Source of the DNA: Flavobacteriia bacterium
GTDB taxonomy: Bacteria > Bacteroidota > Bacteroidia > Flavobacteriales_D > Crocinitomicaceae
Assembly (NCBI GenBank): GCA_947455515.1
Contig: CANGOF010000009.1
Location: forward strand, 1-48,225
Length of the DNA: 48,225 nt
Direction of reading: 5' to 3'
A model generated the notes under the pieces. It was not told where the DNA came from. It did no database searches and saw only the letters and a program-made list of their open reading frames with translations. Below are positions 1-48,225 of this stretch, one piece after another; the first letter of the stretch is position 1; each line of letters opens with the position of its first letter. A program made the position numbers and the translations under genes.

Positions 1-2325
1 ACCTATTTGGATTTAAAGGAATACCGTAAACTTTACGATAGAGGGCACATACGTAAAGAAATTCTTCAGAAAATTCTTATCGAACAAAAAGGAGTTGAGA
101 ATTATGAAACTTGGGAGCATAAATTAATACATCAAGAATATCAAATTCGCATCCTTGCACGTGTTGGTAAACTACGTTCTGCCTGGAAAAAATTCTTAAA
201 AATTGACGTAGATAATTTCGTACATCTTAATTTATTTCGCATCGTTGGTGCTTATTTAGACCAAGGAATTTCCATCTGGAATTTCCCTGCAAATAAACAA
301 GGACTTCGAAACTCGTTAATCGAATTAGAGAAAAATAGTTTTACCAGTTTCTTTAAGACAGAACGAGCTAAGCAACTCCTCGCTAATAAAACTATTGGAA
401 TTAAAGAACTTTTAGACATTCTGGTTGGAAAAGAAGAATTGTACTTTCAATATATTTTCGATCAACAATTTGAACATCAAGGTTGGTCTGGAATGGTAGC
501 TTATTTGGAGAAAAGCCCTCATGTATTGTTAGACAAACGATCCATTTGCATCGAAGATTTTATCTTTTTAGAATTATTATTAGAGATTGACACCTTAGAC
601 GATCGCTATTCTGGCAAATGGAATGCCTTAGGTCTACTGGCAAAAAATGCTGGAAAAGACATTTTCGCTCCCACTCGTAACGTGGAAATTGCGGAAGTAC
701 TCAAACTTTGGCAAGAAGCATATGAATGGTCGTATTACGACGACGTACTTTTTTATTTACAGAAACAGGAGCCTGAAGTAATCAAGAGCAAACCAAGTTT
801 TCAGTCTTTATTTTGTATTGACGATAGAGAATGTTCGTTTAGAACGTATGTAGAACAAACAGATCCTAAGGCTGAAACATATGGTACTGCCGGCTTCTTT
901 AATATTGAGTTCTATTATAAGCCGGATGGAGGAAAATATTTGACAAAACTTTGTCCTGCACCAGTAACACCAAATTACATCATTTTAGAGAAAGCGAATA
1001 AATACGTTCACAAAAAGGAGGTAGGTTTTTCAAGTAAAAGTCATGGATTAATTGTTGGTTGGTTATTGACACAAACCATGGGATATTGGTCCGCTTTTAA
1101 ACTATTGAAATACATATTTAAACCAAGCTACGGCAATACAACCGTTAGCTCTTTTCAACACATGAGTCCTACAAGTTCTTTAATCTTCGAAAACAAAGGG
1201 GAAAATAAAAAAGAACATGATTTAATCGTTGGTTTCACCACTACGGAAATGACAGATCGCATAGAAGGCTTATTACGTAGCATTGGCTTAATTGAAAATT
1301 TTGCAGATTTAGTATATGTTATTGGTCATGGGTCTACCAGTGCGAATAATGCATTTTACTCTACTATGGATTGTGGAGCTTGTTCTTGTAAACCAGGCTC
1401 AGTAAATGCAAGACTTGCTGCTTTAATGGGAAATCATCCTGAGGTTCGTACAAAACTTGCAGAAAGAGGACTTCATATTCCTGAAACGACTCAATTTGTC
1501 GGAGGGCTTCACGACACAGCACAGGATTTAATGGTGTATTACGACTTAGTTAATTTAACCGAAACTAATAGAGAAAATCATATTCAAAACCAAGCTGTTT
1601 TTGATCGTGCGCTATTGCTTAACGCGAAGGAACGTTCTCGACGATTTATGTCCGTAGATAGTACTCAATCTTTAGAGAAAATTCATAAAGATGTTCAAAC
1701 TCGTTCTTTCTCTCTGTTTGAGCCACGACCAGAATTAGATCACGCAACCAATAGTTTATGTGTAGTTGGAGGCAGATGGTTGACTAAAAATGTATTTCTT
1801 GACCGACGTGCATTCTTGAATTCCTACAACTACAAACAAGACTTAGAAGGTGAATTTTTACTAAACATATTAAAAGCGGTAACACCGGTATGTGGTGGTA
1901 TCAATCTGGCTTACTATTTTGCAAAAGTGGACGACCAAAAGTTTGGTTCCGGTTCAAAATTGCCACATAATATTGTTGGTTTATTTGGAGTTGCAAATGG
2001 AATTGAAGGAGATATTCGCCCTGGTTTACCAAAACAAATGGTGGAAGTGCACGACCCAATGCGATTAATGTGTATTGTTGAACATTATCCACATGTAGTA
2101 AGACAAGTGTTATCCACCGTACCTGCCACATACGAATGGTATCAAAATGATTGGATCAAATTAGTTGTCATACATCCTGATACAAAGGAATTATATCTTT
2201 TTGAAAAAGACAATTTCAGTTTGTATTCACCACATCATTCCGTATTTAAATCTACGGCTGATTTACAACGTTTGGTAGAATCTAGTCATGCAAATATTTC
2301 TGTTCATCAATTAAAAAATTCGTAA
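1..2325 (+). CDS. dabA: DabA, inorganic-carbon uptake subunit (DUF2309), 5' end cut by window
   Basis: This is the carbonic-anhydrase-like subunit of the DAB (DUF2309/UPF0753) inorganic-carbon uptake complex. The family is thought to hydrate CO2 at a zinc site, driven by the ion gradient through its membrane partner DabB. Counting from the TTG at 7, the putative zinc ligands are C270 and D272 (in CIDDRECS) and H441 and C456 (HGSTSANN...CGAC). Their spacing closely matches the C-D...H-C site known in characterised DabA. The frame is open to base 1, and comparison with full-length DabA suggests that roughly 80 N-terminal residues lie outside the window, so the TTG at 7 is not the real start. 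The stop is 4 bases before dabB, which implies co-transcription and translational coupling. The family assignment is firm. Whether the substrate is CO2 or bicarbonate in this organism is inferred. Confidence 0.93.
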   Translation, partial: TYLDLKEYRKLYDRGHIRKEILQKILIEQKGVENYETWEHKLIHQEYQIRILARVGKLRSAWKKFLKIDVDNFVHLNLFRIVGAYLDQGISIWNFPANKQGLRNSLIELEKNSFTSFFKTERAKQLLANKTIGIKELLDILVGKEELYFQYIFDQQFEHQGWSGMVAYLEKSPHVLLDKRSICIEDFIFLELLLEIDTLDDRYSGKWNALGLLAKNAGKDIFAPTRNVEIAEVLKLWQEAYEWSYYDDVLFYLQKQEPEVIKSKPSFQSLFCIDDRECSFRTYVEQTDPKAETYGTAGFFNIEFYYKPDGGKYLTKLCPAPVTPNYIILEKANKYVHKKEVGFSSKSHGLIVGWLLTQTMGYWSAFKLLKYIFKPSYGNTTVSSFQHMSPTSSLIFENKGENKKEHDLIVGFTTTEMTDRIEGLLRSIGLIENFADLVYVIGHGSTSANNAFYSTMDCGACSCKPGSVNARLAALMGNHPEVRTKLAERGLHIPETTQFVGGLHDTAQDLMVYYDLVNLTETNRENHIQNQAVFDRALLLNAKERSRRFMSVDSTQSLEKIHKDVQTRSFSLFEPRPELDHATNSLCVVGGRWLTKNVFLDRRAFLNSYNYKQDLEGEFLLNILKAVTPVCGGINLAYYFAKVDDQKFGSGSKLPHNIVGLFGVANGIEGDIRPGLPKQMVEVHDPMRLMCIVEHYPHVVRQVLSTVPATYEWYQNDWIKLVVIHPDTKELYLFEKDNFSLYSPHHSVFKSTADLQRLVESSHANISVHQLKNS

Positions 2326-2329
2326 GGTC

Positions 2330-4198
2330 ATGGAATATTTATTACATTATTTCTTAGTTATTCCATTAATTGGATACCTAATTAGTTTATTAATCGGCTC
2401 GAAAAATGAATTCGCCATCTCCAGATTAGCATTTGTAACCCTTGCCATTCAATTAGTTTTTGCAATTGGATTTACTATCGCTTGGTTAAAATCAGGGCAT
2501 AAGGATATCAATTTAGCAGAATTCTCTATCTACAAATCGGAAGGATATGATTTCTTAATCGATTTGTATTTTGATCGTGTTTCTGCATTGTTCTTATTAA
2601 TGGGGGCGTTTTTAACCTTCTTAATTACCTATTATAGTCGTTTTTATTTACACCGTGAATATGGTTTCAAACGTTTCTTTAATACGATCTTGTTATTTTA
2701 CTTAGGATACAATATCATTATCTTATCTGGGAATTTCGAAACGTTATTCATTGGTTGGGAATTTTTAGGGATATCATCTTTCTTATTAATTGCATTCTAT
2801 CGTGACCGTTACCTTCCTGTAAAAAATGCATTGAAGATATTTTCTTTATACCGTATTGGGGATATCGGTTTGATCCTTGCGATGTGGTTGAGCCATCATT
2901 TATTTCATGAAAATGTAACTTTTGGAAAGATGCATAATGCAGAATTAGTGAGTCACTTACTTCAAAAACATAGTTGGGAAGGTTTCTTTATTTCTTTTGT
3001 TATTTTGGTTGCAGCATTAGTAAAATCTGCACAACTTCCATTTTCATCTTGGTTACCAAGAGCAATGGAAGGTCCTACCCCTTCTAGTGCTATTTTCTAT
3101 GGCTCTTTATCTGTACACATCGGAGCATTTTTGTTACTTAGAACGCATCCTTTTTGGGAACATCAGACAGCAGTAAGGATATTAATTGGTGTTTTAGGAG
3201 TATTATCCTGCATCATTGCCAGTATGATGGCACGTGTACAAACCTCTGTAAAAAGTCAAATTGCCTATTCTTCTATTGCTCAAATAGGATTAATTTTCTT
3301 AGAAATTGTAGCAGGGTTTGATAATCTTGCATTATTCCATATTGGTGGAAATGCTTTATTAAGAACCTATCAATTATTGATCTCTCCTTCTATTGCTAGT
3401 TATAAAATCAAAGAGCAATTATATTCCTACGAACCACGTGAAAAAACAATCGAGGATAGTTTACCAAAACGCATCGAATATTCTTTTTACATTTTAAGTT
3501 TGAAAGAATGGAATTTGGAAACATTGATTTATCAATTATTTGTATCCCCAATGAAAAAAATATCTCGTAAATTCAGAATTTTACAGTTGAATTTAGGAAT
3601 TTATTTCTTTGTAGTGATTTATGTAATCGGCTTAGTGTTATTATACTTTAAATCAAACATTCCTCCTTTCTTAGAAAATTACCTTCCGGGATTCTATGCC
3701 TTTATCGGCTTGTTAATGGTAATTAAAGCGTTTACAGAACGCCGAAATGTACTTATGAGTTGGTTTATGGTAATGATGAATCATTTCTGGATTGCTTTAG
3801 CGATATCTATCAATGATACGATTCACTACTCTACTATTGCAATGTACCTTTCTGGAGTAGTAATATCCGGAGCGCTTGGTTATGCAGCTATACGTTTATT
3901 AATCAAAAAAGAAAAACGTATTACTCTGGCTCGTTTCCAAGGTCACGCGTTTGAATATCCAACTGTAGCATTTGTATTTCTTTTGGCTTGTTTAGGGATG
4001 GCAGGTTTCCCAATCACACCCACAATGATTGGAGAAGATTTAGTTTTTTCTTCCGTTCGTGAAGATCAATATTTTTTAGCGCTATTCCTTGCAATCAGTT
4101 TGATTGTCGATGGATTAGCATTAGTACGAATTTATGCGCGTTTGTTCTTAGGGCCTCACGTAAAAACCTACCACTCAATCGCGCATAAATCAAGTTGA
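2330..4198 (+). CDS. dabB: DabB, NuoL-like proton-conducting membrane subunit
   Basis: This is an integral membrane protein of the NuoL/MrpA-type proton-conducting family, 622 residues, and the partner that powers DabA. The N-terminal half carries the family hallmarks: E144 in GWEFLGISSF and K232 in LVKSAQLPFSSWLPRAMEGPTP (split here as LVKSAQLPFSSW then LPRAMEGPTP), plus K308 in a later helix. It is longer than simple DabB proteins. Roughly residues 360-535 form an extra block with a soluble stretch, an amphipathic segment (LETLIYQLFVSPMKKISRK) and several hydrophobic helices, before the usual late NuoL motif (LACLGMAGFPITPT). The gene starts 4 bases after dabA. The element that follows its stop (4187-4250) may end or attenuate the transcript before the SulP gene. 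The assignment is confident from sequence plus neighbour. Confidence 0.9.
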   Translation: MEYLLHYFLVIPLIGYLISLLIGSKNEFAISRLAFVTLAIQLVFAIGFTIAWLKSGHKDINLAEFSIYKSEGYDFLIDLYFDRVSALFLLMGAFLTFLITYYSRFYLHREYGFKRFFNTILLFYLGYNIIILSGNFETLFIGWEFLGISSFLLIAFYRDRYLPVKNALKIFSLYRIGDIGLILAMWLSHHLFHENVTFGKMHNAELVSHLLQKHSWEGFFISFVILVAALVKSAQLPFSSWLPRAMEGPTPSSAIFYGSLSVHIGAFLLLRTHPFWEHQTAVRILIGVLGVLSCIIASMMARVQTSVKSQIAYSSIAQIGLIFLEIVAGFDNLALFHIGGNALLRTYQLLISPSIASYKIKEQLYSYEPREKTIEDSLPKRIEYSFYILSLKEWNLETLIYQLFVSPMKKISRKFRILQLNLGIYFFVVIYVIGLVLLYFKSNIPPFLENYLPGFYAFIGLLMVIKAFTERRNVLMSWFMVMMNHFWIALAISINDTIHYSTIAMYLSGVVISGALGYAAIRLLIKKEKRITLARFQGHAFEYPTVAFVFLLACLGMAGFPITPTMIGEDLVFSSVREDQYFLALFLAISLIVDGLALVRIYARLFLGPHVKTYHSIAHKSS

Positions 4199-4250
4199 CG
4201 TCGACTACGCTCAATCTGACTTGATTTAGGAGAGTCCGAGCATAATCGAA
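4187..4250. repeat. Nested inverted-repeat element after dabB
   Basis: Two interleaved inverted repeats sit across and after the dabB stop. AAATCAAGT (4187-4195) pairs with ACTTGATTT (4219-4227). TCGACTACGCTC (4201-4212) pairs at 10 of 12 positions with GAGCATAATCGA (4238-4249). On the minus-strand RNA the two mismatches become G-U pairs. The core resembles the short 'GACTACGCTCA' dispersed repeat that I recall as common between genes in flavobacterial genomes. That is recollection and was not tested. It could act as a terminator or processing site between dabAB and the SulP gene. Confidence 0.5.
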
Positions 4251-4289
4251 TATAAATAAATTAACTATTTACTTTTTAACAAATAAAAC

Positions 4290-5975
4290 ATGAAAACAGA
4301 AAACAAAACAACTCAACCTAAAGATGGTTTCGCAGGGTTGAAAGAGAATTTTAGTTCCGATGCACTTTCCGGATTCTTAGTATTCTTATTGGCACTTCCT
4401 TTGAGTTTAGGGATTGCAAAAGCAAGTGAATTTCCAGCTATTTTTGGTCTTGTTACTGCAATGGTCGGCGGGGTAATCGTAAGCTTTTTAGCAGGTTCAA
4501 AATTAACAATTAAAGGCCCAGCTGCAGGGTTAATCGTAATTGTTGCAGGATCTGTAGCTGAACTTGGTAATGGTGTACTAGTAAAAGGGATTGATGTTCA
4601 AGGATGGCATTACGCGCTTGGAGCAATTGTTGTTGCTGGTATTATTCAAGTTCTATTCGGGATTTTCAAACTAGGAAAACTGAGTGACTTCTTCCCTCTC
4701 TCGGCAGTTCATGGAATGTTAGCAGCGATTGGCTTAATTATTATTAGTAAACAGATACATAATTTAGTAGGTGCATCGACTAATTACGCTTCTGGGCCAG
4801 AGAAAGGAAAATCTATTGTAGAACCGATTGAATTAATTGCAAAAATACCGGATACATTGGCTCATTTCTTTGCTCACAAAGAGGTAGCAATTGTAGGATT
4901 GGTAAGTCTTGTAATTGTTTTTGGATGGCCAAGATTAAAGTTTGGATTCTTAAAAAAAATACCAGCACCTTTAGTTGTTTTAGCTGTATCTATCCCATTG
5001 TCTATGTATTTAGGAATTCACAATATAAAAGAAGGAGTTGGACCAAACGGTGAAGTTATTAAAGCATTCAATCCTTTAATAAGCTTTGATAAAGGATTGT
5101 TTGATATTATTGGTGTAAATGTAAGTTTTGATGGAATGTTTAGTAAAACTTTCATCTTCATCAAATTTGTAGTGATGTTTGCATTAGTAGGGTCTTTAGA
5201 AGCATTGTTAACAGTGAAAGCTATCGATATGACGGATCCTTTCAAACGCAAATCAGATACAAACAAAGATTTAATTGCAGTAGGTATCGGTAATATCGTT
5301 GCAGGTATATTAGGAGGTTTACCAATGATTAGTGAAGTTGCTCGTTCTTCTGCAAACGTTGCAAATGGAGGTAAAACTCGTTGGGCAAACTTCTTTCACG
5401 GAATCTTCATTTTAATCTTCTTAATTTTTGCGGTTACATTTAGTAATTACATTCCAAATGCTGCTTTAGCTGCCATGTTAATTGGTGTTGGCTACAAATT
5501 AGCACATCCAAAAGAATTTAAACACATGGCTCAAATAGGTTGGGAACAAATCATTATTTTCTTAACAACTATTGTAGTTACATTAGCTTCCGATTTATTA
5601 ATTGGTATTGGAGCAGGAATTTTAATTAAAATCATATTCCACTTAATGCATGGTGCTCCTTTGAAAAACTTGTTTAGTTCTAAAGCAAGAATTGAAGGTA
5701 ATACAATTATTGTTGAAGGTGCAGCAGTTTTCAGTAACTTAATTGGTATCAAAAAACAAATTTCAAAATTCAACTACACTGACAATGTAATTTTTGATGT
5801 AACAGCTTGTAAATTGGTAGATCATACAGTGATTGAGAATCTACACCACATCAAAGATGATTTCGAAAATGAAGGAGGTTCGTTTACTATTAAAGGAATT
5901 GAAGAGTTTAAACCTGCAACAAATTCAAAACATAAATTTGCAGCATTAAAAAAAGAGATAAAAGCAGTTGCTTAA
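4290..5975 (+). CDS. SulP family anion (probably bicarbonate) transporter with STAS domain
   Basis: This is a SulP/SLC26-family inner-membrane transporter of 561 residues. After a short cytoplasmic N-terminus comes a long multi-helix transport domain with typical SulP features: ALPLSLGIAKAS, the GPAAGL motif near residue 75, and the GNIVAGILGGLPM region. It ends in a C-terminal STAS domain at about residues 460-550. SulP proteins carry sulfate, bicarbonate or other anions, and sequence alone does not fix the substrate. Its place directly after dabAB and the presence of a SulP-carbonic anhydrase fusion downstream favour bicarbonate (BicA-like). The ATG follows a 91-base gap containing an inverted-repeat element. 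The porin gene begins 28 bases after its stop, which suggests one transcript. Confidence 0.88.
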   Translation: MKTENKTTQPKDGFAGLKENFSSDALSGFLVFLLALPLSLGIAKASEFPAIFGLVTAMVGGVIVSFLAGSKLTIKGPAAGLIVIVAGSVAELGNGVLVKGIDVQGWHYALGAIVVAGIIQVLFGIFKLGKLSDFFPLSAVHGMLAAIGLIIISKQIHNLVGASTNYASGPEKGKSIVEPIELIAKIPDTLAHFFAHKEVAIVGLVSLVIVFGWPRLKFGFLKKIPAPLVVLAVSIPLSMYLGIHNIKEGVGPNGEVIKAFNPLISFDKGLFDIIGVNVSFDGMFSKTFIFIKFVVMFALVGSLEALLTVKAIDMTDPFKRKSDTNKDLIAVGIGNIVAGILGGLPMISEVARSSANVANGGKTRWANFFHGIFILIFLIFAVTFSNYIPNAALAAMLIGVGYKLAHPKEFKHMAQIGWEQIIIFLTTIVVTLASDLLIGIGAGILIKIIFHLMHGAPLKNLFSSKARIEGNTIIVEGAAVFSNLIGIKKQISKFNYTDNVIFDVTACKLVDHTVIENLHHIKDDFENEGGSFTIKGIEEFKPATNSKHKFAALKKEIKAVA

Positions 5976-6003
5976 ATTTATAGCCAAAATTAAAAAACCA
6001 ACT

Positions 6004-7356
6004 ATGAAAAAAACAATCATTTCATCCATACTAACTTGTGCGAGTGTATTTACATTCGCACAAGATGCTACGAAGCCAGCTACTCCAGATGTGAAATTTC
6101 CTGAATTCAAGAAAAACTTGAACGAAGATGGAAGTCATTACATTAAATTTACAACCGTAGCACAATTTTGGTCACGCTATTCAGACTTAAATCCAGGTAC
6201 AAAAATCAACGGACAATCTACTGAACCTTTTGACATTGGAATTCGTCGTTTGCGTTTCAGTGTTTTTTCGCAATTAACGGATCGTGTTTTTTTCTACGCG
6301 CAATTTGGTCAAAACAATTTCAACTATACATCTACTTTACAAGCGGGTTCTTTTGTGCATGATGCTGTAGGAGAATACAAAGTGATGAAAAATGGAACTT
6401 TCACACTAGGAACAGGTTTGACAGGTTGGAGTGGATTAACGCGTTTTTCAGCTCCAGCAGTTGGTTCTATTTTAGGTGTGGATGCTCCTTTATACCAACA
6501 AGCAACTAATAACGTGACAGATCAATTCTTACGTAAACTATCTATTTATGCTAAAGGACAAATTGGAAAAATTGATTACCGTTTTGCGATATCAAAACCA
6601 ACATTAGCTGGAAATGCATTGCAACCAAATGCGGACATAAATGCTAAAAACGCAACTTTCAATACCTTATCTTCAAAAATTCAAACACAAGGATATGTAA
6701 GCTACCAATTCTTTGATAAAGAAAACAATACCTTATGCTATACAGCTGGAACTTATCATGGTAAAAAGAAGATATTAAATCTTGGTGCTGGTTTTATTTC
6801 TCAAAATAGAGCAAATTGGATCTATGGAGATGCGATTAAGAAAGATACTGTATATAGTAATATGCTATTATTAGGCACAGATGTTTTTATGGAAATCCCA
6901 TTATCGGAAAAAAGAAATGCTGTAACTGCGTATGTTGCCTATACGAATTATCAAATGGGGAAAAATTATATTCGTAATGTAGGAGTAATGAATCCAATTC
7001 CTGCTGGTCAACCAAATAATACTGGTACATTAAATAGTAATGGAGTTGGAGCTCCTATGGTAGGGACTGGAAATACATTATTTGCACAATTTGGATACAA
7101 ATTCAAAGACAATTTACTTCCAAACAATGGTTCTTTACAACCTTATGCGAGTATCCAATATTCCAAATACGATGCTTTAAAAGATGCTATGCAAGTATAT
7201 GAAGCGGGAATCAATTGGTTAATCAATGGCACACATAATAGTAAAATTACTCTGGGATATCAATCAAGACCTATTTATACCAAAGATACAAATGGCGAAT
7301 GGGTAAATTCTTCCAGAAAAGGTATGGCAGTGTTACAATATCAAGTTTCTTTTTAA
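6004..7356 (+). CDS. Outer-membrane porin-like beta-barrel protein
   Basis: This is a predicted outer-membrane barrel of 450 residues. I chose the ATG at 6004 rather than upstream in-frame codons because it gives a clean signal peptide (MKKTIISSILTCASVFTFAQ) cleaved after FAQ. The mature part shows alternating aromatic and polar strands (IRRLRFSVFSQLTDRVFFYAQFGQ, in two strands) and ends in a barrel-type C-terminus with terminal Phe (LQYQVSF). It resembles Bacteroidota porins of the OprP/OprO-like kind, but I do not see enough to name the substrate. Because it follows the SulP gene by 28 bases, an attractive inference is that it brings the same anion across the outer membrane. The next gene starts 20 bases downstream. 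Confidence 0.8.
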   Translation: MKKTIISSILTCASVFTFAQDATKPATPDVKFPEFKKNLNEDGSHYIKFTTVAQFWSRYSDLNPGTKINGQSTEPFDIGIRRLRFSVFSQLTDRVFFYAQFGQNNFNYTSTLQAGSFVHDAVGEYKVMKNGTFTLGTGLTGWSGLTRFSAPAVGSILGVDAPLYQQATNNVTDQFLRKLSIYAKGQIGKIDYRFAISKPTLAGNALQPNADINAKNATFNTLSSKIQTQGYVSYQFFDKENNTLCYTAGTYHGKKKILNLGAGFISQNRANWIYGDAIKKDTVYSNMLLLGTDVFMEIPLSEKRNAVTAYVAYTNYQMGKNYIRNVGVMNPIPAGQPNNTGTLNSNGVGAPMVGTGNTLFAQFGYKFKDNLLPNNGSLQPYASIQYSKYDALKDAMQVYEAGINWLINGTHNSKITLGYQSRPIYTKDTNGEWVNSSRKGMAVLQYQVSF

Positions 7357-7376
7357 GAAGTTAAAATATATAAAAT

Positions 7377-7754
7377 ATGTTTTTTAACCATTTTATTTTC
7401 ATCGGAATTTTTCTACTTTCTTTGTCCTGTTCAAAGAAAGTAGAATCTTCTATACCAACTTCTTCTACCAATTCATCAATAAACAAGTGTTACGATACAG
7501 TTGCTATTTCCTATCAAAAAAACATACAACCTATCTTAAATACCCATTGTATTAAATGCCACGATGCATCCACTGCACAAAACTTCACAACTTTTGCAGG
7601 AACATTACCATTTGCTAAATCAGGAATCTTAGAAAATTGTATTACCGGTACGAATGGCGAAATTTTAATGCCTCCTATAAGCAGTTCTACTATAGACTCG
7701 TGTAGCATTAAACAGTTACACTATTGGGTAAAACAGGGATGTAAAAACAATTAA
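7377..7754 (+). CDS. Small cytochrome c-like lipoprotein (CxxCH)
   Basis: This is a predicted lipoprotein of 125 residues. The N-terminal hydrophobic segment ends in the lipobox LSLSC, so the mature protein is probably anchored to a membrane facing the periplasm. A single haem c motif, C58-I-K-C61-H62, is followed by M98 in LMPP, a plausible distal axial ligand. The layout matches the short cytochrome-c domain lipoproteins of Bacteroidota. Four other cysteines (C38, C83 and two near the C-terminus) could form disulfides. It lies 20 bases after the porin and 7 bases before the RND adaptor, so it is almost certainly co-transcribed with them. A haem lipoprotein inside a metal-efflux operon is unusual, and its role (electron transfer or metal redox) is unknown. 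Confidence 0.75.
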   Translation: MFFNHFIFIGIFLLSLSCSKKVESSIPTSSTNSSINKCYDTVAISYQKNIQPILNTHCIKCHDASTAQNFTTFAGTLPFAKSGILENCITGTNGEILMPPISSSTIDSCSIKQLHYWVKQGCKNN

Positions 7755-7761
7755 AAAAATC

Positions 7762-8832
7762 ATGAAAATTTCAATCTATTTTTTGCTTTTATTTATGCTT
7801 TTAGTACAAGCATGTTCTTCTGACAAAACGACAAATAAAGTGCTTCCAACATTTCATATTGACAATACCTATGCGGTGCAGAACGTAAAATTTGAATCCG
7901 TAAAAGAAGAAATTAAATTAACTGGGAAAGTAATTCCAGACGAAAATAATTTAGTTAAAATATATCCACTTATGGGTGGTAAAGTAGTTTCTGTGGATGC
8001 AGAAATCGGAGATTTGGTTACAACAAAGAAAACATTAGCAGTAATTAATTCTAGCGAAGCAAGAGGATTTCAAAAAGATTTACTCAATGCAAAAAACGAA
8101 GTAGAAATTGCAAGAAAAAACTTAACAGTTCAAGAAGAACTTTTTAAAACAAAATTTAGTTCGGAAAAGGAATTATTAGTTGCTAAAAAAGAATTGGAAT
8201 TTACAAAAAACGAACTTTCAAGAGCAGAGGAAACCTACAAAGTGTTCTCTATGTCTAAAGGCGGTGATTACATTGTAAGATCTCCTGTTGCTGGATTTAT
8301 TTTGGATAAAAACATTGGACCTGAATTACAAATTCGTTCCGATATGAACGATTACATTTTTTCAATAGCTCGTTTGGATGAAGTATATGTTTCTTTAAAC
8401 ATTTACGAAAACGATATTCAAAAAATTCGCGTAGGTCAAACAGTGAACATTCAAGTTTTGAGTTATCCAGATAAATTATATTCAGGGAAAATCACAAAAA
8501 TTCAAAACATCATTGATCCAGTCACAAAAACGATACAGGCAAGAATACGTTTGCAAAACAAAAAATTCGAACTTAAACCAGACATGAATTGTACAGGGTA
8601 TGTTGAATTTAATGAAAAAGGTAAAATGATCGCCGTACCAAAATCGGCTGTAATTTTTGATGCTAATAAAAATTATGTGATGGTGTATATTTCTCCTACT
8701 AAGGTAGAACCAAGGGAGGTATTAGTTCATAAAGAAACTTCAGATAAAGTATACATCCTACAAGGACTATCCAAAGGTGAAAAAATTCTCACCCAAAATG
8801 TATTATTTATTTACGATGCAGTAACCGAATAA
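7762..8832 (+). CDS. RND efflux periplasmic adaptor (CusB/CzcB-like lipoprotein)
   Basis: This is the membrane-fusion (adaptor) subunit of a tripartite heavy-metal efflux system, 356 residues. The signal sequence ends in a lipobox (VQAC), so it is probably lipid-anchored. The order is: a biotinyl-lipoyl-like half motif with GGKVVSVDAEIGDLV near residues 73-87, a coiled-coil hairpin at about 105-155 rich in Lys and Glu, the second lipoyl half (RSPVAGFILDKNIG), and beta-barrel and membrane-proximal domains to the C-terminus. It bridges the inner-membrane pump and the TolC-like channel. It sits 7 bases from both neighbours. The metal is not determined by this subunit. Confidence 0.88.
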   Translation: MKISIYFLLLFMLLVQACSSDKTTNKVLPTFHIDNTYAVQNVKFESVKEEIKLTGKVIPDENNLVKIYPLMGGKVVSVDAEIGDLVTTKKTLAVINSSEARGFQKDLLNAKNEVEIARKNLTVQEELFKTKFSSEKELLVAKKELEFTKNELSRAEETYKVFSMSKGGDYIVRSPVAGFILDKNIGPELQIRSDMNDYIFSIARLDEVYVSLNIYENDIQKIRVGQTVNIQVLSYPDKLYSGKITKIQNIIDPVTKTIQARIRLQNKKFELKPDMNCTGYVEFNEKGKMIAVPKSAVIFDANKNYVMVYISPTKVEPREVLVHKETSDKVYILQGLSKGEKILTQNVLFIYDAVTE

Positions 8833-8839
8833 TTTCATC

Positions 8840-11800
8840 ATGGATAAATTCATAAAAAACCTCATCGGATTCTCTTTAAAGAATAAAAGTTTTGTGCTTT
8901 TTCTTTTAGGAATATTAATTGTATCTGGAATAGTAAGTCTTAAAAATACTCCTATAGAGGCTTTTCCCGATGTTACGAATACCCAAATTATTATTGTAAC
9001 GGAATGGAAAGGAAGAAGTGCGGAAGAAATTGAACGCTTTGTTACCCGACCAATAGAAGTCGCTATGAACTCGGTTCAACGTAAGACAAATTTACGCTCC
9101 ATTACCATGTTCGGACTCTCCATAACGAAAATCATTTTTGAGGATGACGTTCAAGATTTTGAAGCCAGACAACAAGTTAATAATCAACTTCGCTCCGTTA
9201 AACTACCTGAAAACGCTGAACCTGTAGTTCAGCCACCATATGGACCAACAGGGGAAATTTTTAGATATTATTTGAATGCTAAAAATAGAACTACTACGGA
9301 TTTGTTGACTATTCAAAACTGGGTAATTGACCGACAAATGCGTACCGTTCCAGGTGTTGCAGACGTAGTATCTTTTGGTGGGCAAGAAAAAATATTTGAG
9401 ATACAACCTCAGCCTTCCCAATTAATCAAATACAACATTACTCCTGCTGAATTATACGAAGCGGTTACAAAAAGTAACATGAACGTGGGTGGAGATGTGA
9501 TGGTGAAAAATGGACAAGCATTTGTTGTAAGAGGTGTTGGACTCTTAAAAACTACAGAAGATATTCAGGATATTTTGGTAGATAATTTTGAAGGCACTCC
9601 TATCCTTGTTCGTCATCTTGCCGAAGTAGTTGAAACGGGTATGCCTCGCGTTGGACAAGTTGGATTAGACAAAAACGACGACGTTGTTGAAGGAATTATT
9701 GTGATGCGTAAAGGTGAAAACCCGAGTGAAGTTCTAAAAAGAGTGAAAGAAAAAATCACTGAACTTAACGAAGAAGTGTTACCATTTGATGTGAAAATGG
9801 TTACTTTCTATGACCGTGATAATTTGATGACGTATTGTACGGAGACAGTTACCCATAACCTCATCGAAGGAATCGTATTTGTAACCATTATTGTATTGCT
9901 TTTCCTAGCAGATTTGAGAACGACTTTAATTGTAGCTTTAATTATCCCACTTGCACTATTGTTTGCATTCATTTGTTTACGTATAATGGGAATGAGTGCG
10001 AACTTACTTTCCCTTGGAGCAATTGACTTTGGGATTCTGATTGACGGTGCCGTCGTCATGGTGGAAGGGCTTTTTGTCGCCCTAGACCACATGGCGCATA
10101 AACATGGCATGGAGAGGTTTAATAAACTTTCCAAAAAAGGATTGATAAAAAAGACTTCTTCTGATATGGGTAAATCACTGCTTTTTTCTCAATTAATTAT
10201 TTTAATCGCCTTAGTTCCAATCTTCTCTTTTCAAAAAGTAGAAGGTAAAATGTTTACCCCTCTTGCATATACGCTTGGATTCGCGTTATTAGGAGCCTTA
10301 ATTCTTACTTTAACATTGGTACCACTATTGGTTTCTATGTTAATGAAAAAGAACGTGAAAGAGCGAAATAATCCTTTTGTAAATGCAATCAATAATTTCT
10401 TTGGAAAGGCTTCCGAATGGTCCTTTAAAAACAAAGGAAAAGCCATGGTTGCTGCTTTAATGATTTTAGTTTCTGTACTCTACTCTACCAAATGGTTGGG
10501 TACTGAGTTTTTACCAACATTGAACGAAGGAGCTTTATGGGTAGAAGCGAAAATGCCGATGAGTATGTCGCTCAATAAAACCCAAGAAAAAGTACATGTG
10601 CTTCGTAAAGAACTTGCAAGTTTCCCTGAAGTGAATGGAGTGCTTTCTCAGATTGGTCGTTCAAACGATGGAACGGATCCAAGTGGATTCTACTATGTAC
10701 AAATGCAAGTAAATCTTAAACCACTCAAAGAATGGAAAAGAGGTTTGAAAGTAGATGAACTTATCGTTGAGATGGACCGCAAAATGAAAAAACATGTGGG
10801 AATTAATTTCAACTATTCGCAACCAATTATTGATAACGTTGCGGAAGCTGTTGCAGGGATGAATGCAAATAATGCAGTTAAAATTTTTGGTCCAGATTTA
10901 AAAGTTTTGGATAGCCTTTCTAACCTTGTAGCGAAAGCAATCAAACCTGTATCCGGCGTGAAAGATGCAGGTATTTTGAAAAATGTTGGGCAACCAGAAG
11001 TTCAAATTATCCTCAATCAAAGCAAGATGGCATTGTATGGTGTTTCTGTGAAAGATGCACAAATGGCAGTTGAACTTAGTATTGGTGGTAAAACAGCAAC
11101 TGAAAAATACGAAGGAGAATATAAATTTGATGTCCGTATTCGTTACCCTGAAAAATTCAGAGAAAATGAAGAAGAATTTGGAAGAATTTTAGTTCCAACC
11201 ATCCATGGCGAACAAGTACCATTGAGTTTAATTTCGGACATTCAAAAAGTTACTGGTCCTGCGTTTATTTATAGAGATAATAACAAACGTTTTATTGGTA
11301 TAAAGTTTTCAGTTCGTGAGCGCGACTTAGGTAGTACGATTGCAGATGCGCAAAAACAAGTAGATAAAATTCATTTACCGAAAAACTACTCTATTGTTTG
11401 GACAGGTGAATTTGAAAATCAAGTGCGTGCAATGGGTCGTTTAGGAGAAGTAGTTCCACTCTCATTCATTGCAATTTTCATTTTACTTTACATCCTTTTT
11501 GGTAATTTCAAAGATGCAGGATTAGTATTGTTAAATGTTCCTTTTGCGATTGTTGGAGGAATATTAGCACTTCATCTAACCGGTGTTAACTTCGGAATAT
11601 CTGTCGGTGTTGGTTTCATCGCTTTATTTGGTATTGTTATTCAAAATGGAGCGATATTAATTTCTGTATTCAAGAAAAATCAAACAGAAAAAATGCCTTT
11701 AGAGCAAGCTGTTTTGGAAGGTGTTAAATCCCGTGTTCGACCTGTAGTTATGACTGCGATGATGGCTGCAATTGGATTACTTCCAGCAGCACTTTCAACT

Positions 11801-11980
11801 GGAATAGGTTCGGAAAGTCAACGTCCATTAGCTATAGTCGTTATTGGAGGATTTATTACTGCAACCTTATTGACTTTACTTATTTTCCCTAACATCTATT
11901 ACTGGGCGAACATTAAATCATATAATAAAAAATTAAAAGAATCTAAAAACAATCCATATTCAAACCAATTAGAGGAATGA
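8840..11980 (+). CDS. Heavy-metal efflux RND pump (CusA/CzcA family)
   Basis: This is the inner-membrane proton-driven pump of the HME-RND family, 1046 residues, which is full length. The heavy-metal signature is present in TM4: D396-F-G, then D402-G-A and E409. This is the same D-x5-D-x6-E spacing as the proton-relay residues of CzcA. The N-terminus has the usual first helix followed by IEAFPDVTN, and the two large periplasmic loops and the second helix bundle are intact. The family exports Co/Zn/Cd/Ni (CzcA-like) or Cu/Ag (CusA-like), and I cannot separate these from the sequence. The last four bases overlap the start of the channel gene (ATGA), so the two are translationally coupled. Confidence 0.93.
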   Translation: MDKFIKNLIGFSLKNKSFVLFLLGILIVSGIVSLKNTPIEAFPDVTNTQIIIVTEWKGRSAEEIERFVTRPIEVAMNSVQRKTNLRSITMFGLSITKIIFEDDVQDFEARQQVNNQLRSVKLPENAEPVVQPPYGPTGEIFRYYLNAKNRTTTDLLTIQNWVIDRQMRTVPGVADVVSFGGQEKIFEIQPQPSQLIKYNITPAELYEAVTKSNMNVGGDVMVKNGQAFVVRGVGLLKTTEDIQDILVDNFEGTPILVRHLAEVVETGMPRVGQVGLDKNDDVVEGIIVMRKGENPSEVLKRVKEKITELNEEVLPFDVKMVTFYDRDNLMTYCTETVTHNLIEGIVFVTIIVLLFLADLRTTLIVALIIPLALLFAFICLRIMGMSANLLSLGAIDFGILIDGAVVMVEGLFVALDHMAHKHGMERFNKLSKKGLIKKTSSDMGKSLLFSQLIILIALVPIFSFQKVEGKMFTPLAYTLGFALLGALILTLTLVPLLVSMLMKKNVKERNNPFVNAINNFFGKASEWSFKNKGKAMVAALMILVSVLYSTKWLGTEFLPTLNEGALWVEAKMPMSMSLNKTQEKVHVLRKELASFPEVNGVLSQIGRSNDGTDPSGFYYVQMQVNLKPLKEWKRGLKVDELIVEMDRKMKKHVGINFNYSQPIIDNVAEAVAGMNANNAVKIFGPDLKVLDSLSNLVAKAIKPVSGVKDAGILKNVGQPEVQIILNQSKMALYGVSVKDAQMAVELSIGGKTATEKYEGEYKFDVRIRYPEKFRENEEEFGRILVPTIHGEQVPLSLISDIQKVTGPAFIYRDNNKRFIGIKFSVRERDLGSTIADAQKQVDKIHLPKNYSIVWTGEFENQVRAMGRLGEVVPLSFIAIFILLYILFGNFKDAGLVLLNVPFAIVGGILALHLTGVNFGISVGVGFIALFGIVIQNGAILISVFKKNQTEKMPLEQAVLEGVKSRVRPVVMTAMMAAIGLLPAALSTGIGSESQRPLAIVVIGGFITATLLTLLIFPNIYYWANIKSYNKKLKESKNNPYSNQLEE

Positions 11981-13227
11981 AAAAAAATATTCTATTTATC
12001 ATCTTAATTAGCTGTTTTGGTTTAATAAATGCACAGGTAAACCAGAAAGTTAAACTGACTTTTGCAGATGGGAAAAATCGCCTACTTGCAGAAAATTTAA
12101 AATTACTGGCTTCTTACTATAATATCGAATTAGCAGAAGCAGAAATCGAACAGGCAAGACTTTGGAACAATCCCTATTTTGTATGGAATTCGGAGATGTA
12201 TAGTATGGCTCAAAACCGATATTTCAACGCAAACAATCAAGTATTGGTTCAAGTTGAATATGTTTTTTCTGTGTCTGGAAAACGTATCAATGCTATCAAA
12301 CAAGCCAATCTAAGTAAAGAAATCGCTACACTTGCGTTCAATGATGTGATTAGAGGGTTAATTTCTGAATATAGTAACACGTATTATTCGCTAAATGCCT
12401 TGCAGGAAAAAGAAGAAATCTACCAACGTTCTATTTCTCAATTTAAAGATGTTATTGAATTAAGTGAGTTAAAATTAAAACTTGGAGTTAGTTCTGAAAA
12501 TGATGTTATCCGACTAAAAACAGAGTATCTTTCTTTAAATTCAACATTGAATGCAATCAAGAACGAGCGATTACAAGTAGAGGCATCTCTAAAAACAATG
12601 CTTAATTTCAATGTAAATACCTCCATCGAAACTCAAAAAATCAATTATACCATTGGAAATGGAATCAATGTTGGATTATTAATTGATTCTGCAAAAGTAA
12701 ACCGTCCGGACTTGCGTATCGCTGAGAAAAACATTACATTAAATGAATTGGTTTATAAAGGCCAACGTAAATTAGCCATTCCCGACTTGAAATTAGGATA
12801 TCAGCCAATCGATAAGGGATCCAACTATGTTCGTCCATACTCAGGAATGGTCTTTGAAATGAGCTTGCCAATTTTCAATAGAAATCAAGGTAACATTGCT
12901 GCATCTAAAGTGAATATTCAACAAAGCAAATATGCATTTGAATATGCCACAAAAGAATTAGAAAATGAAGTAAGTGCAGCATATTTCAATTTAATAAATG
13001 TGAAAAATACACATGCACAATTTACGGAGGAAATGCTGCAAAAAATGGAAGATTTATCTGTAAATGCGAAAGCAAACTACGAAAAAAGAAACATTTCATT
13101 GATTGAATACATTGATCACCAACGTGCTTTCTTAGAAAATAAAACGAATTGGATTGATGCTAACGCACAATTCTACCAGAGTATTAACAACATCCATTTT
13201 ATCGTGGGTAAAGAAATTGGATTTTAA
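11977..13227 (+). CDS. TolC/CzcC-like outer-membrane efflux channel
   Basis: This is an outer-membrane efflux protein of the OEP/TolC family, 416 residues, completing the tripartite metal exporter. A signal peptide (MKKNILFIILISCFGLINAQ) is followed by long helical repeats typical of the trimeric channel, such as LAEAEIEQARLWNNPYF and, in the second repeat, ISLIEYIDHQRAFLENKTNW. Both family repeats are present. It overlaps the pump gene by four bases and ends two bases before the next start codon, so the set adaptor-pump-channel-barrel is one tight unit. Confidence 0.9.
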   Translation: MKKNILFIILISCFGLINAQVNQKVKLTFADGKNRLLAENLKLLASYYNIELAEAEIEQARLWNNPYFVWNSEMYSMAQNRYFNANNQVLVQVEYVFSVSGKRINAIKQANLSKEIATLAFNDVIRGLISEYSNTYYSLNALQEKEEIYQRSISQFKDVIELSELKLKLGVSSENDVIRLKTEYLSLNSTLNAIKNERLQVEASLKTMLNFNVNTSIETQKINYTIGNGINVGLLIDSAKVNRPDLRIAEKNITLNELVYKGQRKLAIPDLKLGYQPIDKGSNYVRPYSGMVFEMSLPIFNRNQGNIAASKVNIQQSKYAFEYATKELENEVSAAYFNLINVKNTHAQFTEEMLQKMEDLSVNAKANYEKRNISLIEYIDHQRAFLENKTNWIDANAQFYQSINNIHFIVGKEIGF

Positions 13228-13228
13228 G

Positions 13229-13930
13229 ATGAAAAAATTACTACTATTTTGTTTGCTAATTTTCTTCGGGACGAAAGCATTTACTCAATTCAAAGCACCA
13301 ACAAGTTTAGTGACAAAAACGCACATTTTCGAGCGAAAAGTATTGGTAGGAATAACATTTAATAGTTCCTGGTCGAATTTTACGGATTGTAAAGATTCAT
13401 CTTTTTATCGTCCTAGCTTAGGTGGAGGATTCAGAGCGGAATACTATTTCAAACCATATTTAGGTATTTCTATTGGAGCAAGTATTCAACAACGTGGAAT
13501 GGGAATTTATACTCCAGACTTAGATAATTCGATTGGCAATCCAGATTCAACTGGCCGTTTACGTTATCGTATGACCACCTTTGATTTCCCTGTACAACTA
13601 ATTTATAGACATCCGAAAGATATATTACCAAACACGCGTTTATCTTTGGGTATAGGTATGGACTTTAACATCATTCACAATGCGTCTCGAATATGGAAAA
13701 GTATTGATGATGGATTCCATCGACCAGTATCATTGACACAATACTATCAAAAATTCGACATCCCATTAAGAGCAGGTGTTGGATTAGACTGCGCCGTTGG
13801 ACATGGTTCATTATTTAAAGTACAATTTTACGGGGAAATGAGCAACAAAAAGCTTTTCACGAATCCATTAACCCATAATCAATCCAATCAGCAAATTTTA
13901 CTCGGAATTGATCTTTCGGTGTTGTTTTAA
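13229..13930 (+). CDS. Outer-membrane beta-barrel protein downstream of the metal efflux operon
   Basis: This is a predicted 233-residue barrel. I chose the ATG at 13229 because it gives a signal peptide (MKKLLLFCLLIFFGTKAFTQ) and lies one base after the channel gene's stop. An upstream in-frame start would overlap the channel gene by about 70 bases and destroy the signal peptide. The body shows alternating strands with glycines and aromatic residues (GGGFRAEYYFKPYLGISIGAS) and ends IDLSVLF, as expected for BAM-inserted proteins. It resembles the PorT/OmpW-like small barrels widespread in Bacteroidota, but no specific function can be read. The position implies co-expression with metal efflux. 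Confidence 0.7.
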   Translation: MKKLLLFCLLIFFGTKAFTQFKAPTSLVTKTHIFERKVLVGITFNSSWSNFTDCKDSSFYRPSLGGGFRAEYYFKPYLGISIGASIQQRGMGIYTPDLDNSIGNPDSTGRLRYRMTTFDFPVQLIYRHPKDILPNTRLSLGIGMDFNIIHNASRIWKSIDDGFHRPVSLTQYYQKFDIPLRAGVGLDCAVGHGSLFKVQFYGEMSNKKLFTNPLTHNQSNQQILLGIDLSVLF

Positions 13931-13939
13931 AAAAAGAAT

Positions 13940-13957
13940 GTACTTTTGTAGGTACAA
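13940..13957 (+). promoter_or_regulatory. TAnnTTTG promoter box inside a short palindrome
   Basis: TACTTTTG (13941-13948) fits the Bacteroidota -7 consensus TAnnTTTG, with a TTG at 13922-13924 as a weak -33 element. The box lies inside an inverted repeat, TGTAC (13940-13944) and GTACA (13953-13957), so a dimeric regulator could cover it. The downstream ATG is at 13966. Confidence 0.5.
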
Positions 13958-13965
13958 AAACACCA

Positions 13966-14280
13966 ATGAAACTAAAGCAATACATACTAATCAGTTGTCT
14001 CTTCCTTGTGCTTTGTACAAAATTAGTCTCCGTTTATGAAACGTTGTTTAAAGACTCGAAAATTGAATTATCGCTTGAATTAGATGAAGAAGATTCTTCA
14101 GACGAAGAAGATTCCGAAAAAGAAACATCCGAAAAAGAATTATACATCAACTTTTACCAAATATCCAATACGGAACTTGCCGATGTAAGTTCAATATCAA
14201 AATCAAAAATTGGTTATTATACGCATCGATATATAGAACCAATACTCGACACCTTATCTCCTCCACCTGACTTAGTTTAA
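13966..14280 (+). CDS. Small acidic exported/anchored protein, unknown function
   Basis: This is a 104-residue protein that I do not recognise. It has a short hydrophobic N-terminus (residues 5-17, containing C11 and C17) that may be a signal anchor or signal peptide. A strongly acidic low-complexity stretch at residues 39-58 (DEEDSSDEEDSEKE) is followed by a more ordinary segment with Tyr and Ile, and the tail ends SPPPDLV. Acidic tracts of this kind can bind divalent metal, but that is speculation. It has its own promoter box inside a palindrome and is followed by a terminator-like hairpin, so it may be transcribed separately from the metal efflux operon upstream and the SulP-carbonic anhydrase gene downstream. 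Confidence 0.6.
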   Translation: MKLKQYILISCLFLVLCTKLVSVYETLFKDSKIELSLELDEEDSSDEEDSEKETSEKELYINFYQISNTELADVSSISKSKIGYYTHRYIEPILDTLSPPPDLV

Positions 14281-14291
14281 ATATAGAAAAC

Positions 14292-14319
14292 AAATCGATT
14301 TATCGGTAATCGATTTTTT
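14292..14319 (+). terminator. Intrinsic terminator-like hairpin
   Basis: AAATCGATT (14292-14300), a 7-base loop, and AATCGATTT (14308-14316) form a perfect 9-bp stem, followed directly by a T run to 14319. It lies 11 bases after the stop of the acidic protein gene and 23 bases before the SulP-carbonic anhydrase start. It therefore either ends the upstream transcript or attenuates read-through into the transporter. Confidence 0.65.
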
Positions 14320-14342
14320 ATTTCAATTTAAACTATTCCAAA

Positions 14343-16505
14343 ATGATTCTATATTCCAATTTTAAAAAAGACCTTCCTGCGGGTTTAGTCGTTTTTCTTG
14401 TCGCACTCCCCTTATGTATCGGAGTAGCATTAGCCAGTGGTACTTCTCCAATGTCAGGAGTTCTTTCTGGAATTATTGGCGGTATCGTAGTAGGTATTAT
14501 TAGCCGTTCACACATAAGTGTTAGTGGACCCGCAGCAGGCTTAACTGCCGTAGTTGCTTCTGCCATTCATCAATTGGGAGATTTTCAAACTTTTTTGATG
14601 TGCGTAGTCATCGCTGGTATTTTTCAAATTATTAGTGCTTATTTAAGAGGTGGATTTGTTGCTAACTACATTCCATCCAACGTAATCTCAGGCTTAATTG
14701 CATCAATAGGTATTATCTTAATTTTAAAACAAATTCCTCACGCATTTGGGTATGATGGAATTGCAGAGGAAGATTTTTCATTCATTCAATCCGATCATAA
14801 AAATACATTTACAGAATTGTTTGAAATATTAAATTACTTCTCTTATGGAGCTATTGTAATTAGTATTTTATCCATTCTTATTATTGTTTTATGGAAAAAG
14901 ATTACAATTAATTGGCTTAAAATCATCCCTTCATCTATCATTGTCGTTATTTTAGGAGTTGGTCTAAATCACTTTTTTAAAGTATACTTTCCATTTTTAA
15001 CCATACATAACGACCATTTAGTGTCTATCCCCAAAATTGATAGTCTAAATTCTGTTTTTACTTATCCAACTATTGAATCATTAGCGAATAAAGATGTTTG
15101 GATTATCGGTTTCAGTATTTTCATTATCGCTTCGTTGGAGTCATTACTTAATTTAGAAGCAGTGTCTAAAATCGATCGACACCATCGTAAAGTTTCTCCT
15201 AATAAAGAATTACTCGCTCAAGGATATGGAAACTTAATTGCAGGATTAATCGGAGGTATTCCTATCACTTCGGTGATTGTTCGTAGTTCCGTAAATAATG
15301 ATGCAGGAGCAAAATCCAAAATATCTACCATTTTTCATGGAGTTCTTTTGATACTAAGTATTCTTCTACTAACACCTATACTCAATCAAATTCCATTAGC
15401 TTCTTTAGCTGCAATATTAATAATCACAGGGTATAAATTAGTAAATCCTAATGTCTTCATTGAAAAATATAAAAAAGGCTGGAATCAATTTATACCATTT
15501 TTCATAACCATTGTTGCCATTTTTTTCTCAGACTTATTAGTTGGAACCCTAATTGGATTAGCAGTAAGTATCCTTTTCATTCTAAAGAGTAACTTAAAAA
15601 ATCCGTTCAAAATAAAAACGGAAAAAATGAATGTGAAAGAAACGATTACCATCGAACTTCCAAACCAAGTTTCTTTCTTAAACAAGGCTTCTATCAAAAA
15701 CACCTTGTGGAAGTTACCAAAAAACTCAAATGTAATCATTGAAGCCAAAAACAGTGATTTTATTGATGAGGATATTTTGGAAATATTTAAAACATTCAAA
15801 AAAACCATTGCTGTAGAAAATAATATCTCTTTGAATATCTATGGGTTTAAACAAAAATTTAAAATTGAAGATCAAATTCAATTCAGTAATGTTATTGATA
15901 AAGAAGAACAAGAAAACTTAACTTCTCATGAAATTTTAGAGATTTTAGTCAAGGGAAATAAACGTTTCGCAGAAGGTGAATTTTCGGAAAAATATTTAAA
16001 CGAACAGGTCCTTGCAACTTCACATCATCAAAACCCAATTGCTGTTATAGTATCTTGTATCGACTCAAGAACGAGTCCAGAATTAGTGTTCGACCTTGGG
16101 ATTGGAGATTTAATTTCAATTCGTATCGCTGGAAACATTATCAATAAAGAAATAATAGAAAGTATTGAATTTGCTTGCCAAAAAATTGGAACTAAATTAA
16201 TTGTGGTACTTGGACATTCCAACTGTGGAGCTGTAACTTTTGCGATAAATTCTGGAGCGGAGCAATACGCTACAATAACCTCAAAAATCCAAAGCTCTAT
16301 TGAAATTTGTGGTTGTAACGCCGAAAAATTGGAGGAAGATCCTGAATTATTAGATAAAGTAATTAAACTAAATACAAATAATTCTATTACCGAAATTTTG
16401 CTGAACAGCTCTTATTTAAAACAGGAAATTGAAACACAAAATCTAACAATTGTATCTGGATTTTACGATACTAGGAATGGCTTGGTAGAATTTGTAGAAT
16501 TTTGA
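14343..16505 (+). CDS. SulP transporter fused to STAS and beta-carbonic anhydrase
   Basis: This is a single 720-residue protein joining three parts. Residues 1 to about 420 are a SulP transport domain (SGPAAGL motif, GNLIAGLIGGIPITS). Residues about 430-510 form a STAS-like domain. Residues about 530-720 are a beta-class carbonic anhydrase. The enzyme's zinc site is intact: C572 and D574-R576 in CIDSR, H625 and C628 in GHSNCG. SulP-carbonic anhydrase fusions are known in bacteria and are taken as bicarbonate transporters that couple uptake to CO2/HCO3- interconversion on the cytoplasmic side. Together with dabAB and the first SulP gene it makes this a carbon-acquisition region. The gene is preceded by a terminator-like hairpin and faces the ABC-F gene across a palindrome. 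Confidence 0.93.
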   Translation: MILYSNFKKDLPAGLVVFLVALPLCIGVALASGTSPMSGVLSGIIGGIVVGIISRSHISVSGPAAGLTAVVASAIHQLGDFQTFLMCVVIAGIFQIISAYLRGGFVANYIPSNVISGLIASIGIILILKQIPHAFGYDGIAEEDFSFIQSDHKNTFTELFEILNYFSYGAIVISILSILIIVLWKKITINWLKIIPSSIIVVILGVGLNHFFKVYFPFLTIHNDHLVSIPKIDSLNSVFTYPTIESLANKDVWIIGFSIFIIASLESLLNLEAVSKIDRHHRKVSPNKELLAQGYGNLIAGLIGGIPITSVIVRSSVNNDAGAKSKISTIFHGVLLILSILLLTPILNQIPLASLAAILIITGYKLVNPNVFIEKYKKGWNQFIPFFITIVAIFFSDLLVGTLIGLAVSILFILKSNLKNPFKIKTEKMNVKETITIELPNQVSFLNKASIKNTLWKLPKNSNVIIEAKNSDFIDEDILEIFKTFKKTIAVENNISLNIYGFKQKFKIEDQIQFSNVIDKEEQENLTSHEILEILVKGNKRFAEGEFSEKYLNEQVLATSHHQNPIAVIVSCIDSRTSPELVFDLGIGDLISIRIAGNIINKEIIESIEFACQKIGTKLIVVLGHSNCGAVTFAINSGAEQYATITSKIQSSIEICGCNAEKLEEDPELLDKVIKLNTNNSITEILLNSSYLKQEIETQNLTIVSGFYDTRNGLVEFVEF

Positions 16506-16506
16506 T

Positions 16507-16535
16507 GGGATTGGATGGGATGTGGGATTGGATGG
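16507..16535. repeat. Short direct repeat GGGATTGGATGG x2
   Basis: GGGATTGGATGG occurs at 16507-16518 and again at 16524-16535, 17 bases apart. The repeats fill the gap between the SulP-carbonic anhydrase stop and the GC-rich palindrome. This G-rich strand is unlike the surrounding AT-rich DNA. Confidence 0.7.
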
Positions 16536-16576
16536 CATTGTGGGCCGCGATGCGTCGCGGCCCTACAATGCATCCA
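16529..16576. repeat. GC-rich 48-bp imperfect palindrome between convergent genes
   Basis: The core GGGCCGCGA (16542-16550), TGCG loop, TCGCGGCCC (16555-16563) is a perfect 9-bp GC-rich stem. The arms continue outward as TGGATGGCATTGT (16529-16541) and TACAATGCATCCA (16564-16576), which pair except for one extra G on the left and one extra A on the right. The right arm contains the stop and last codons (Met-Asp-Ala-Leu) of the ABC-F gene. It looks like a REP-type mobile palindrome and would also work as a bidirectional transcription barrier for the two convergent genes. Confidence 0.75.
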
Positions 16577-18518
16577 TTTCTTCGACCTGTGTTTCCCAAA
16601 AGGAAACAGCAACATCTAATTCTTTTTTGATTTGATCATATTCTGCCAATACCTTATCTGAATTCGCTTTGTCTGAATAATCCAAATTTAAAATTACCTC
16701 ATCCATCGCCTTTACCTTATTTTCTAAGGTTTCAATCTGCTCTTCTGAACGCTTAATCTGATTTTGTAAGGAATTCTTTTTACGCTTCAATTCTTTTTGC
16801 TCTTCCTGCGTCAACTCTTTTGTCTCCTTGATCGGAGTTGAAAGTTCTACTTTCTTTACTCCATCGCTCTTCACTTTCGTTACTCCTGAGCCTATCGAAG
16901 GTTCGCTCTCCACTGCCATTTTCTTAGCCAAATACTCTTTCACATCGTAATGGTAAATTTTCAAGGTTTTATCTTGAATATCCCAAATACGATTAGTTAA
17001 GCCATCTAAGAATTCACGGTCGTGCGATACAACAATAAACGTTCCTTCGTAATTAATCAATGCTCGTTTTAATACTTCTTTTGATTGTATATCCAAGTGA
17101 TTCGTCGGTTCATCCAGAATCAAGAAATTACAAGGACTCAACAGCAACTGACACAAGGCCAAACGTGTACGTTCACCACCTGAAAGAACTCCTACTTTTT
17201 TATCTACCTCTTCACCTGTAAATAAGAATGTACCTAAAATCGATCGTAAATCTTTGCGGATTTCTCCTTCGGCAATGTCATCAACGGTTTCGTAAATGGT
17301 TTTGTTTACATCTAATTTTTCAGCCTGATCTTGCGCGAAATAAGTGATTTTTACATTGTGTCCATAATTCACGATTCCATCACCGTCTAAGGTTCCCATG
17401 ATGCGTTTTAACAAGGTAGATTTACCCACACCATTCGGTCCTAAAAGCGCGATTTTTTCTCCACGACCAACCGTTATACTAATTTCCTTAAATAAAACTT
17501 TGTCATTGAAGGTCTTACCCATACGTTCCATTTCCAATATCCATTTCCCAGGTTGTAAACTCAATGGGAAAGAAACTTTCATTTTGGCAACGGCATCGTT
17601 TTCTACCTCAATAATTTCCGTTTTATCTAACTTCTTCATCAAGGATTGTGCGAATGCAGCTTTACTCGCTTTAGCACGGAATTTATCGATTAATTCCTTC
17701 GTATGTTTAATATCTTTTTCTTGTTGTTTCTTCGCATTCGTCATCAAGGCTAATTCCTCTTCACGACGAATTTTGTACAACGAATAAGGCAAAGGATAAT
17801 CATTTACTTTTCCTTGAGAAATCTCTAAGGTACGTTTGGTTACGTTATCCAAAAATAAACGGTCGTGCGAAATCACAATCACTATCCCTTCAAATTTAGT
17901 CAAGTAATTCTCCAACCACGAAATCGAAATGATGTCTAAGTGATTCGTTGGCTCATCTAGTAAAATTACATCTGGTTTGTTTACCAAAATTCTCGCTAAC
18001 TCAGCACGCATTTTCCAACCTCCTGAAAACGTACTTAATTCACGATGAAATTCTGCTAATTCAAATCCTAAACCCAACAATATCGAGGCAATCTTTTCTT
18101 CCCATTGAAATCCTTCGTGAAATGCAAACAGATCGTTTAGTTCTGTCAATTCATCCAATAAGGCTAAATAGGACTCATTTTCATAATCAGTACGAGTCAC
18201 CAAATCATGATTGATCTCATCCAAACGAGTTCGTACACGATTCAATAACTCATTGGAATAGAACAAGTAATCGTACACCGTTTTGGTTGTATCAATTTTT
18301 ATATCTTGTGTTAAAAAACCAATCGTAGTGTCTTTTGGAGTGTGAATTCTACCCTCGGATGGCTTTTCCATTCCCGACAATAACTTCAACATCGTCGATT
18401 TACCAGCTCCATTTTTTCCTGCTAAACCAATTTTATCTCCACGGTTAATTTGTAAGGTAATGTCTTTAAATAAATGTCCTTGAGGGAGGTAAACTCCAAG
18501 TTGTTCTAGATTAATCAT
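16563..18518 (-). CDS. ABC-F family ATPase (Uup/EttA-like, ribosome-associated)
   Basis: This is a soluble protein of 651 residues with two ATP-binding cassettes and no membrane segment. Walker A motifs are GKNGAGKST (about residues 34-42) and GPNGVGKST in the second half. Signature motifs are FSGGWKMRAELA and LSGGERTRLALC. Walker B plus the H-loop context DEPTNHLDI occurs in both halves. A Lys/Glu-rich C-terminal coiled coil of about 80 residues follows, as in Uup-like members. ABC-F proteins bind the ribosomal E site and modulate translation or, in some subgroups, protect against antibiotics. Nothing here shows a resistance role. The last codons lie inside a GC-rich palindrome. A TAnnTTTG box ends five bases before the ATG, which suggests a leaderless transcript. 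The HTH regulator gene lies 20 bases upstream on the same strand. Confidence 0.92.
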   Translation of the reverse strand: MINLEQLGVYLPQGHLFKDITLQINRGDKIGLAGKNGAGKSTMLKLLSGMEKPSEGRIHTPKDTTIGFLTQDIKIDTTKTVYDYLFYSNELLNRVRTRLDEINHDLVTRTDYENESYLALLDELTELNDLFAFHEGFQWEEKIASILLGLGFELAEFHRELSTFSGGWKMRAELARILVNKPDVILLDEPTNHLDIISISWLENYLTKFEGIVIVISHDRLFLDNVTKRTLEISQGKVNDYPLPYSLYKIRREEELALMTNAKKQQEKDIKHTKELIDKFRAKASKAAFAQSLMKKLDKTEIIEVENDAVAKMKVSFPLSLQPGKWILEMERMGKTFNDKVLFKEISITVGRGEKIALLGPNGVGKSTLLKRIMGTLDGDGIVNYGHNVKITYFAQDQAEKLDVNKTIYETVDDIAEGEIRKDLRSILGTFLFTGEEVDKKVGVLSGGERTRLALCQLLLSPCNFLILDEPTNHLDIQSKEVLKRALINYEGTFIVVSHDREFLDGLTNRIWDIQDKTLKIYHYDVKEYLAKKMAVESEPSIGSGVTKVKSDGVKKVELSTPIKETKELTQEEQKELKRKKNSLQNQIKRSEEQIETLENKVKAMDEVILNLDYSDKANSDKVLAEYDQIKKELDVAVSFWETQVEEMDAL

Positions 18519-18522
18519 AGTG

Positions 18523-18530
18523 CAAAGATA
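18523..18530 (-). promoter_or_regulatory. Candidate -7 box (TATCTTTG) right before the ABC-F start
   Basis: Read on the minus strand, the sequence is TATCTTTG, matching TAnnTTTG. It ends only four bases before the ABC-F ATG, so a start about 7 bases downstream would make the mRNA leaderless or nearly so. Confidence 0.4.
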
Positions 18531-18538
18531 GGGAAATC

Positions 18539-19522
18539 CTACCCCAACATCTCCATAAACGCATCAATCTTTTTATATATTTCGGAGAAAAATTTGTTTC
18601 TAATCTTCTGTGAACATTTGGATAATGGAATGGAATTATCAATAATACGTTTAATCCAGCGCTCATTTTCTTCTATAAATAAAGAATCTTCGCACTTTAA
18701 CACATTAAATGTATTGAAACTTAAATACAGGTAATTTACCTCTGCTAATTTGGCTAAAATACAGTTGTTCCCAATCGTAATGTCACTCAAATACAATTGA
18801 AATTGATCGCGGGTTTGACCTTCATTTTTATGGCCTTGAATGGTTTGTTGTTCGATTTTTTCTACCATCAACCTCAATTCTTTGCAAATCGCTAAACTGG
18901 TTTCATTGGATCGTATATATCCTGCTTCTGTATAAAATTCAATTTGCTTCAACAAACTATTGATAGTATTCTCCGTCCAAATTTCAATCGAAGGAACATG
19001 TTTGTATTGTTGCGACAAGCGTCTAGAAAGTATGATAAGTTCTTCATCAATAAGTTCTTCTGAAAAAACTTTATCCTGAAAAACATCCGTATACAATATC
19101 GATTTTTGCCAATAAAACAGCTTAAAGGCTCCCAACAGTGGAAAATCAAAATAATGAAACAAAGGAATATCCTCAGCACAAAAAATTAATTCACTCGCCT
19201 GATCTAATTGTATATGCGTTAAGTCATCACTCAATTTTTTCAAGTAACGATACATTTCTGTTGAGTCGCTCGTATATGTCGTGTAATCAAAATTCACCGA
19301 ACCTTGCGACAATTGAAATGGGTTTTGTAACTTAAAATGGGTAATTAACACGGTTGCTTCGTCCAAGGATAAAGCAGTCTCACCACGCATTCTGCGATAA
19401 ACAGCATCTTTACTTATTTGTAATAAGTCAGCAATTTCATCCGCATACGAATAGGTATGTTGAATTTTCTCTTTGATTTTTTCGAGTAATTCGATTTGGT
19501 GATTGAATTTGTTAATTTTCAT
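18539..19522 (-). CDS. HTH transcriptional regulator (Bacteroidota-type, XRE-like N-terminus)
   Basis: This is a predicted cytoplasmic DNA-binding regulator of 327 residues. I chose the ATG at 19522 (MKINKF) because an upstream in-frame codon adds only a basic and hydrophobic stretch lacking family character. A helix-turn-helix lies at about residues 24-62 (IADLLQISKDAVYRRMRGET). The long C-terminal part is helical with no recognisable ligand domain. Similar proteins with one HTH and a roughly 250-residue unknown domain are common in Bacteroidota. It is divergent from the outer-membrane protein/lipid-enzyme unit starting at 19801, and the region between holds several inverted repeats. A local regulatory role is therefore the natural inference. 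Confidence 0.75.
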   Translation of the reverse strand: MKINKFNHQIELLEKIKEKIQHTYSYADEIADLLQISKDAVYRRMRGETALSLDEATVLITHFKLQNPFQLSQGSVNFDYTTYTSDSTEMYRYLKKLSDDLTHIQLDQASELIFCAEDIPLFHYFDFPLLGAFKLFYWQKSILYTDVFQDKVFSEELIDEELIILSRRLSQQYKHVPSIEIWTENTINSLLKQIEFYTEAGYIRSNETSLAICKELRLMVEKIEQQTIQGHKNEGQTRDQFQLYLSDITIGNNCILAKLAEVNYLYLSFNTFNVLKCEDSLFIEENERWIKRIIDNSIPLSKCSQKIRNKFFSEIYKKIDAFMEMLG

Positions 19523-19800
19523 AAAAACACTTTTCTTTTGATTTACAAACAGATAAATCAAAATTAATAATTACTTACTACTCCTCTACTCTTCAGTTGT
19601 AAAAAATGCAACTGGCTAAACATTCTAATCGATTTTTTGCATAAAACGATTATATCTGAATACGTATTCAATTCGATTGCAAAATTCAAGCTTTTATTTA
19701 TCAACACTTAGCAAATCCAATTATTTAAGCCTAAACCTACTCCTTACTTTTGTCTTGTCTTTAAATGTTTTGACAAATCATAAATAAATTATTAATTAAC
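19523..19800. promoter_or_regulatory. Divergent intergenic region with three inverted repeats and a -7 box
   Basis: This 278-base spacer has no gene. It contains CAGTTG-N9-CAACTG (19594-19614), TAATCG-N15-CGATTA (19626-19652) and a perfect 14-bp palindrome TGAATACGTATTCA (19657-19670). A TAnnTTTG box, TACTTTTG, lies at 19745-19752, 48 bases before the outer-membrane protein ATG at 19801. The palindromes lie between the divergent regulator and its likely target promoter and are good operator candidates. Confidence 0.55.
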
Positions 19801-20454
19801 ATGAAAAAAATAATTACAACCATTGCTACTTGCTTAACATTTTCAATAAGCTTTGCGCAAAACACTTCGCTTTCAACAGAAAAAACTACTCCACGTAAAA
19901 ACACAATATACTTTGAAATATTTGGTCAAGGTTTAATCAACTCTATTAATTACGATCGTCAATTAATTGTAAATGAAAAATCAGCAACTTCTGTCACTGT
20001 AGGTTTTGCTCATTGGGGATATGCAATAAACAATCCTGAATTAAAAGAATCATATACAGGTATTCCTATTTCCTTCAACTATTTGTTACGGAAAAACAAC
20101 CATAATTTAGAATTAGGAATTGGTATAACTCAAATGTATACCCAGATGGAATGGGACATGACATCTATCTATGCTCCAATCGCTTCTTTATTCTCTGAAG
20201 AAACTATAACTGTAAAAACAAGCGGTGAAATTTCGACTACCTATTTTACCCCTAAAATTGGTTACCGCTATCAACAAATGAATGGAGGTTTTTGTTTTAG
20301 AGCGACTCTAACACCCATCCTAATAGTACGTCAAAATGATAATGTAACAGCTCGAATAGGAAATGAAGTGATCAATACCTCTTTATCCTCCACGTTACTG
20401 ACCGACAACTCGATGCAGCCATGGTTTGGAATTAGTTTTGGGTATACTTTTTAA
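19801..20454 (+). CDS. Small outer-membrane beta-barrel protein
   Basis: This is a predicted 217-residue exported barrel with a signal peptide (MKKIITTIATCLTFSISFAQ). The mature sequence alternates hydrophobic and polar residues, with strands such as KNTIYFEIFGQGLINSIN, and ends in an aromatic C-terminus (FGISFGYTF). The family is unknown to me beyond 'Bacteroidota outer-membrane protein'. It is the first gene after the palindrome-rich intergenic region and lies 66 bases before the hydroxylase gene, so it may share its promoter with the lipid-enzyme genes. Confidence 0.7.
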   Translation: MKKIITTIATCLTFSISFAQNTSLSTEKTTPRKNTIYFEIFGQGLINSINYDRQLIVNEKSATSVTVGFAHWGYAINNPELKESYTGIPISFNYLLRKNNHNLELGIGITQMYTQMEWDMTSIYAPIASLFSEETITVKTSGEISTTYFTPKIGYRYQQMNGGFCFRATLTPILIVRQNDNVTARIGNEVINTSLSSTLLTDNSMQPWFGISFGYTF

Positions 20455-20520
20455 GATAAAAACTAAGATTAGCGATTAAATACTAAATAATATCTATTAT
20501 TGACATCCAATTAGTTAAAA

Positions 20521-21255
20521 ATGAATTTTCAAGAAAATATCAACTCTTCAATTGATTGGTTTATCTATAAATCATCCTTCACTTCACAAAGTTTGTTGGT
20601 ATTTGGCTATTTTCTTTTGTTATATTTTATCGTAGGAAATCTGTTTTTGTACATCTGTAAAACACTCGAAAACAAAAAAATCATTCATAAAATTGTAAAC
20701 GAAGCTGTTCCTAAAAAACAAGAACGATTCGAAATTAAACATTCGTTGATGTCTATCGTTATTTTTGCTTTTTCAGGATGGCCTATCGTCTATTTTGTTA
20801 GAAACGGGGTTGTTTCTCTTGAAAAAACGACTGGTATGACGGTCATTATCGGGGTTATTCTATTGAATTGTTGGAACGAAATCCATTTTTTTTTAGTTCA
20901 CCGTCTCATGCATACACGTTGGTTCATGAAAAACGTACACATAATCCATCACCGCTCGCGCATACCGACAATTTATTCTGTTTATAGTTTCCACCCCCTT
21001 GAAGCAATTCTTTTAAGTACAGTACCGCTAACGCTTGTCTTCATTTTTCCTTTATCCCCTTTAGCAATTGCTATCTATCCGTTTACAAGCATAGTGTTAA
21101 ACTTAATAGGTCATTGTAATTACAGGATTTGGGGAAAACCAGGACCTTCTTGGTTTAGACTCGCAACGTCACACAACGAACACCATGTCATCGGCAAACA
21201 AAACTTTGGTTTTGCAAGTTCCCTCTTAGACAAATTAATAAAAAGAAAAAAATGA
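20521..21255 (+). CDS. Fatty-acid hydroxylase / sterol desaturase family membrane enzyme
   Basis: This is a membrane-bound diiron enzyme of the FA_hydroxylase superfamily, 244 residues. The histidine clusters are present: HFFLVHRLMH, HIIHH, and HNEHH near the C-terminus. Hydrophobic helices lie on both sides. Family members hydroxylate or desaturate lipid chains, sterols or carotenoids, and the substrate cannot be read here. A run of nine T (20886-20894) falls in the HFFLVH codons. Its stop overlaps the next start (ATGA at 21252-21255), so it is translationally coupled to the ketosynthase gene. That points to a common lipid or polyketide product. Confidence 0.85.
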   Translation: MNFQENINSSIDWFIYKSSFTSQSLLVFGYFLLLYFIVGNLFLYICKTLENKKIIHKIVNEAVPKKQERFEIKHSLMSIVIFAFSGWPIVYFVRNGVVSLEKTTGMTVIIGVILLNCWNEIHFFLVHRLMHTRWFMKNVHIIHHRSRIPTIYSVYSFHPLEAILLSTVPLTLVFIFPLSPLAIAIYPFTSIVLNLIGHCNYRIWGKPGPSWFRLATSHNEHHVIGKQNFGFASSLLDKLIKRKK

Positions 21256-23111
21256 AAAACGTATACATCACTTCCATAGGAGTTTACCTTCCTGGTCCAG
21301 CCATCAATAATGATGAAATGGAAGATTATTTAGGAAAAATCAATAACGAACCAAGTAAATTAAAAAATAGAATTCTAAAACAAAATGGCATTCAATCCAG
21401 ACATTATGCAATAGACAAAGAACAGAAAACGTTCATCAATAATGCTTCTATGGCAGCAAATTCAGTTAAGAATGCAATAAACAAATCGAATGTTAGATTG
21501 GATAAAATTCAATTACTTGCCACTGGAACGACACAAGCAGATTTACCAATCCCTGGTTTTGGGAGTATGGTACACGCAAAACTATCCGTGAATAAATGTG
21601 AAGTCGCAAGTTTTCAAAGTGTCTGCGCAAGTGGTGTTATGGCGTTAAATAATGCATACCTATCTATTGCAAGTGGAAAAAAAGAAAATGCGGTTGCTCT
21701 CGGCTCTGAACTTGCTTCAAGGCTGTTTAAGAGCTCTCGTTTTGATGGTCAAGGAATGAAAAATGTACCTTTTGATACGGAATTTCTTCGATGGATGCTT
21801 TCGGATGGCGCTGGTGCTGCAGTATTACAAGATACACCGCACGAAAATCAACTTTCACTAAAAATTGAATGGATCGATCTACAATCGTCTGCGAACGAAC
21901 ATCCTGTTGTGATGTATACCGGAAAAAACGATAATAAAAACGAAGAGGAAACTACTTGGTTAGATTATCCTTCTTATGAAGAAGCTTCCAAAAACGGAGC
22001 AATCAACCTAAAACAAGATGTACGATTATTGAATGATGTAATCAAAACTGGGATAACCCATTATTTTGAACTCATCAATCGCGGGATGTTCAAAACGGAA
22101 GAAATCGATTTCCTATGTTGTCATTATTCTTCTGAATTTTTCAAAGGTCAAATTCAAGATTTACTTATTAAAGGTGGGGCCTACATTACCGAAGAAAAAT
22201 GGTTTAGCAACCTAAAAACAAAGGGAAATACAGGGTCTGCATCCATCTACATCATGTTAGAAGAACTTTTGTATTCTGGAAAATTAAAAGCTGGACAAAA
22301 AATCCTATGCATGGTGCCTGAAAGCGGAAGATTCATAACAAGTTATATGTTACTTACCGTTGTAGAACCTGAACATAGGAATGAAACACAAAAAGAAGTA
22401 ACTACTATTCGTGAGGTAGAAGCACCTGAATTAATTCTCCAACCGTCAGAAGTTGCTGAATGGCTCGTAAGACAATTAACCCAAGTATGGATCAACTTCG
22501 AAACAGAATTACTAAACGTTCCAATTATTCATAAAATTCATTCCGGAAATTTATCCAAAGAAGATTATAAACTATTATTACACGACCTTAGACAACAAGT
22601 CATTGATGGTTCCCAATGGATTTCGCGCGCAGCATCCAATATTGACATTGAACTATTTGAATTACGCTCCGCTTTTATCAAGCATTCTGCTGCAGAACAT
22701 AAAGATTATCAGATTTTAGAACGTAATTGGGTTGCAATGGGATGGGACTTAAAGGCAATTTTAACTGGAAATAAAAACATCGGTTCCATGTCATTGAGTT
22801 CTTTTGTTTTTAATCAAGCCTCCAAAAACAACCCGCTGGATTTAATGGGTTCGATGTTCATCATTGAAGGAATTGGAAAAAGATTAGCTGCCTATTGGGG
22901 GGAATTAATGCAAAAACAGTTACATTTAACCGACGATCAAGTGTCATTCTTCACTTACCATGGTGTTGCAGATGAAAATCACTTTCACAATTTAGAAAAA
23001 GCACTTGACCATCCAAAAATGAATATTGAAATTGCAAAACGCATTGTAAAAACCGCAAAAGTTACCGCTAAGCTTTACAAAATGCAATTACAAGAATTAG
23101 GAAATTACTAA
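21252..23111 (+). CDS. StlD/DarB-like ketosynthase III fused to haem-oxygenase-like diiron domain
   Basis: This is a two-domain protein of 619 residues. The N-terminal 380 or so residues are a FabH/KASIII-type ketosynthase with the full catalytic triad C125 (SVCASG), H291 (CCHYSS) and N326 (GNTGSA). The C-terminal part, about residues 400-615, is helical and looks like a TenA/haem-oxygenase-like metal enzyme: E482 and H483 in KHSAAEH, and H570, D574 and H577 in YHGVADENH are likely iron ligands. The overall plan matches the StlD/DarB ketosynthases that make cyclohexanediones and dialkylresorcinols. No DarA-like aromatase is next to it, so the product may differ. It is coupled by an ATGA overlap to the hydroxylase and lies 3 bases before the DUF6999 gene. 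Confidence 0.85.
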   Translation: MKNVYITSIGVYLPGPAINNDEMEDYLGKINNEPSKLKNRILKQNGIQSRHYAIDKEQKTFINNASMAANSVKNAINKSNVRLDKIQLLATGTTQADLPIPGFGSMVHAKLSVNKCEVASFQSVCASGVMALNNAYLSIASGKKENAVALGSELASRLFKSSRFDGQGMKNVPFDTEFLRWMLSDGAGAAVLQDTPHENQLSLKIEWIDLQSSANEHPVVMYTGKNDNKNEEETTWLDYPSYEEASKNGAINLKQDVRLLNDVIKTGITHYFELINRGMFKTEEIDFLCCHYSSEFFKGQIQDLLIKGGAYITEEKWFSNLKTKGNTGSASIYIMLEELLYSGKLKAGQKILCMVPESGRFITSYMLLTVVEPEHRNETQKEVTTIREVEAPELILQPSEVAEWLVRQLTQVWINFETELLNVPIIHKIHSGNLSKEDYKLLLHDLRQQVIDGSQWISRAASNIDIELFELRSAFIKHSAAEHKDYQILERNWVAMGWDLKAILTGNKNIGSMSLSSFVFNQASKNNPLDLMGSMFIIEGIGKRLAAYWGELMQKQLHLTDDQVSFFTYHGVADENHFHNLEKALDHPKMNIEIAKRIVKTAKVTAKLYKMQLQELGNY

Positions 23112-23114
23112 ACG

Positions 23115-24020
23115 ATGAAAAATTTAGATCCAATTACAGACTTAAATATACACGACCCAAGAGACCCGAATCCTTGGTTAGCCATGTATCTCGACAATAG
23201 TATTCCGATCAATCCAAGTGCTAAAGCAGCATTGATGCGTGATAATGATTCGAAATCGAGAAAATACATACTACCCCTCATTTTTGTATTTTCTAAAATC
23301 ACGATGTTTTTGTTTCATGTATTCAAATTCTTCTTCCCAAAACTGATCAATGCGCCAAAAGCATTACATAATATTTTGAGTGTGGGCTTAAAATACTTTG
23401 TAAGTAAAGACGCAAACCTATTAATTTTTAGACATTTTCATATCGGGAGTGAAATCTTATTATTCATCGAAGCAAACGTCGAAAATGTGTCCCTACCCAT
23501 GGATCCAATTCAACCGAAGGATTTCGAGGATGTAAAAGACAATATTTTCCTACGTCACGACCTGAATTTGTACAACTTTGTCATCAAACTCAATTCCTGT
23601 CTTATTGAAGGAAATAATCCGTTTCAACCCAATAAAGAGTTAGATTACTCCATGATTACCGAAGATAAATTTAATCATATTGACTTTCCAGATAAATGGA
23701 CCAACGTATTAGACCTTCGAAGTGCAATCGAACTATTTACGCCTTTTTATCAATTTTTCTTGACTGCAAATGATTTCGTTCGAGCTTCTAATAGTTTACA
23801 ATTAGATGAAACAATTGCTATCTATGCCTCACGTTTACTAAACACTCCAGCACATTTAGGTTTGGTGAATAACAAACATCCGATGGTACCTGAGACTACG
23901 TATACCGCTGCTTATCGTTTGGTCTTGCATGGTTTATCAGCTGAAACGCTTCATCGTATCTTGGTCATGAACAAAACGAAACAACATGCCGATGGCATAG
24001 TGGTAAACAATCCTAATTAA
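23115..24020 (+). CDS. DUF6999-like protein of the ketosynthase cluster
   Basis: This is a 301-residue protein, which I place in DUF6999 from memory of the pattern. It starts with MKNLDPITDLNIHDPRDPNP and has one hydrophobic stretch at about residues 54-77 (ILPLIFVFSKITMFLFHVFKFFFP, read as ILPLIFVFSKITMF then LFHVFKFFFP). The rest looks soluble and helical, with scattered His and Asp (RHFHIGSE) but no motif I can call catalytic. It begins 3 bases after the ketosynthase gene and is surely part of that operon. Its function is unknown. An accessory or lipid-binding role in the same pathway is an inference from context only. Confidence 0.6.
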   Translation: MKNLDPITDLNIHDPRDPNPWLAMYLDNSIPINPSAKAALMRDNDSKSRKYILPLIFVFSKITMFLFHVFKFFFPKLINAPKALHNILSVGLKYFVSKDANLLIFRHFHIGSEILLFIEANVENVSLPMDPIQPKDFEDVKDNIFLRHDLNLYNFVIKLNSCLIEGNNPFQPNKELDYSMITEDKFNHIDFPDKWTNVLDLRSAIELFTPFYQFFLTANDFVRASNSLQLDETIAIYASRLLNTPAHLGLVNNKHPMVPETTYTAAYRLVLHGLSAETLHRILVMNKTKQHADGIVVNNPN

Positions 24021-24068
24021 GACAAACAAATTCATTGCTATCTTTACTTAACTAAAAAAATATTACTC

Positions 24069-24956
24069 ATGAAATTTATTCTTTCAATAATCATCACATG
24101 CTTGATTTCAAGCGTATTTTCTCAAAAAATAACCGACAAATCCCTCCTTTGGAAAGTATATGGTAAAGGAATAAAAGACACGAGTTATTTATACGGAACC
24201 ATCCACATGATTGAAAAGAAAGATTTCAAAATTTCTCCTCAAATTAAACGAACATTCAAACAGGTAAACACATTGGTAATGGAAGTTGATTTGGAAATGG
24301 ATGATGCTACAAAAAAAGAGGTTGCGAAACAAGTGATGTTTCCAAATAGACAAAGTATCAAAGATTATTTATCACAAACAGATTATAATTACCTACACTC
24401 CTATTTGATTGACACGTTAAAAATAATGCCGTTGAAAGTAACTATTTATGAAATGATGACACCTTTCTTTCTGCAAGCAATAATTCTGAAAGAACAAATG
24501 AAAAGTGTAGTTTCTTACGAAGAAAAATACGCTAAAATGGCAAAGAAAAAAGAAAAACTATTCGTTGAAACAATTCAAGAACAATTAAATGTTGTTGCAG
24601 GAGATTCTTTAAACATTCAAGTTACTAAACTTGTTAAAGACATGCGTGCTGGCAAAATGAACGCTAAAACGGAATTCAAAAAAATGACATATTTATACTT
24701 AAATCAAGATTTGCAAGGACTACATGATTATATTGTTCAAAGTCTAATTGAATCGGATGACAATCCGGAAAAAGCAAAAGTAATAATGGATAAAATGCTA
24801 ATTAGTCGAAATAAAAATTGGATTCCTAAATTGGAAAATTGGATGAACCAAAAATCCTTATTCGTCGCGGTTGGTGCAGGACATTTAGCAGGTGATGAAG
24901 GTGTCATTAATTTACTGAGAAAACAAGGGTATATCGTTGAGCCAGTATTTAATTAA
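24069..24956 (+). CDS. TraB/GumN family protein
   Basis: This is an exported protein of 295 residues in the TraB/GumN family. A signal peptide (MKFILSIIITCLISSVFSQ) is followed by the family's N-terminal motif LYGTIHMI near residue 41. The closing block is VAVGAGHLAGDEGVINLLRKQGY, quoted here as VAVGAGHLAGDEG then VINLLRKQGY. The family fold resembles EreA/ChaN-type enzymes with conserved GxxH motifs at both ends. The activity in Bacteroidota is unproven. It stands alone between the ketosynthase cluster (48-base gap) and the next unit (57-base gap). Confidence 0.85.
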   Translation: MKFILSIIITCLISSVFSQKITDKSLLWKVYGKGIKDTSYLYGTIHMIEKKDFKISPQIKRTFKQVNTLVMEVDLEMDDATKKEVAKQVMFPNRQSIKDYLSQTDYNYLHSYLIDTLKIMPLKVTIYEMMTPFFLQAIILKEQMKSVVSYEEKYAKMAKKKEKLFVETIQEQLNVVAGDSLNIQVTKLVKDMRAGKMNAKTEFKKMTYLYLNQDLQGLHDYIVQSLIESDDNPEKAKVIMDKMLISRNKNWIPKLENWMNQKSLFVAVGAGHLAGDEGVINLLRKQGYIVEPVFN

Positions 24957-25013
24957 TATAATTTAAGGCCATCTTATTTTAAAAATAATTAGTGTACATT
25001 TATCAAAAAAACT

Positions 25014-25520
25014 ATGAAATACTCCCTTTTAATACTTCTTGGATTTCTTATTTCTGGGAATGTGTTCTCCCAAGAAAAACGATTAAATAGCAAACTCGTT
25101 TCTAAAGAAATTAAAAGCTATATCTCCACTAATTATCCAGCATTAAAAAAAGTAAAATTTTACCAAGAAAAACAAAATGATTCCATTTTCATTGAAGCTG
25201 AATTTAATTTCGGAAAAGAGGAAATCGAGCTCAAATTTTTCAATAATCAGTTAATTGAAAAAGAAACGGATTTGGAATTCAATGAAATACCTGAACAAGC
25301 AAGAAATAATATTAAAAACTACTTAGCTACTGAGTACACTACACACAAAATAACAGAATGCAATTTTGTAGAAAAAACAGGAATGAAAAACCAGTATGAG
25401 ATTTATATAAAAGGAAAGAAAAACAACAAATCAAATTTCTTCGAAATCTATTTGGATGAAATGGGTAATTGTATAAAAACTGTTGAAGTAGAGCTTAAAC
25501 CGATTCAAACACAAAATTAA
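25014..25520 (+). CDS. PepSY-like periplasmic protein
   Basis: This is a secreted protein of 168 residues with signal peptide MKYSLLILLGFLISGNVFSQ. Two similar halves of about 65 residues follow, each with an 'I...YI..NYP/YLATEY' helix and then charged beta strands (SIFIEAEFNFGKEEIELKFF). This matches the putative beta-lactamase-inhibitor-like PepSY fold found in many Bacteroidota exported proteins. Such domains bind or inhibit partners, and the partner is unknown. The next gene begins one base after its stop. Confidence 0.6.
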   Translation: MKYSLLILLGFLISGNVFSQEKRLNSKLVSKEIKSYISTNYPALKKVKFYQEKQNDSIFIEAEFNFGKEEIELKFFNNQLIEKETDLEFNEIPEQARNNIKNYLATEYTTHKITECNFVEKTGMKNQYEIYIKGKKNNKSNFFEIYLDEMGNCIKTVEVELKPIQTQN

Positions 25521-25521
25521 A

Positions 25522-26253
25522 ATGAAAAAAATTGTACTACTTTTCGTTTTTTGTTCTTCGGTTGCGTTTGCCCAAAACCTAACTTTTTACGGTCTACTTC
25601 CTGCGCTTAATCAAACAGGAAGAATTTCTCAAAAGTTAAACTACAACTTCTTTGCATCTACTTCTATTGATGCTTTTACAAGTACACAAAACAACACAAC
25701 TTATCCTGCTAAAGACTTACAATTGTATGTTCAACCAAGTATCATCTATGTTGCTTCTGCATCCTTAAATTTTGCAGCAAGTTATACCTACCAAAGAAAC
25801 AATCCAATCACACCAGATTTCACCAACGAACACCGTCTTTGGCAGCAAGTCATATACTCTTTGCCTTTAGTGAATGGTAGACTTACAAACCGTTTTCGGT
25901 TCGAAGAAAGATTTATTCAAGCGAACAATACCGCACCGCACACATTAGCTACACGTGCACGTTATCAAATAGGCTTCAACATCCCTCTACAAGGCAAAAC
26001 ACTGGAAGTAAAAGAATTTTATTTAAACACCTACAATGAATTTTACTTCAGTTTATCCGGTACTAAAAATGCAACTTTCAGTGAAAATTGGTCCTACCTT
26101 GGAATTGGATATAACATGGGTAAAATGGGGAGATTTGAACTCGGTTACTTATCCCAAGTGTATGTGAGAAATACTGCCCAAGATTTACGTTTTCTCGAAC
26201 TAACCCAACTTATGTGGGTTACAAACTTTAATTTTGCAAGAAAGAAAAAATAA
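25522..26253 (+). CDS. DUF2490 outer-membrane protein
   Basis: This is a DUF2490 barrel protein of 243 residues. A signal peptide (MKKIVLLFVFCSSVAFAQ) is followed by the typical family pattern: EHRLWQQ, then NRFRFEERF, RARYQIGFNIPL, a central YNEFYFSL, and closing strands with GYNMGKMGRFELGYLSQVY. The family is Bacteroidota-wide and uncharacterised, and predicted to sit in the outer membrane. It is packed between the PepSY-like gene (one-base gap) and the DUF421 gene (no gap), so the three are one transcript. Confidence 0.8.
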   Translation: MKKIVLLFVFCSSVAFAQNLTFYGLLPALNQTGRISQKLNYNFFASTSIDAFTSTQNNTTYPAKDLQLYVQPSIIYVASASLNFAASYTYQRNNPITPDFTNEHRLWQQVIYSLPLVNGRLTNRFRFEERFIQANNTAPHTLATRARYQIGFNIPLQGKTLEVKEFYLNTYNEFYFSLSGTKNATFSENWSYLGIGYNMGKMGRFELGYLSQVYVRNTAQDLRFLELTQLMWVTNFNFARKKK

Positions 26254-26757
26254 ATGTTAGCAAATCCGTATATTCATATCATCATAAGTACCACTGGAGT
26301 ATATCTATTTATCATCCTTGCTTTACGTATTCTTGGAAAAACCGAACTCGCTCAGTTATCTATTACCGACTTAATCTTCGTGTTGTTAATCAGTAACGCG
26401 GTTCAAAATGCAATGGTTGGTGCAGACACCTCTCTTGGCGGAGGGATATTAGCTGCATCTGTCTTATTTGTCATAAATTTCATCTTTAAAAAACTCAAAT
26501 ACAAATTTCCAAAACTCCGAAAAGTATTAGAAGGTGAACCTGTCATACTGATTCATAACGGAAAAATCATTGAATCCAACTGTCAAAAAAACAACATATC
26601 TAAAGAGGAACTATTGCAAGCCATTCGCGAGCACGGAAGTCATACTATTGAAGAAGTGGATAGCTTAATTTTAGAATCAGATGGAAATATAAGCGTGGTT
26701 TCAAACGAATACAAACACCACAGCGTTAGAAGATTGAAAAAAAGAAAAAATGCATAA
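26254..26757 (+). CDS. DUF421 (YetF-like) membrane protein
   Basis: This is a DUF421/YetF-family inner-membrane protein of 167 residues, short for the family. Three hydrophobic segments cover about residues 1-90, with the family motif RILGKTELAQLSITDLIFVL. A small cytoplasmic domain with GEPVILIHNGKIIESN follows. The function of DUF421 is unknown. Its ATG follows the DUF2490 stop without a gap, and its last eight bases overlap deoC. Confidence 0.82.
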   Translation: MLANPYIHIIISTTGVYLFIILALRILGKTELAQLSITDLIFVLLISNAVQNAMVGADTSLGGGILAASVLFVINFIFKKLKYKFPKLRKVLEGEPVILIHNGKIIESNCQKNNISKEELLQAIREHGSHTIEEVDSLILESDGNISVVSNEYKHHSVRRLKKRKNA

Positions 26758-27421
26758 TCAAGCCCTATTATCTATTATCGACTATACCCTACTCGACCCT
26801 TACGCCTCTAATCAAGAGATAATTCATTTGTGTGAAAAAGCACAAAAACTTCAAGTTGCAAGTGTATGTATTACCCCTGATAAAGTTGCAATTGCAAAAA
26901 AGGAATTACAAAATACTAAGGTTTTAGTTTGCACCGTCATTTCTTTCCCTTTTGGTGAAAACACTGTCGAAGAAAAACGAATAGAAACCTCTACTGCAAT
27001 TCAAAATGGTGCAGATGAAATAGATGTGGTAATCAATTATAAAAAAATAGACAACGAAGTATACCTAATACAAGAACTTAATACTTTAAGTGAATTATGC
27101 CATACCAACACCAATAAACTTGGTCAACCAATCACTTTAAAGGTTATCGTGGAAAGTGGTCTCCTTACTGAAGTTCAAACAGCATTTTTAACTTCGTTAT
27201 GCATTCTAACTCACGTTGACTTTATAAAAACATCGACGGGTAAAGTTGCCATTGGCGCTGAACTTGAAAAAGTAAAAGTGATGAATCAGATAATTCAAAT
27301 CGCCAAATCATCCTTAAAAATCAAAGCGTCTGGCGGACTTCGCGAAATATCCCAAATTGAAACCTATTTACCCTATGTCCAACGCCTCGGTATCGGTTTT
27401 CAAACGGTTGACTCATTCTAA
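26750..27421 (+). CDS. deoC: Deoxyribose-phosphate aldolase
   Basis: This is DeoC, which splits 2-deoxyribose-5-phosphate into glyceraldehyde-3-phosphate and acetaldehyde in deoxynucleoside catabolism. It is cytoplasmic and 223 residues long, normal for the family. The Schiff-base lysine is K160 in DFIKTSTGK, and the second active-site lysine lies in IKASGG. Other motifs are ASVCITP near residue 37, CTVISFPFG, and EIDVVINY. It overlaps the DUF421 gene by eight bases, an unexpected partnership with envelope genes. No other deo genes are present. Confidence 0.95.
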   Translation: MHNQALLSIIDYTLLDPYASNQEIIHLCEKAQKLQVASVCITPDKVAIAKKELQNTKVLVCTVISFPFGENTVEEKRIETSTAIQNGADEIDVVINYKKIDNEVYLIQELNTLSELCHTNTNKLGQPITLKVIVESGLLTEVQTAFLTSLCILTHVDFIKTSTGKVAIGAELEKVKVMNQIIQIAKSSLKIKASGGLREISQIETYLPYVQRLGIGFQTVDSF

Positions 27422-27551
27422 GACTTTTAGACTCAAGACATCAGACTAAAACCAAAGGTTTCTCAACTATCTCTCCCCTTTACCCCCTCAATCCTAAATT
27501 CCTAAATGGTAAAACTTCTCTTTCCCTGCAATCTTATATGCCTTATATGGT
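27422..27551. other. Intergenic spacer, pyrimidine-rich
   Basis: This 130-base stretch lies between convergent deoC and the Rieske-like lipoprotein gene. It is C/T-rich on the + strand and contains a short direct repeat, CTTATATG, at about 27532-27547. I see no gene and no strong hairpin. Confidence 0.5.
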
Positions 27552-27974
27552 TCAATTAAAAACCCTTAACAAATTACTCCCATTCCAACTCGTCTGATAC
27601 TGCCTTAATCCAAACGTAGAACCAGACACAATCGATCCATCATATAACGAGAATTTAGCCCCCGTACAACTATCATTCAGCTGTAACATATTTTGTTTAT
27701 CCATACTTAGAGGAAAATTACATTTCGTTGAATTTACAGGTGATTGTCGATCAAACGCAACAAATTCATCCATCGATTTACGATAAATAACAATCCCTTG
27801 CGAACCACAATTGTCGTAATAACAGGCTCCTCCTACTCCTTGTAAAGAAATGTAACTTGGAAGTTCTAAATGTATTGTAACATCAAAAGGAATATTTGGA
27901 ACTGGATTTATAGCTGTATTTTTTTTACAGGAAATCACTAAAAAAACAACTAAAAAGAAAAAAATTCGTATCAT
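27552..27974 (-). CDS. Rieske-like lipoprotein with degenerate cluster ligands
   Basis: This is a predicted lipoprotein of 140 residues with lipobox VISC at the N-terminus. The body matches the short Rieske-fold lipoproteins of Bacteroidota: GGACYYDNCGSQGIVIYRKS, then EFVAFDRQSP, a Cys, another Cys (NDSCTGAKFSLYDGS), and VSGSTFGLRQY. In functional members the two CxH/CxxH-type motifs hold a [2Fe-2S] cluster. Here the usual Cys after AFDR is Ser and no His ligands are visible, so cluster binding is doubtful. The fold call is an inference from spacing. It is divergent from the Lys-rich lipoprotein gene (18-base gap). Confidence 0.6.
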   Translation of the reverse strand: MIRIFFFLVVFLVISCKKNTAINPVPNIPFDVTIHLELPSYISLQGVGGACYYDNCGSQGIVIYRKSMDEFVAFDRQSPVNSTKCNFPLSMDKQNMLQLNDSCTGAKFSLYDGSIVSGSTFGLRQYQTSWNGSNLLRVFN

Positions 27975-27992
27975 TAGTAAGAGAAAAGTATA

Positions 27993-28301
27993 ATGTCAGT
28001 TTTTAACAAAATTAACCATAAATACGGAACACTTGGTGCATGGATAATAATTCTATCCTTCACGATAAACTCTTATTCCTGCGGTACAACCAAAGAGAAA
28101 AAAGATCCGAATGCGGAAGAAATTTCCAAAGAATTAAAAAAAGAAAAAAAGAAGGCAATAAAAAAAGCTAAAAAAGCAAATGAAAAAGCTAAGAAAGAAT
28201 ACTGGGCTAAACAAACACCTGAAATGAAACGACGTATCAAAGAATCAAACAGAAGACAACGTGAACAACTTAAACTTAGAAAAAAAGCAAGAAATTTATA
28301 A
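27993..28301 (+). CDS. Small lysine-rich lipoprotein, unknown function
   Basis: This is a 102-residue protein with an N-terminal hydrophobic segment (GAWIIILSFTINSYSC) ending in a probable lipobox at C30. The remaining 72 residues are extremely basic, with long Lys/Glu helical repeats (KKEKKKAIKKAKKANEKAKK) and an Arg-rich end. It is probably a helical protein tethered to a membrane. Positive charge could serve binding to peptidoglycan, LPS or nucleic acid, but nothing decides this. It is followed by a terminator shared with metK. Confidence 0.65.
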   Translation: MSVFNKINHKYGTLGAWIIILSFTINSYSCGTTKEKKDPNAEEISKELKKEKKKAIKKAKKANEKAKKEYWAKQTPEMKRRIKESNRRQREQLKLRKKARNL

Positions 28302-28303
28302 CT

Positions 28304-28333
28304 AAAAAAAGGGACCCGAAAGTCCCTAATAGT
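28304..28333. terminator. Bidirectional intrinsic terminator between the Lys-rich lipoprotein gene and metK
   Basis: GGGAC (28311-28315), a 6-base loop and GTCCC (28322-28326) form a stem with seven A on the left (28304-28310). Read from the metK side (minus strand), this is a GC stem followed by T7, a strong terminator. On the plus strand the tail is weaker (TAATAGTT). Confidence 0.8.
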
Positions 28334-28390
28334 TATAATTTTTAAGTATAAATAAATCAATTTTGAAATTGAACAAACAAAAATAAACTA

Positions 28391-29647
28391 TTATATATTA
28401 AATGCAGCTTTTACTTTATCAACGAAGTCAAGCTTCTCCCAAGTAAACAATTCTACTTCTCTTTCAACTACTTCTCCTGATGGTCCTACAAAACGTTTTT
28501 TAACTACCTCATTCTTTCTACCCATATGACCATAAGCAGCAGTTTCGCTATAAATTGGATTACGTAATTTCAAACGTTGTTCGATAAAGTAAGGACGTAA
28601 ATCAAAAATACTTGCAGCGATTTTAGCTATTTCACCATCTGTTTTATCTACTTTACTTGTTCCGTAAGTATTTACATACAAACCACAAGGCTCAGCAACA
28701 CCAATAGCATACGAAACTTGAACCAATACCTCGTCACATAAACCTGCAGCAACTAAGTTTTTAGCAATATGACGTGTAGCATATGCAGCAGAACGGTCAA
28801 CTTTACTTGGATCTTTCCCAGAGAATGCACCACCTCCGTGAGCACCTTTTCCACCATACGTATCAACAATGATCTTACGACCTGTTAAACCTGTATCTCC
28901 GTGAGGACCACCGATAACAAATTTACCAGTAGGATTGATATGGTAAGTAATTTTATCTGTAAACAAACCTTGTAAATCTCCTTTAACTTTCGCTTTTACA
29001 CGTGGGATTACAATATGGATAATATCTTCTTTGATTTTAGCTAACATCGTTGGCTCATCCGCGAAATCATCGTGTTGTGTAGAAACAACAATCGAATCAA
29101 TACGTTGTGGAACGTTATCATCAGAATACTCAATAGTAACCTGAGATTTTGCATCTGGACGTAAGTAACCAATTAAATTAGGCTCGTTGTTACGAATGTA
29201 TGACAACTCTTGCAAAATTTTATGTGCCAAATCCAATGCCAAAGGCATGTAATTTTCGGTTTCTTTTGTTGCATAACCAAACATCATACCTTGGTCACCT
29301 GCTCCTTGCTCTTCTGGATTGGAACGATCAACTCCTTGATTGATATCGTCGGATTGGTCGTGAATCGCTGAAAGAATTCCACAAGAATTCGCTTCAAACA
29401 TGTATTCAGATTTAGTATATCCAATTTTAGCAATTACCTCACGAGCAATTTTTTGAACATCTAAATATGTTTTTGTTTTAACTTCTCCAGCTAAAACTAC
29501 TTGACCTGTAGTAACTAATGTTTCACATGCAACTTTTGAAGATGGATCGAAAGCCATGAAATTATCAATCAATGCATCTGAAATTTGATCCGCGATTTTA
29601 TCTGGATGCCCCTCAGATACTGATTCTGATGTAAACAAATAAGACAT
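28391..29647 (-). CDS. metK: S-adenosylmethionine synthetase
   Basis: This is MetK, which makes S-adenosylmethionine from methionine and ATP. It is cytoplasmic and 418 residues long, typical for the family. Signature motifs are present: [19 protein letters not shown] near the N-terminus, [12 protein letters not shown], and the P-loop-like [19 protein letters not shown], quoted from [10 protein letters not shown] TAnnTTTG box lies about 30 bases upstream of the ATG, and the transcript ends at the hairpin at 28311-28326. It is divergent from the Nfu gene. Confidence 0.97.
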
Positions 29648-29677
29648 ATATATTTTGTTTTAAAATTAAATTCGACA

Positions 29678-29685
29678 CAAAAGTA
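29678..29685 (-). promoter_or_regulatory. metK -7 promoter box (TACTTTTG)
   Basis: On the minus strand this reads TACTTTTG, a perfect TAnnTTTG match 30 bases before the metK ATG. No clear -33 element is seen. The resulting leader is only about 20-25 bases, too short for any known SAM riboswitch. Confidence 0.6.
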
Positions 29686-29822
29686 ATAAAAAAGCATGTA
29701 AAAATTCCCATCTCAATACATTATACTTGAAATAATTATTAACATCTCCTATAGATTTTGTAGATTTATTTTTCTATCTTCATTAAAACCTTAATTTCAA
29801 CTTTTCTTTTAAGTATAAATCG

Positions 29823-29830
29823 TATTTTTG
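29823..29830 (+). promoter_or_regulatory. nfu -7 promoter box (TATTTTTG)
   Basis: TATTTTTG matches TAnnTTTG and lies 21 bases before the ATG at 29852. It also shows that an in-frame TTG at 29828 cannot be the start, since that codon overlaps the promoter. Confidence 0.55.
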
Positions 29831-29851
29831 TTCCTAAACAAAATAAAGAAA

Positions 29852-30451
29852 ATGCAAGTTCCTGTAAACATATACTCGGAAATGACTCCGAATCCTTCTA
29901 CAATGAAATTTGTAGCAAATAAATACCTGCTTTTAACTGGTGAATCCGTAGAATTTACTTCTGGCCCTGAAGCGAAAGGATACTCCCCAATGGCAGAAGA
30001 ATTATTTAAATTCCCTTTTGTTCGTGGCGTTTTTATGGCAAGTAATTTCGTTACCATCACTAAAAGCGATAATATTCCTTGGGATTTCATCACGATGGAA
30101 TTACGTGAGTTTATAAAATCATGGATTGCAGATGGAAAAGATATATTAATTCAAATGCCAGCTCCTAAAGCTACTCCAGAAGCTACAGAAGATACTCCAA
30201 AAAAAGAATATGCGCCATCCGAATACGATGATGCAATTCGTAATTTGTTAGATGAATACGTAAAACCTGCAGTAGAAACAGATGGTGGAGCTATCGAATT
30301 TAGAGGATACGATGAGGGGGTCGTTACAGTTTTATTAAAAGGATCTTGCGCTGGATGCCCTTCCTCAACTGCTACACTAAAAGGTGGTATTGAAAATTTA
30401 TTAAAACAACACCTTCCAGAAGTTACAGAAGTAGTCGCTGAAAATATTTAA
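29852..30451 (+). CDS. Nfu-type iron-sulfur cluster carrier
   Basis: This is an Nfu1-like protein of 199 residues that carries or delivers Fe-S clusters to target enzymes in the cytoplasm. The N-terminal Nfu_N domain begins with the family motif TPNPSTMKF. An acidic Pro-rich linker at about residues 105-125 leads to the C-terminal NifU domain with the cluster-binding pair C166-A-G-C169. I chose the ATG at 29852 because the family starts shortly before TPNP. The stop shares one base with the next gene's ATG, so the glycosyltransferase is translated from the same transcript. Confidence 0.92.
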   Translation: MQVPVNIYSEMTPNPSTMKFVANKYLLLTGESVEFTSGPEAKGYSPMAEELFKFPFVRGVFMASNFVTITKSDNIPWDFITMELREFIKSWIADGKDILIQMPAPKATPEATEDTPKKEYAPSEYDDAIRNLLDEYVKPAVETDGGAIEFRGYDEGVVTVLLKGSCAGCPSSTATLKGGIENLLKQHLPEVTEVVAENI

Positions 30452-31743
30452 TGACACAAAAAAAAGTCTTAATACTTTCTTACTATTGGCCTCCAAGTGG
30501 AGGGTCAGGTGTTCAACGTTGGATGTATTTTGCTAAATACCTTAAAGAATTTGGCGTATTACCAACCGTTATTACGGTAGATGAACAATATGCCTCCTAC
30601 CCTAACAAAGACATGTCTTTTAATGAATTAATAAAAGATATAGAAGTGCATAAGACAAAAACCTTAGAACCGCTTCGCTTTTATTCCTTCTTGAAAAGTG
30701 GTAAATCGAACAAAGTAGTACCACAAGGTAATGTCGGCGGAAAAAAAAAAGGAATATTTGACAAAATTGCAACCTATGTACGTGCAAATTTCTTCATGCC
30801 TGATGCACGCGTCGGCTGGAACAGATACGCATTCAACAAAGCGAAAGAATTACTCCAAAAAGAACATTTTGATCTGGTAATCACAACCGGACCGCCTCAC
30901 TCCACGCATTTAGTTGGACAAAAACTAAAAAAAGAATTCGGAATCAATTGGATGGCAGATTTTCGCGACCCGTGGACAGAAGTGTATTACAACAACCTCT
31001 TCAAACGTACACCTAAAAATGAGGCGTTAGACCAGACAATGGAAATAAATGTTTTACATGATGCAGATAGTATACTTACGGTCGGCCCATCTATGATGAA
31101 ATTGTTAGCGGATAAAGTACCACACCAAAAGGATAAATTTCACTATATCTACAATGGTTTTGATGCTGAAAAATTCCAACAACTTAAAAAACAAAAAAAC
31201 GAGACGTTTACCATTCGTTACGTAGGTACACTTTCGGAAAACTACCCTTACAAAACCACCATTGAAGCGATAAATCAATTAGCTATTGATAAAAAATCTT
31301 TAACAATCGAACTGATAGGAAATATTGAAACTTCTGTTTTGGAATATTTCCAGGAAAATTGTCTTTTTCCAATTACAAATATCCTTTCCGTATCCCACAC
31401 CGAAGCGATACAATTCATGAAAAATGCAGACATGTTATTGTTACTACTTCCTTTTATGAAACATGCTCAAATCATGTTAACGGGTAAACTTTTTGAATAC
31501 CTTGCTACGGAAAATCCAATTCTTTGCATAGGAGATAAAAAAGCAGACGCAGCAGCGATTGTAAATCAACTTGCTAATTCAAAATCGTTTGAAGAAAATG
31601 AAACTTCCGAAATAACTCAATTTATTGAAAGAATACATAAAAAAGAATGGTCTAATTTGAACACTTCACTGGATATTCAAAGATTTAGTCGCTACGAAAC
31701 TGCTCGAGAATTAAGTGAATGGATAAAAAACAGGAAAAATTAA
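30451..31743 (+). CDS. Glycosyltransferase family 4-like protein
   Basis: This is a GT4-type (GT-B fold) glycosyltransferase, 430 residues. The N-terminal domain opens with ILSYYWPPSGGSGVQRW, the usual acceptor-side loop, and contains TTGPPHSTHLVG and MADFRDPWTE. The C-terminal donor domain has IYNGFD and RYVGTLSENYPYKT, ending with a long helix. Acceptor and sugar are unknown, and a role in surface polysaccharide or lipid glycosylation is likely. A run of ten A (30741-30750) encodes GGKKKG in the middle and may be prone to slippage. It overlaps the Nfu gene by one base. Confidence 0.85.
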   Translation: MTQKKVLILSYYWPPSGGSGVQRWMYFAKYLKEFGVLPTVITVDEQYASYPNKDMSFNELIKDIEVHKTKTLEPLRFYSFLKSGKSNKVVPQGNVGGKKKGIFDKIATYVRANFFMPDARVGWNRYAFNKAKELLQKEHFDLVITTGPPHSTHLVGQKLKKEFGINWMADFRDPWTEVYYNNLFKRTPKNEALDQTMEINVLHDADSILTVGPSMMKLLADKVPHQKDKFHYIYNGFDAEKFQQLKKQKNETFTIRYVGTLSENYPYKTTIEAINQLAIDKKSLTIELIGNIETSVLEYFQENCLFPITNILSVSHTEAIQFMKNADMLLLLLPFMKHAQIMLTGKLFEYLATENPILCIGDKKADAAAIVNQLANSKSFEENETSEITQFIERIHKKEWSNLNTSLDIQRFSRYETARELSEWIKNRKN

Positions 31744-31745
31744 AA

Positions 31746-33359
31746 ATGAAAAAAAGATTTCTGATACTCCTCGCACTTGTATCCTCCCATCTATTCGCTC
31801 AACCCAAATTTAGTAAACAAGATACACTTCGTGGCTCAATAACACCTGAACGCTCCTGGTGGGACGTAAAACACTATGAATTAGACATCGAACCAATCAT
31901 CAATAAACAAAAAATCGTAGGTAAAAACACCATTTCTTTTTACACCATTCGTCAAGGTCAAAAAATGCAGATAGACCTACAAAACCCAATGGAAATTGAC
32001 TCTATTTCTTTTGAAGAGGAGAAAACTTCGTTTACAAGAATCGGAAATGTTTATTATGTCATTTTTGAAAATGAATTATTCGCAGACAAACTGTATAAAA
32101 TCACTTTACATTTCTCCGGGAAACCACATAAAGCAGTTAATGCACCATGGGATGGTGGCTGGATATGGACTAAAGACGCAAAAGGAAACCCATGGGCAAC
32201 CGTAGCATGCCAGGGTTTAGGCGCAAGCTCTTGGTATCCTTGTAAAGATCATCAAAGCGATGAACCTGAAAATGGTGCTAAAATTTCAGTGAAAATCCCA
32301 AAAAATTTAGTCGCTGTTTCCAATGGTCAATTTATTGGCAAAAAAGAAGTAGAAAAAAATAAAACAATCTACTATTGGGAAGTGAAAAACCCAATCAATT
32401 CCTACAACATTGTTCCCTACATAGGTAATTATATCCATTGGTCGGATGGATATAACGGCGAAAAAGGTAATCTAAAATTGGACTATTGGGTACTCGAAGA
32501 AAATATAGAAAAAGCTAAAAAACAATTTGAACAGGTAAAGCCAATGCTAAAATGTTTCGAAAATTGGTTTGGAGCCTATCCGTTTTACGAAGATGGATAT
32601 AAATTAGTGGAAGCACCTTATCTTGGCATGGAACACCAAAGCGCAATCGCTTATGGAAATAATTATATCAACGGTTACATAGGTAAAGATTTATCTCATT
32701 CTGGAACTGGCGATAAATGGGATTTCATTATTATTCACGAAAGCGCTCACGAATGGTTTGGAAACAATATAACATCGAAAGACATTGCAGACATGTGGAT
32801 ACATGAAGCATTTACAAGTTATTCGGAAGTATTATATACTGAAAGTTTATTTGGAAAAGAAGCAGGGACCAACTATGTGATCGGAATTCGCTCAAGTATT
32901 AACAATAACTTGCCTATTATTGGTAAATACGGAGTTAATAAGGAAGGTAGTGGGGATATGTATTACAAAGGTTCCAACCTAATTCATATCATCCGTCAAT
33001 TAATGGATAACGACGAGAAGTTTAAATCACTTTTAAGAAGTATGAATCAACAATTTTACCACAAAACAATCACTTCCCAACAACTTGAAAAATACATCAT
33101 CGATTTAACAGGTTTACCACTCGAAAAAGTATTCGATCAATACCTTAGAACCATCCAAATTCCAGTACTAGAATATAAAACTGAAAATAAAAACATTGAA
33201 TACCGCTGGACTAACTGTACACCTAACTTTCAATTAAGAATTAAACTTCAAAATGGAAAATGGATAGACGCTTCAGAAGACTGGAAATCAATAGAATGTT
33301 CACAAAAAGACTTTATTCTTGATGAAAACTTTTATGTGAAATCAATTAAAATCAATTAA
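31746..33359 (+). CDS. M1 family metallopeptidase (exported aminopeptidase)
   Basis: This is a zinc aminopeptidase of family M1, 537 residues. I chose the ATG at 31746 because it gives a signal peptide (MKKRFLILLALVSSHLFAQ), so the enzyme is exported. The zinc site is complete: H331-E332-x-x-H335 in HESAHEWFGN and E354 in WIHEAFTSYSE. The exopeptidase motif normally read GAMEN is GMEHQSA here, as in many bacterial M1 relatives. The C-terminal helical domain is short compared with PepN, giving a roughly 60-kDa compact form. It starts two bases after the glycosyltransferase stop. Confidence 0.93.
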   Translation: MKKRFLILLALVSSHLFAQPKFSKQDTLRGSITPERSWWDVKHYELDIEPIINKQKIVGKNTISFYTIRQGQKMQIDLQNPMEIDSISFEEEKTSFTRIGNVYYVIFENELFADKLYKITLHFSGKPHKAVNAPWDGGWIWTKDAKGNPWATVACQGLGASSWYPCKDHQSDEPENGAKISVKIPKNLVAVSNGQFIGKKEVEKNKTIYYWEVKNPINSYNIVPYIGNYIHWSDGYNGEKGNLKLDYWVLEENIEKAKKQFEQVKPMLKCFENWFGAYPFYEDGYKLVEAPYLGMEHQSAIAYGNNYINGYIGKDLSHSGTGDKWDFIIIHESAHEWFGNNITSKDIADMWIHEAFTSYSEVLYTESLFGKEAGTNYVIGIRSSINNNLPIIGKYGVNKEGSGDMYYKGSNLIHIIRQLMDNDEKFKSLLRSMNQQFYHKTITSQQLEKYIIDLTGLPLEKVFDQYLRTIQIPVLEYKTENKNIEYRWTNCTPNFQLRIKLQNGKWIDASEDWKSIECSQKDFILDENFYVKSIKIN

Positions 33360-33423
33360 AATATTTATTGAGAAATACCAAAACACAATTATTTCCTTAA
33401 TTTTATATTCACAATAAAAATCA

Positions 33424-34137
33424 ATGTCAAGCAGTATCGTAATCATACCTACCTACAACGAAATCGAAAACATCGAAAAGATGGTTCGTAAAGTCATGAG
33501 TTACGATAAAGGATTTCATATTCTAATTATTGAAGATGGATCGCCAGACGGAACAGCTACCAAAGTAAAAGAATTGCAAATAGAATTTCCTGGTCGTTTA
33601 TTTATGGAAGAAAGAGCTGGAAAGTTAGGACTCGGTACTGCTTATATTCATGGATTCAAATGGTCTTTAGCAAATAATTACACCTACATTTTTGAAATGG
33701 ACTGCGATTTTTCGCATAATCCAGACGATTTAGTTCGATTATTAGCCCCATTAGAAGCAGGTACACACCAACTAAGTATTGGTTCTCGCTATACAAAAGG
33801 AGGGACAACCATTAATTGGCCATTAGGAAGAATACTAATGTCTTACTTTGCATCAGTTTACGTCAGAATGGTCTTATTTATTGGCATAAAAGATACTACT
33901 GCTGGATTCAAATGCTACCATAAAAATGTACTTACTAAAATTAAATTTGAAAACATCCCATTCAAAGGATATGCCTTTCAAATTTGCATGAAATATGCAG
34001 CAATTCGTCATGGATTCAAACTAATTGAAGTTCCAATCACTTTTATCGATCGCGAATTTGGAACCTCTAAAATGAATGCAAGTATTTTCAAAGAAGCACT
34101 TTATGGTGTTTGGAAAATGAGAGGAATGAAATTATAA
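33424..34137 (+). CDS. Polyprenol-monophosphomannose synthase-like GT2
   Basis: This is a GT2 enzyme of the dolichyl/polyprenyl-phosphate mannosyltransferase type (DPM1-like), 237 residues and without C-terminal transmembrane helices. Motifs are IIPTYNEIENI at the N-terminus, IIEDGSPDGT, the metal-binding EMDCDFSHNPDD, GSRYTKGG, and late DREFGTSKM. It loads a sugar from a nucleotide donor onto a polyprenyl phosphate for use outside the membrane. In Bacteroidota this gene commonly precedes dihydroorotase and a DUF4296 gene, exactly the order seen here. Confidence 0.9.
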   Translation: MSSSIVIIPTYNEIENIEKMVRKVMSYDKGFHILIIEDGSPDGTATKVKELQIEFPGRLFMEERAGKLGLGTAYIHGFKWSLANNYTYIFEMDCDFSHNPDDLVRLLAPLEAGTHQLSIGSRYTKGGTTINWPLGRILMSYFASVYVRMVLFIGIKDTTAGFKCYHKNVLTKIKFENIPFKGYAFQICMKYAAIRHGFKLIEVPITFIDREFGTSKMNASIFKEALYGVWKMRGMKL

Positions 34138-34156
34138 GTTTTCTTATTATAATACT

Positions 34157-35491
34157 ATGAAAAAATTACTGAAAGGCGCAACCATCGTAAACGAAGGAAA
34201 ATCGTTTGTGGGAGATATTTTGATTACGAATAGTCGTATAGAAAAAATAGAAAGTACAATTACTCCAACATCAGAAATGGAGGTGATTAACTTAGATGGT
34301 AAATTAATCCTACCTGGATGTATTGATGATCAAGTTCACTTTAGAGAACCTGGGTTGACACACAAAGGAACGATTCTTTCCGAATCTCGCGCCGCTGTTG
34401 CTGGTGGAATAACTTCTTTCATGGAAATGCCAAACACGGTACCAAATGCCTTAACACAAACACTATTAGAGGATAAATATACGATTGCGCAACATAATTC
34501 ACCTGCCAATTACTCGTTCTTCATGGGGGCTTCCAACGACAACTTAGAGGAAGTATTAAAAACTAACGAAAAAAATGTGTGTGGAGTAAAAATCTTTATG
34601 GGTTCCTCTACTGGAAATATGTTAGTTGATAACGAAACTACACTAAACAATTTGTTCTCCCAAGTTCCTATGCTGATTGCTACACATTGTGAAGACGAAG
34701 CTACGGTAAAAAGAAACACGGAAATCTACAAAGAGAAATACGGAGAGAATATTCCTATCACTGCTCACTCGCTCATTCGTTCGGAAGAAGCTTGTTATTT
34801 ATCCTCTTCCATGGCGATCGAATTAGCGAAGAAACACAATACCCGTTTGCATATCCTTCATATATCTACAGGAAAAGAAGTTGGTCTATTCGATAACAAA
34901 ACACCTTTGGTTCAAAAAAGAATTACCGCAGAAGCTTGCGTTCATCACCTATGGTTTTCCGATAATGATTACGAAGCTAAAGGAAATTTCATCAAATGGA
35001 ATCCTGCAGTAAAAACAGAACAAGATAGAGATGCAATCTGGAAAGGTGTTTTAGATAATCACATAGATATCATCGCAACGGATCACGCACCACACACCTT
35101 AGAAGAAAAATCAAAATCGTATTTACAAGCTCCTTCAGGTGGACCATTAGTACAACACGCATTACTTGCCATTTTAGAAAAAGTAAAACAAGGTGTTTTA
35201 ACGATTGAAAAAGCAGTTGAAAAAATGGCTCACGCACCTGCAGAATGCTTTCAATTAGCCGAACGTGGTTTCATTCGTGAAGGATATTATGCAGACTTAG
35301 TGGTTGTTGACCCTAATGAATCCTTGGAAGTTAACAAATCCAATATCCTATATGCTTGCGGTTGGTCTCCTTTTGAAGGAACTACATTTGCTAATAAAAT
35401 TGTAGGAACCTACGTAAATGGGAATTTAGTTTGGGATGGTGAAACTATTTGCTCAGATGAAAAAGGAATGCGCTTACTGTTTAATCGCTAA
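34157..35491 (+). CDS. pyrC: Dihydroorotase
   Basis: This is a dihydroorotase of the amidohydrolase superfamily, 444 residues, acting in pyrimidine synthesis (carbamoyl-aspartate to dihydroorotate). The metal site motif appears as DDQVHFREPG: the usual first His of HxH is Q59 and the second is H61. The bridging Lys candidate is K145 in VKIFMGSSTG. Later ligands are in ATHCEDE, HILHIS and ATDHAPH. I recall the Q variant as common in Bacteroidota, so the enzyme is probably active with an altered metal centre. The DUF4296 lipoprotein gene starts four bases after its stop. Confidence 0.93.
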   Translation: MKKLLKGATIVNEGKSFVGDILITNSRIEKIESTITPTSEMEVINLDGKLILPGCIDDQVHFREPGLTHKGTILSESRAAVAGGITSFMEMPNTVPNALTQTLLEDKYTIAQHNSPANYSFFMGASNDNLEEVLKTNEKNVCGVKIFMGSSTGNMLVDNETTLNNLFSQVPMLIATHCEDEATVKRNTEIYKEKYGENIPITAHSLIRSEEACYLSSSMAIELAKKHNTRLHILHISTGKEVGLFDNKTPLVQKRITAEACVHHLWFSDNDYEAKGNFIKWNPAVKTEQDRDAIWKGVLDNHIDIIATDHAPHTLEEKSKSYLQAPSGGPLVQHALLAILEKVKQGVLTIEKAVEKMAHAPAECFQLAERGFIREGYYADLVVVDPNESLEVNKSNILYACGWSPFEGTTFANKIVGTYVNGNLVWDGETICSDEKGMRLLFNR

Positions 35492-35495
35492 CTCA

Positions 35496-35858
35496 ATGTT
35501 ACTTTCCTTATATAGAAGCAGTTTATTTATCCTTTTGGCTTGCTTGGCTTTTAATTGTTCAAACAATGAGTTTGGCGATGTGAAAAAACCGAAAAATTTA
35601 ATGAATGAAGAAAAATTCACAAAGGTTTTATCTGAAATGATGCTATTAGAAGCCACAGTTCAAAATGAATCTTCGAATAACGAACATACCCATAAAGTAA
35701 TGGAGGTTTCCAGTCCTAAGATTCTAAATAAATACCATGTTTCTAAAAAAACATATTCGGAATCTTTCGAATACTATGCGCACGACAAACTAAAAATGGA
35801 AGAGATTTACACAAAAATTGTAGACCAAAACAACATTGAACTGAGTAAAATAAAATAA
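35496..35858 (+). CDS. DUF4296 lipoprotein
   Basis: This is a small lipoprotein of 120 residues of the DUF4296 family. I chose the ATG at 35496 because it gives a proper signal sequence with lipobox FNC at residue 21. An upstream in-frame codon would overlap pyrC by 50 bases. The helical remainder contains KFTKVLSEMMLLEATV and SFEYYAHD, the family's two conserved helices. The role is unknown. It commonly follows pyrC in Bacteroidota, and it is convergent with ruvC (two-base gap). Confidence 0.82.
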   Translation: MLLSLYRSSLFILLACLAFNCSNNEFGDVKKPKNLMNEEKFTKVLSEMMLLEATVQNESSNNEHTHKVMEVSSPKILNKYHVSKKTYSESFEYYAHDKLKMEEIYTKIVDQNNIELSKIK

Positions 35859-35870
35859 TATTATTTACTC
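35843..35870. terminator. AT-rich palindrome at convergent stops
   Basis: GAGTAAA (35843-35849) and TTTACTC (35864-35870) flank an AT core that contains TAATATTA, spanning both the DUF4296 and ruvC stop codons. There is little GC, so it is a weak terminator candidate. Confidence 0.3.
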
Positions 35871-36418
35871 GCTCTCTCAGGATTCTTCTTCACAAAAGAA
35901 CTCCAAGAATTACTACCCAATTTATTATGCTCTCCAACTCCCTTGGAAAAATGATGACATACCGCAACCCCTAAACCATCCGTTGCATCTAAATATTTAG
36001 GCATGTCCTCAAATTTAAGCAAGGTTTGCAACATTGCTGCAAGTTGTTCTTTCGATGCATTCCCATTTCCTGTTATCGCTTGTTTAATCCTGCGAGGTGC
36101 GTACTCTTCAAATGGAATGTTATTTTTCAATGCTGCAGCTATTGCAACTCCTTGAGCACGACCTAATTTCAACATCGACTGCACATTTTTCCCAAAAAAT
36201 GGAGCTTCAATCGCCATCTCATCTGGCTTATACTCTTGAATTAAACCATCCACTCGATCAAAAATTCGCTTTAATTTATCTGGATGGGTCGCTAACTTAG
36301 ATAATTGAATAATTCCAAAGTTTAACATGACTAATTTCTTACCTTGAACATGAATTATTCCATATCCCATGACGGTAGTACCGGGGTCAATTCCAAGAAT
36401 TATTTTATCTTCAACCAT
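35861..36418 (-). CDS. ruvC: Holliday-junction resolvase RuvC
   Basis: This is RuvC endonuclease, 185 residues, which cuts four-way junctions during recombination repair together with RuvAB. The catalytic acidic residues are D11 (ILGIDPG), E71 (MAIEAPFF), D144 and D147 (YLDATDG). The RNase H-like fold is complete, and GNGNASKEQ is the usual DNA-binding loop. It is divergent from the flippase-like gene with a 14-base gap, so the promoters of each overlap the other's coding start. Confidence 0.97.
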
Positions 36419-36432
36419 TATTTTGTAAAAGC

Positions 36433-37341
36433 TTGTATAAAACTATAAAAAATAGCCCGATAGTCCTACTTTTTGTGAAGTTTATCTTCACTGGAATCGT
36501 TCTTTCTATTTTTTACAAACAACTTTCCAAATTATCCCTAATCGAATTTCAAGACATAGAAATTAAAAATCCTATCCCTTTTGGTTTAGCCATCTTACTT
36601 GCATTTATAAATCAATTTTTAGAATATCAAAAATGGAATATTACACTTCGTTTTATAACTGAAACGAAAAACAAAATTCAATCGTTCTTGGCGGGTGTGT
36701 TAACTGGTTTCTTAACTCCAAACTTAATAGGAAATTTCATTGGTCGGATGTATTATTACCCGAGAAAAAAACGACCTCAAATTATTGCATTGACATTCGT
36801 TAGTAATGGTGCACAGTTCATCGCCAGTATCTATTTTGGATTAGTTTCTCTTGCTTGGTTAGGACAAAAACAACTTAATATTCCTTCATTTGACTTTATT
36901 TTTTCCTCTATCGGAATTGGTTTGCTATTGATTGGCTATTTCTTTTTTGAAAAACTTCCCATTTCAATCACTAAGTGGAAAACGAAAATTATTCCTCTAC
37001 TGTCAAATACCAAAGAATTCCGTTTACAGGTCCTTGTTTTAAGCGTAATTCGATATCTAATTTTTAGTTTACAATATTTCTTTCTTTTCCAAGGATTTGG
37101 AGTGCCCTTTTCCTTTGAACTACTTGGTTGGATTTGGCAAATCTACTTTTGGAGTACGTTAGCCCCTTCCCTATGGATGGGAAAATTGGTAATCCGTGAA
37201 TCGATTGCTTTATGGGTATTAACTCCTATCATTGGTCATCCTGAAATCATTTTGTTTACTTCGATTAGTCTTTGGATACTAAATCATGGAATACTAGCGC
37301 TTATAGCCATTCCTTTTTTTAAAAAACAAGTAGAATGTTAA
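36433..37341 (+). CDS. Flippase-like membrane protein (LPG synthase TM/UPF0104 type)
   Basis: This is an integral membrane protein of about 302 residues with roughly eight hydrophobic helices, similar to the membrane half of lysylphosphatidylglycerol synthase (AglD/UPF0104-type). The conserved region [21 protein letters not shown] is present ([13 protein letters not shown] then LIGNFIGR). No ATG is available near the start. TTG at 36433 is the best start codon, though the frame is open upstream into the ruvC start. Such proteins often move lipids or lipid-linked sugars. It overlaps the following GT2 gene by seven bases, which supports a role in lipid-linked sugar handling. Confidence 0.75.
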
Positions 37342-38384
37342 TTGCATACTTTGTTTTATATTCCATTCTCCTTGTCTTATTTTATATTGGAAGGAACAAA
37401 AACACCAGTAAAAAAAGCCAAGAAAGTTATTATCACTCCAAAACAATTTCTGTAATTATTCCTTTTAGAAATGAAGAAGATAACCTACCTAAATTGATCG
37501 ATTCTATACATAAATTAGCACTTCAACCTTTAGAATTTATTTGGGTAAACGATCACTCTACGGATCACTCATTACAAGTACTTCAACACCTAAGCAATAA
37601 TCATCAAGTAATAAATTTAACCAAAGAAACACAAGGAAAGAAGGCTGCAATTAGAAAGGGAATTAAATTAGCTTCAGGAACATACATCCTAACTTGGGAC
37701 GCAGACATAAAAGTAGACTCCAACTATTTTAAAAACTTAGAAAAAACCTATATTTCGGAGTTAAGTATATTACCCGTTAGAATGAAAGGTAAATCATTCG
37801 TAGAAATTTTATACGAATTGGATTATTACTTCTTAAATAGTATCAACATAGGTATCGCAGGATTTACGTTGCCTATCGTCGCAAGTGGAGCAAATTTACT
37901 ATTTAACAAAAATGTTTTTAATGAAATTGATTCGATAAATAACCACAAACACATAGCAAGTGGAGATGATCAATTTTTGTTACAAGACTTCAAGAAATCT
38001 GGCAGTTCCATACAAGTAATTAACACACCTGATTTGCTCGTCGAAACAACAACTCCTCATTCATTCGTCGATTTTATGAAACAACGTCTTCGCTGGATTT
38101 CAAAATCTAAAGGAATAAATGATAGAACAACCACATGGATTAGTATTCTTGGAAGTTTGTATGTGTTAGGATTTGTATGTCTCCTCTTTACCTCCTCATG
38201 GATACTTGTCCTTATCTTCAAGATCGGAATTGACATACTGATATTCCTACCATATTTAAAAGTAGTAGGTAGAAAAAAAATAACTTTTGTAGTCCCATTC
38301 TTCACCTTACTCTACCCTATTTATTTTATAGGAATAGGAATAGGCATGCTATTATTTACTCCAGACTGGAAAGAGAGAAAATAA
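37335..38384 (+). CDS. Glycosyltransferase family 2, membrane-associated
   Basis: This is a GT2 (GT-A fold) enzyme of 349 residues with an N-terminal membrane anchor and C-terminal hydrophobic helices, like processive or lipid-acceptor glycosyltransferases. Motifs are SVIIPFRNEEDNLPKL, the metal-binding WDADIKVD, the GANLLFNK acceptor loop, GDDQFLLQDF, and QRLRWISK (the QxxRW motif). Donor and acceptor are unknown. It overlaps the flippase-like gene by seven bases and ends in the bidirectional terminator that follows. Confidence 0.87.
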   Translation: MLIAYFVLYSILLVLFYIGRNKNTSKKSQESYYHSKTISVIIPFRNEEDNLPKLIDSIHKLALQPLEFIWVNDHSTDHSLQVLQHLSNNHQVINLTKETQGKKAAIRKGIKLASGTYILTWDADIKVDSNYFKNLEKTYISELSILPVRMKGKSFVEILYELDYYFLNSINIGIAGFTLPIVASGANLLFNKNVFNEIDSINNHKHIASGDDQFLLQDFKKSGSSIQVINTPDLLVETTTPHSFVDFMKQRLRWISKSKGINDRTTTWISILGSLYVLGFVCLLFTSSWILVLIFKIGIDILIFLPYLKVVGRKKITFVVPFFTLLYPIYFIGIGIGMLLFTPDWKERK

Positions 38385-38408
38385 AAAAAGCCACTTCTCA
38401 GTGGCTTT
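38384..38408. terminator. Bidirectional intrinsic terminator
   Basis: AAAGCCAC (38387-38394), TTCTCA loop, GTGGCTTT (38401-38408) form a perfect 8-bp stem, with an A run at its left side (T run on the other strand). It separates the convergent GT2 and DUF3127 genes. Confidence 0.85.
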
Positions 38409-38427
38409 CAATCATTTCCAGTAAATC

Positions 38428-38820
38428 TTAGAATGGTAAATCATCGTCTGAACTTGCAGTTGTCATTTCTGGTGTAGCAGAAGCAACTGGATTCAAATTC
38501 ATTGCAGAAGGACCATTTGCTGGCATTCCTTGTGAAGCAGTTCCAACTTTATCAATTCTCCAAGCATCCAAGGAATTAAAGTATTTCACTTCCCCTTGAG
38601 GATTTGTCCACTCTCTACCACGTAAGTTAAATGAAACTTCAATCTGATCGTTAACATTTACCCCGTCTAACAATGTACACTTATCTTGTGTCAATTGAAA
38701 TAAAATATCTTGTGGATACATTCCTGATGTGTCAGATACTACAAACTCTCTTTTTGAGAATTTCTCAGATACTTGAACTGTAGGATTAACTACTTTTACT
38801 GTTCCTGCTAATTTATACAT
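38428..38820 (-). CDS. DUF3127 protein with SSB-like acidic tail
   Basis: This is a 130-residue DUF3127 protein, a Bacteroidota family with a predicted OB-like beta domain at residues 1-90 (MYKLAGTVKVVNPTVQVSEK, REFVVSD, LQ/TQDKC, EVSFNLRGREW). A flexible Ala/Pro/Met linker follows, and the last residues are DDDLPF. That tip is the same as the SSB C-terminal tail that recruits repair proteins. A single-stranded DNA-binding or replication-associated role is therefore likely but unproven. It lies 18 bases downstream of the flavin reductase gene on the same strand and ends at a terminator. Confidence 0.85.
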   Translation of the reverse strand: MYKLAGTVKVVNPTVQVSEKFSKREFVVSDTSGMYPQDILFQLTQDKCTLLDGVNVNDQIEVSFNLRGREWTNPQGEVKYFNSLDAWRIDKVGTASQGMPANGPSAMNLNPVASATPEMTTASSDDDLPF

Positions 38821-38838
38821 ACTTATTTGTTTATTCTA

Positions 38839-39732
38839 TTAATTATTAAAAGCTAACAAGGTCATCCAAGCCTCATTCAATTTATCTTGCAACAACAATG
38901 CTTGCGCATGTTTATGCAATTCAACCTCTAATTGAGTAGGATTACTATCTAAAGTTACAAATAAATTATTTAATTCTACTAATTTATATTCGTTAACTTC
39001 CGTTTCATTTGGTAATTTTTCTATCCCTGCTAACAACCCTAAATCATTCTTAGTCAATACTTCTGAAGCAAGTATATCTGCAGGTAATTGATCAAAACCG
39101 ATACCAATAGTAGTTATTGGCTTTACCACTTCAAACATGGAATGTTCATTCGCATGCACATACCAATTCCCACCCATACGGGCAACTAAATTAATTTTAT
39201 GTTGATCGATTAATCCATTTTCATCTAATACCTCTTCTGCAATATGAATTTTAACAACCTCACAGATGATTAAATTCCCTGCTCCTCCTTGATCTCCTAA
39301 TTCGATTACTTCATTCACTTTACATTCAAATTGAACAGGAGACTCAGCTACTCGTCGAGGCTTCACTAAATCAGATTCTAAAGCGGTAAATCCAGCTTTT
39401 ACAAACTCATCCACATTCGGTGCGTAAGGCGAACTACTCAAACTCATTTGTTGAACAATATCATAATTCACAATATTAATTACAACCTCCGGAACAGCCT
39501 TCACATTTTTATACGTATCCTTTGTCTCATTCGTTCTACCACTACGTGCAGGAGAGAAAATTAAAATAGGAGGATTTGCACTAAAAACATTAAAAAAACT
39601 AAACGGAGATAAATTATGATTCCCATCAGCATCTATCGTAGAAGCAAATGCAATCGGTCTTGGCCCAATAGCACCTAATAAAATCTGGTGCAATTTTGGA
39701 ATAGGTAATTCTTTTGGATTTATATCAAGCAT
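38839..39732 (-). CDS. Flavin reductase family protein
   Basis: This is an FMN-binding split-barrel protein of the flavin reductase/flavoredoxin family, 297 residues. The flavin-binding core lies in the first 190 residues, with IGPRPIAFASTIDADG, NLSPFSFFNVFSANPP and FSPARSGRTNETKDT. A C-terminal extension of about 100 residues (from about 200) is helical and not part of the basic fold. It likely reduces or uses FMN for a partner oxidase. The partner is unknown. A TAnnTTTG box lies about 25 bases upstream of its ATG. Confidence 0.88.
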   Translation of the reverse strand: MLDINPKELPIPKLHQILLGAIGPRPIAFASTIDADGNHNLSPFSFFNVFSANPPILIFSPARSGRTNETKDTYKNVKAVPEVVINIVNYDIVQQMSLSSSPYAPNVDEFVKAGFTALESDLVKPRRVAESPVQFECKVNEVIELGDQGGAGNLIICEVVKIHIAEEVLDENGLIDQHKINLVARMGGNWYVHANEHSMFEVVKPITTIGIGFDQLPADILASEVLTKNDLGLLAGIEKLPNETEVNEYKLVELNNLFVTLDSNPTQLEVELHKHAQALLLQDKLNEAWMTLLAFNN

Positions 39733-39752
39733 CTTTAGTACTAATTAAAGTA

Positions 39753-39760
39753 CAAAAGTA
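39753..39760 (-). promoter_or_regulatory. -7 promoter box of the flavin reductase gene
   Basis: On the minus strand the bases read TACTTTTG, matching TAnnTTTG, 20 bases before the ATG at 39732. It probably drives the flavin reductase-DUF3127 pair. Confidence 0.55.
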
Positions 39761-39811
39761 AGGCGATTTATCTTGGAAAAAAATGGAAGTTATCCATATT
39801 TATTAACATCC

Positions 39812-41953
39812 TCACTCTTTCCCTGGAAAGGTAAAAGTGAACTCTGTACGTCGATTAATTTTGTGCAGTTCTTCCGAACATTCAATTCCATCCGCACATT
39901 GATTTAATAGTTTCGTTTCCCCATAATTCGTAACCGTCATACGAGCTCTATCAACACCTTTAGCAATGATATAATTCAAACAACTTGCACTTCGTTTTTC
40001 AGATAATTCCATGTTATATGGCGCTTTACCTCTCGAATCGGTGTGTGAACTAATTTCCATATTCACTTCTGGGTTTTCTCGCAAGAATGCAGCCAAAGTA
40101 TCTAATTCAGACTTCCCTTCATCGCTTAAACCAAAACTATTATATGCATACAAGATATTATCTAATCGCATAGTAATTAACGCTGGTGTTTTACGTATTT
40201 CTATTTTCTCATGAATTTCCTTCAATGTATCCGAAGTTCTAAATTGTTTTACAGCTGGATCATACCCTAATTTAGTTGCTGTAATTTGGTAGGTGATATT
40301 AAAAGGTAAATTCGCATGTATAGTCCCGTAAAAATCTGTATTAAATTCTATGTTTTTTCCGGTTTCAATGTTTTTCAACTCAATCGTTGCTGCAGGAACT
40401 GGATACGAAGATTCATAGTCGTTTACAAGTAATTCAAATGAAACCATTGTTTCTTCTAACGTAAATGTCTTTTCGATTACTTCTGATTTTTTAATACCCA
40501 TTGTATTAAAATCCACAGCTAATGGTTCATGATCTCCACTCCCAATTAAAAACGTATAGTTTTGATCTGGTTTTGATTTGAAGGTGAATTTACCATTCTC
40601 ATCGGTAAATAAGGTGTCAATCACTCGATTTCTACTATTCATCACCAATACACGTACACCTGAAATAACATTGTGATTACCTACGTTTGACAATACATAT
40701 GCGTCTAAGTCGATAGTTACATCATTTAAGGATACGGAGTACAATCTATCTTTCAAATCACCTCGATTACTCGTGAAGTAACCATGTAAATGAGTTTTAT
40801 CTAATGCAATTGAATAATCATTGGCATTTGTATTTATTGGGTAACCAGCATTTTTAATATTTGATATTTCAGTACCACTTAAATTCGCATATAAAATATC
40901 ATACCCTCCAAAACCAGGATGACCATTACTTGTGAAATAGAGTTTACCATCACTTTCATAGGGAAACATTTCGTCACCAATAGTGTTAATTACTGGACCT
41001 GCATTTAGTGGTTCAGACCATCTATTTTGATCACGTGTACAATACCAAATATCCAAACCTCCTATTCCACCTTCTCGGTCTGAAGCAAACCAAAAAACTT
41101 GATGATCATTAGAAATATTAACGTGACTTGAAAAAGCATCTTTTTCATTAAAAGAAAATTTACGCTCTTTTTTTCGTTTTTCATCGTATACAAAAATACC
41201 AACAGCATTAACTGGTAACTTTTTATTCTCTGCTAAATACTTCGAAAAATACCATAGTTTATCTATACTATCATAAAATGAAATTCCATCAAATTTATGT
41301 TCCCCGTTACCTTTTAATTTTTTACGCATTTTTGTACTATCCTTATACAAATACGCAGGCAATAACACGGTATTTTCCAACAACCATGGTGCTTTATTCT
41401 TTTTCTTTACAGTGGAAGTTAAGGCTATTCCTTTTGGATAAAAAGCAGGTGAAAAATCTCCTTTTTCTGAATTAAACGTAGCTAATTCTACTTTATAACG
41501 AATAGAATCTTGTCTTAAACCATCTAAATAACTTCCATTAAAATATACTTCTAATAAATTTAATCGTGCATCATTACTTGCTACAACCACAGGATGTGTA
41601 TACATTTTTTGAGCTTCTTGTGTTGCTCCAATATAAATCATTAACTGAATGTAATTAAACGCATCCTCAAAGTTGAATTGATCTGTTTTGCTTAATTTCT
41701 CATAAAAATGTTTGGCATCTGTATGTTTCTTTAATTTAATCGCAGAAATAGCTCCGTTTCTAAAAACATCTGGATATAATTGAGGATCTAATGTGTCTTC
41801 TTTAATAAGTTTAGAATATAAAGCATTAGAAGCCGAATAATTCTTCGCTTCAAATTCAACTAATGCTTTGGAAATTTTCTTTTCTTGCGCAATCGAAAAA
41901 GAAGAAACCCAAAGGATTACTATTAATGTTAACCAAATTCTATTCAAAACCAT
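39812..41953 (-). CDS. OmpA-family T9SS-associated protein (PorE-like)
   Basis: This is a 713-residue exported protein. The ATG at 41953 gives signal peptide MVLNRIWLTLIVILWVSSFSIAQ (up to SIAQ). The order is: TPR-like helices about residues 25-150, a WD40-like/PD40 beta-propeller about 240-410 (LYFTSNGHPGFGGYDI), one or two carboxypeptidase-regulatory-like beta domains about 425-590, and an OmpA C-terminal peptidoglycan-binding domain about 600-713 (SSHTDSRGK, LSEKRSASC, INRRTEF). This matches PorE of the type IX secretion system, which anchors the machinery to peptidoglycan. It lies 98 bases downstream of the giant T9SS substrate gene, on the same strand. Confidence 0.88.
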   Translation of the reverse strand: MVLNRIWLTLIVILWVSSFSIAQEKKISKALVEFEAKNYSASNALYSKLIKEDTLDPQLYPDVFRNGAISAIKLKKHTDAKHFYEKLSKTDQFNFEDAFNYIQLMIYIGATQEAQKMYTHPVVVASNDARLNLLEVYFNGSYLDGLRQDSIRYKVELATFNSEKGDFSPAFYPKGIALTSTVKKKNKAPWLLENTVLLPAYLYKDSTKMRKKLKGNGEHKFDGISFYDSIDKLWYFSKYLAENKKLPVNAVGIFVYDEKRKKERKFSFNEKDAFSSHVNISNDHQVFWFASDREGGIGGLDIWYCTRDQNRWSEPLNAGPVINTIGDEMFPYESDGKLYFTSNGHPGFGGYDILYANLSGTEISNIKNAGYPINTNANDYSIALDKTHLHGYFTSNRGDLKDRLYSVSLNDVTIDLDAYVLSNVGNHNVISGVRVLVMNSRNRVIDTLFTDENGKFTFKSKPDQNYTFLIGSGDHEPLAVDFNTMGIKKSEVIEKTFTLEETMVSFELLVNDYESSYPVPAATIELKNIETGKNIEFNTDFYGTIHANLPFNITYQITATKLGYDPAVKQFRTSDTLKEIHEKIEIRKTPALITMRLDNILYAYNSFGLSDEGKSELDTLAAFLRENPEVNMEISSHTDSRGKAPYNMELSEKRSASCLNYIIAKGVDRARMTVTNYGETKLLNQCADGIECSEELHKINRRTEFTFTFPGKE

Positions 41954-42051
41954 TGTTTTCAAAAACTAAAATAATATACAATATTAGAGATATTTTTTCA
42001 GTAATTGAGTACTTCTACGCAATTAACTCGTATTAATTTTGATTAAATGAT

Positions 42052-45000
42052 TTATTTAACTAATTCGATATAACCACTTTCAATTGCCTCTCCATTTCCT
42101 TTGTCAATCATATAAAAATAAGTACCCGCAGGTAAATATCCATTCCCTATCGTATTTATATCTTCACTTGCTTTTCCATCCCAATTATCCATATATGGAA
42201 TCTCACTTGTATACACTTTAGATCCCCATCTATTGAAAACGGTAACCTGAACCGTTGGATATTTTTCGTAGTAGCGAATAATCCATGTGTCATTTTTCCC
42301 GTCGCCATCTGGTGTTAAAATGTGAGGTATATCTTTGATTGTACAACCCACATGTTCGGTTATCGAATGTTTACAGTTTTTAGCGTCTGTAACCTCAATG
42401 GTATAATCCCCCTCTTTTAACTTTTCTGTTTTTGCAGTATTACCAACTACTATTCCATTTGGATCTTTGAAAACATAAGTATATGGTGCATAACCATGTA
42501 CTTCTTTATCAACAATTGTTATTACCCCTGTTGCTTTTTCGCAGATCGTATTCTCAGGATGTGCAATAAAAGCCACTGTATATAAATGTACATCCACAGC
42601 ATCTCTGGTAGTTGAGTAGCATTTCTTTCCGGATGTAACATCAATATTGTATGCAGCTGCATAATACTTAGATGAATACAATGGATCGGAAGATTTCAAT
42701 GGATTAATTGAATTAGGATCTGCAAACCATGCAATTGTATTTGGTAAGTAAGGTGCTGTGGGTAGGTTAGCTACCGTTTCTTTCGCATCTGTACATGGTT
42801 CATAAAAATGTTCTTTTAAAGTTACATCGGCAGGTGCCAACAACAATGTTACAGTAACCTTAATTCGATCTTTACTTTCACAAGAATTCGGTTGTGGCTT
42901 ATACGCTACATAATACGTTTGTTTCATGGGTGGATATGAAACTTTATCGCTGGCAACATTTCCAACTCCTCCGTGATTAGTAGCGTACCATAACAAACCT
43001 GTAGTTGAGCCTAATTCTTTAGATAAATCACCAAAGGTCATGTTTTTTGAAGCACACACTGTTGGATTTGTTGTATTAAATGTTGGTAAAGTTCCATCAT
43101 TCAACAATACAATTACGGATTGTCTTGTCAAACTTGTACAACTAGCACTATCTGCTTCGTAATAATACGTTTTGGCAGCCAATGTATCGGTAATTGGTAA
43201 CTGAACTCCCCCTACTAATCCATTATAAATTGCCAATGTAGCGTTCGTCCCAATTTTTGATTGTAAATCTTTAATTGATTTTTTATCCGAAGTACAGAAT
43301 GTTACCGGTGTAACATTCTGTAAAGTTGGGCCATTGTTTAGTTTAGCTGTTACTAAAACGCGATAACTTTCACAACCTTTAACCGTTTCAGATAAATAAT
43401 ACTTTCCATTATTTACTAATACATCTGAAGTATTGTATTTTGTTGCTAAAAGGGTATCCTTATACCAAATAGGGGAAGTAACGTTACCATAATCGAGTTT
43501 AGCAACAGTTGGTTTACTATTTGAACAAAATGTTTGTGGGTTTTGAACCGAAGGTTTTGAAGGTTTTCCATAGAACGGATCAATTTTAACCACATTAGAT
43601 GGTGTTGAACTACAACCATTTACATCTGTAACTACAAACGTATAACTTGTATTCGCTTTTAATCCTGTGACATACAAGGTGGAAGTATTACCTGTATAGG
43701 TTTTAGTGATAGGCGTACTCGTAACCTTCCAATTACTCGTTGGCAACCCTGACAAATTCACAGAACCAGTATCCACGGTACAATTAGGTTGGACGGGGTT
43801 TGTAAATTTAGGTGCTGTAGGTGGGGTTAGTTTCGGATTAATTTTTCGAAGAATAGTATCTGAAAAACAACCATTACTGTTTTGAACTCGAATCGCATAT
43901 GTTGTTCCAGGAGTTAAATTAGTTAACGTATAAATACCTGTTGAACCGCTTATAGGTAATCCTAATGCGGGTGTAGTAGATACTTTCCAATTTCCATTTG
44001 GTAAATTCCCTAAATCAATACTTCCTGTAGCGATTGTACAATTTGGCTGAGTAACTTTTGTGGTCACTAAATTAGCTGGCTGATCAATAAAAGTCACATT
44101 TGTATCTAATGGGTCGGAAAGACATCCATTCATAATAATTGTTGATGCATAATCTCCCGCAGATTTCACCCAAATACTTTGTGTTTTTGCTTTCAAGGTA
44201 TCACTTCCATCTTTTACCCAAATATAACTTGATGGAGGATCTTCGTCGTACACTGCAGTTAATAGTACGGAATCCCCTTTACAAATTGGAGCCGGTTTAC
44301 TTAAAGTAATCGAAGAAGGAGCTAATGGAGTGGTCGGTTCTTCAACTGTTGCTGGATATTTGTAAATACAGGTATGATTATCAAAGAAAACAGTATATGT
44401 ACCTTTAGCTAATTTATTAATTACAAATGGATTGTTAGGTTGAGTAGAAATAGTCACGTTTAAAGAATCATTCACTAATACGGTTCCAAGTTTCCAAGAA
44501 AAATCTCCAACTCCATCTCCTTTCATCGTAATAGACCCATCGGATCCATTACAAGAATTTGTGGAACCTGCAATAATTTTCAAAGGATTTGCTCTTACTA
44601 CAGCATGAATAATATTGGAAGTAACGGTAACTGGACTTGCACACAATTGATTGGATGTCATTGAAACTGATATTATGTCCTTGTCTTTAATTTTACCAGA
44701 AGAATATGTTGCTGAATTGGTTCCAACATTGACATTATTAACTTTCCATTGGTAAACAGGAGTCGTCCCTGGATTTACAGGTGTCGCTTTAAATATAACA
44801 TTATCATCCGGACAAAGTGTAACAGTATCTTTTGTCGCATTCATTGTCATATTGGTAACAAGAATGGAAACACTTGGCGTAATGGACGGATTGACAGTAA
44901 GACTAACCGTTTTTGTATTGCCAACGCACAGTCCTGCTTTTGGAGTAATAATATAATCTGCATTTCCTGTTGTATTTCCTGTCAATGACAACACCTGTGC

Positions 45001-48000
45001 GATAATAGTACCTGAACCTGAATTTGCTCCCGTAACATTAGGTGATTGTGTTGCGGTCCAACTAAAAGTTGTATTTGGTGTTGTACTTGATAATGTTACA
45101 TCCGTTGCAGTACCTTTACAAACGGTTGTTGATCCAATTATGCTATTTACTATTGGTAAAGGATTAACTTTTAACGTATAGGTAGTACTTGTATAGCAAC
45201 CTGCAAGATCCGGTTTAAAAGTGTAGGTAGTTGTTACTTTAATATTCATTGCAGGTGTCCATTTACCTGTTGAACCTTCTAAAGATGTAGTAGGCAAAGA
45301 ATAAATCTCATCTTCGCAGATTGCTGTTTTTGCATTAAAAGATGGTGCTACATTATTTCCAATATTAGTGGTAATAATATTAGAGATTGCTGTTAGTGGT
45401 GAAGCACAAGCAGAATTAGAAGTCATTAGAACAGACACTTTGTCCCCATCTACTAATGTTGATTTTGTATAGGTAGTTGAATTTTCGCCAAACACATCTA
45501 CTCCATTCAACTTCCATTGATAAGTTGGTGCAGCACCTCCATTTGTAGGCTGAGCAGTAAATGTTACATTAGTACCTAAACAAATAATATTATCCGCATC
45601 AGAAGATATAATACTTACCGCAGGTGTTAACATATCATCTACAACAATTTGACCTACAACTGAATCATTGCCACATCCTCCAGTTGCTTTAATAACATAG
45701 TTAAAATTACCTTTTTGATTCGGTGTTCCTGAAATTGTTATTTTATTTCCTATAATTATTGCATTTACTCCTGTTGGTAAATTTTTTGCATTTACTCCGA
45801 CCGCATCCGTAATAATATATTCAACTGGGTTTATTGCAGTATTTATACATACAGATTGTGTATCTGATTTCACAGCTGAAGACAGGCTAATTGTATAATC
45901 TTTACTTACAATTATCGATTTACTATCACTCACATCACTACAGCCACCTGTTCCCGTAATAGTATATATAATATCCGCATTCCCAGGTATAAATGTTGTA
46001 ACAACACCAGTAGTTGCATTTACTGAAGCGACAGCAGGATTAGTTGAGGACCATGTCCCTCCTGTAACTGTTGAACTATACGTTGTATTTATCCCCGGGC
46101 ATATTGGATTCGATCCACTTAACACTCCTGTTTTTGGCAATGGTGTAACAACCACATCTACTGTAGATACGGTACTTGAGCATCCTAAATAAGTTTGAAC
46201 AACCGAATAAGTACCGGTCATATTCGGAGTTGCAGATATACTTACTGTTGGATTTTGCGTAGTTGCAGAAAAACTATTAGGTCCAGACCAACTATAAGTC
46301 GCACCTATTCCAGGATTATCTGATGATAAGCTTAATTTTTGCCCTTCACAAATAGCGGTTGTTCCCCCTGCATTTGGAATTGGAGCTGTTGGATCTGTTA
46401 AAGAAACAGGACCAACTACCGTATTTGAAGTACAACCTGAGAGTACTACGCTAAAGCTTTTATAATCACCAGCTGCTAAACCTGATAGTTTGATAATTCC
46501 TGCCCCATTACTTGTCAACACATTAGTTAATAGTGTATTATTCTTTTTGTAATTTAAAGTATATAAAGTATTCAATTGCAAACCTGTTAATTCAATACTT
46601 CCATCTGTTCCTAAACAAGTGCTCGGAGAAACTACATTTCCTAATGAAATAGTTGGTTTTGAGTTTACTATGATAGTTAAACTTGCAGTTGAAGCGCATT
46701 GACCTGCCGTTGGTGTAAATGTATAAGGTGTTGTTGCTAAATTATTTAAAGCTGGAAACCATGTTCCTGTAAATCCATTGTCTGATGTGGTATTCAAAGC
46801 TGGAATTGTCGCTCCATAACAAACCGGTGCAACAGCCGTAAAAGTAGGTGCAGCTTTTGGATTTACAGTAACGGTTGCAAAAGTTGTATCACTTGGACAA
46901 TTAGAATATACTATCGAAAATGCATCTAAAAAGTTACCAACTCCTGACCCTCCTGTAGAACTTATCGAGTTAAATTTGATTCGATAATTTGAATCGCCAT
47001 TAGTTGGGAACGTATAATCTATGGTATGAAAAGACCAGTTTGTATTCCCTGTAGAAATTGTACCTATATTTTCATAAGGTCCATTCACTGGTCCAACTTC
47101 TACGCTCATTACATCCGTTCCATTTCTACCTCTGTGAGCAAAGGATATTTTAGCAGAATTACCCTCCGTTACTTTAAAATCTTGATATAAAGTAGCTACC
47201 TCATTCGCATTCAATTCAATAAATTGGGTACCACTGTAAGCTGGTACACCTAAAAATCCATTAGCCCAAACTTCTATCATTCCATCCGATGCAGTTGTTT
47301 TCCAACATGGAACTGAAGATTGATTTACAATAGCATAAGAATTCGCTGGAGCTAACTTAACATCTTCAAAATCGATATTACACAATAAGTCAGGGGCTAA
47401 AGAATATAACACATAATATTTTGTCGTCGCATTTGGTGACACAGATATCGATTGTGTTGTTTCACCAGTACTCCATTTGTATTTACCACCTGAAACTAAT
47501 GGAGTCGCAGTGAGTGTTGTTGTACTTCCTGTACAAATCGTTGGACTATTTACAGAAACGGATGGAGGTGTATTCACTACGATATTCATCAATTTTGTTG
47601 TTGCGCACTGACCCGAAGTTGGAGTAAAAGTATATAATGTTGTTTTTTTATTATCCAATGCTGGTGACCAAGTTCCTGAAAATGCATTCAATGAATTTAT
47701 TGGTAATGCACTTAAGGCATCTCCTGAACAAATTGAGTGAACAGCTGAAAATGTCGGAATTATTTTTGGTGTTACTATAATTTTACCAGTCACTTTTTCT
47801 CCAGCACATGTACCACCTGTTAATGTTATATTGTAATTAAAAGTACCGGTTACTGTAGGTGTACCAAATATAGTTATTGTATCATTAGACCAAGTTGCAC
47901 TTACACCTGTTGGTAAACCATTCGTACCAGAAACAGCATTATTAGAAATACCAGTTGCAACATTGGTTTTATAAGAAATCTTAGTTATTGAACTATTCGT

Positions 48001-48225
48001 ACAAATTGTTTGATTATTGGTACCAACAGCAGAGGTAAGGTTTGCACCACACGCAGTACAGATATTAACTGTCATCATTACATTATTACCATTCGCTGTA
48101 GCAGTTGTTTGACAGGTATTGTTTGCTGTCATCACAACCGTAACAACATCCCCATTAACCAAACTTGCATTCGTATACGTAGTTCCGCCTGTTCCTACAT
48201 CCGATCCATTCAATTTCCATTGGTA
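42052..48225 (-). CDS. Giant Ig-like repeat surface protein with T9SS type B sorting domain, 5' end cut
   Basis: At least 2057 residues are visible, and the frame is open to the right window edge, which begins YQWKLNG. The protein is a chain of Ig/PKD-like modules of 60-90 residues, several with recurring motifs (YQWK..., TFTAV.P.C...GTW.PAL). An extra beta-sandwich domain is inserted at 46921-47376. The C-terminus is a gliding motility-type CHU_C/T9SS type B sorting domain (42055-42333, with IPHILTPDGDGKND and VFNRWGSKVY). It is thus expected to be secreted by the T9SS and placed on the surface, as are SprB-like adhesins. PorE-like follows it. Its ligand is unknown. Confidence 0.9.
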   Translation of the reverse strand, partial: YQWKLNGSDVGTGGTTYTNASLVNGDVVTVVMTANNTCQTTATANGNNVMMTVNICTACGANLTSAVGTNNQTICTNSSITKISYKTNVATGISNNAVSGTNGLPTGVSATWSNDTITIFGTPTVTGTFNYNITLTGGTCAGEKVTGKIIVTPKIIPTFSAVHSICSGDALSALPINSLNAFSGTWSPALDNKKTTLYTFTPTSGQCATTKLMNIVVNTPPSVSVNSPTICTGSTTTLTATPLVSGGKYKWSTGETTQSISVSPNATTKYYVLYSLAPDLLCNIDFEDVKLAPANSYAIVNQSSVPCWKTTASDGMIEVWANGFLGVPAYSGTQFIELNANEVATLYQDFKVTEGNSAKISFAHRGRNGTDVMSVEVGPVNGPYENIGTISTGNTNWSFHTIDYTFPTNGDSNYRIKFNSISSTGGSGVGNFLDAFSIVYSNCPSDTTFATVTVNPKAAPTFTAVAPVCYGATIPALNTTSDNGFTGTWFPALNNLATTPYTFTPTAGQCASTASLTIIVNSKPTISLGNVVSPSTCLGTDGSIELTGLQLNTLYTLNYKKNNTLLTNVLTSNGAGIIKLSGLAAGDYKSFSVVLSGCTSNTVVGPVSLTDPTAPIPNAGGTTAICEGQKLSLSSDNPGIGATYSWSGPNSFSATTQNPTVSISATPNMTGTYSVVQTYLGCSSTVSTVDVVVTPLPKTGVLSGSNPICPGINTTYSSTVTGGTWSSTNPAVASVNATTGVVTTFIPGNADIIYTITGTGGCSDVSDSKSIIVSKDYTISLSSAVKSDTQSVCINTAINPVEYIITDAVGVNAKNLPTGVNAIIIGNKITISGTPNQKGNFNYVIKATGGCGNDSVVGQIVVDDMLTPAVSIISSDADNIICLGTNVTFTAQPTNGGAAPTYQWKLNGVDVFGENSTTYTKSTLVDGDKVSVLMTSNSACASPLTAISNIITTNIGNNVAPSFNAKTAICEDEIYSLPTTSLEGSTGKWTPAMNIKVTTTYTFKPDLAGCYTSTTYTLKVNPLPIVNSIIGSTTVCKGTATDVTLSSTTPNTTFSWTATQSPNVTGANSGSGTIIAQVLSLTGNTTGNADYIITPKAGLCVGNTKTVSLTVNPSITPSVSILVTNMTMNATKDTVTLCPDDNVIFKATPVNPGTTPVYQWKVNNVNVGTNSATYSSGKIKDKDIISVSMTSNQLCASPVTVTSNIIHAVVRANPLKIIAGSTNSCNGSDGSITMKGDGVGDFSWKLGTVLVNDSLNVTISTQPNNPFVINKLAKGTYTVFFDNHTCIYKYPATVEEPTTPLAPSSITLSKPAPICKGDSVLLTAVYDEDPPSSYIWVKDGSDTLKAKTQSIWVKSAGDYASTIIMNGCLSDPLDTNVTFIDQPANLVTTKVTQPNCTIATGSIDLGNLPNGNWKVSTTPALGLPISGSTGIYTLTNLTPGTTYAIRVQNSNGCFSDTILRKINPKLTPPTAPKFTNPVQPNCTVDTGSVNLSGLPTSNWKVTSTPITKTYTGNTSTLYVTGLKANTSYTFVVTDVNGCSSTPSNVVKIDPFYGKPSKPSVQNPQTFCSNSKPTVAKLDYGNVTSPIWYKDTLLATKYNTSDVLVNNGKYYLSETVKGCESYRVLVTAKLNNGPTLQNVTPVTFCTSDKKSIKDLQSKIGTNATLAIYNGLVGGVQLPITDTLAAKTYYYEADSASCTSLTRQSVIVLLNDGTLPTFNTTNPTVCASKNMTFGDLSKELGSTTGLLWYATNHGGVGNVASDKVSYPPMKQTYYVAYKPQPNSCESKDRIKVTVTLLLAPADVTLKEHFYEPCTDAKETVANLPTAPYLPNTIAWFADPNSINPLKSSDPLYSSKYYAAAYNIDVTSGKKCYSTTRDAVDVHLYTVAFIAHPENTICEKATGVITIVDKEVHGYAPYTYVFKDPNGIVVGNTAKTEKLKEGDYTIEVTDAKNCKHSITEHVGCTIKDIPHILTPDGDGKNDTWIIRYYEKYPTVQVTVFNRWGSKVYTSEIPYMDNWDGKASEDINTIGNGYLPAGTYFYMIDKGNGEAIESGYIELVK
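42055..42333 (-). other. T9SS type B C-terminal sorting domain (within the giant CDS)
   Basis: These are the last 93 residues of the giant protein. They carry the CHU_C/gliding-motility signature: TPDGDGKNDTW, then VFNRWGSKVYTS, NWDGK, LPAGTYFYMID and the terminal IELVK. It is the export and attachment signal. Confidence 0.9.
44620..44760 (-). repeat. YQWK module, copy 3 (in the giant CDS)
   Basis: This copy reads PVYQWKVNNVNVG...YSSGKIKDKDIISVSMTSNQLCASPV. It resembles the module at the window edge and the copy at 45390-45540, but the DNA is diverged, so the repeats are old. Confidence 0.6.
45165..45350 (-). repeat. TFNA/GTW module, copy 3 (in the giant CDS)
   Basis: PSFNAKTAICEDEIYSL... 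then GKWTPAMN and TYTFKPDLAGC. It is the third copy of the roughly 60-residue module also at 46669-46850 and 47577-47760. Confidence 0.6.
45390..45540 (-). repeat. YQWK module, copy 2 (in the giant CDS)
   Basis: TYQWKLNGVDVFGENSTTYT, then LVDGDKVSVLMTSNSAC. It shares its start with the copy at the right window edge. Confidence 0.6.
46669..46850 (-). repeat. TFTA/GTW module, copy 2 (in the giant CDS)
   Basis: PTFTAVAPVCYGATIPAL, then FTGTWFPALNN and TPYTFTPTAGQCAS. It is the nearest relative of the copy at 47577-47760. Confidence 0.6.
46921..47376 (-). other. Inserted beta-sandwich (carbohydrate-binding-like) domain in the giant protein
   Basis: About 150 residues with IDFEDVKLAPANSY, VPCWKTTASDGMIEVWANG, GTQFIELNANEVATLYQDF and a final FLDAFSIVY. 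The pattern resembles jelly-roll/DUF642-like or galactose-binding folds. It interrupts an Ig-like module, whose last strand continues as CPSDTTFATVTVNP. Confidence 0.55.
47577..47760 (-). repeat. TFSA/GTW module, copy 1 (in the giant CDS)
   Basis: PTFSAVHSICSGDALSALPI, then FSGTWSPALDN and LYTFTPTSGQCATT. It is a 60-residue Ig-like module found three times in the visible part of the gene. Confidence 0.6.

Follow-up and report, generated by a model that had tools for sequence, protein, structure and literature searches.

A ketosynthase fused to a haem-oxygenase-like domain is paired with DUF6999 in a candidate biosynthetic cassette of Bacteroidota

Ketosynthases of the StlD/DarB type, which belong to the flexirubin, dialkylresorcinol and stilbene pathways, form 2,5-dialkylcyclohexane-1,3-diones (PMC4578411), and expression of darB together with darA yields a dialkylresorcinol (PMC3992019). 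The haem-oxygenase-like (HDO) enzymes, of the UndA, SznF, BesC and CADD type, hold a ligand set of three histidines and three carboxylates on three core helices, as set out in PMC13108848. DUF6999 (PF22523) is a family without an assigned function. Here we describe a locus of a Flavobacteriia bacterium, within the window (the whole 48,225-nucleotide stretch of DNA that was analysed), where a StlD/DarB-like ketosynthase is fused to an HDO-like domain and encoded next to a DUF6999 protein.

The genes proved to be packed as tightly as originally predicted, with open reading frames at the predicted positions: the hydroxylase gene overlaps the fusion gene (21252-23111, including both domains) by ATGA, and a 3-base gap separates the latter from the DUF6999 gene (Table 1). 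The same prediction joined all three genes in one operon. Comparison upheld a single tight cassette in which a distinct ketosynthase carries the HDO-like domain and DUF6999 accompanies the fusion, whereas the hydroxylase turned out to be an optional rather than a fixed member.

Table 1. Positions of the cassette, its domains and the neighbouring genes in the window.
Feature	Positions	Strand	Remarks
HTH-type gene (HTH by eye), divergent	18539-19522 from its ATG	-	At most a lineage-specific neighbour
Barrel-like 217-aa protein, possibly secreted/outer-membrane (by eye)	19801-20454	+	Outside the conserved cassette
FA_hydroxylase gene	20521-21255	+	PF04116; optional cassette member
Ketosynthase domain, residues 1-371	21252-22364	+	StlD/DarB-like; C125/H291/N326
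Linker, residues 372-394	22365-22433	+	pLDDT <50 at residues 376-383; lowest model confidence
Haem-oxygenase-like (HDO) domain, residues 395-619	22434-23108	+	PF14518 below cut-off; all-helical model
DUF6999 gene	23115-24020	+	PF22523; invariant partner of the fusion

Two peptide patterns matched 216 stretches and gave 77 confirmed loci, nearly all from scattered members of the Bacteroidota; because recruitment relied on these patterns, distant cassette members are missed. Many of the loci lie on draft MAG contigs, and in all of them BLAST against simple ORF calls served to identify neighbours. DUF6999 adjoins the fusion, or lies one desaturase gene away, in 73 of the 77 loci, and the other four are cut by contig ends. 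Since all 77 were recruited through the HDO domain alone, the presence of DUF6999 beside the fusion in 73 argues that the association is not due to chance. The linkage also holds in the reverse direction, as 10 of the 11 non-window genomes with DUF6999 have the fusion upstream of it, at a gap of up to about 90 bases in nine and of 0.8 kb in one (G823). In the eleventh, G335, a ketosynthase occurs with a DUF6999-like frame and no HDO was found, so some versions lack the oxidation step. Spacing within the cassette is short: the fusion is followed by its next cassette gene at a median of 9 bases (25 or fewer in 58 of 74 loci), and the hydroxylase precedes it at a median of 3 bases (25 or fewer in 55 of 58).

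The next commonest neighbour family occurs in 9 of the 77 loci without a fixed place, and in two congeners (G001 and G004) both flanking genes are present and the cassette is absent, which together indicate that the cassette behaves as a unit. The upstream flanking gene was labelled ABC-F by eye. Judged from these comparisons, the invariant unit is the ketosynthase, the HDO-like domain and DUF6999, and the best reading is of a self-contained cassette distributed patchily in Bacteroidota. Apparent duplicates occur under more than one handle (G298 and L076; G064 and L075/G538; G056 and L109/G535). Correlations of cassette-protein distances (Spearman 0.67-0.77, 52 loci, no control gene) were set aside as evidence, and viral spread was discarded, as 49 viral pattern matches included no relatives.

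The membrane hydroxylase matches PF04116 (E 2.6e-22, 80.1 bits against a cut-off of 31) and contains several hydrophobic segments. Ten histidines (127, 131, 140, 143, 144, 158, 198, 218, 221 and 222) are invariant in all 58 aligned relatives of at least 200 residues, and the histidine boxes together with the score place it in the FA_hydroxylase superfamily; a search among solved structures returned no relatives at E up to 1. Relatives are encoded in 59 of the 77 loci, and in 58 the gene immediately precedes that of the fusion. A BLAST-level search found none in the remaining 18, of which 15 have room for the gene. A desaturase gene is inserted in 11-12 of the 77 loci (the one in L068 was identified by eye in a truncated frame). 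The barrel-like and HTH-type genes lie where the original prediction had placed them, yet they are not conserved partners: neither matches a Pfam family above cut-off, and BLAST relatives were found in none of the 77 loci for the former and in only two (L039 and L060) for the latter, so neither was retained as a pathway gene. An upstream TTG is an alternative start of the HTH-type gene in the ORF listing.

The ketosynthase resembles StlD/DarB across its whole length, at roughly 40% identity. StlD is its top PDB match by sequence search (5gk0, E 1.2e-82), and a Foldseek comparison of the predicted model, which adopts a thiolase fold with a Cys-His-Asn triad, matches StlD 5gk2 (E 2e-32, TMt 0.88). 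This triad, shared with StlD/DarB, was found at the residues expected and is invariant in all 56 fusions of alignment A3; Glu 153, a further likeness, is present in 54 of them and replaced by Asp in two. In contrast, the five fusions scored fall below both NCBI cut-offs for this class. The window ketosynthase scores 428.5 bits with NF005293 (cut-off 450) and 377.6 with NF053539 (cut-off 550), and four other fusions score 430-442 and 386-404, whereas the flexirubin DarBs of genomes G056 and G052 exceed both, at 546-564 and 593-600. The fusions likewise occupy a separate side of the tree, grouped with ketosynthases of Pseudoalteromonas, Streptomyces and G335 (support 96/95), while the flexirubin DarBs form their own group (99/97), which StlD joins weakly (83/66); some long rows are of unsure place in this tree. 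Its 24 fusion rows comprise A3 sampled at every third of its 56 sequences, the chosen L091, L105, L107 and L109, and L125 and L126. Eleven group-specific positions, including 98, 103, 167 and 290, differ between fusion ketosynthases and flexirubin DarBs. Given these changes and the scores below the StlD/DarB cut-offs, the ketosynthase may form no cyclohexanedione.

The attached domain matches Haem_oxygenas_2 (PF14518) below its cut-off (E 4.4e-5, 23.8 bits against 28.9) and the haem-oxygenase-like structure 3dde by profile (E 1.5e-5). Structure prediction, proposed with the original prediction as a check for clustered metal ligands, gave an all-helical domain whose candidate ligands are spread over three core helices (466-495, 531-557 and 561-585), which, with the 3dde match, points to a haem-oxygenase-like helical fold. 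When the whole fusion model was compared with viral models by Foldseek, three proteins named as oxygenases or haem oxygenases matched weakly (E 0.01-0.065, TMt 0.49-0.64), to a part of the fusion that the matches do not specify. The usual ligand spacings in UndA, CADD and SznF served as a guide in selecting candidates. Namely, these are H478, E482, D485, E539, H570, D574 and H577, conserved in all seven sequences compared, including an unfused HDO of Pseudoalteromonas, and sufficient in number for a set of three histidines and three carboxylates. E482, H483, H570, D574 and H577 had been proposed earlier, and each occurs at its predicted residue and is invariant in the 56 fusions of A3; H483, which is Gln in one distant fusion (L126), is not the best candidate.

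As in the described HDO enzymes, the usual Glu (E539) and the H-x3-D-x2-H motif (H570/D574/H577) are kept. The difference, besides the ketosynthase fused here, lies in the first helix, where H478-E482-D485 align with Y-E-H in three ordinary PF14518-type relatives; the His of those relatives is Asp in all 56 fusions of A3 as well as in L125, L126 and L129. No Pfam family matches the unfused HDO of Pseudoalteromonas at E up to 0.01. This atypical first-helix set, the PF14518 score below cut-off and the lack of a Pfam match in the unfused relative raise the possibility that it binds different metals or does not behave as an ordinary diiron oxidase.

The DUF6999 protein is a full member of PF22523 (E 4.9e-113, 377.2 bits against a cut-off of 27). 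Its AF2 model (pLDDT 79.3, pTM 0.81) has no fold match in the PDB, the best reaching E 1.4. The idea that it is a degenerate HDO was rejected on this fold result, an hhalign probability of 0.1 and the lack of PDB profile matches at E up to 10. A literature search covering few subscription papers found the DUF6999 name or accession in no paper and the ketosynthase-HDO fusion in no title or abstract opening.

The output of the cassette is probably an oxidised fatty-acid-derived compound. The reading that we favour, which could as easily fail as hold, is of a stand-alone cassette that makes an oxidised acyl product with two chains, with the fused HDO oxidising in the place of DarA. The ketosynthase would take acyl thioesters from primary fatty-acid metabolism and join two acyl chains; no carrier protein or loading enzyme holds a fixed place in the cassette. 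The attached HDO would then oxidise the new product with O2, either dehydrogenating a cyclohexanedione-type ring, a DarA-like role, or oxygenating it. DUF6999 might handle the substrate or product of the ketosynthase, for example by binding, transfer or cyclisation, and the hydroxylase and desaturase could vary the alkyl chains. As in the original prediction, we infer that the fused oxidase and the hydroxylase tailor the ketosynthase product.

Given the StlD/DarB-like ketosynthase, the locus might instead represent a modified dialkylresorcinol or flexirubin pathway whose DarA and polyene genes lie at other sites in the genome, as the original prediction had foreseen could be the case. DarA is present in G052, G056 and five of 28 further fusion genomes (one, G535, apparently being G056 again). 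However, a DarA profile, built from the G052 and G056 sequences, found no match in the other five of seven genomes: the window genome (G000, 86.5% complete), its congener G008 (99% complete, with a full fusion), G010 (100% complete, with only the first 200 fusion residues visible, at a contig end), G064 and G074. Nor was DarA found in 23 of the 28. In G052 and G056 it lies beside a separate DarB above both cut-offs, on a contig other than that of the fusion, and no DarA adjoins the ketosynthase of the cassette. With most tested carriers lacking DarA, and with the tree and scores described above, membership in the flexirubin/DarAB pathway was rejected, and borrowing of DarA appears highly improbable. 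Neither outcome named as counting against the original prediction, a complete known pathway with DarA for this ketosynthase or a C-terminal domain devoid of clustered ligands, was encountered. A linear product is unlikely, though less remote: head-to-head joining would be followed by decarboxylation or cleavage of a beta-keto or beta-hydroxy acid by the HDO, as in UndA, and the resulting long-chain ketone or alkene would then be modified by the hydroxylase and desaturase. UndA is an HDO that converts mid-chain fatty acids to 1-alkenes (PMC13108848), the Foldseek matches of the ketosynthase model include OleA structures, and residues common to flexirubin DarB and StlD are changed (Leu for Gln at 98, Phe for His at 103). 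Yet StlD is far closer in sequence than the OleA chains 3row and 6b2r (E 0.0014-0.0019), the first-helix ligands are unlike E-x2-H, and the window protein has no Glu 24-26 residues before the catalytic Cys, the Glu positions of PpyS and OleA in PMC4578411.

The oddities of the HDO-like domain bear on two other explanations. It might be a non-oxidase with a protective, binding or allosteric role, leaving an unoxidised two-chain product to be handled by DUF6999. The uniform Asp in place of the first-helix His and the G335 arrangement are consistent with this, as is an Acinetobacter HDO-domain protein that counters oxidative stress (PMC13232832). Nevertheless, all fusions compared, like the unfused protein from a proteobacterium, retain the seven potential ligands, E539 and H570-x3-D574-x2-H577 among them, which speaks against a bystander domain, expected to lose them; we regard this explanation as distinctly unlikely. 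Possible, if doubtful, is that the fusion is a new oxidative condensing enzyme, a single polypeptide that would join two acyl chains and carry out their oxidation at a dimetal site of unusual make-up, with Asp in place of the first-helix His and a new His two helical turns earlier. DUF6999 would then be a catalytic partner of new fold, and the product a lipid class undescribed in Bacteroidota.

Returning to the favoured stand-alone cassette, its significance is that it offers a testable function for a ketosynthase clade that resembles the dialkylresorcinol synthases and mostly lacks their partner DarA, as well as a functional context for DUF6999. In it, moreover, an enzyme that forms carbon-carbon bonds is naturally joined in one polypeptide to an HDO-like oxidase whose candidate metal ligands are altered. 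Named isolates carry the cassette, for example Zobellia uliginosa and strains of Cyclobacterium and Echinicola, so the product can be sought.

More distant arrangements were also observed. On a Pseudoalteromonas replicon, the ketosynthase, HDO (37% identical) and DUF6999 are three adjacent separate genes; a 185-aa membrane protein upstream was dismissed as a hydroxylase relative for want of significant similarity. Streptomyces cluster H3 was likewise dismissed as a DUF6999/HDO variant, its 321-aa neighbour having no Pfam match. The Pseudoalteromonas HDO has 16 plasmid relatives at 21-30% identity, and all three inspected adjoin AMP-binding enzymes or form fusions with them, as would suit a substrate that is an activated acid. 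One such gammaproteobacterial plasmid operon (T_hemolysin, AMP-binding, HDO, SDR) resembles the cassette in that an HDO gene lies beside, or is fused with, that of another enzyme, here an AMP-binding one; it differs in that the annotation of the 5-6 kb visible on each side includes neither a ketosynthase nor DUF6999, and in an HDO (one compared) that is 22% identical to that of the window with E-x2-H in its first helix. Caulobacter vibrioides also gives a DUF6999 match.

The cassette of an optional fatty-acid hydroxylase, a ketosynthase fused to a haem-oxygenase-like (HDO) domain, and a DUF6999 protein is real and strongly conserved. In the window, ORF calls placed all three genes where the original prediction had put them, and every residue that it named was found in the encoded proteins. 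The hydroxylase and fusion genes overlap by 4 bases, and a gap of 3 bases separates the fusion from DUF6999. By PDB sequence search, fusion residues 2-371 match StlD (E 1.2e-82) and residues 415-586 match the haem-oxygenase-like protein 3dde (E 0.002), the latter improving to E 1.5e-5 with a six-sequence profile of the HDO domain. When its own genome was searched with the fusion, the sole match up to E 0.001 was the fusion itself.

Coordinates of the cassette genes and of other loci mentioned in the text
Sequence	Feature	Position	Assignment
Window	SulP-type transporter	14343-16505 (+)	By eye
Window	FA_hydroxylase	20521-21255	Pfam E 2.6e-22
Window	Ketosynthase-HDO fusion	21252-23111	Pfam: ketosynthase domains; Haem_oxygenas_2 4.4e-5 (under that family's cut-off)
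Window	DUF6999	23115-24020	Pfam E 4.9e-113
L031 (G008)	Two similar proteins	10846-11986 (-)	
L147	ABC-F-like/TraB variable site	10741-11880	
L148	ABC-F-like/TraB variable site	5469-6608	
L036	ABC-F-like/TraB variable site	5313-6458	
L129 (Pseudoalteromonas)	185-aa protein	9439-9996	
L130 (Streptomyces plasmid)	Ketosynthase cluster	6706-14352	
L157	AMP-binding operon	3859-7393	
L158	AMP-binding operon	3856-7390	
L159	AMP-binding operon	2824-6394	

A single HDO-domain profile scan of species-level genomes yielded 77 loci, which by record title include Flavobacteriales, Cyclobacterium, Echinicola, Marivirga, Saprospiraceae and one Kapaibacterium MAG. The neighbourhood comparison bore out the predicted linkage: DUF6999 lies downstream of the fusion in 73 of the 77 loci (63 adjoining, 10 with a desaturase in between), and in the remaining 4 the contig ends before any DUF6999 position. 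The intergenic spacing is operon-like. A hydroxylase relative is present in 59 loci, directly upstream of the fusion in 58; the relative in L109 is 33% identical and five genes off. BLAST found none in 15 loci with room for one, the Muricauda/Flagellimonas group among these. A desaturase family, assigned to PF00487 in 2 of 3 members tested, lies 3' of the fusion in 11 loci, plus the cut-off L068 by eye. The next most frequent neighbour family occurs in 9 of the 77, without fixed position, and the ketosynthase part is broken in one locus (L100). The barrel-like and divergent HTH genes, which the original prediction had placed beside the cassette, are not kept, with BLAST relatives in none and two of the 77 loci, respectively. 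Flagellimonas algicola AsT0115 carries two fusion-DUF6999 pairs (L094, NZ_VCNI01000004; L097, NZ_VCNI01000002), both lacking a hydroxylase relative by BLAST of locus neighbours.

The linkage was also seen from the side of DUF6999, which turned up in 5 of 395 genomes sampled across the phylum and 8 of 395 across the class, the window's own genome counted in each. Ten of the 11 non-window matches have a ketosynthase-HDO fusion upstream, visible in seven class-survey loci only as far as the 1.5-kb flank reaches and separated from DUF6999 in G823 by a 0.8-kb gap. In the eleventh, G335, a DUF6999-like frame interrupted by one stop lies directly upstream of a ketosynthase (32% identical), and the G335 genome gave no match to the HDO profile, which matched only the window genome, G298, G370 and G396. 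On this single example, DUF6999 seems tied more to the ketosynthase than to the oxidase. A Caulobacter vibrioides control genome also gave a DUF6999 match above the cut-off, and the family therefore extends to Alphaproteobacteria.

A Pseudoalteromonas replicon carries the ketosynthase (366 aa), HDO protein (226 aa) and DUF6999 (280 aa) as three separate adjacent genes, with a 2-base gap between the first two and an 8-base overlap between the last two. For the HDO protein, identity to the fused domain of the window is 37%; for DUF6999 it is 28% to the window counterpart. One phylum has these neighbours fused and another has them as separate genes, which suggests that ketosynthase and HDO act together. 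A 185-aa membrane-type protein with several His (L129) ends one base before this ketosynthase; it has relatives in 21 other plasmid records, chiefly Pantoea, Erwinia and Azospirillum, some named diguanylate cyclase, and the one Erwinia relative inspected has ferritin-like, DUF892 and manganese catalase genes nearby.

A 52-sequence ketosynthase tree places the fusions on one side of a branch (support 96/95) with the Pseudoalteromonas, Streptomyces plasmid and G335 proteins; flexirubin-type DarBs are separate (99/97), joined weakly by StlD (83/66). The placement of the long rows for G335, Streptomyces and two FabH sequences is unsure. All five fusions scored, together with the Pseudoalteromonas and Streptomyces proteins, fall under the NCBI StlD/DarB cut-offs; two flexirubin DarBs score above both. 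Eleven positions distinguish fusion-side (25 rows) from flexirubin (17 rows) ketosynthases, and StlD shares the fusion residues at three of them (102, 258 and 327). The catalytic triad is unchanged in 56 of 56 fusions aligned. Beside its StlD/DarB-like ketosynthase, the Streptomyces cluster (L130) contains ACPs, an FAD monooxygenase, SCP2, FabF, a P450 and a 321-aa protein without family assignment, and plasmid matches H6-H9 (Phocaeicola, Bacteroides, Prevotella) are StlD/DarB-type ketosynthases of 38-40% identity.

DarA is the aromatising enzyme that partners DarB. The original prediction saw no DarA-like aromatase nearby; at genome level, a profile built from two DarA sequences (from G056 and G052) detected nothing in the window's genome (86.5% complete), nor in G008, G010, G064 or G074 (99-100% complete). 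It matched its own source genomes, both of which carry a separate DarB next to DarA, and 5 of 28 further fusion genomes, one of which (G535) is apparently G056; 23 gave no match. Because four other fusion genomes matched, the profile is able to detect distant DarA.

The AF2 model of the fusion (56 sequences, pLDDT 87.6, pTM 0.65) has an all-helical C-terminal half and a poorly predicted linker. Searched whole with Foldseek, the model gave only ketosynthase-type proteins among the best 50 PDB matches, StlD at the top. Against viral models, four polyketide/ketosynthase proteins rank above three (haem-)oxygenase-named proteins, which are weak matches with the matched region not stated (E 0.01, 0.054 and 0.065; TMt 0.51, 0.49 and 0.64); a rubrerythrin-type match has E 0.06 and TMt 0.65, and no oxygenase or rubrerythrin match reaches E 0.001. 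None of the residues H478, E482, D485, E539, H570, D574 and H577 varies among four close fusions, the distant fusions L125 and L126 and the unfused protein; H483 is replaced by Q in L126. Since positions 478/482/485 read Y/E/H in three relatives from AMP-binding operons (the two tested, L157 and L159, are PF14518 members above the cut-off), the usual first-helix His is Asp in the fusion clade, with a His at 478, as candidate ligands of what may be a dimetal, mixed-metal or mononuclear site. These operons, on gammaproteobacterial plasmids, have the gene order T_hemolysin, AMP-binding, HDO, SDR; a single 719-aa protein of Pseudoalteromonas shioyasakiensis combines AMP-binding with HDO.

DUF6999 is predicted to be nearly all helical (AF2, 50 sequences, pLDDT 79.3, pTM 0.81), with a best PDB fold match of only E 1.4 and no sequence-profile match. 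Many His, Asp and Glu are invariant in 71 sequences of at least 260 aa, including H107, H148, D149, D220, D231, E232, H255, H272 and H280, which suggests a candidate enzyme. The Pseudoalteromonas protein has E232 as Q and H280 as Y and keeps the other seven; the G335 frame keeps fewer.

In the best-supported model, the ketosynthase would condense acyl chains, the attached HDO domain would carry out an O2-dependent oxidation and DUF6999 would perform a further step, with optional hydroxylation or desaturation of the alkyl chain. Gene content, fusion and conservation are directly observed, and we infer all of these chemical steps. As darB with darA is described as giving the resorcinol (PMC3992019), it is attractive to suppose that HDO might replace DarA; given the changed ketosynthase residues, a non-cyclic product is also possible. 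No description of the cassette was found in the literature searched, and it has a fair chance of yielding new chemistry.

Within the genus, the fusion is seen in 3 of 13 genomes, several only 59-86% complete: the window's own, G008, and G010, where a contig end leaves 200 residues of it. The flanking ABC-F-like and TraB genes are kept in G001 (99% complete) and G004 with no cassette between them; an ATPase-like gene lies there in both, and G004 also has a 983-aa gene. The window ketosynthase clusters with that of a Saprospiraceae MAG (97/95), apart from the proteins of Crocinitomix and Fluviicola NORP2, which belong to its own family. This patchiness and the grouping outside its own family are compatible with horizontal spread or repeated loss. 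The content of the ABC-F-like/TraB interval varies across the genus, with the ATPase-like gene in G001, G004 and G010. In G008, two similar proteins (156 and 164 aa) with signal-peptide-like starts lie upstream of the hydroxylase, in the spot of the window's barrel-like gene. Elsewhere in the window, a 720-aa protein appears by eye to join a SulP-type anion transporter to a beta-carbonic-anhydrase-like C-terminus.
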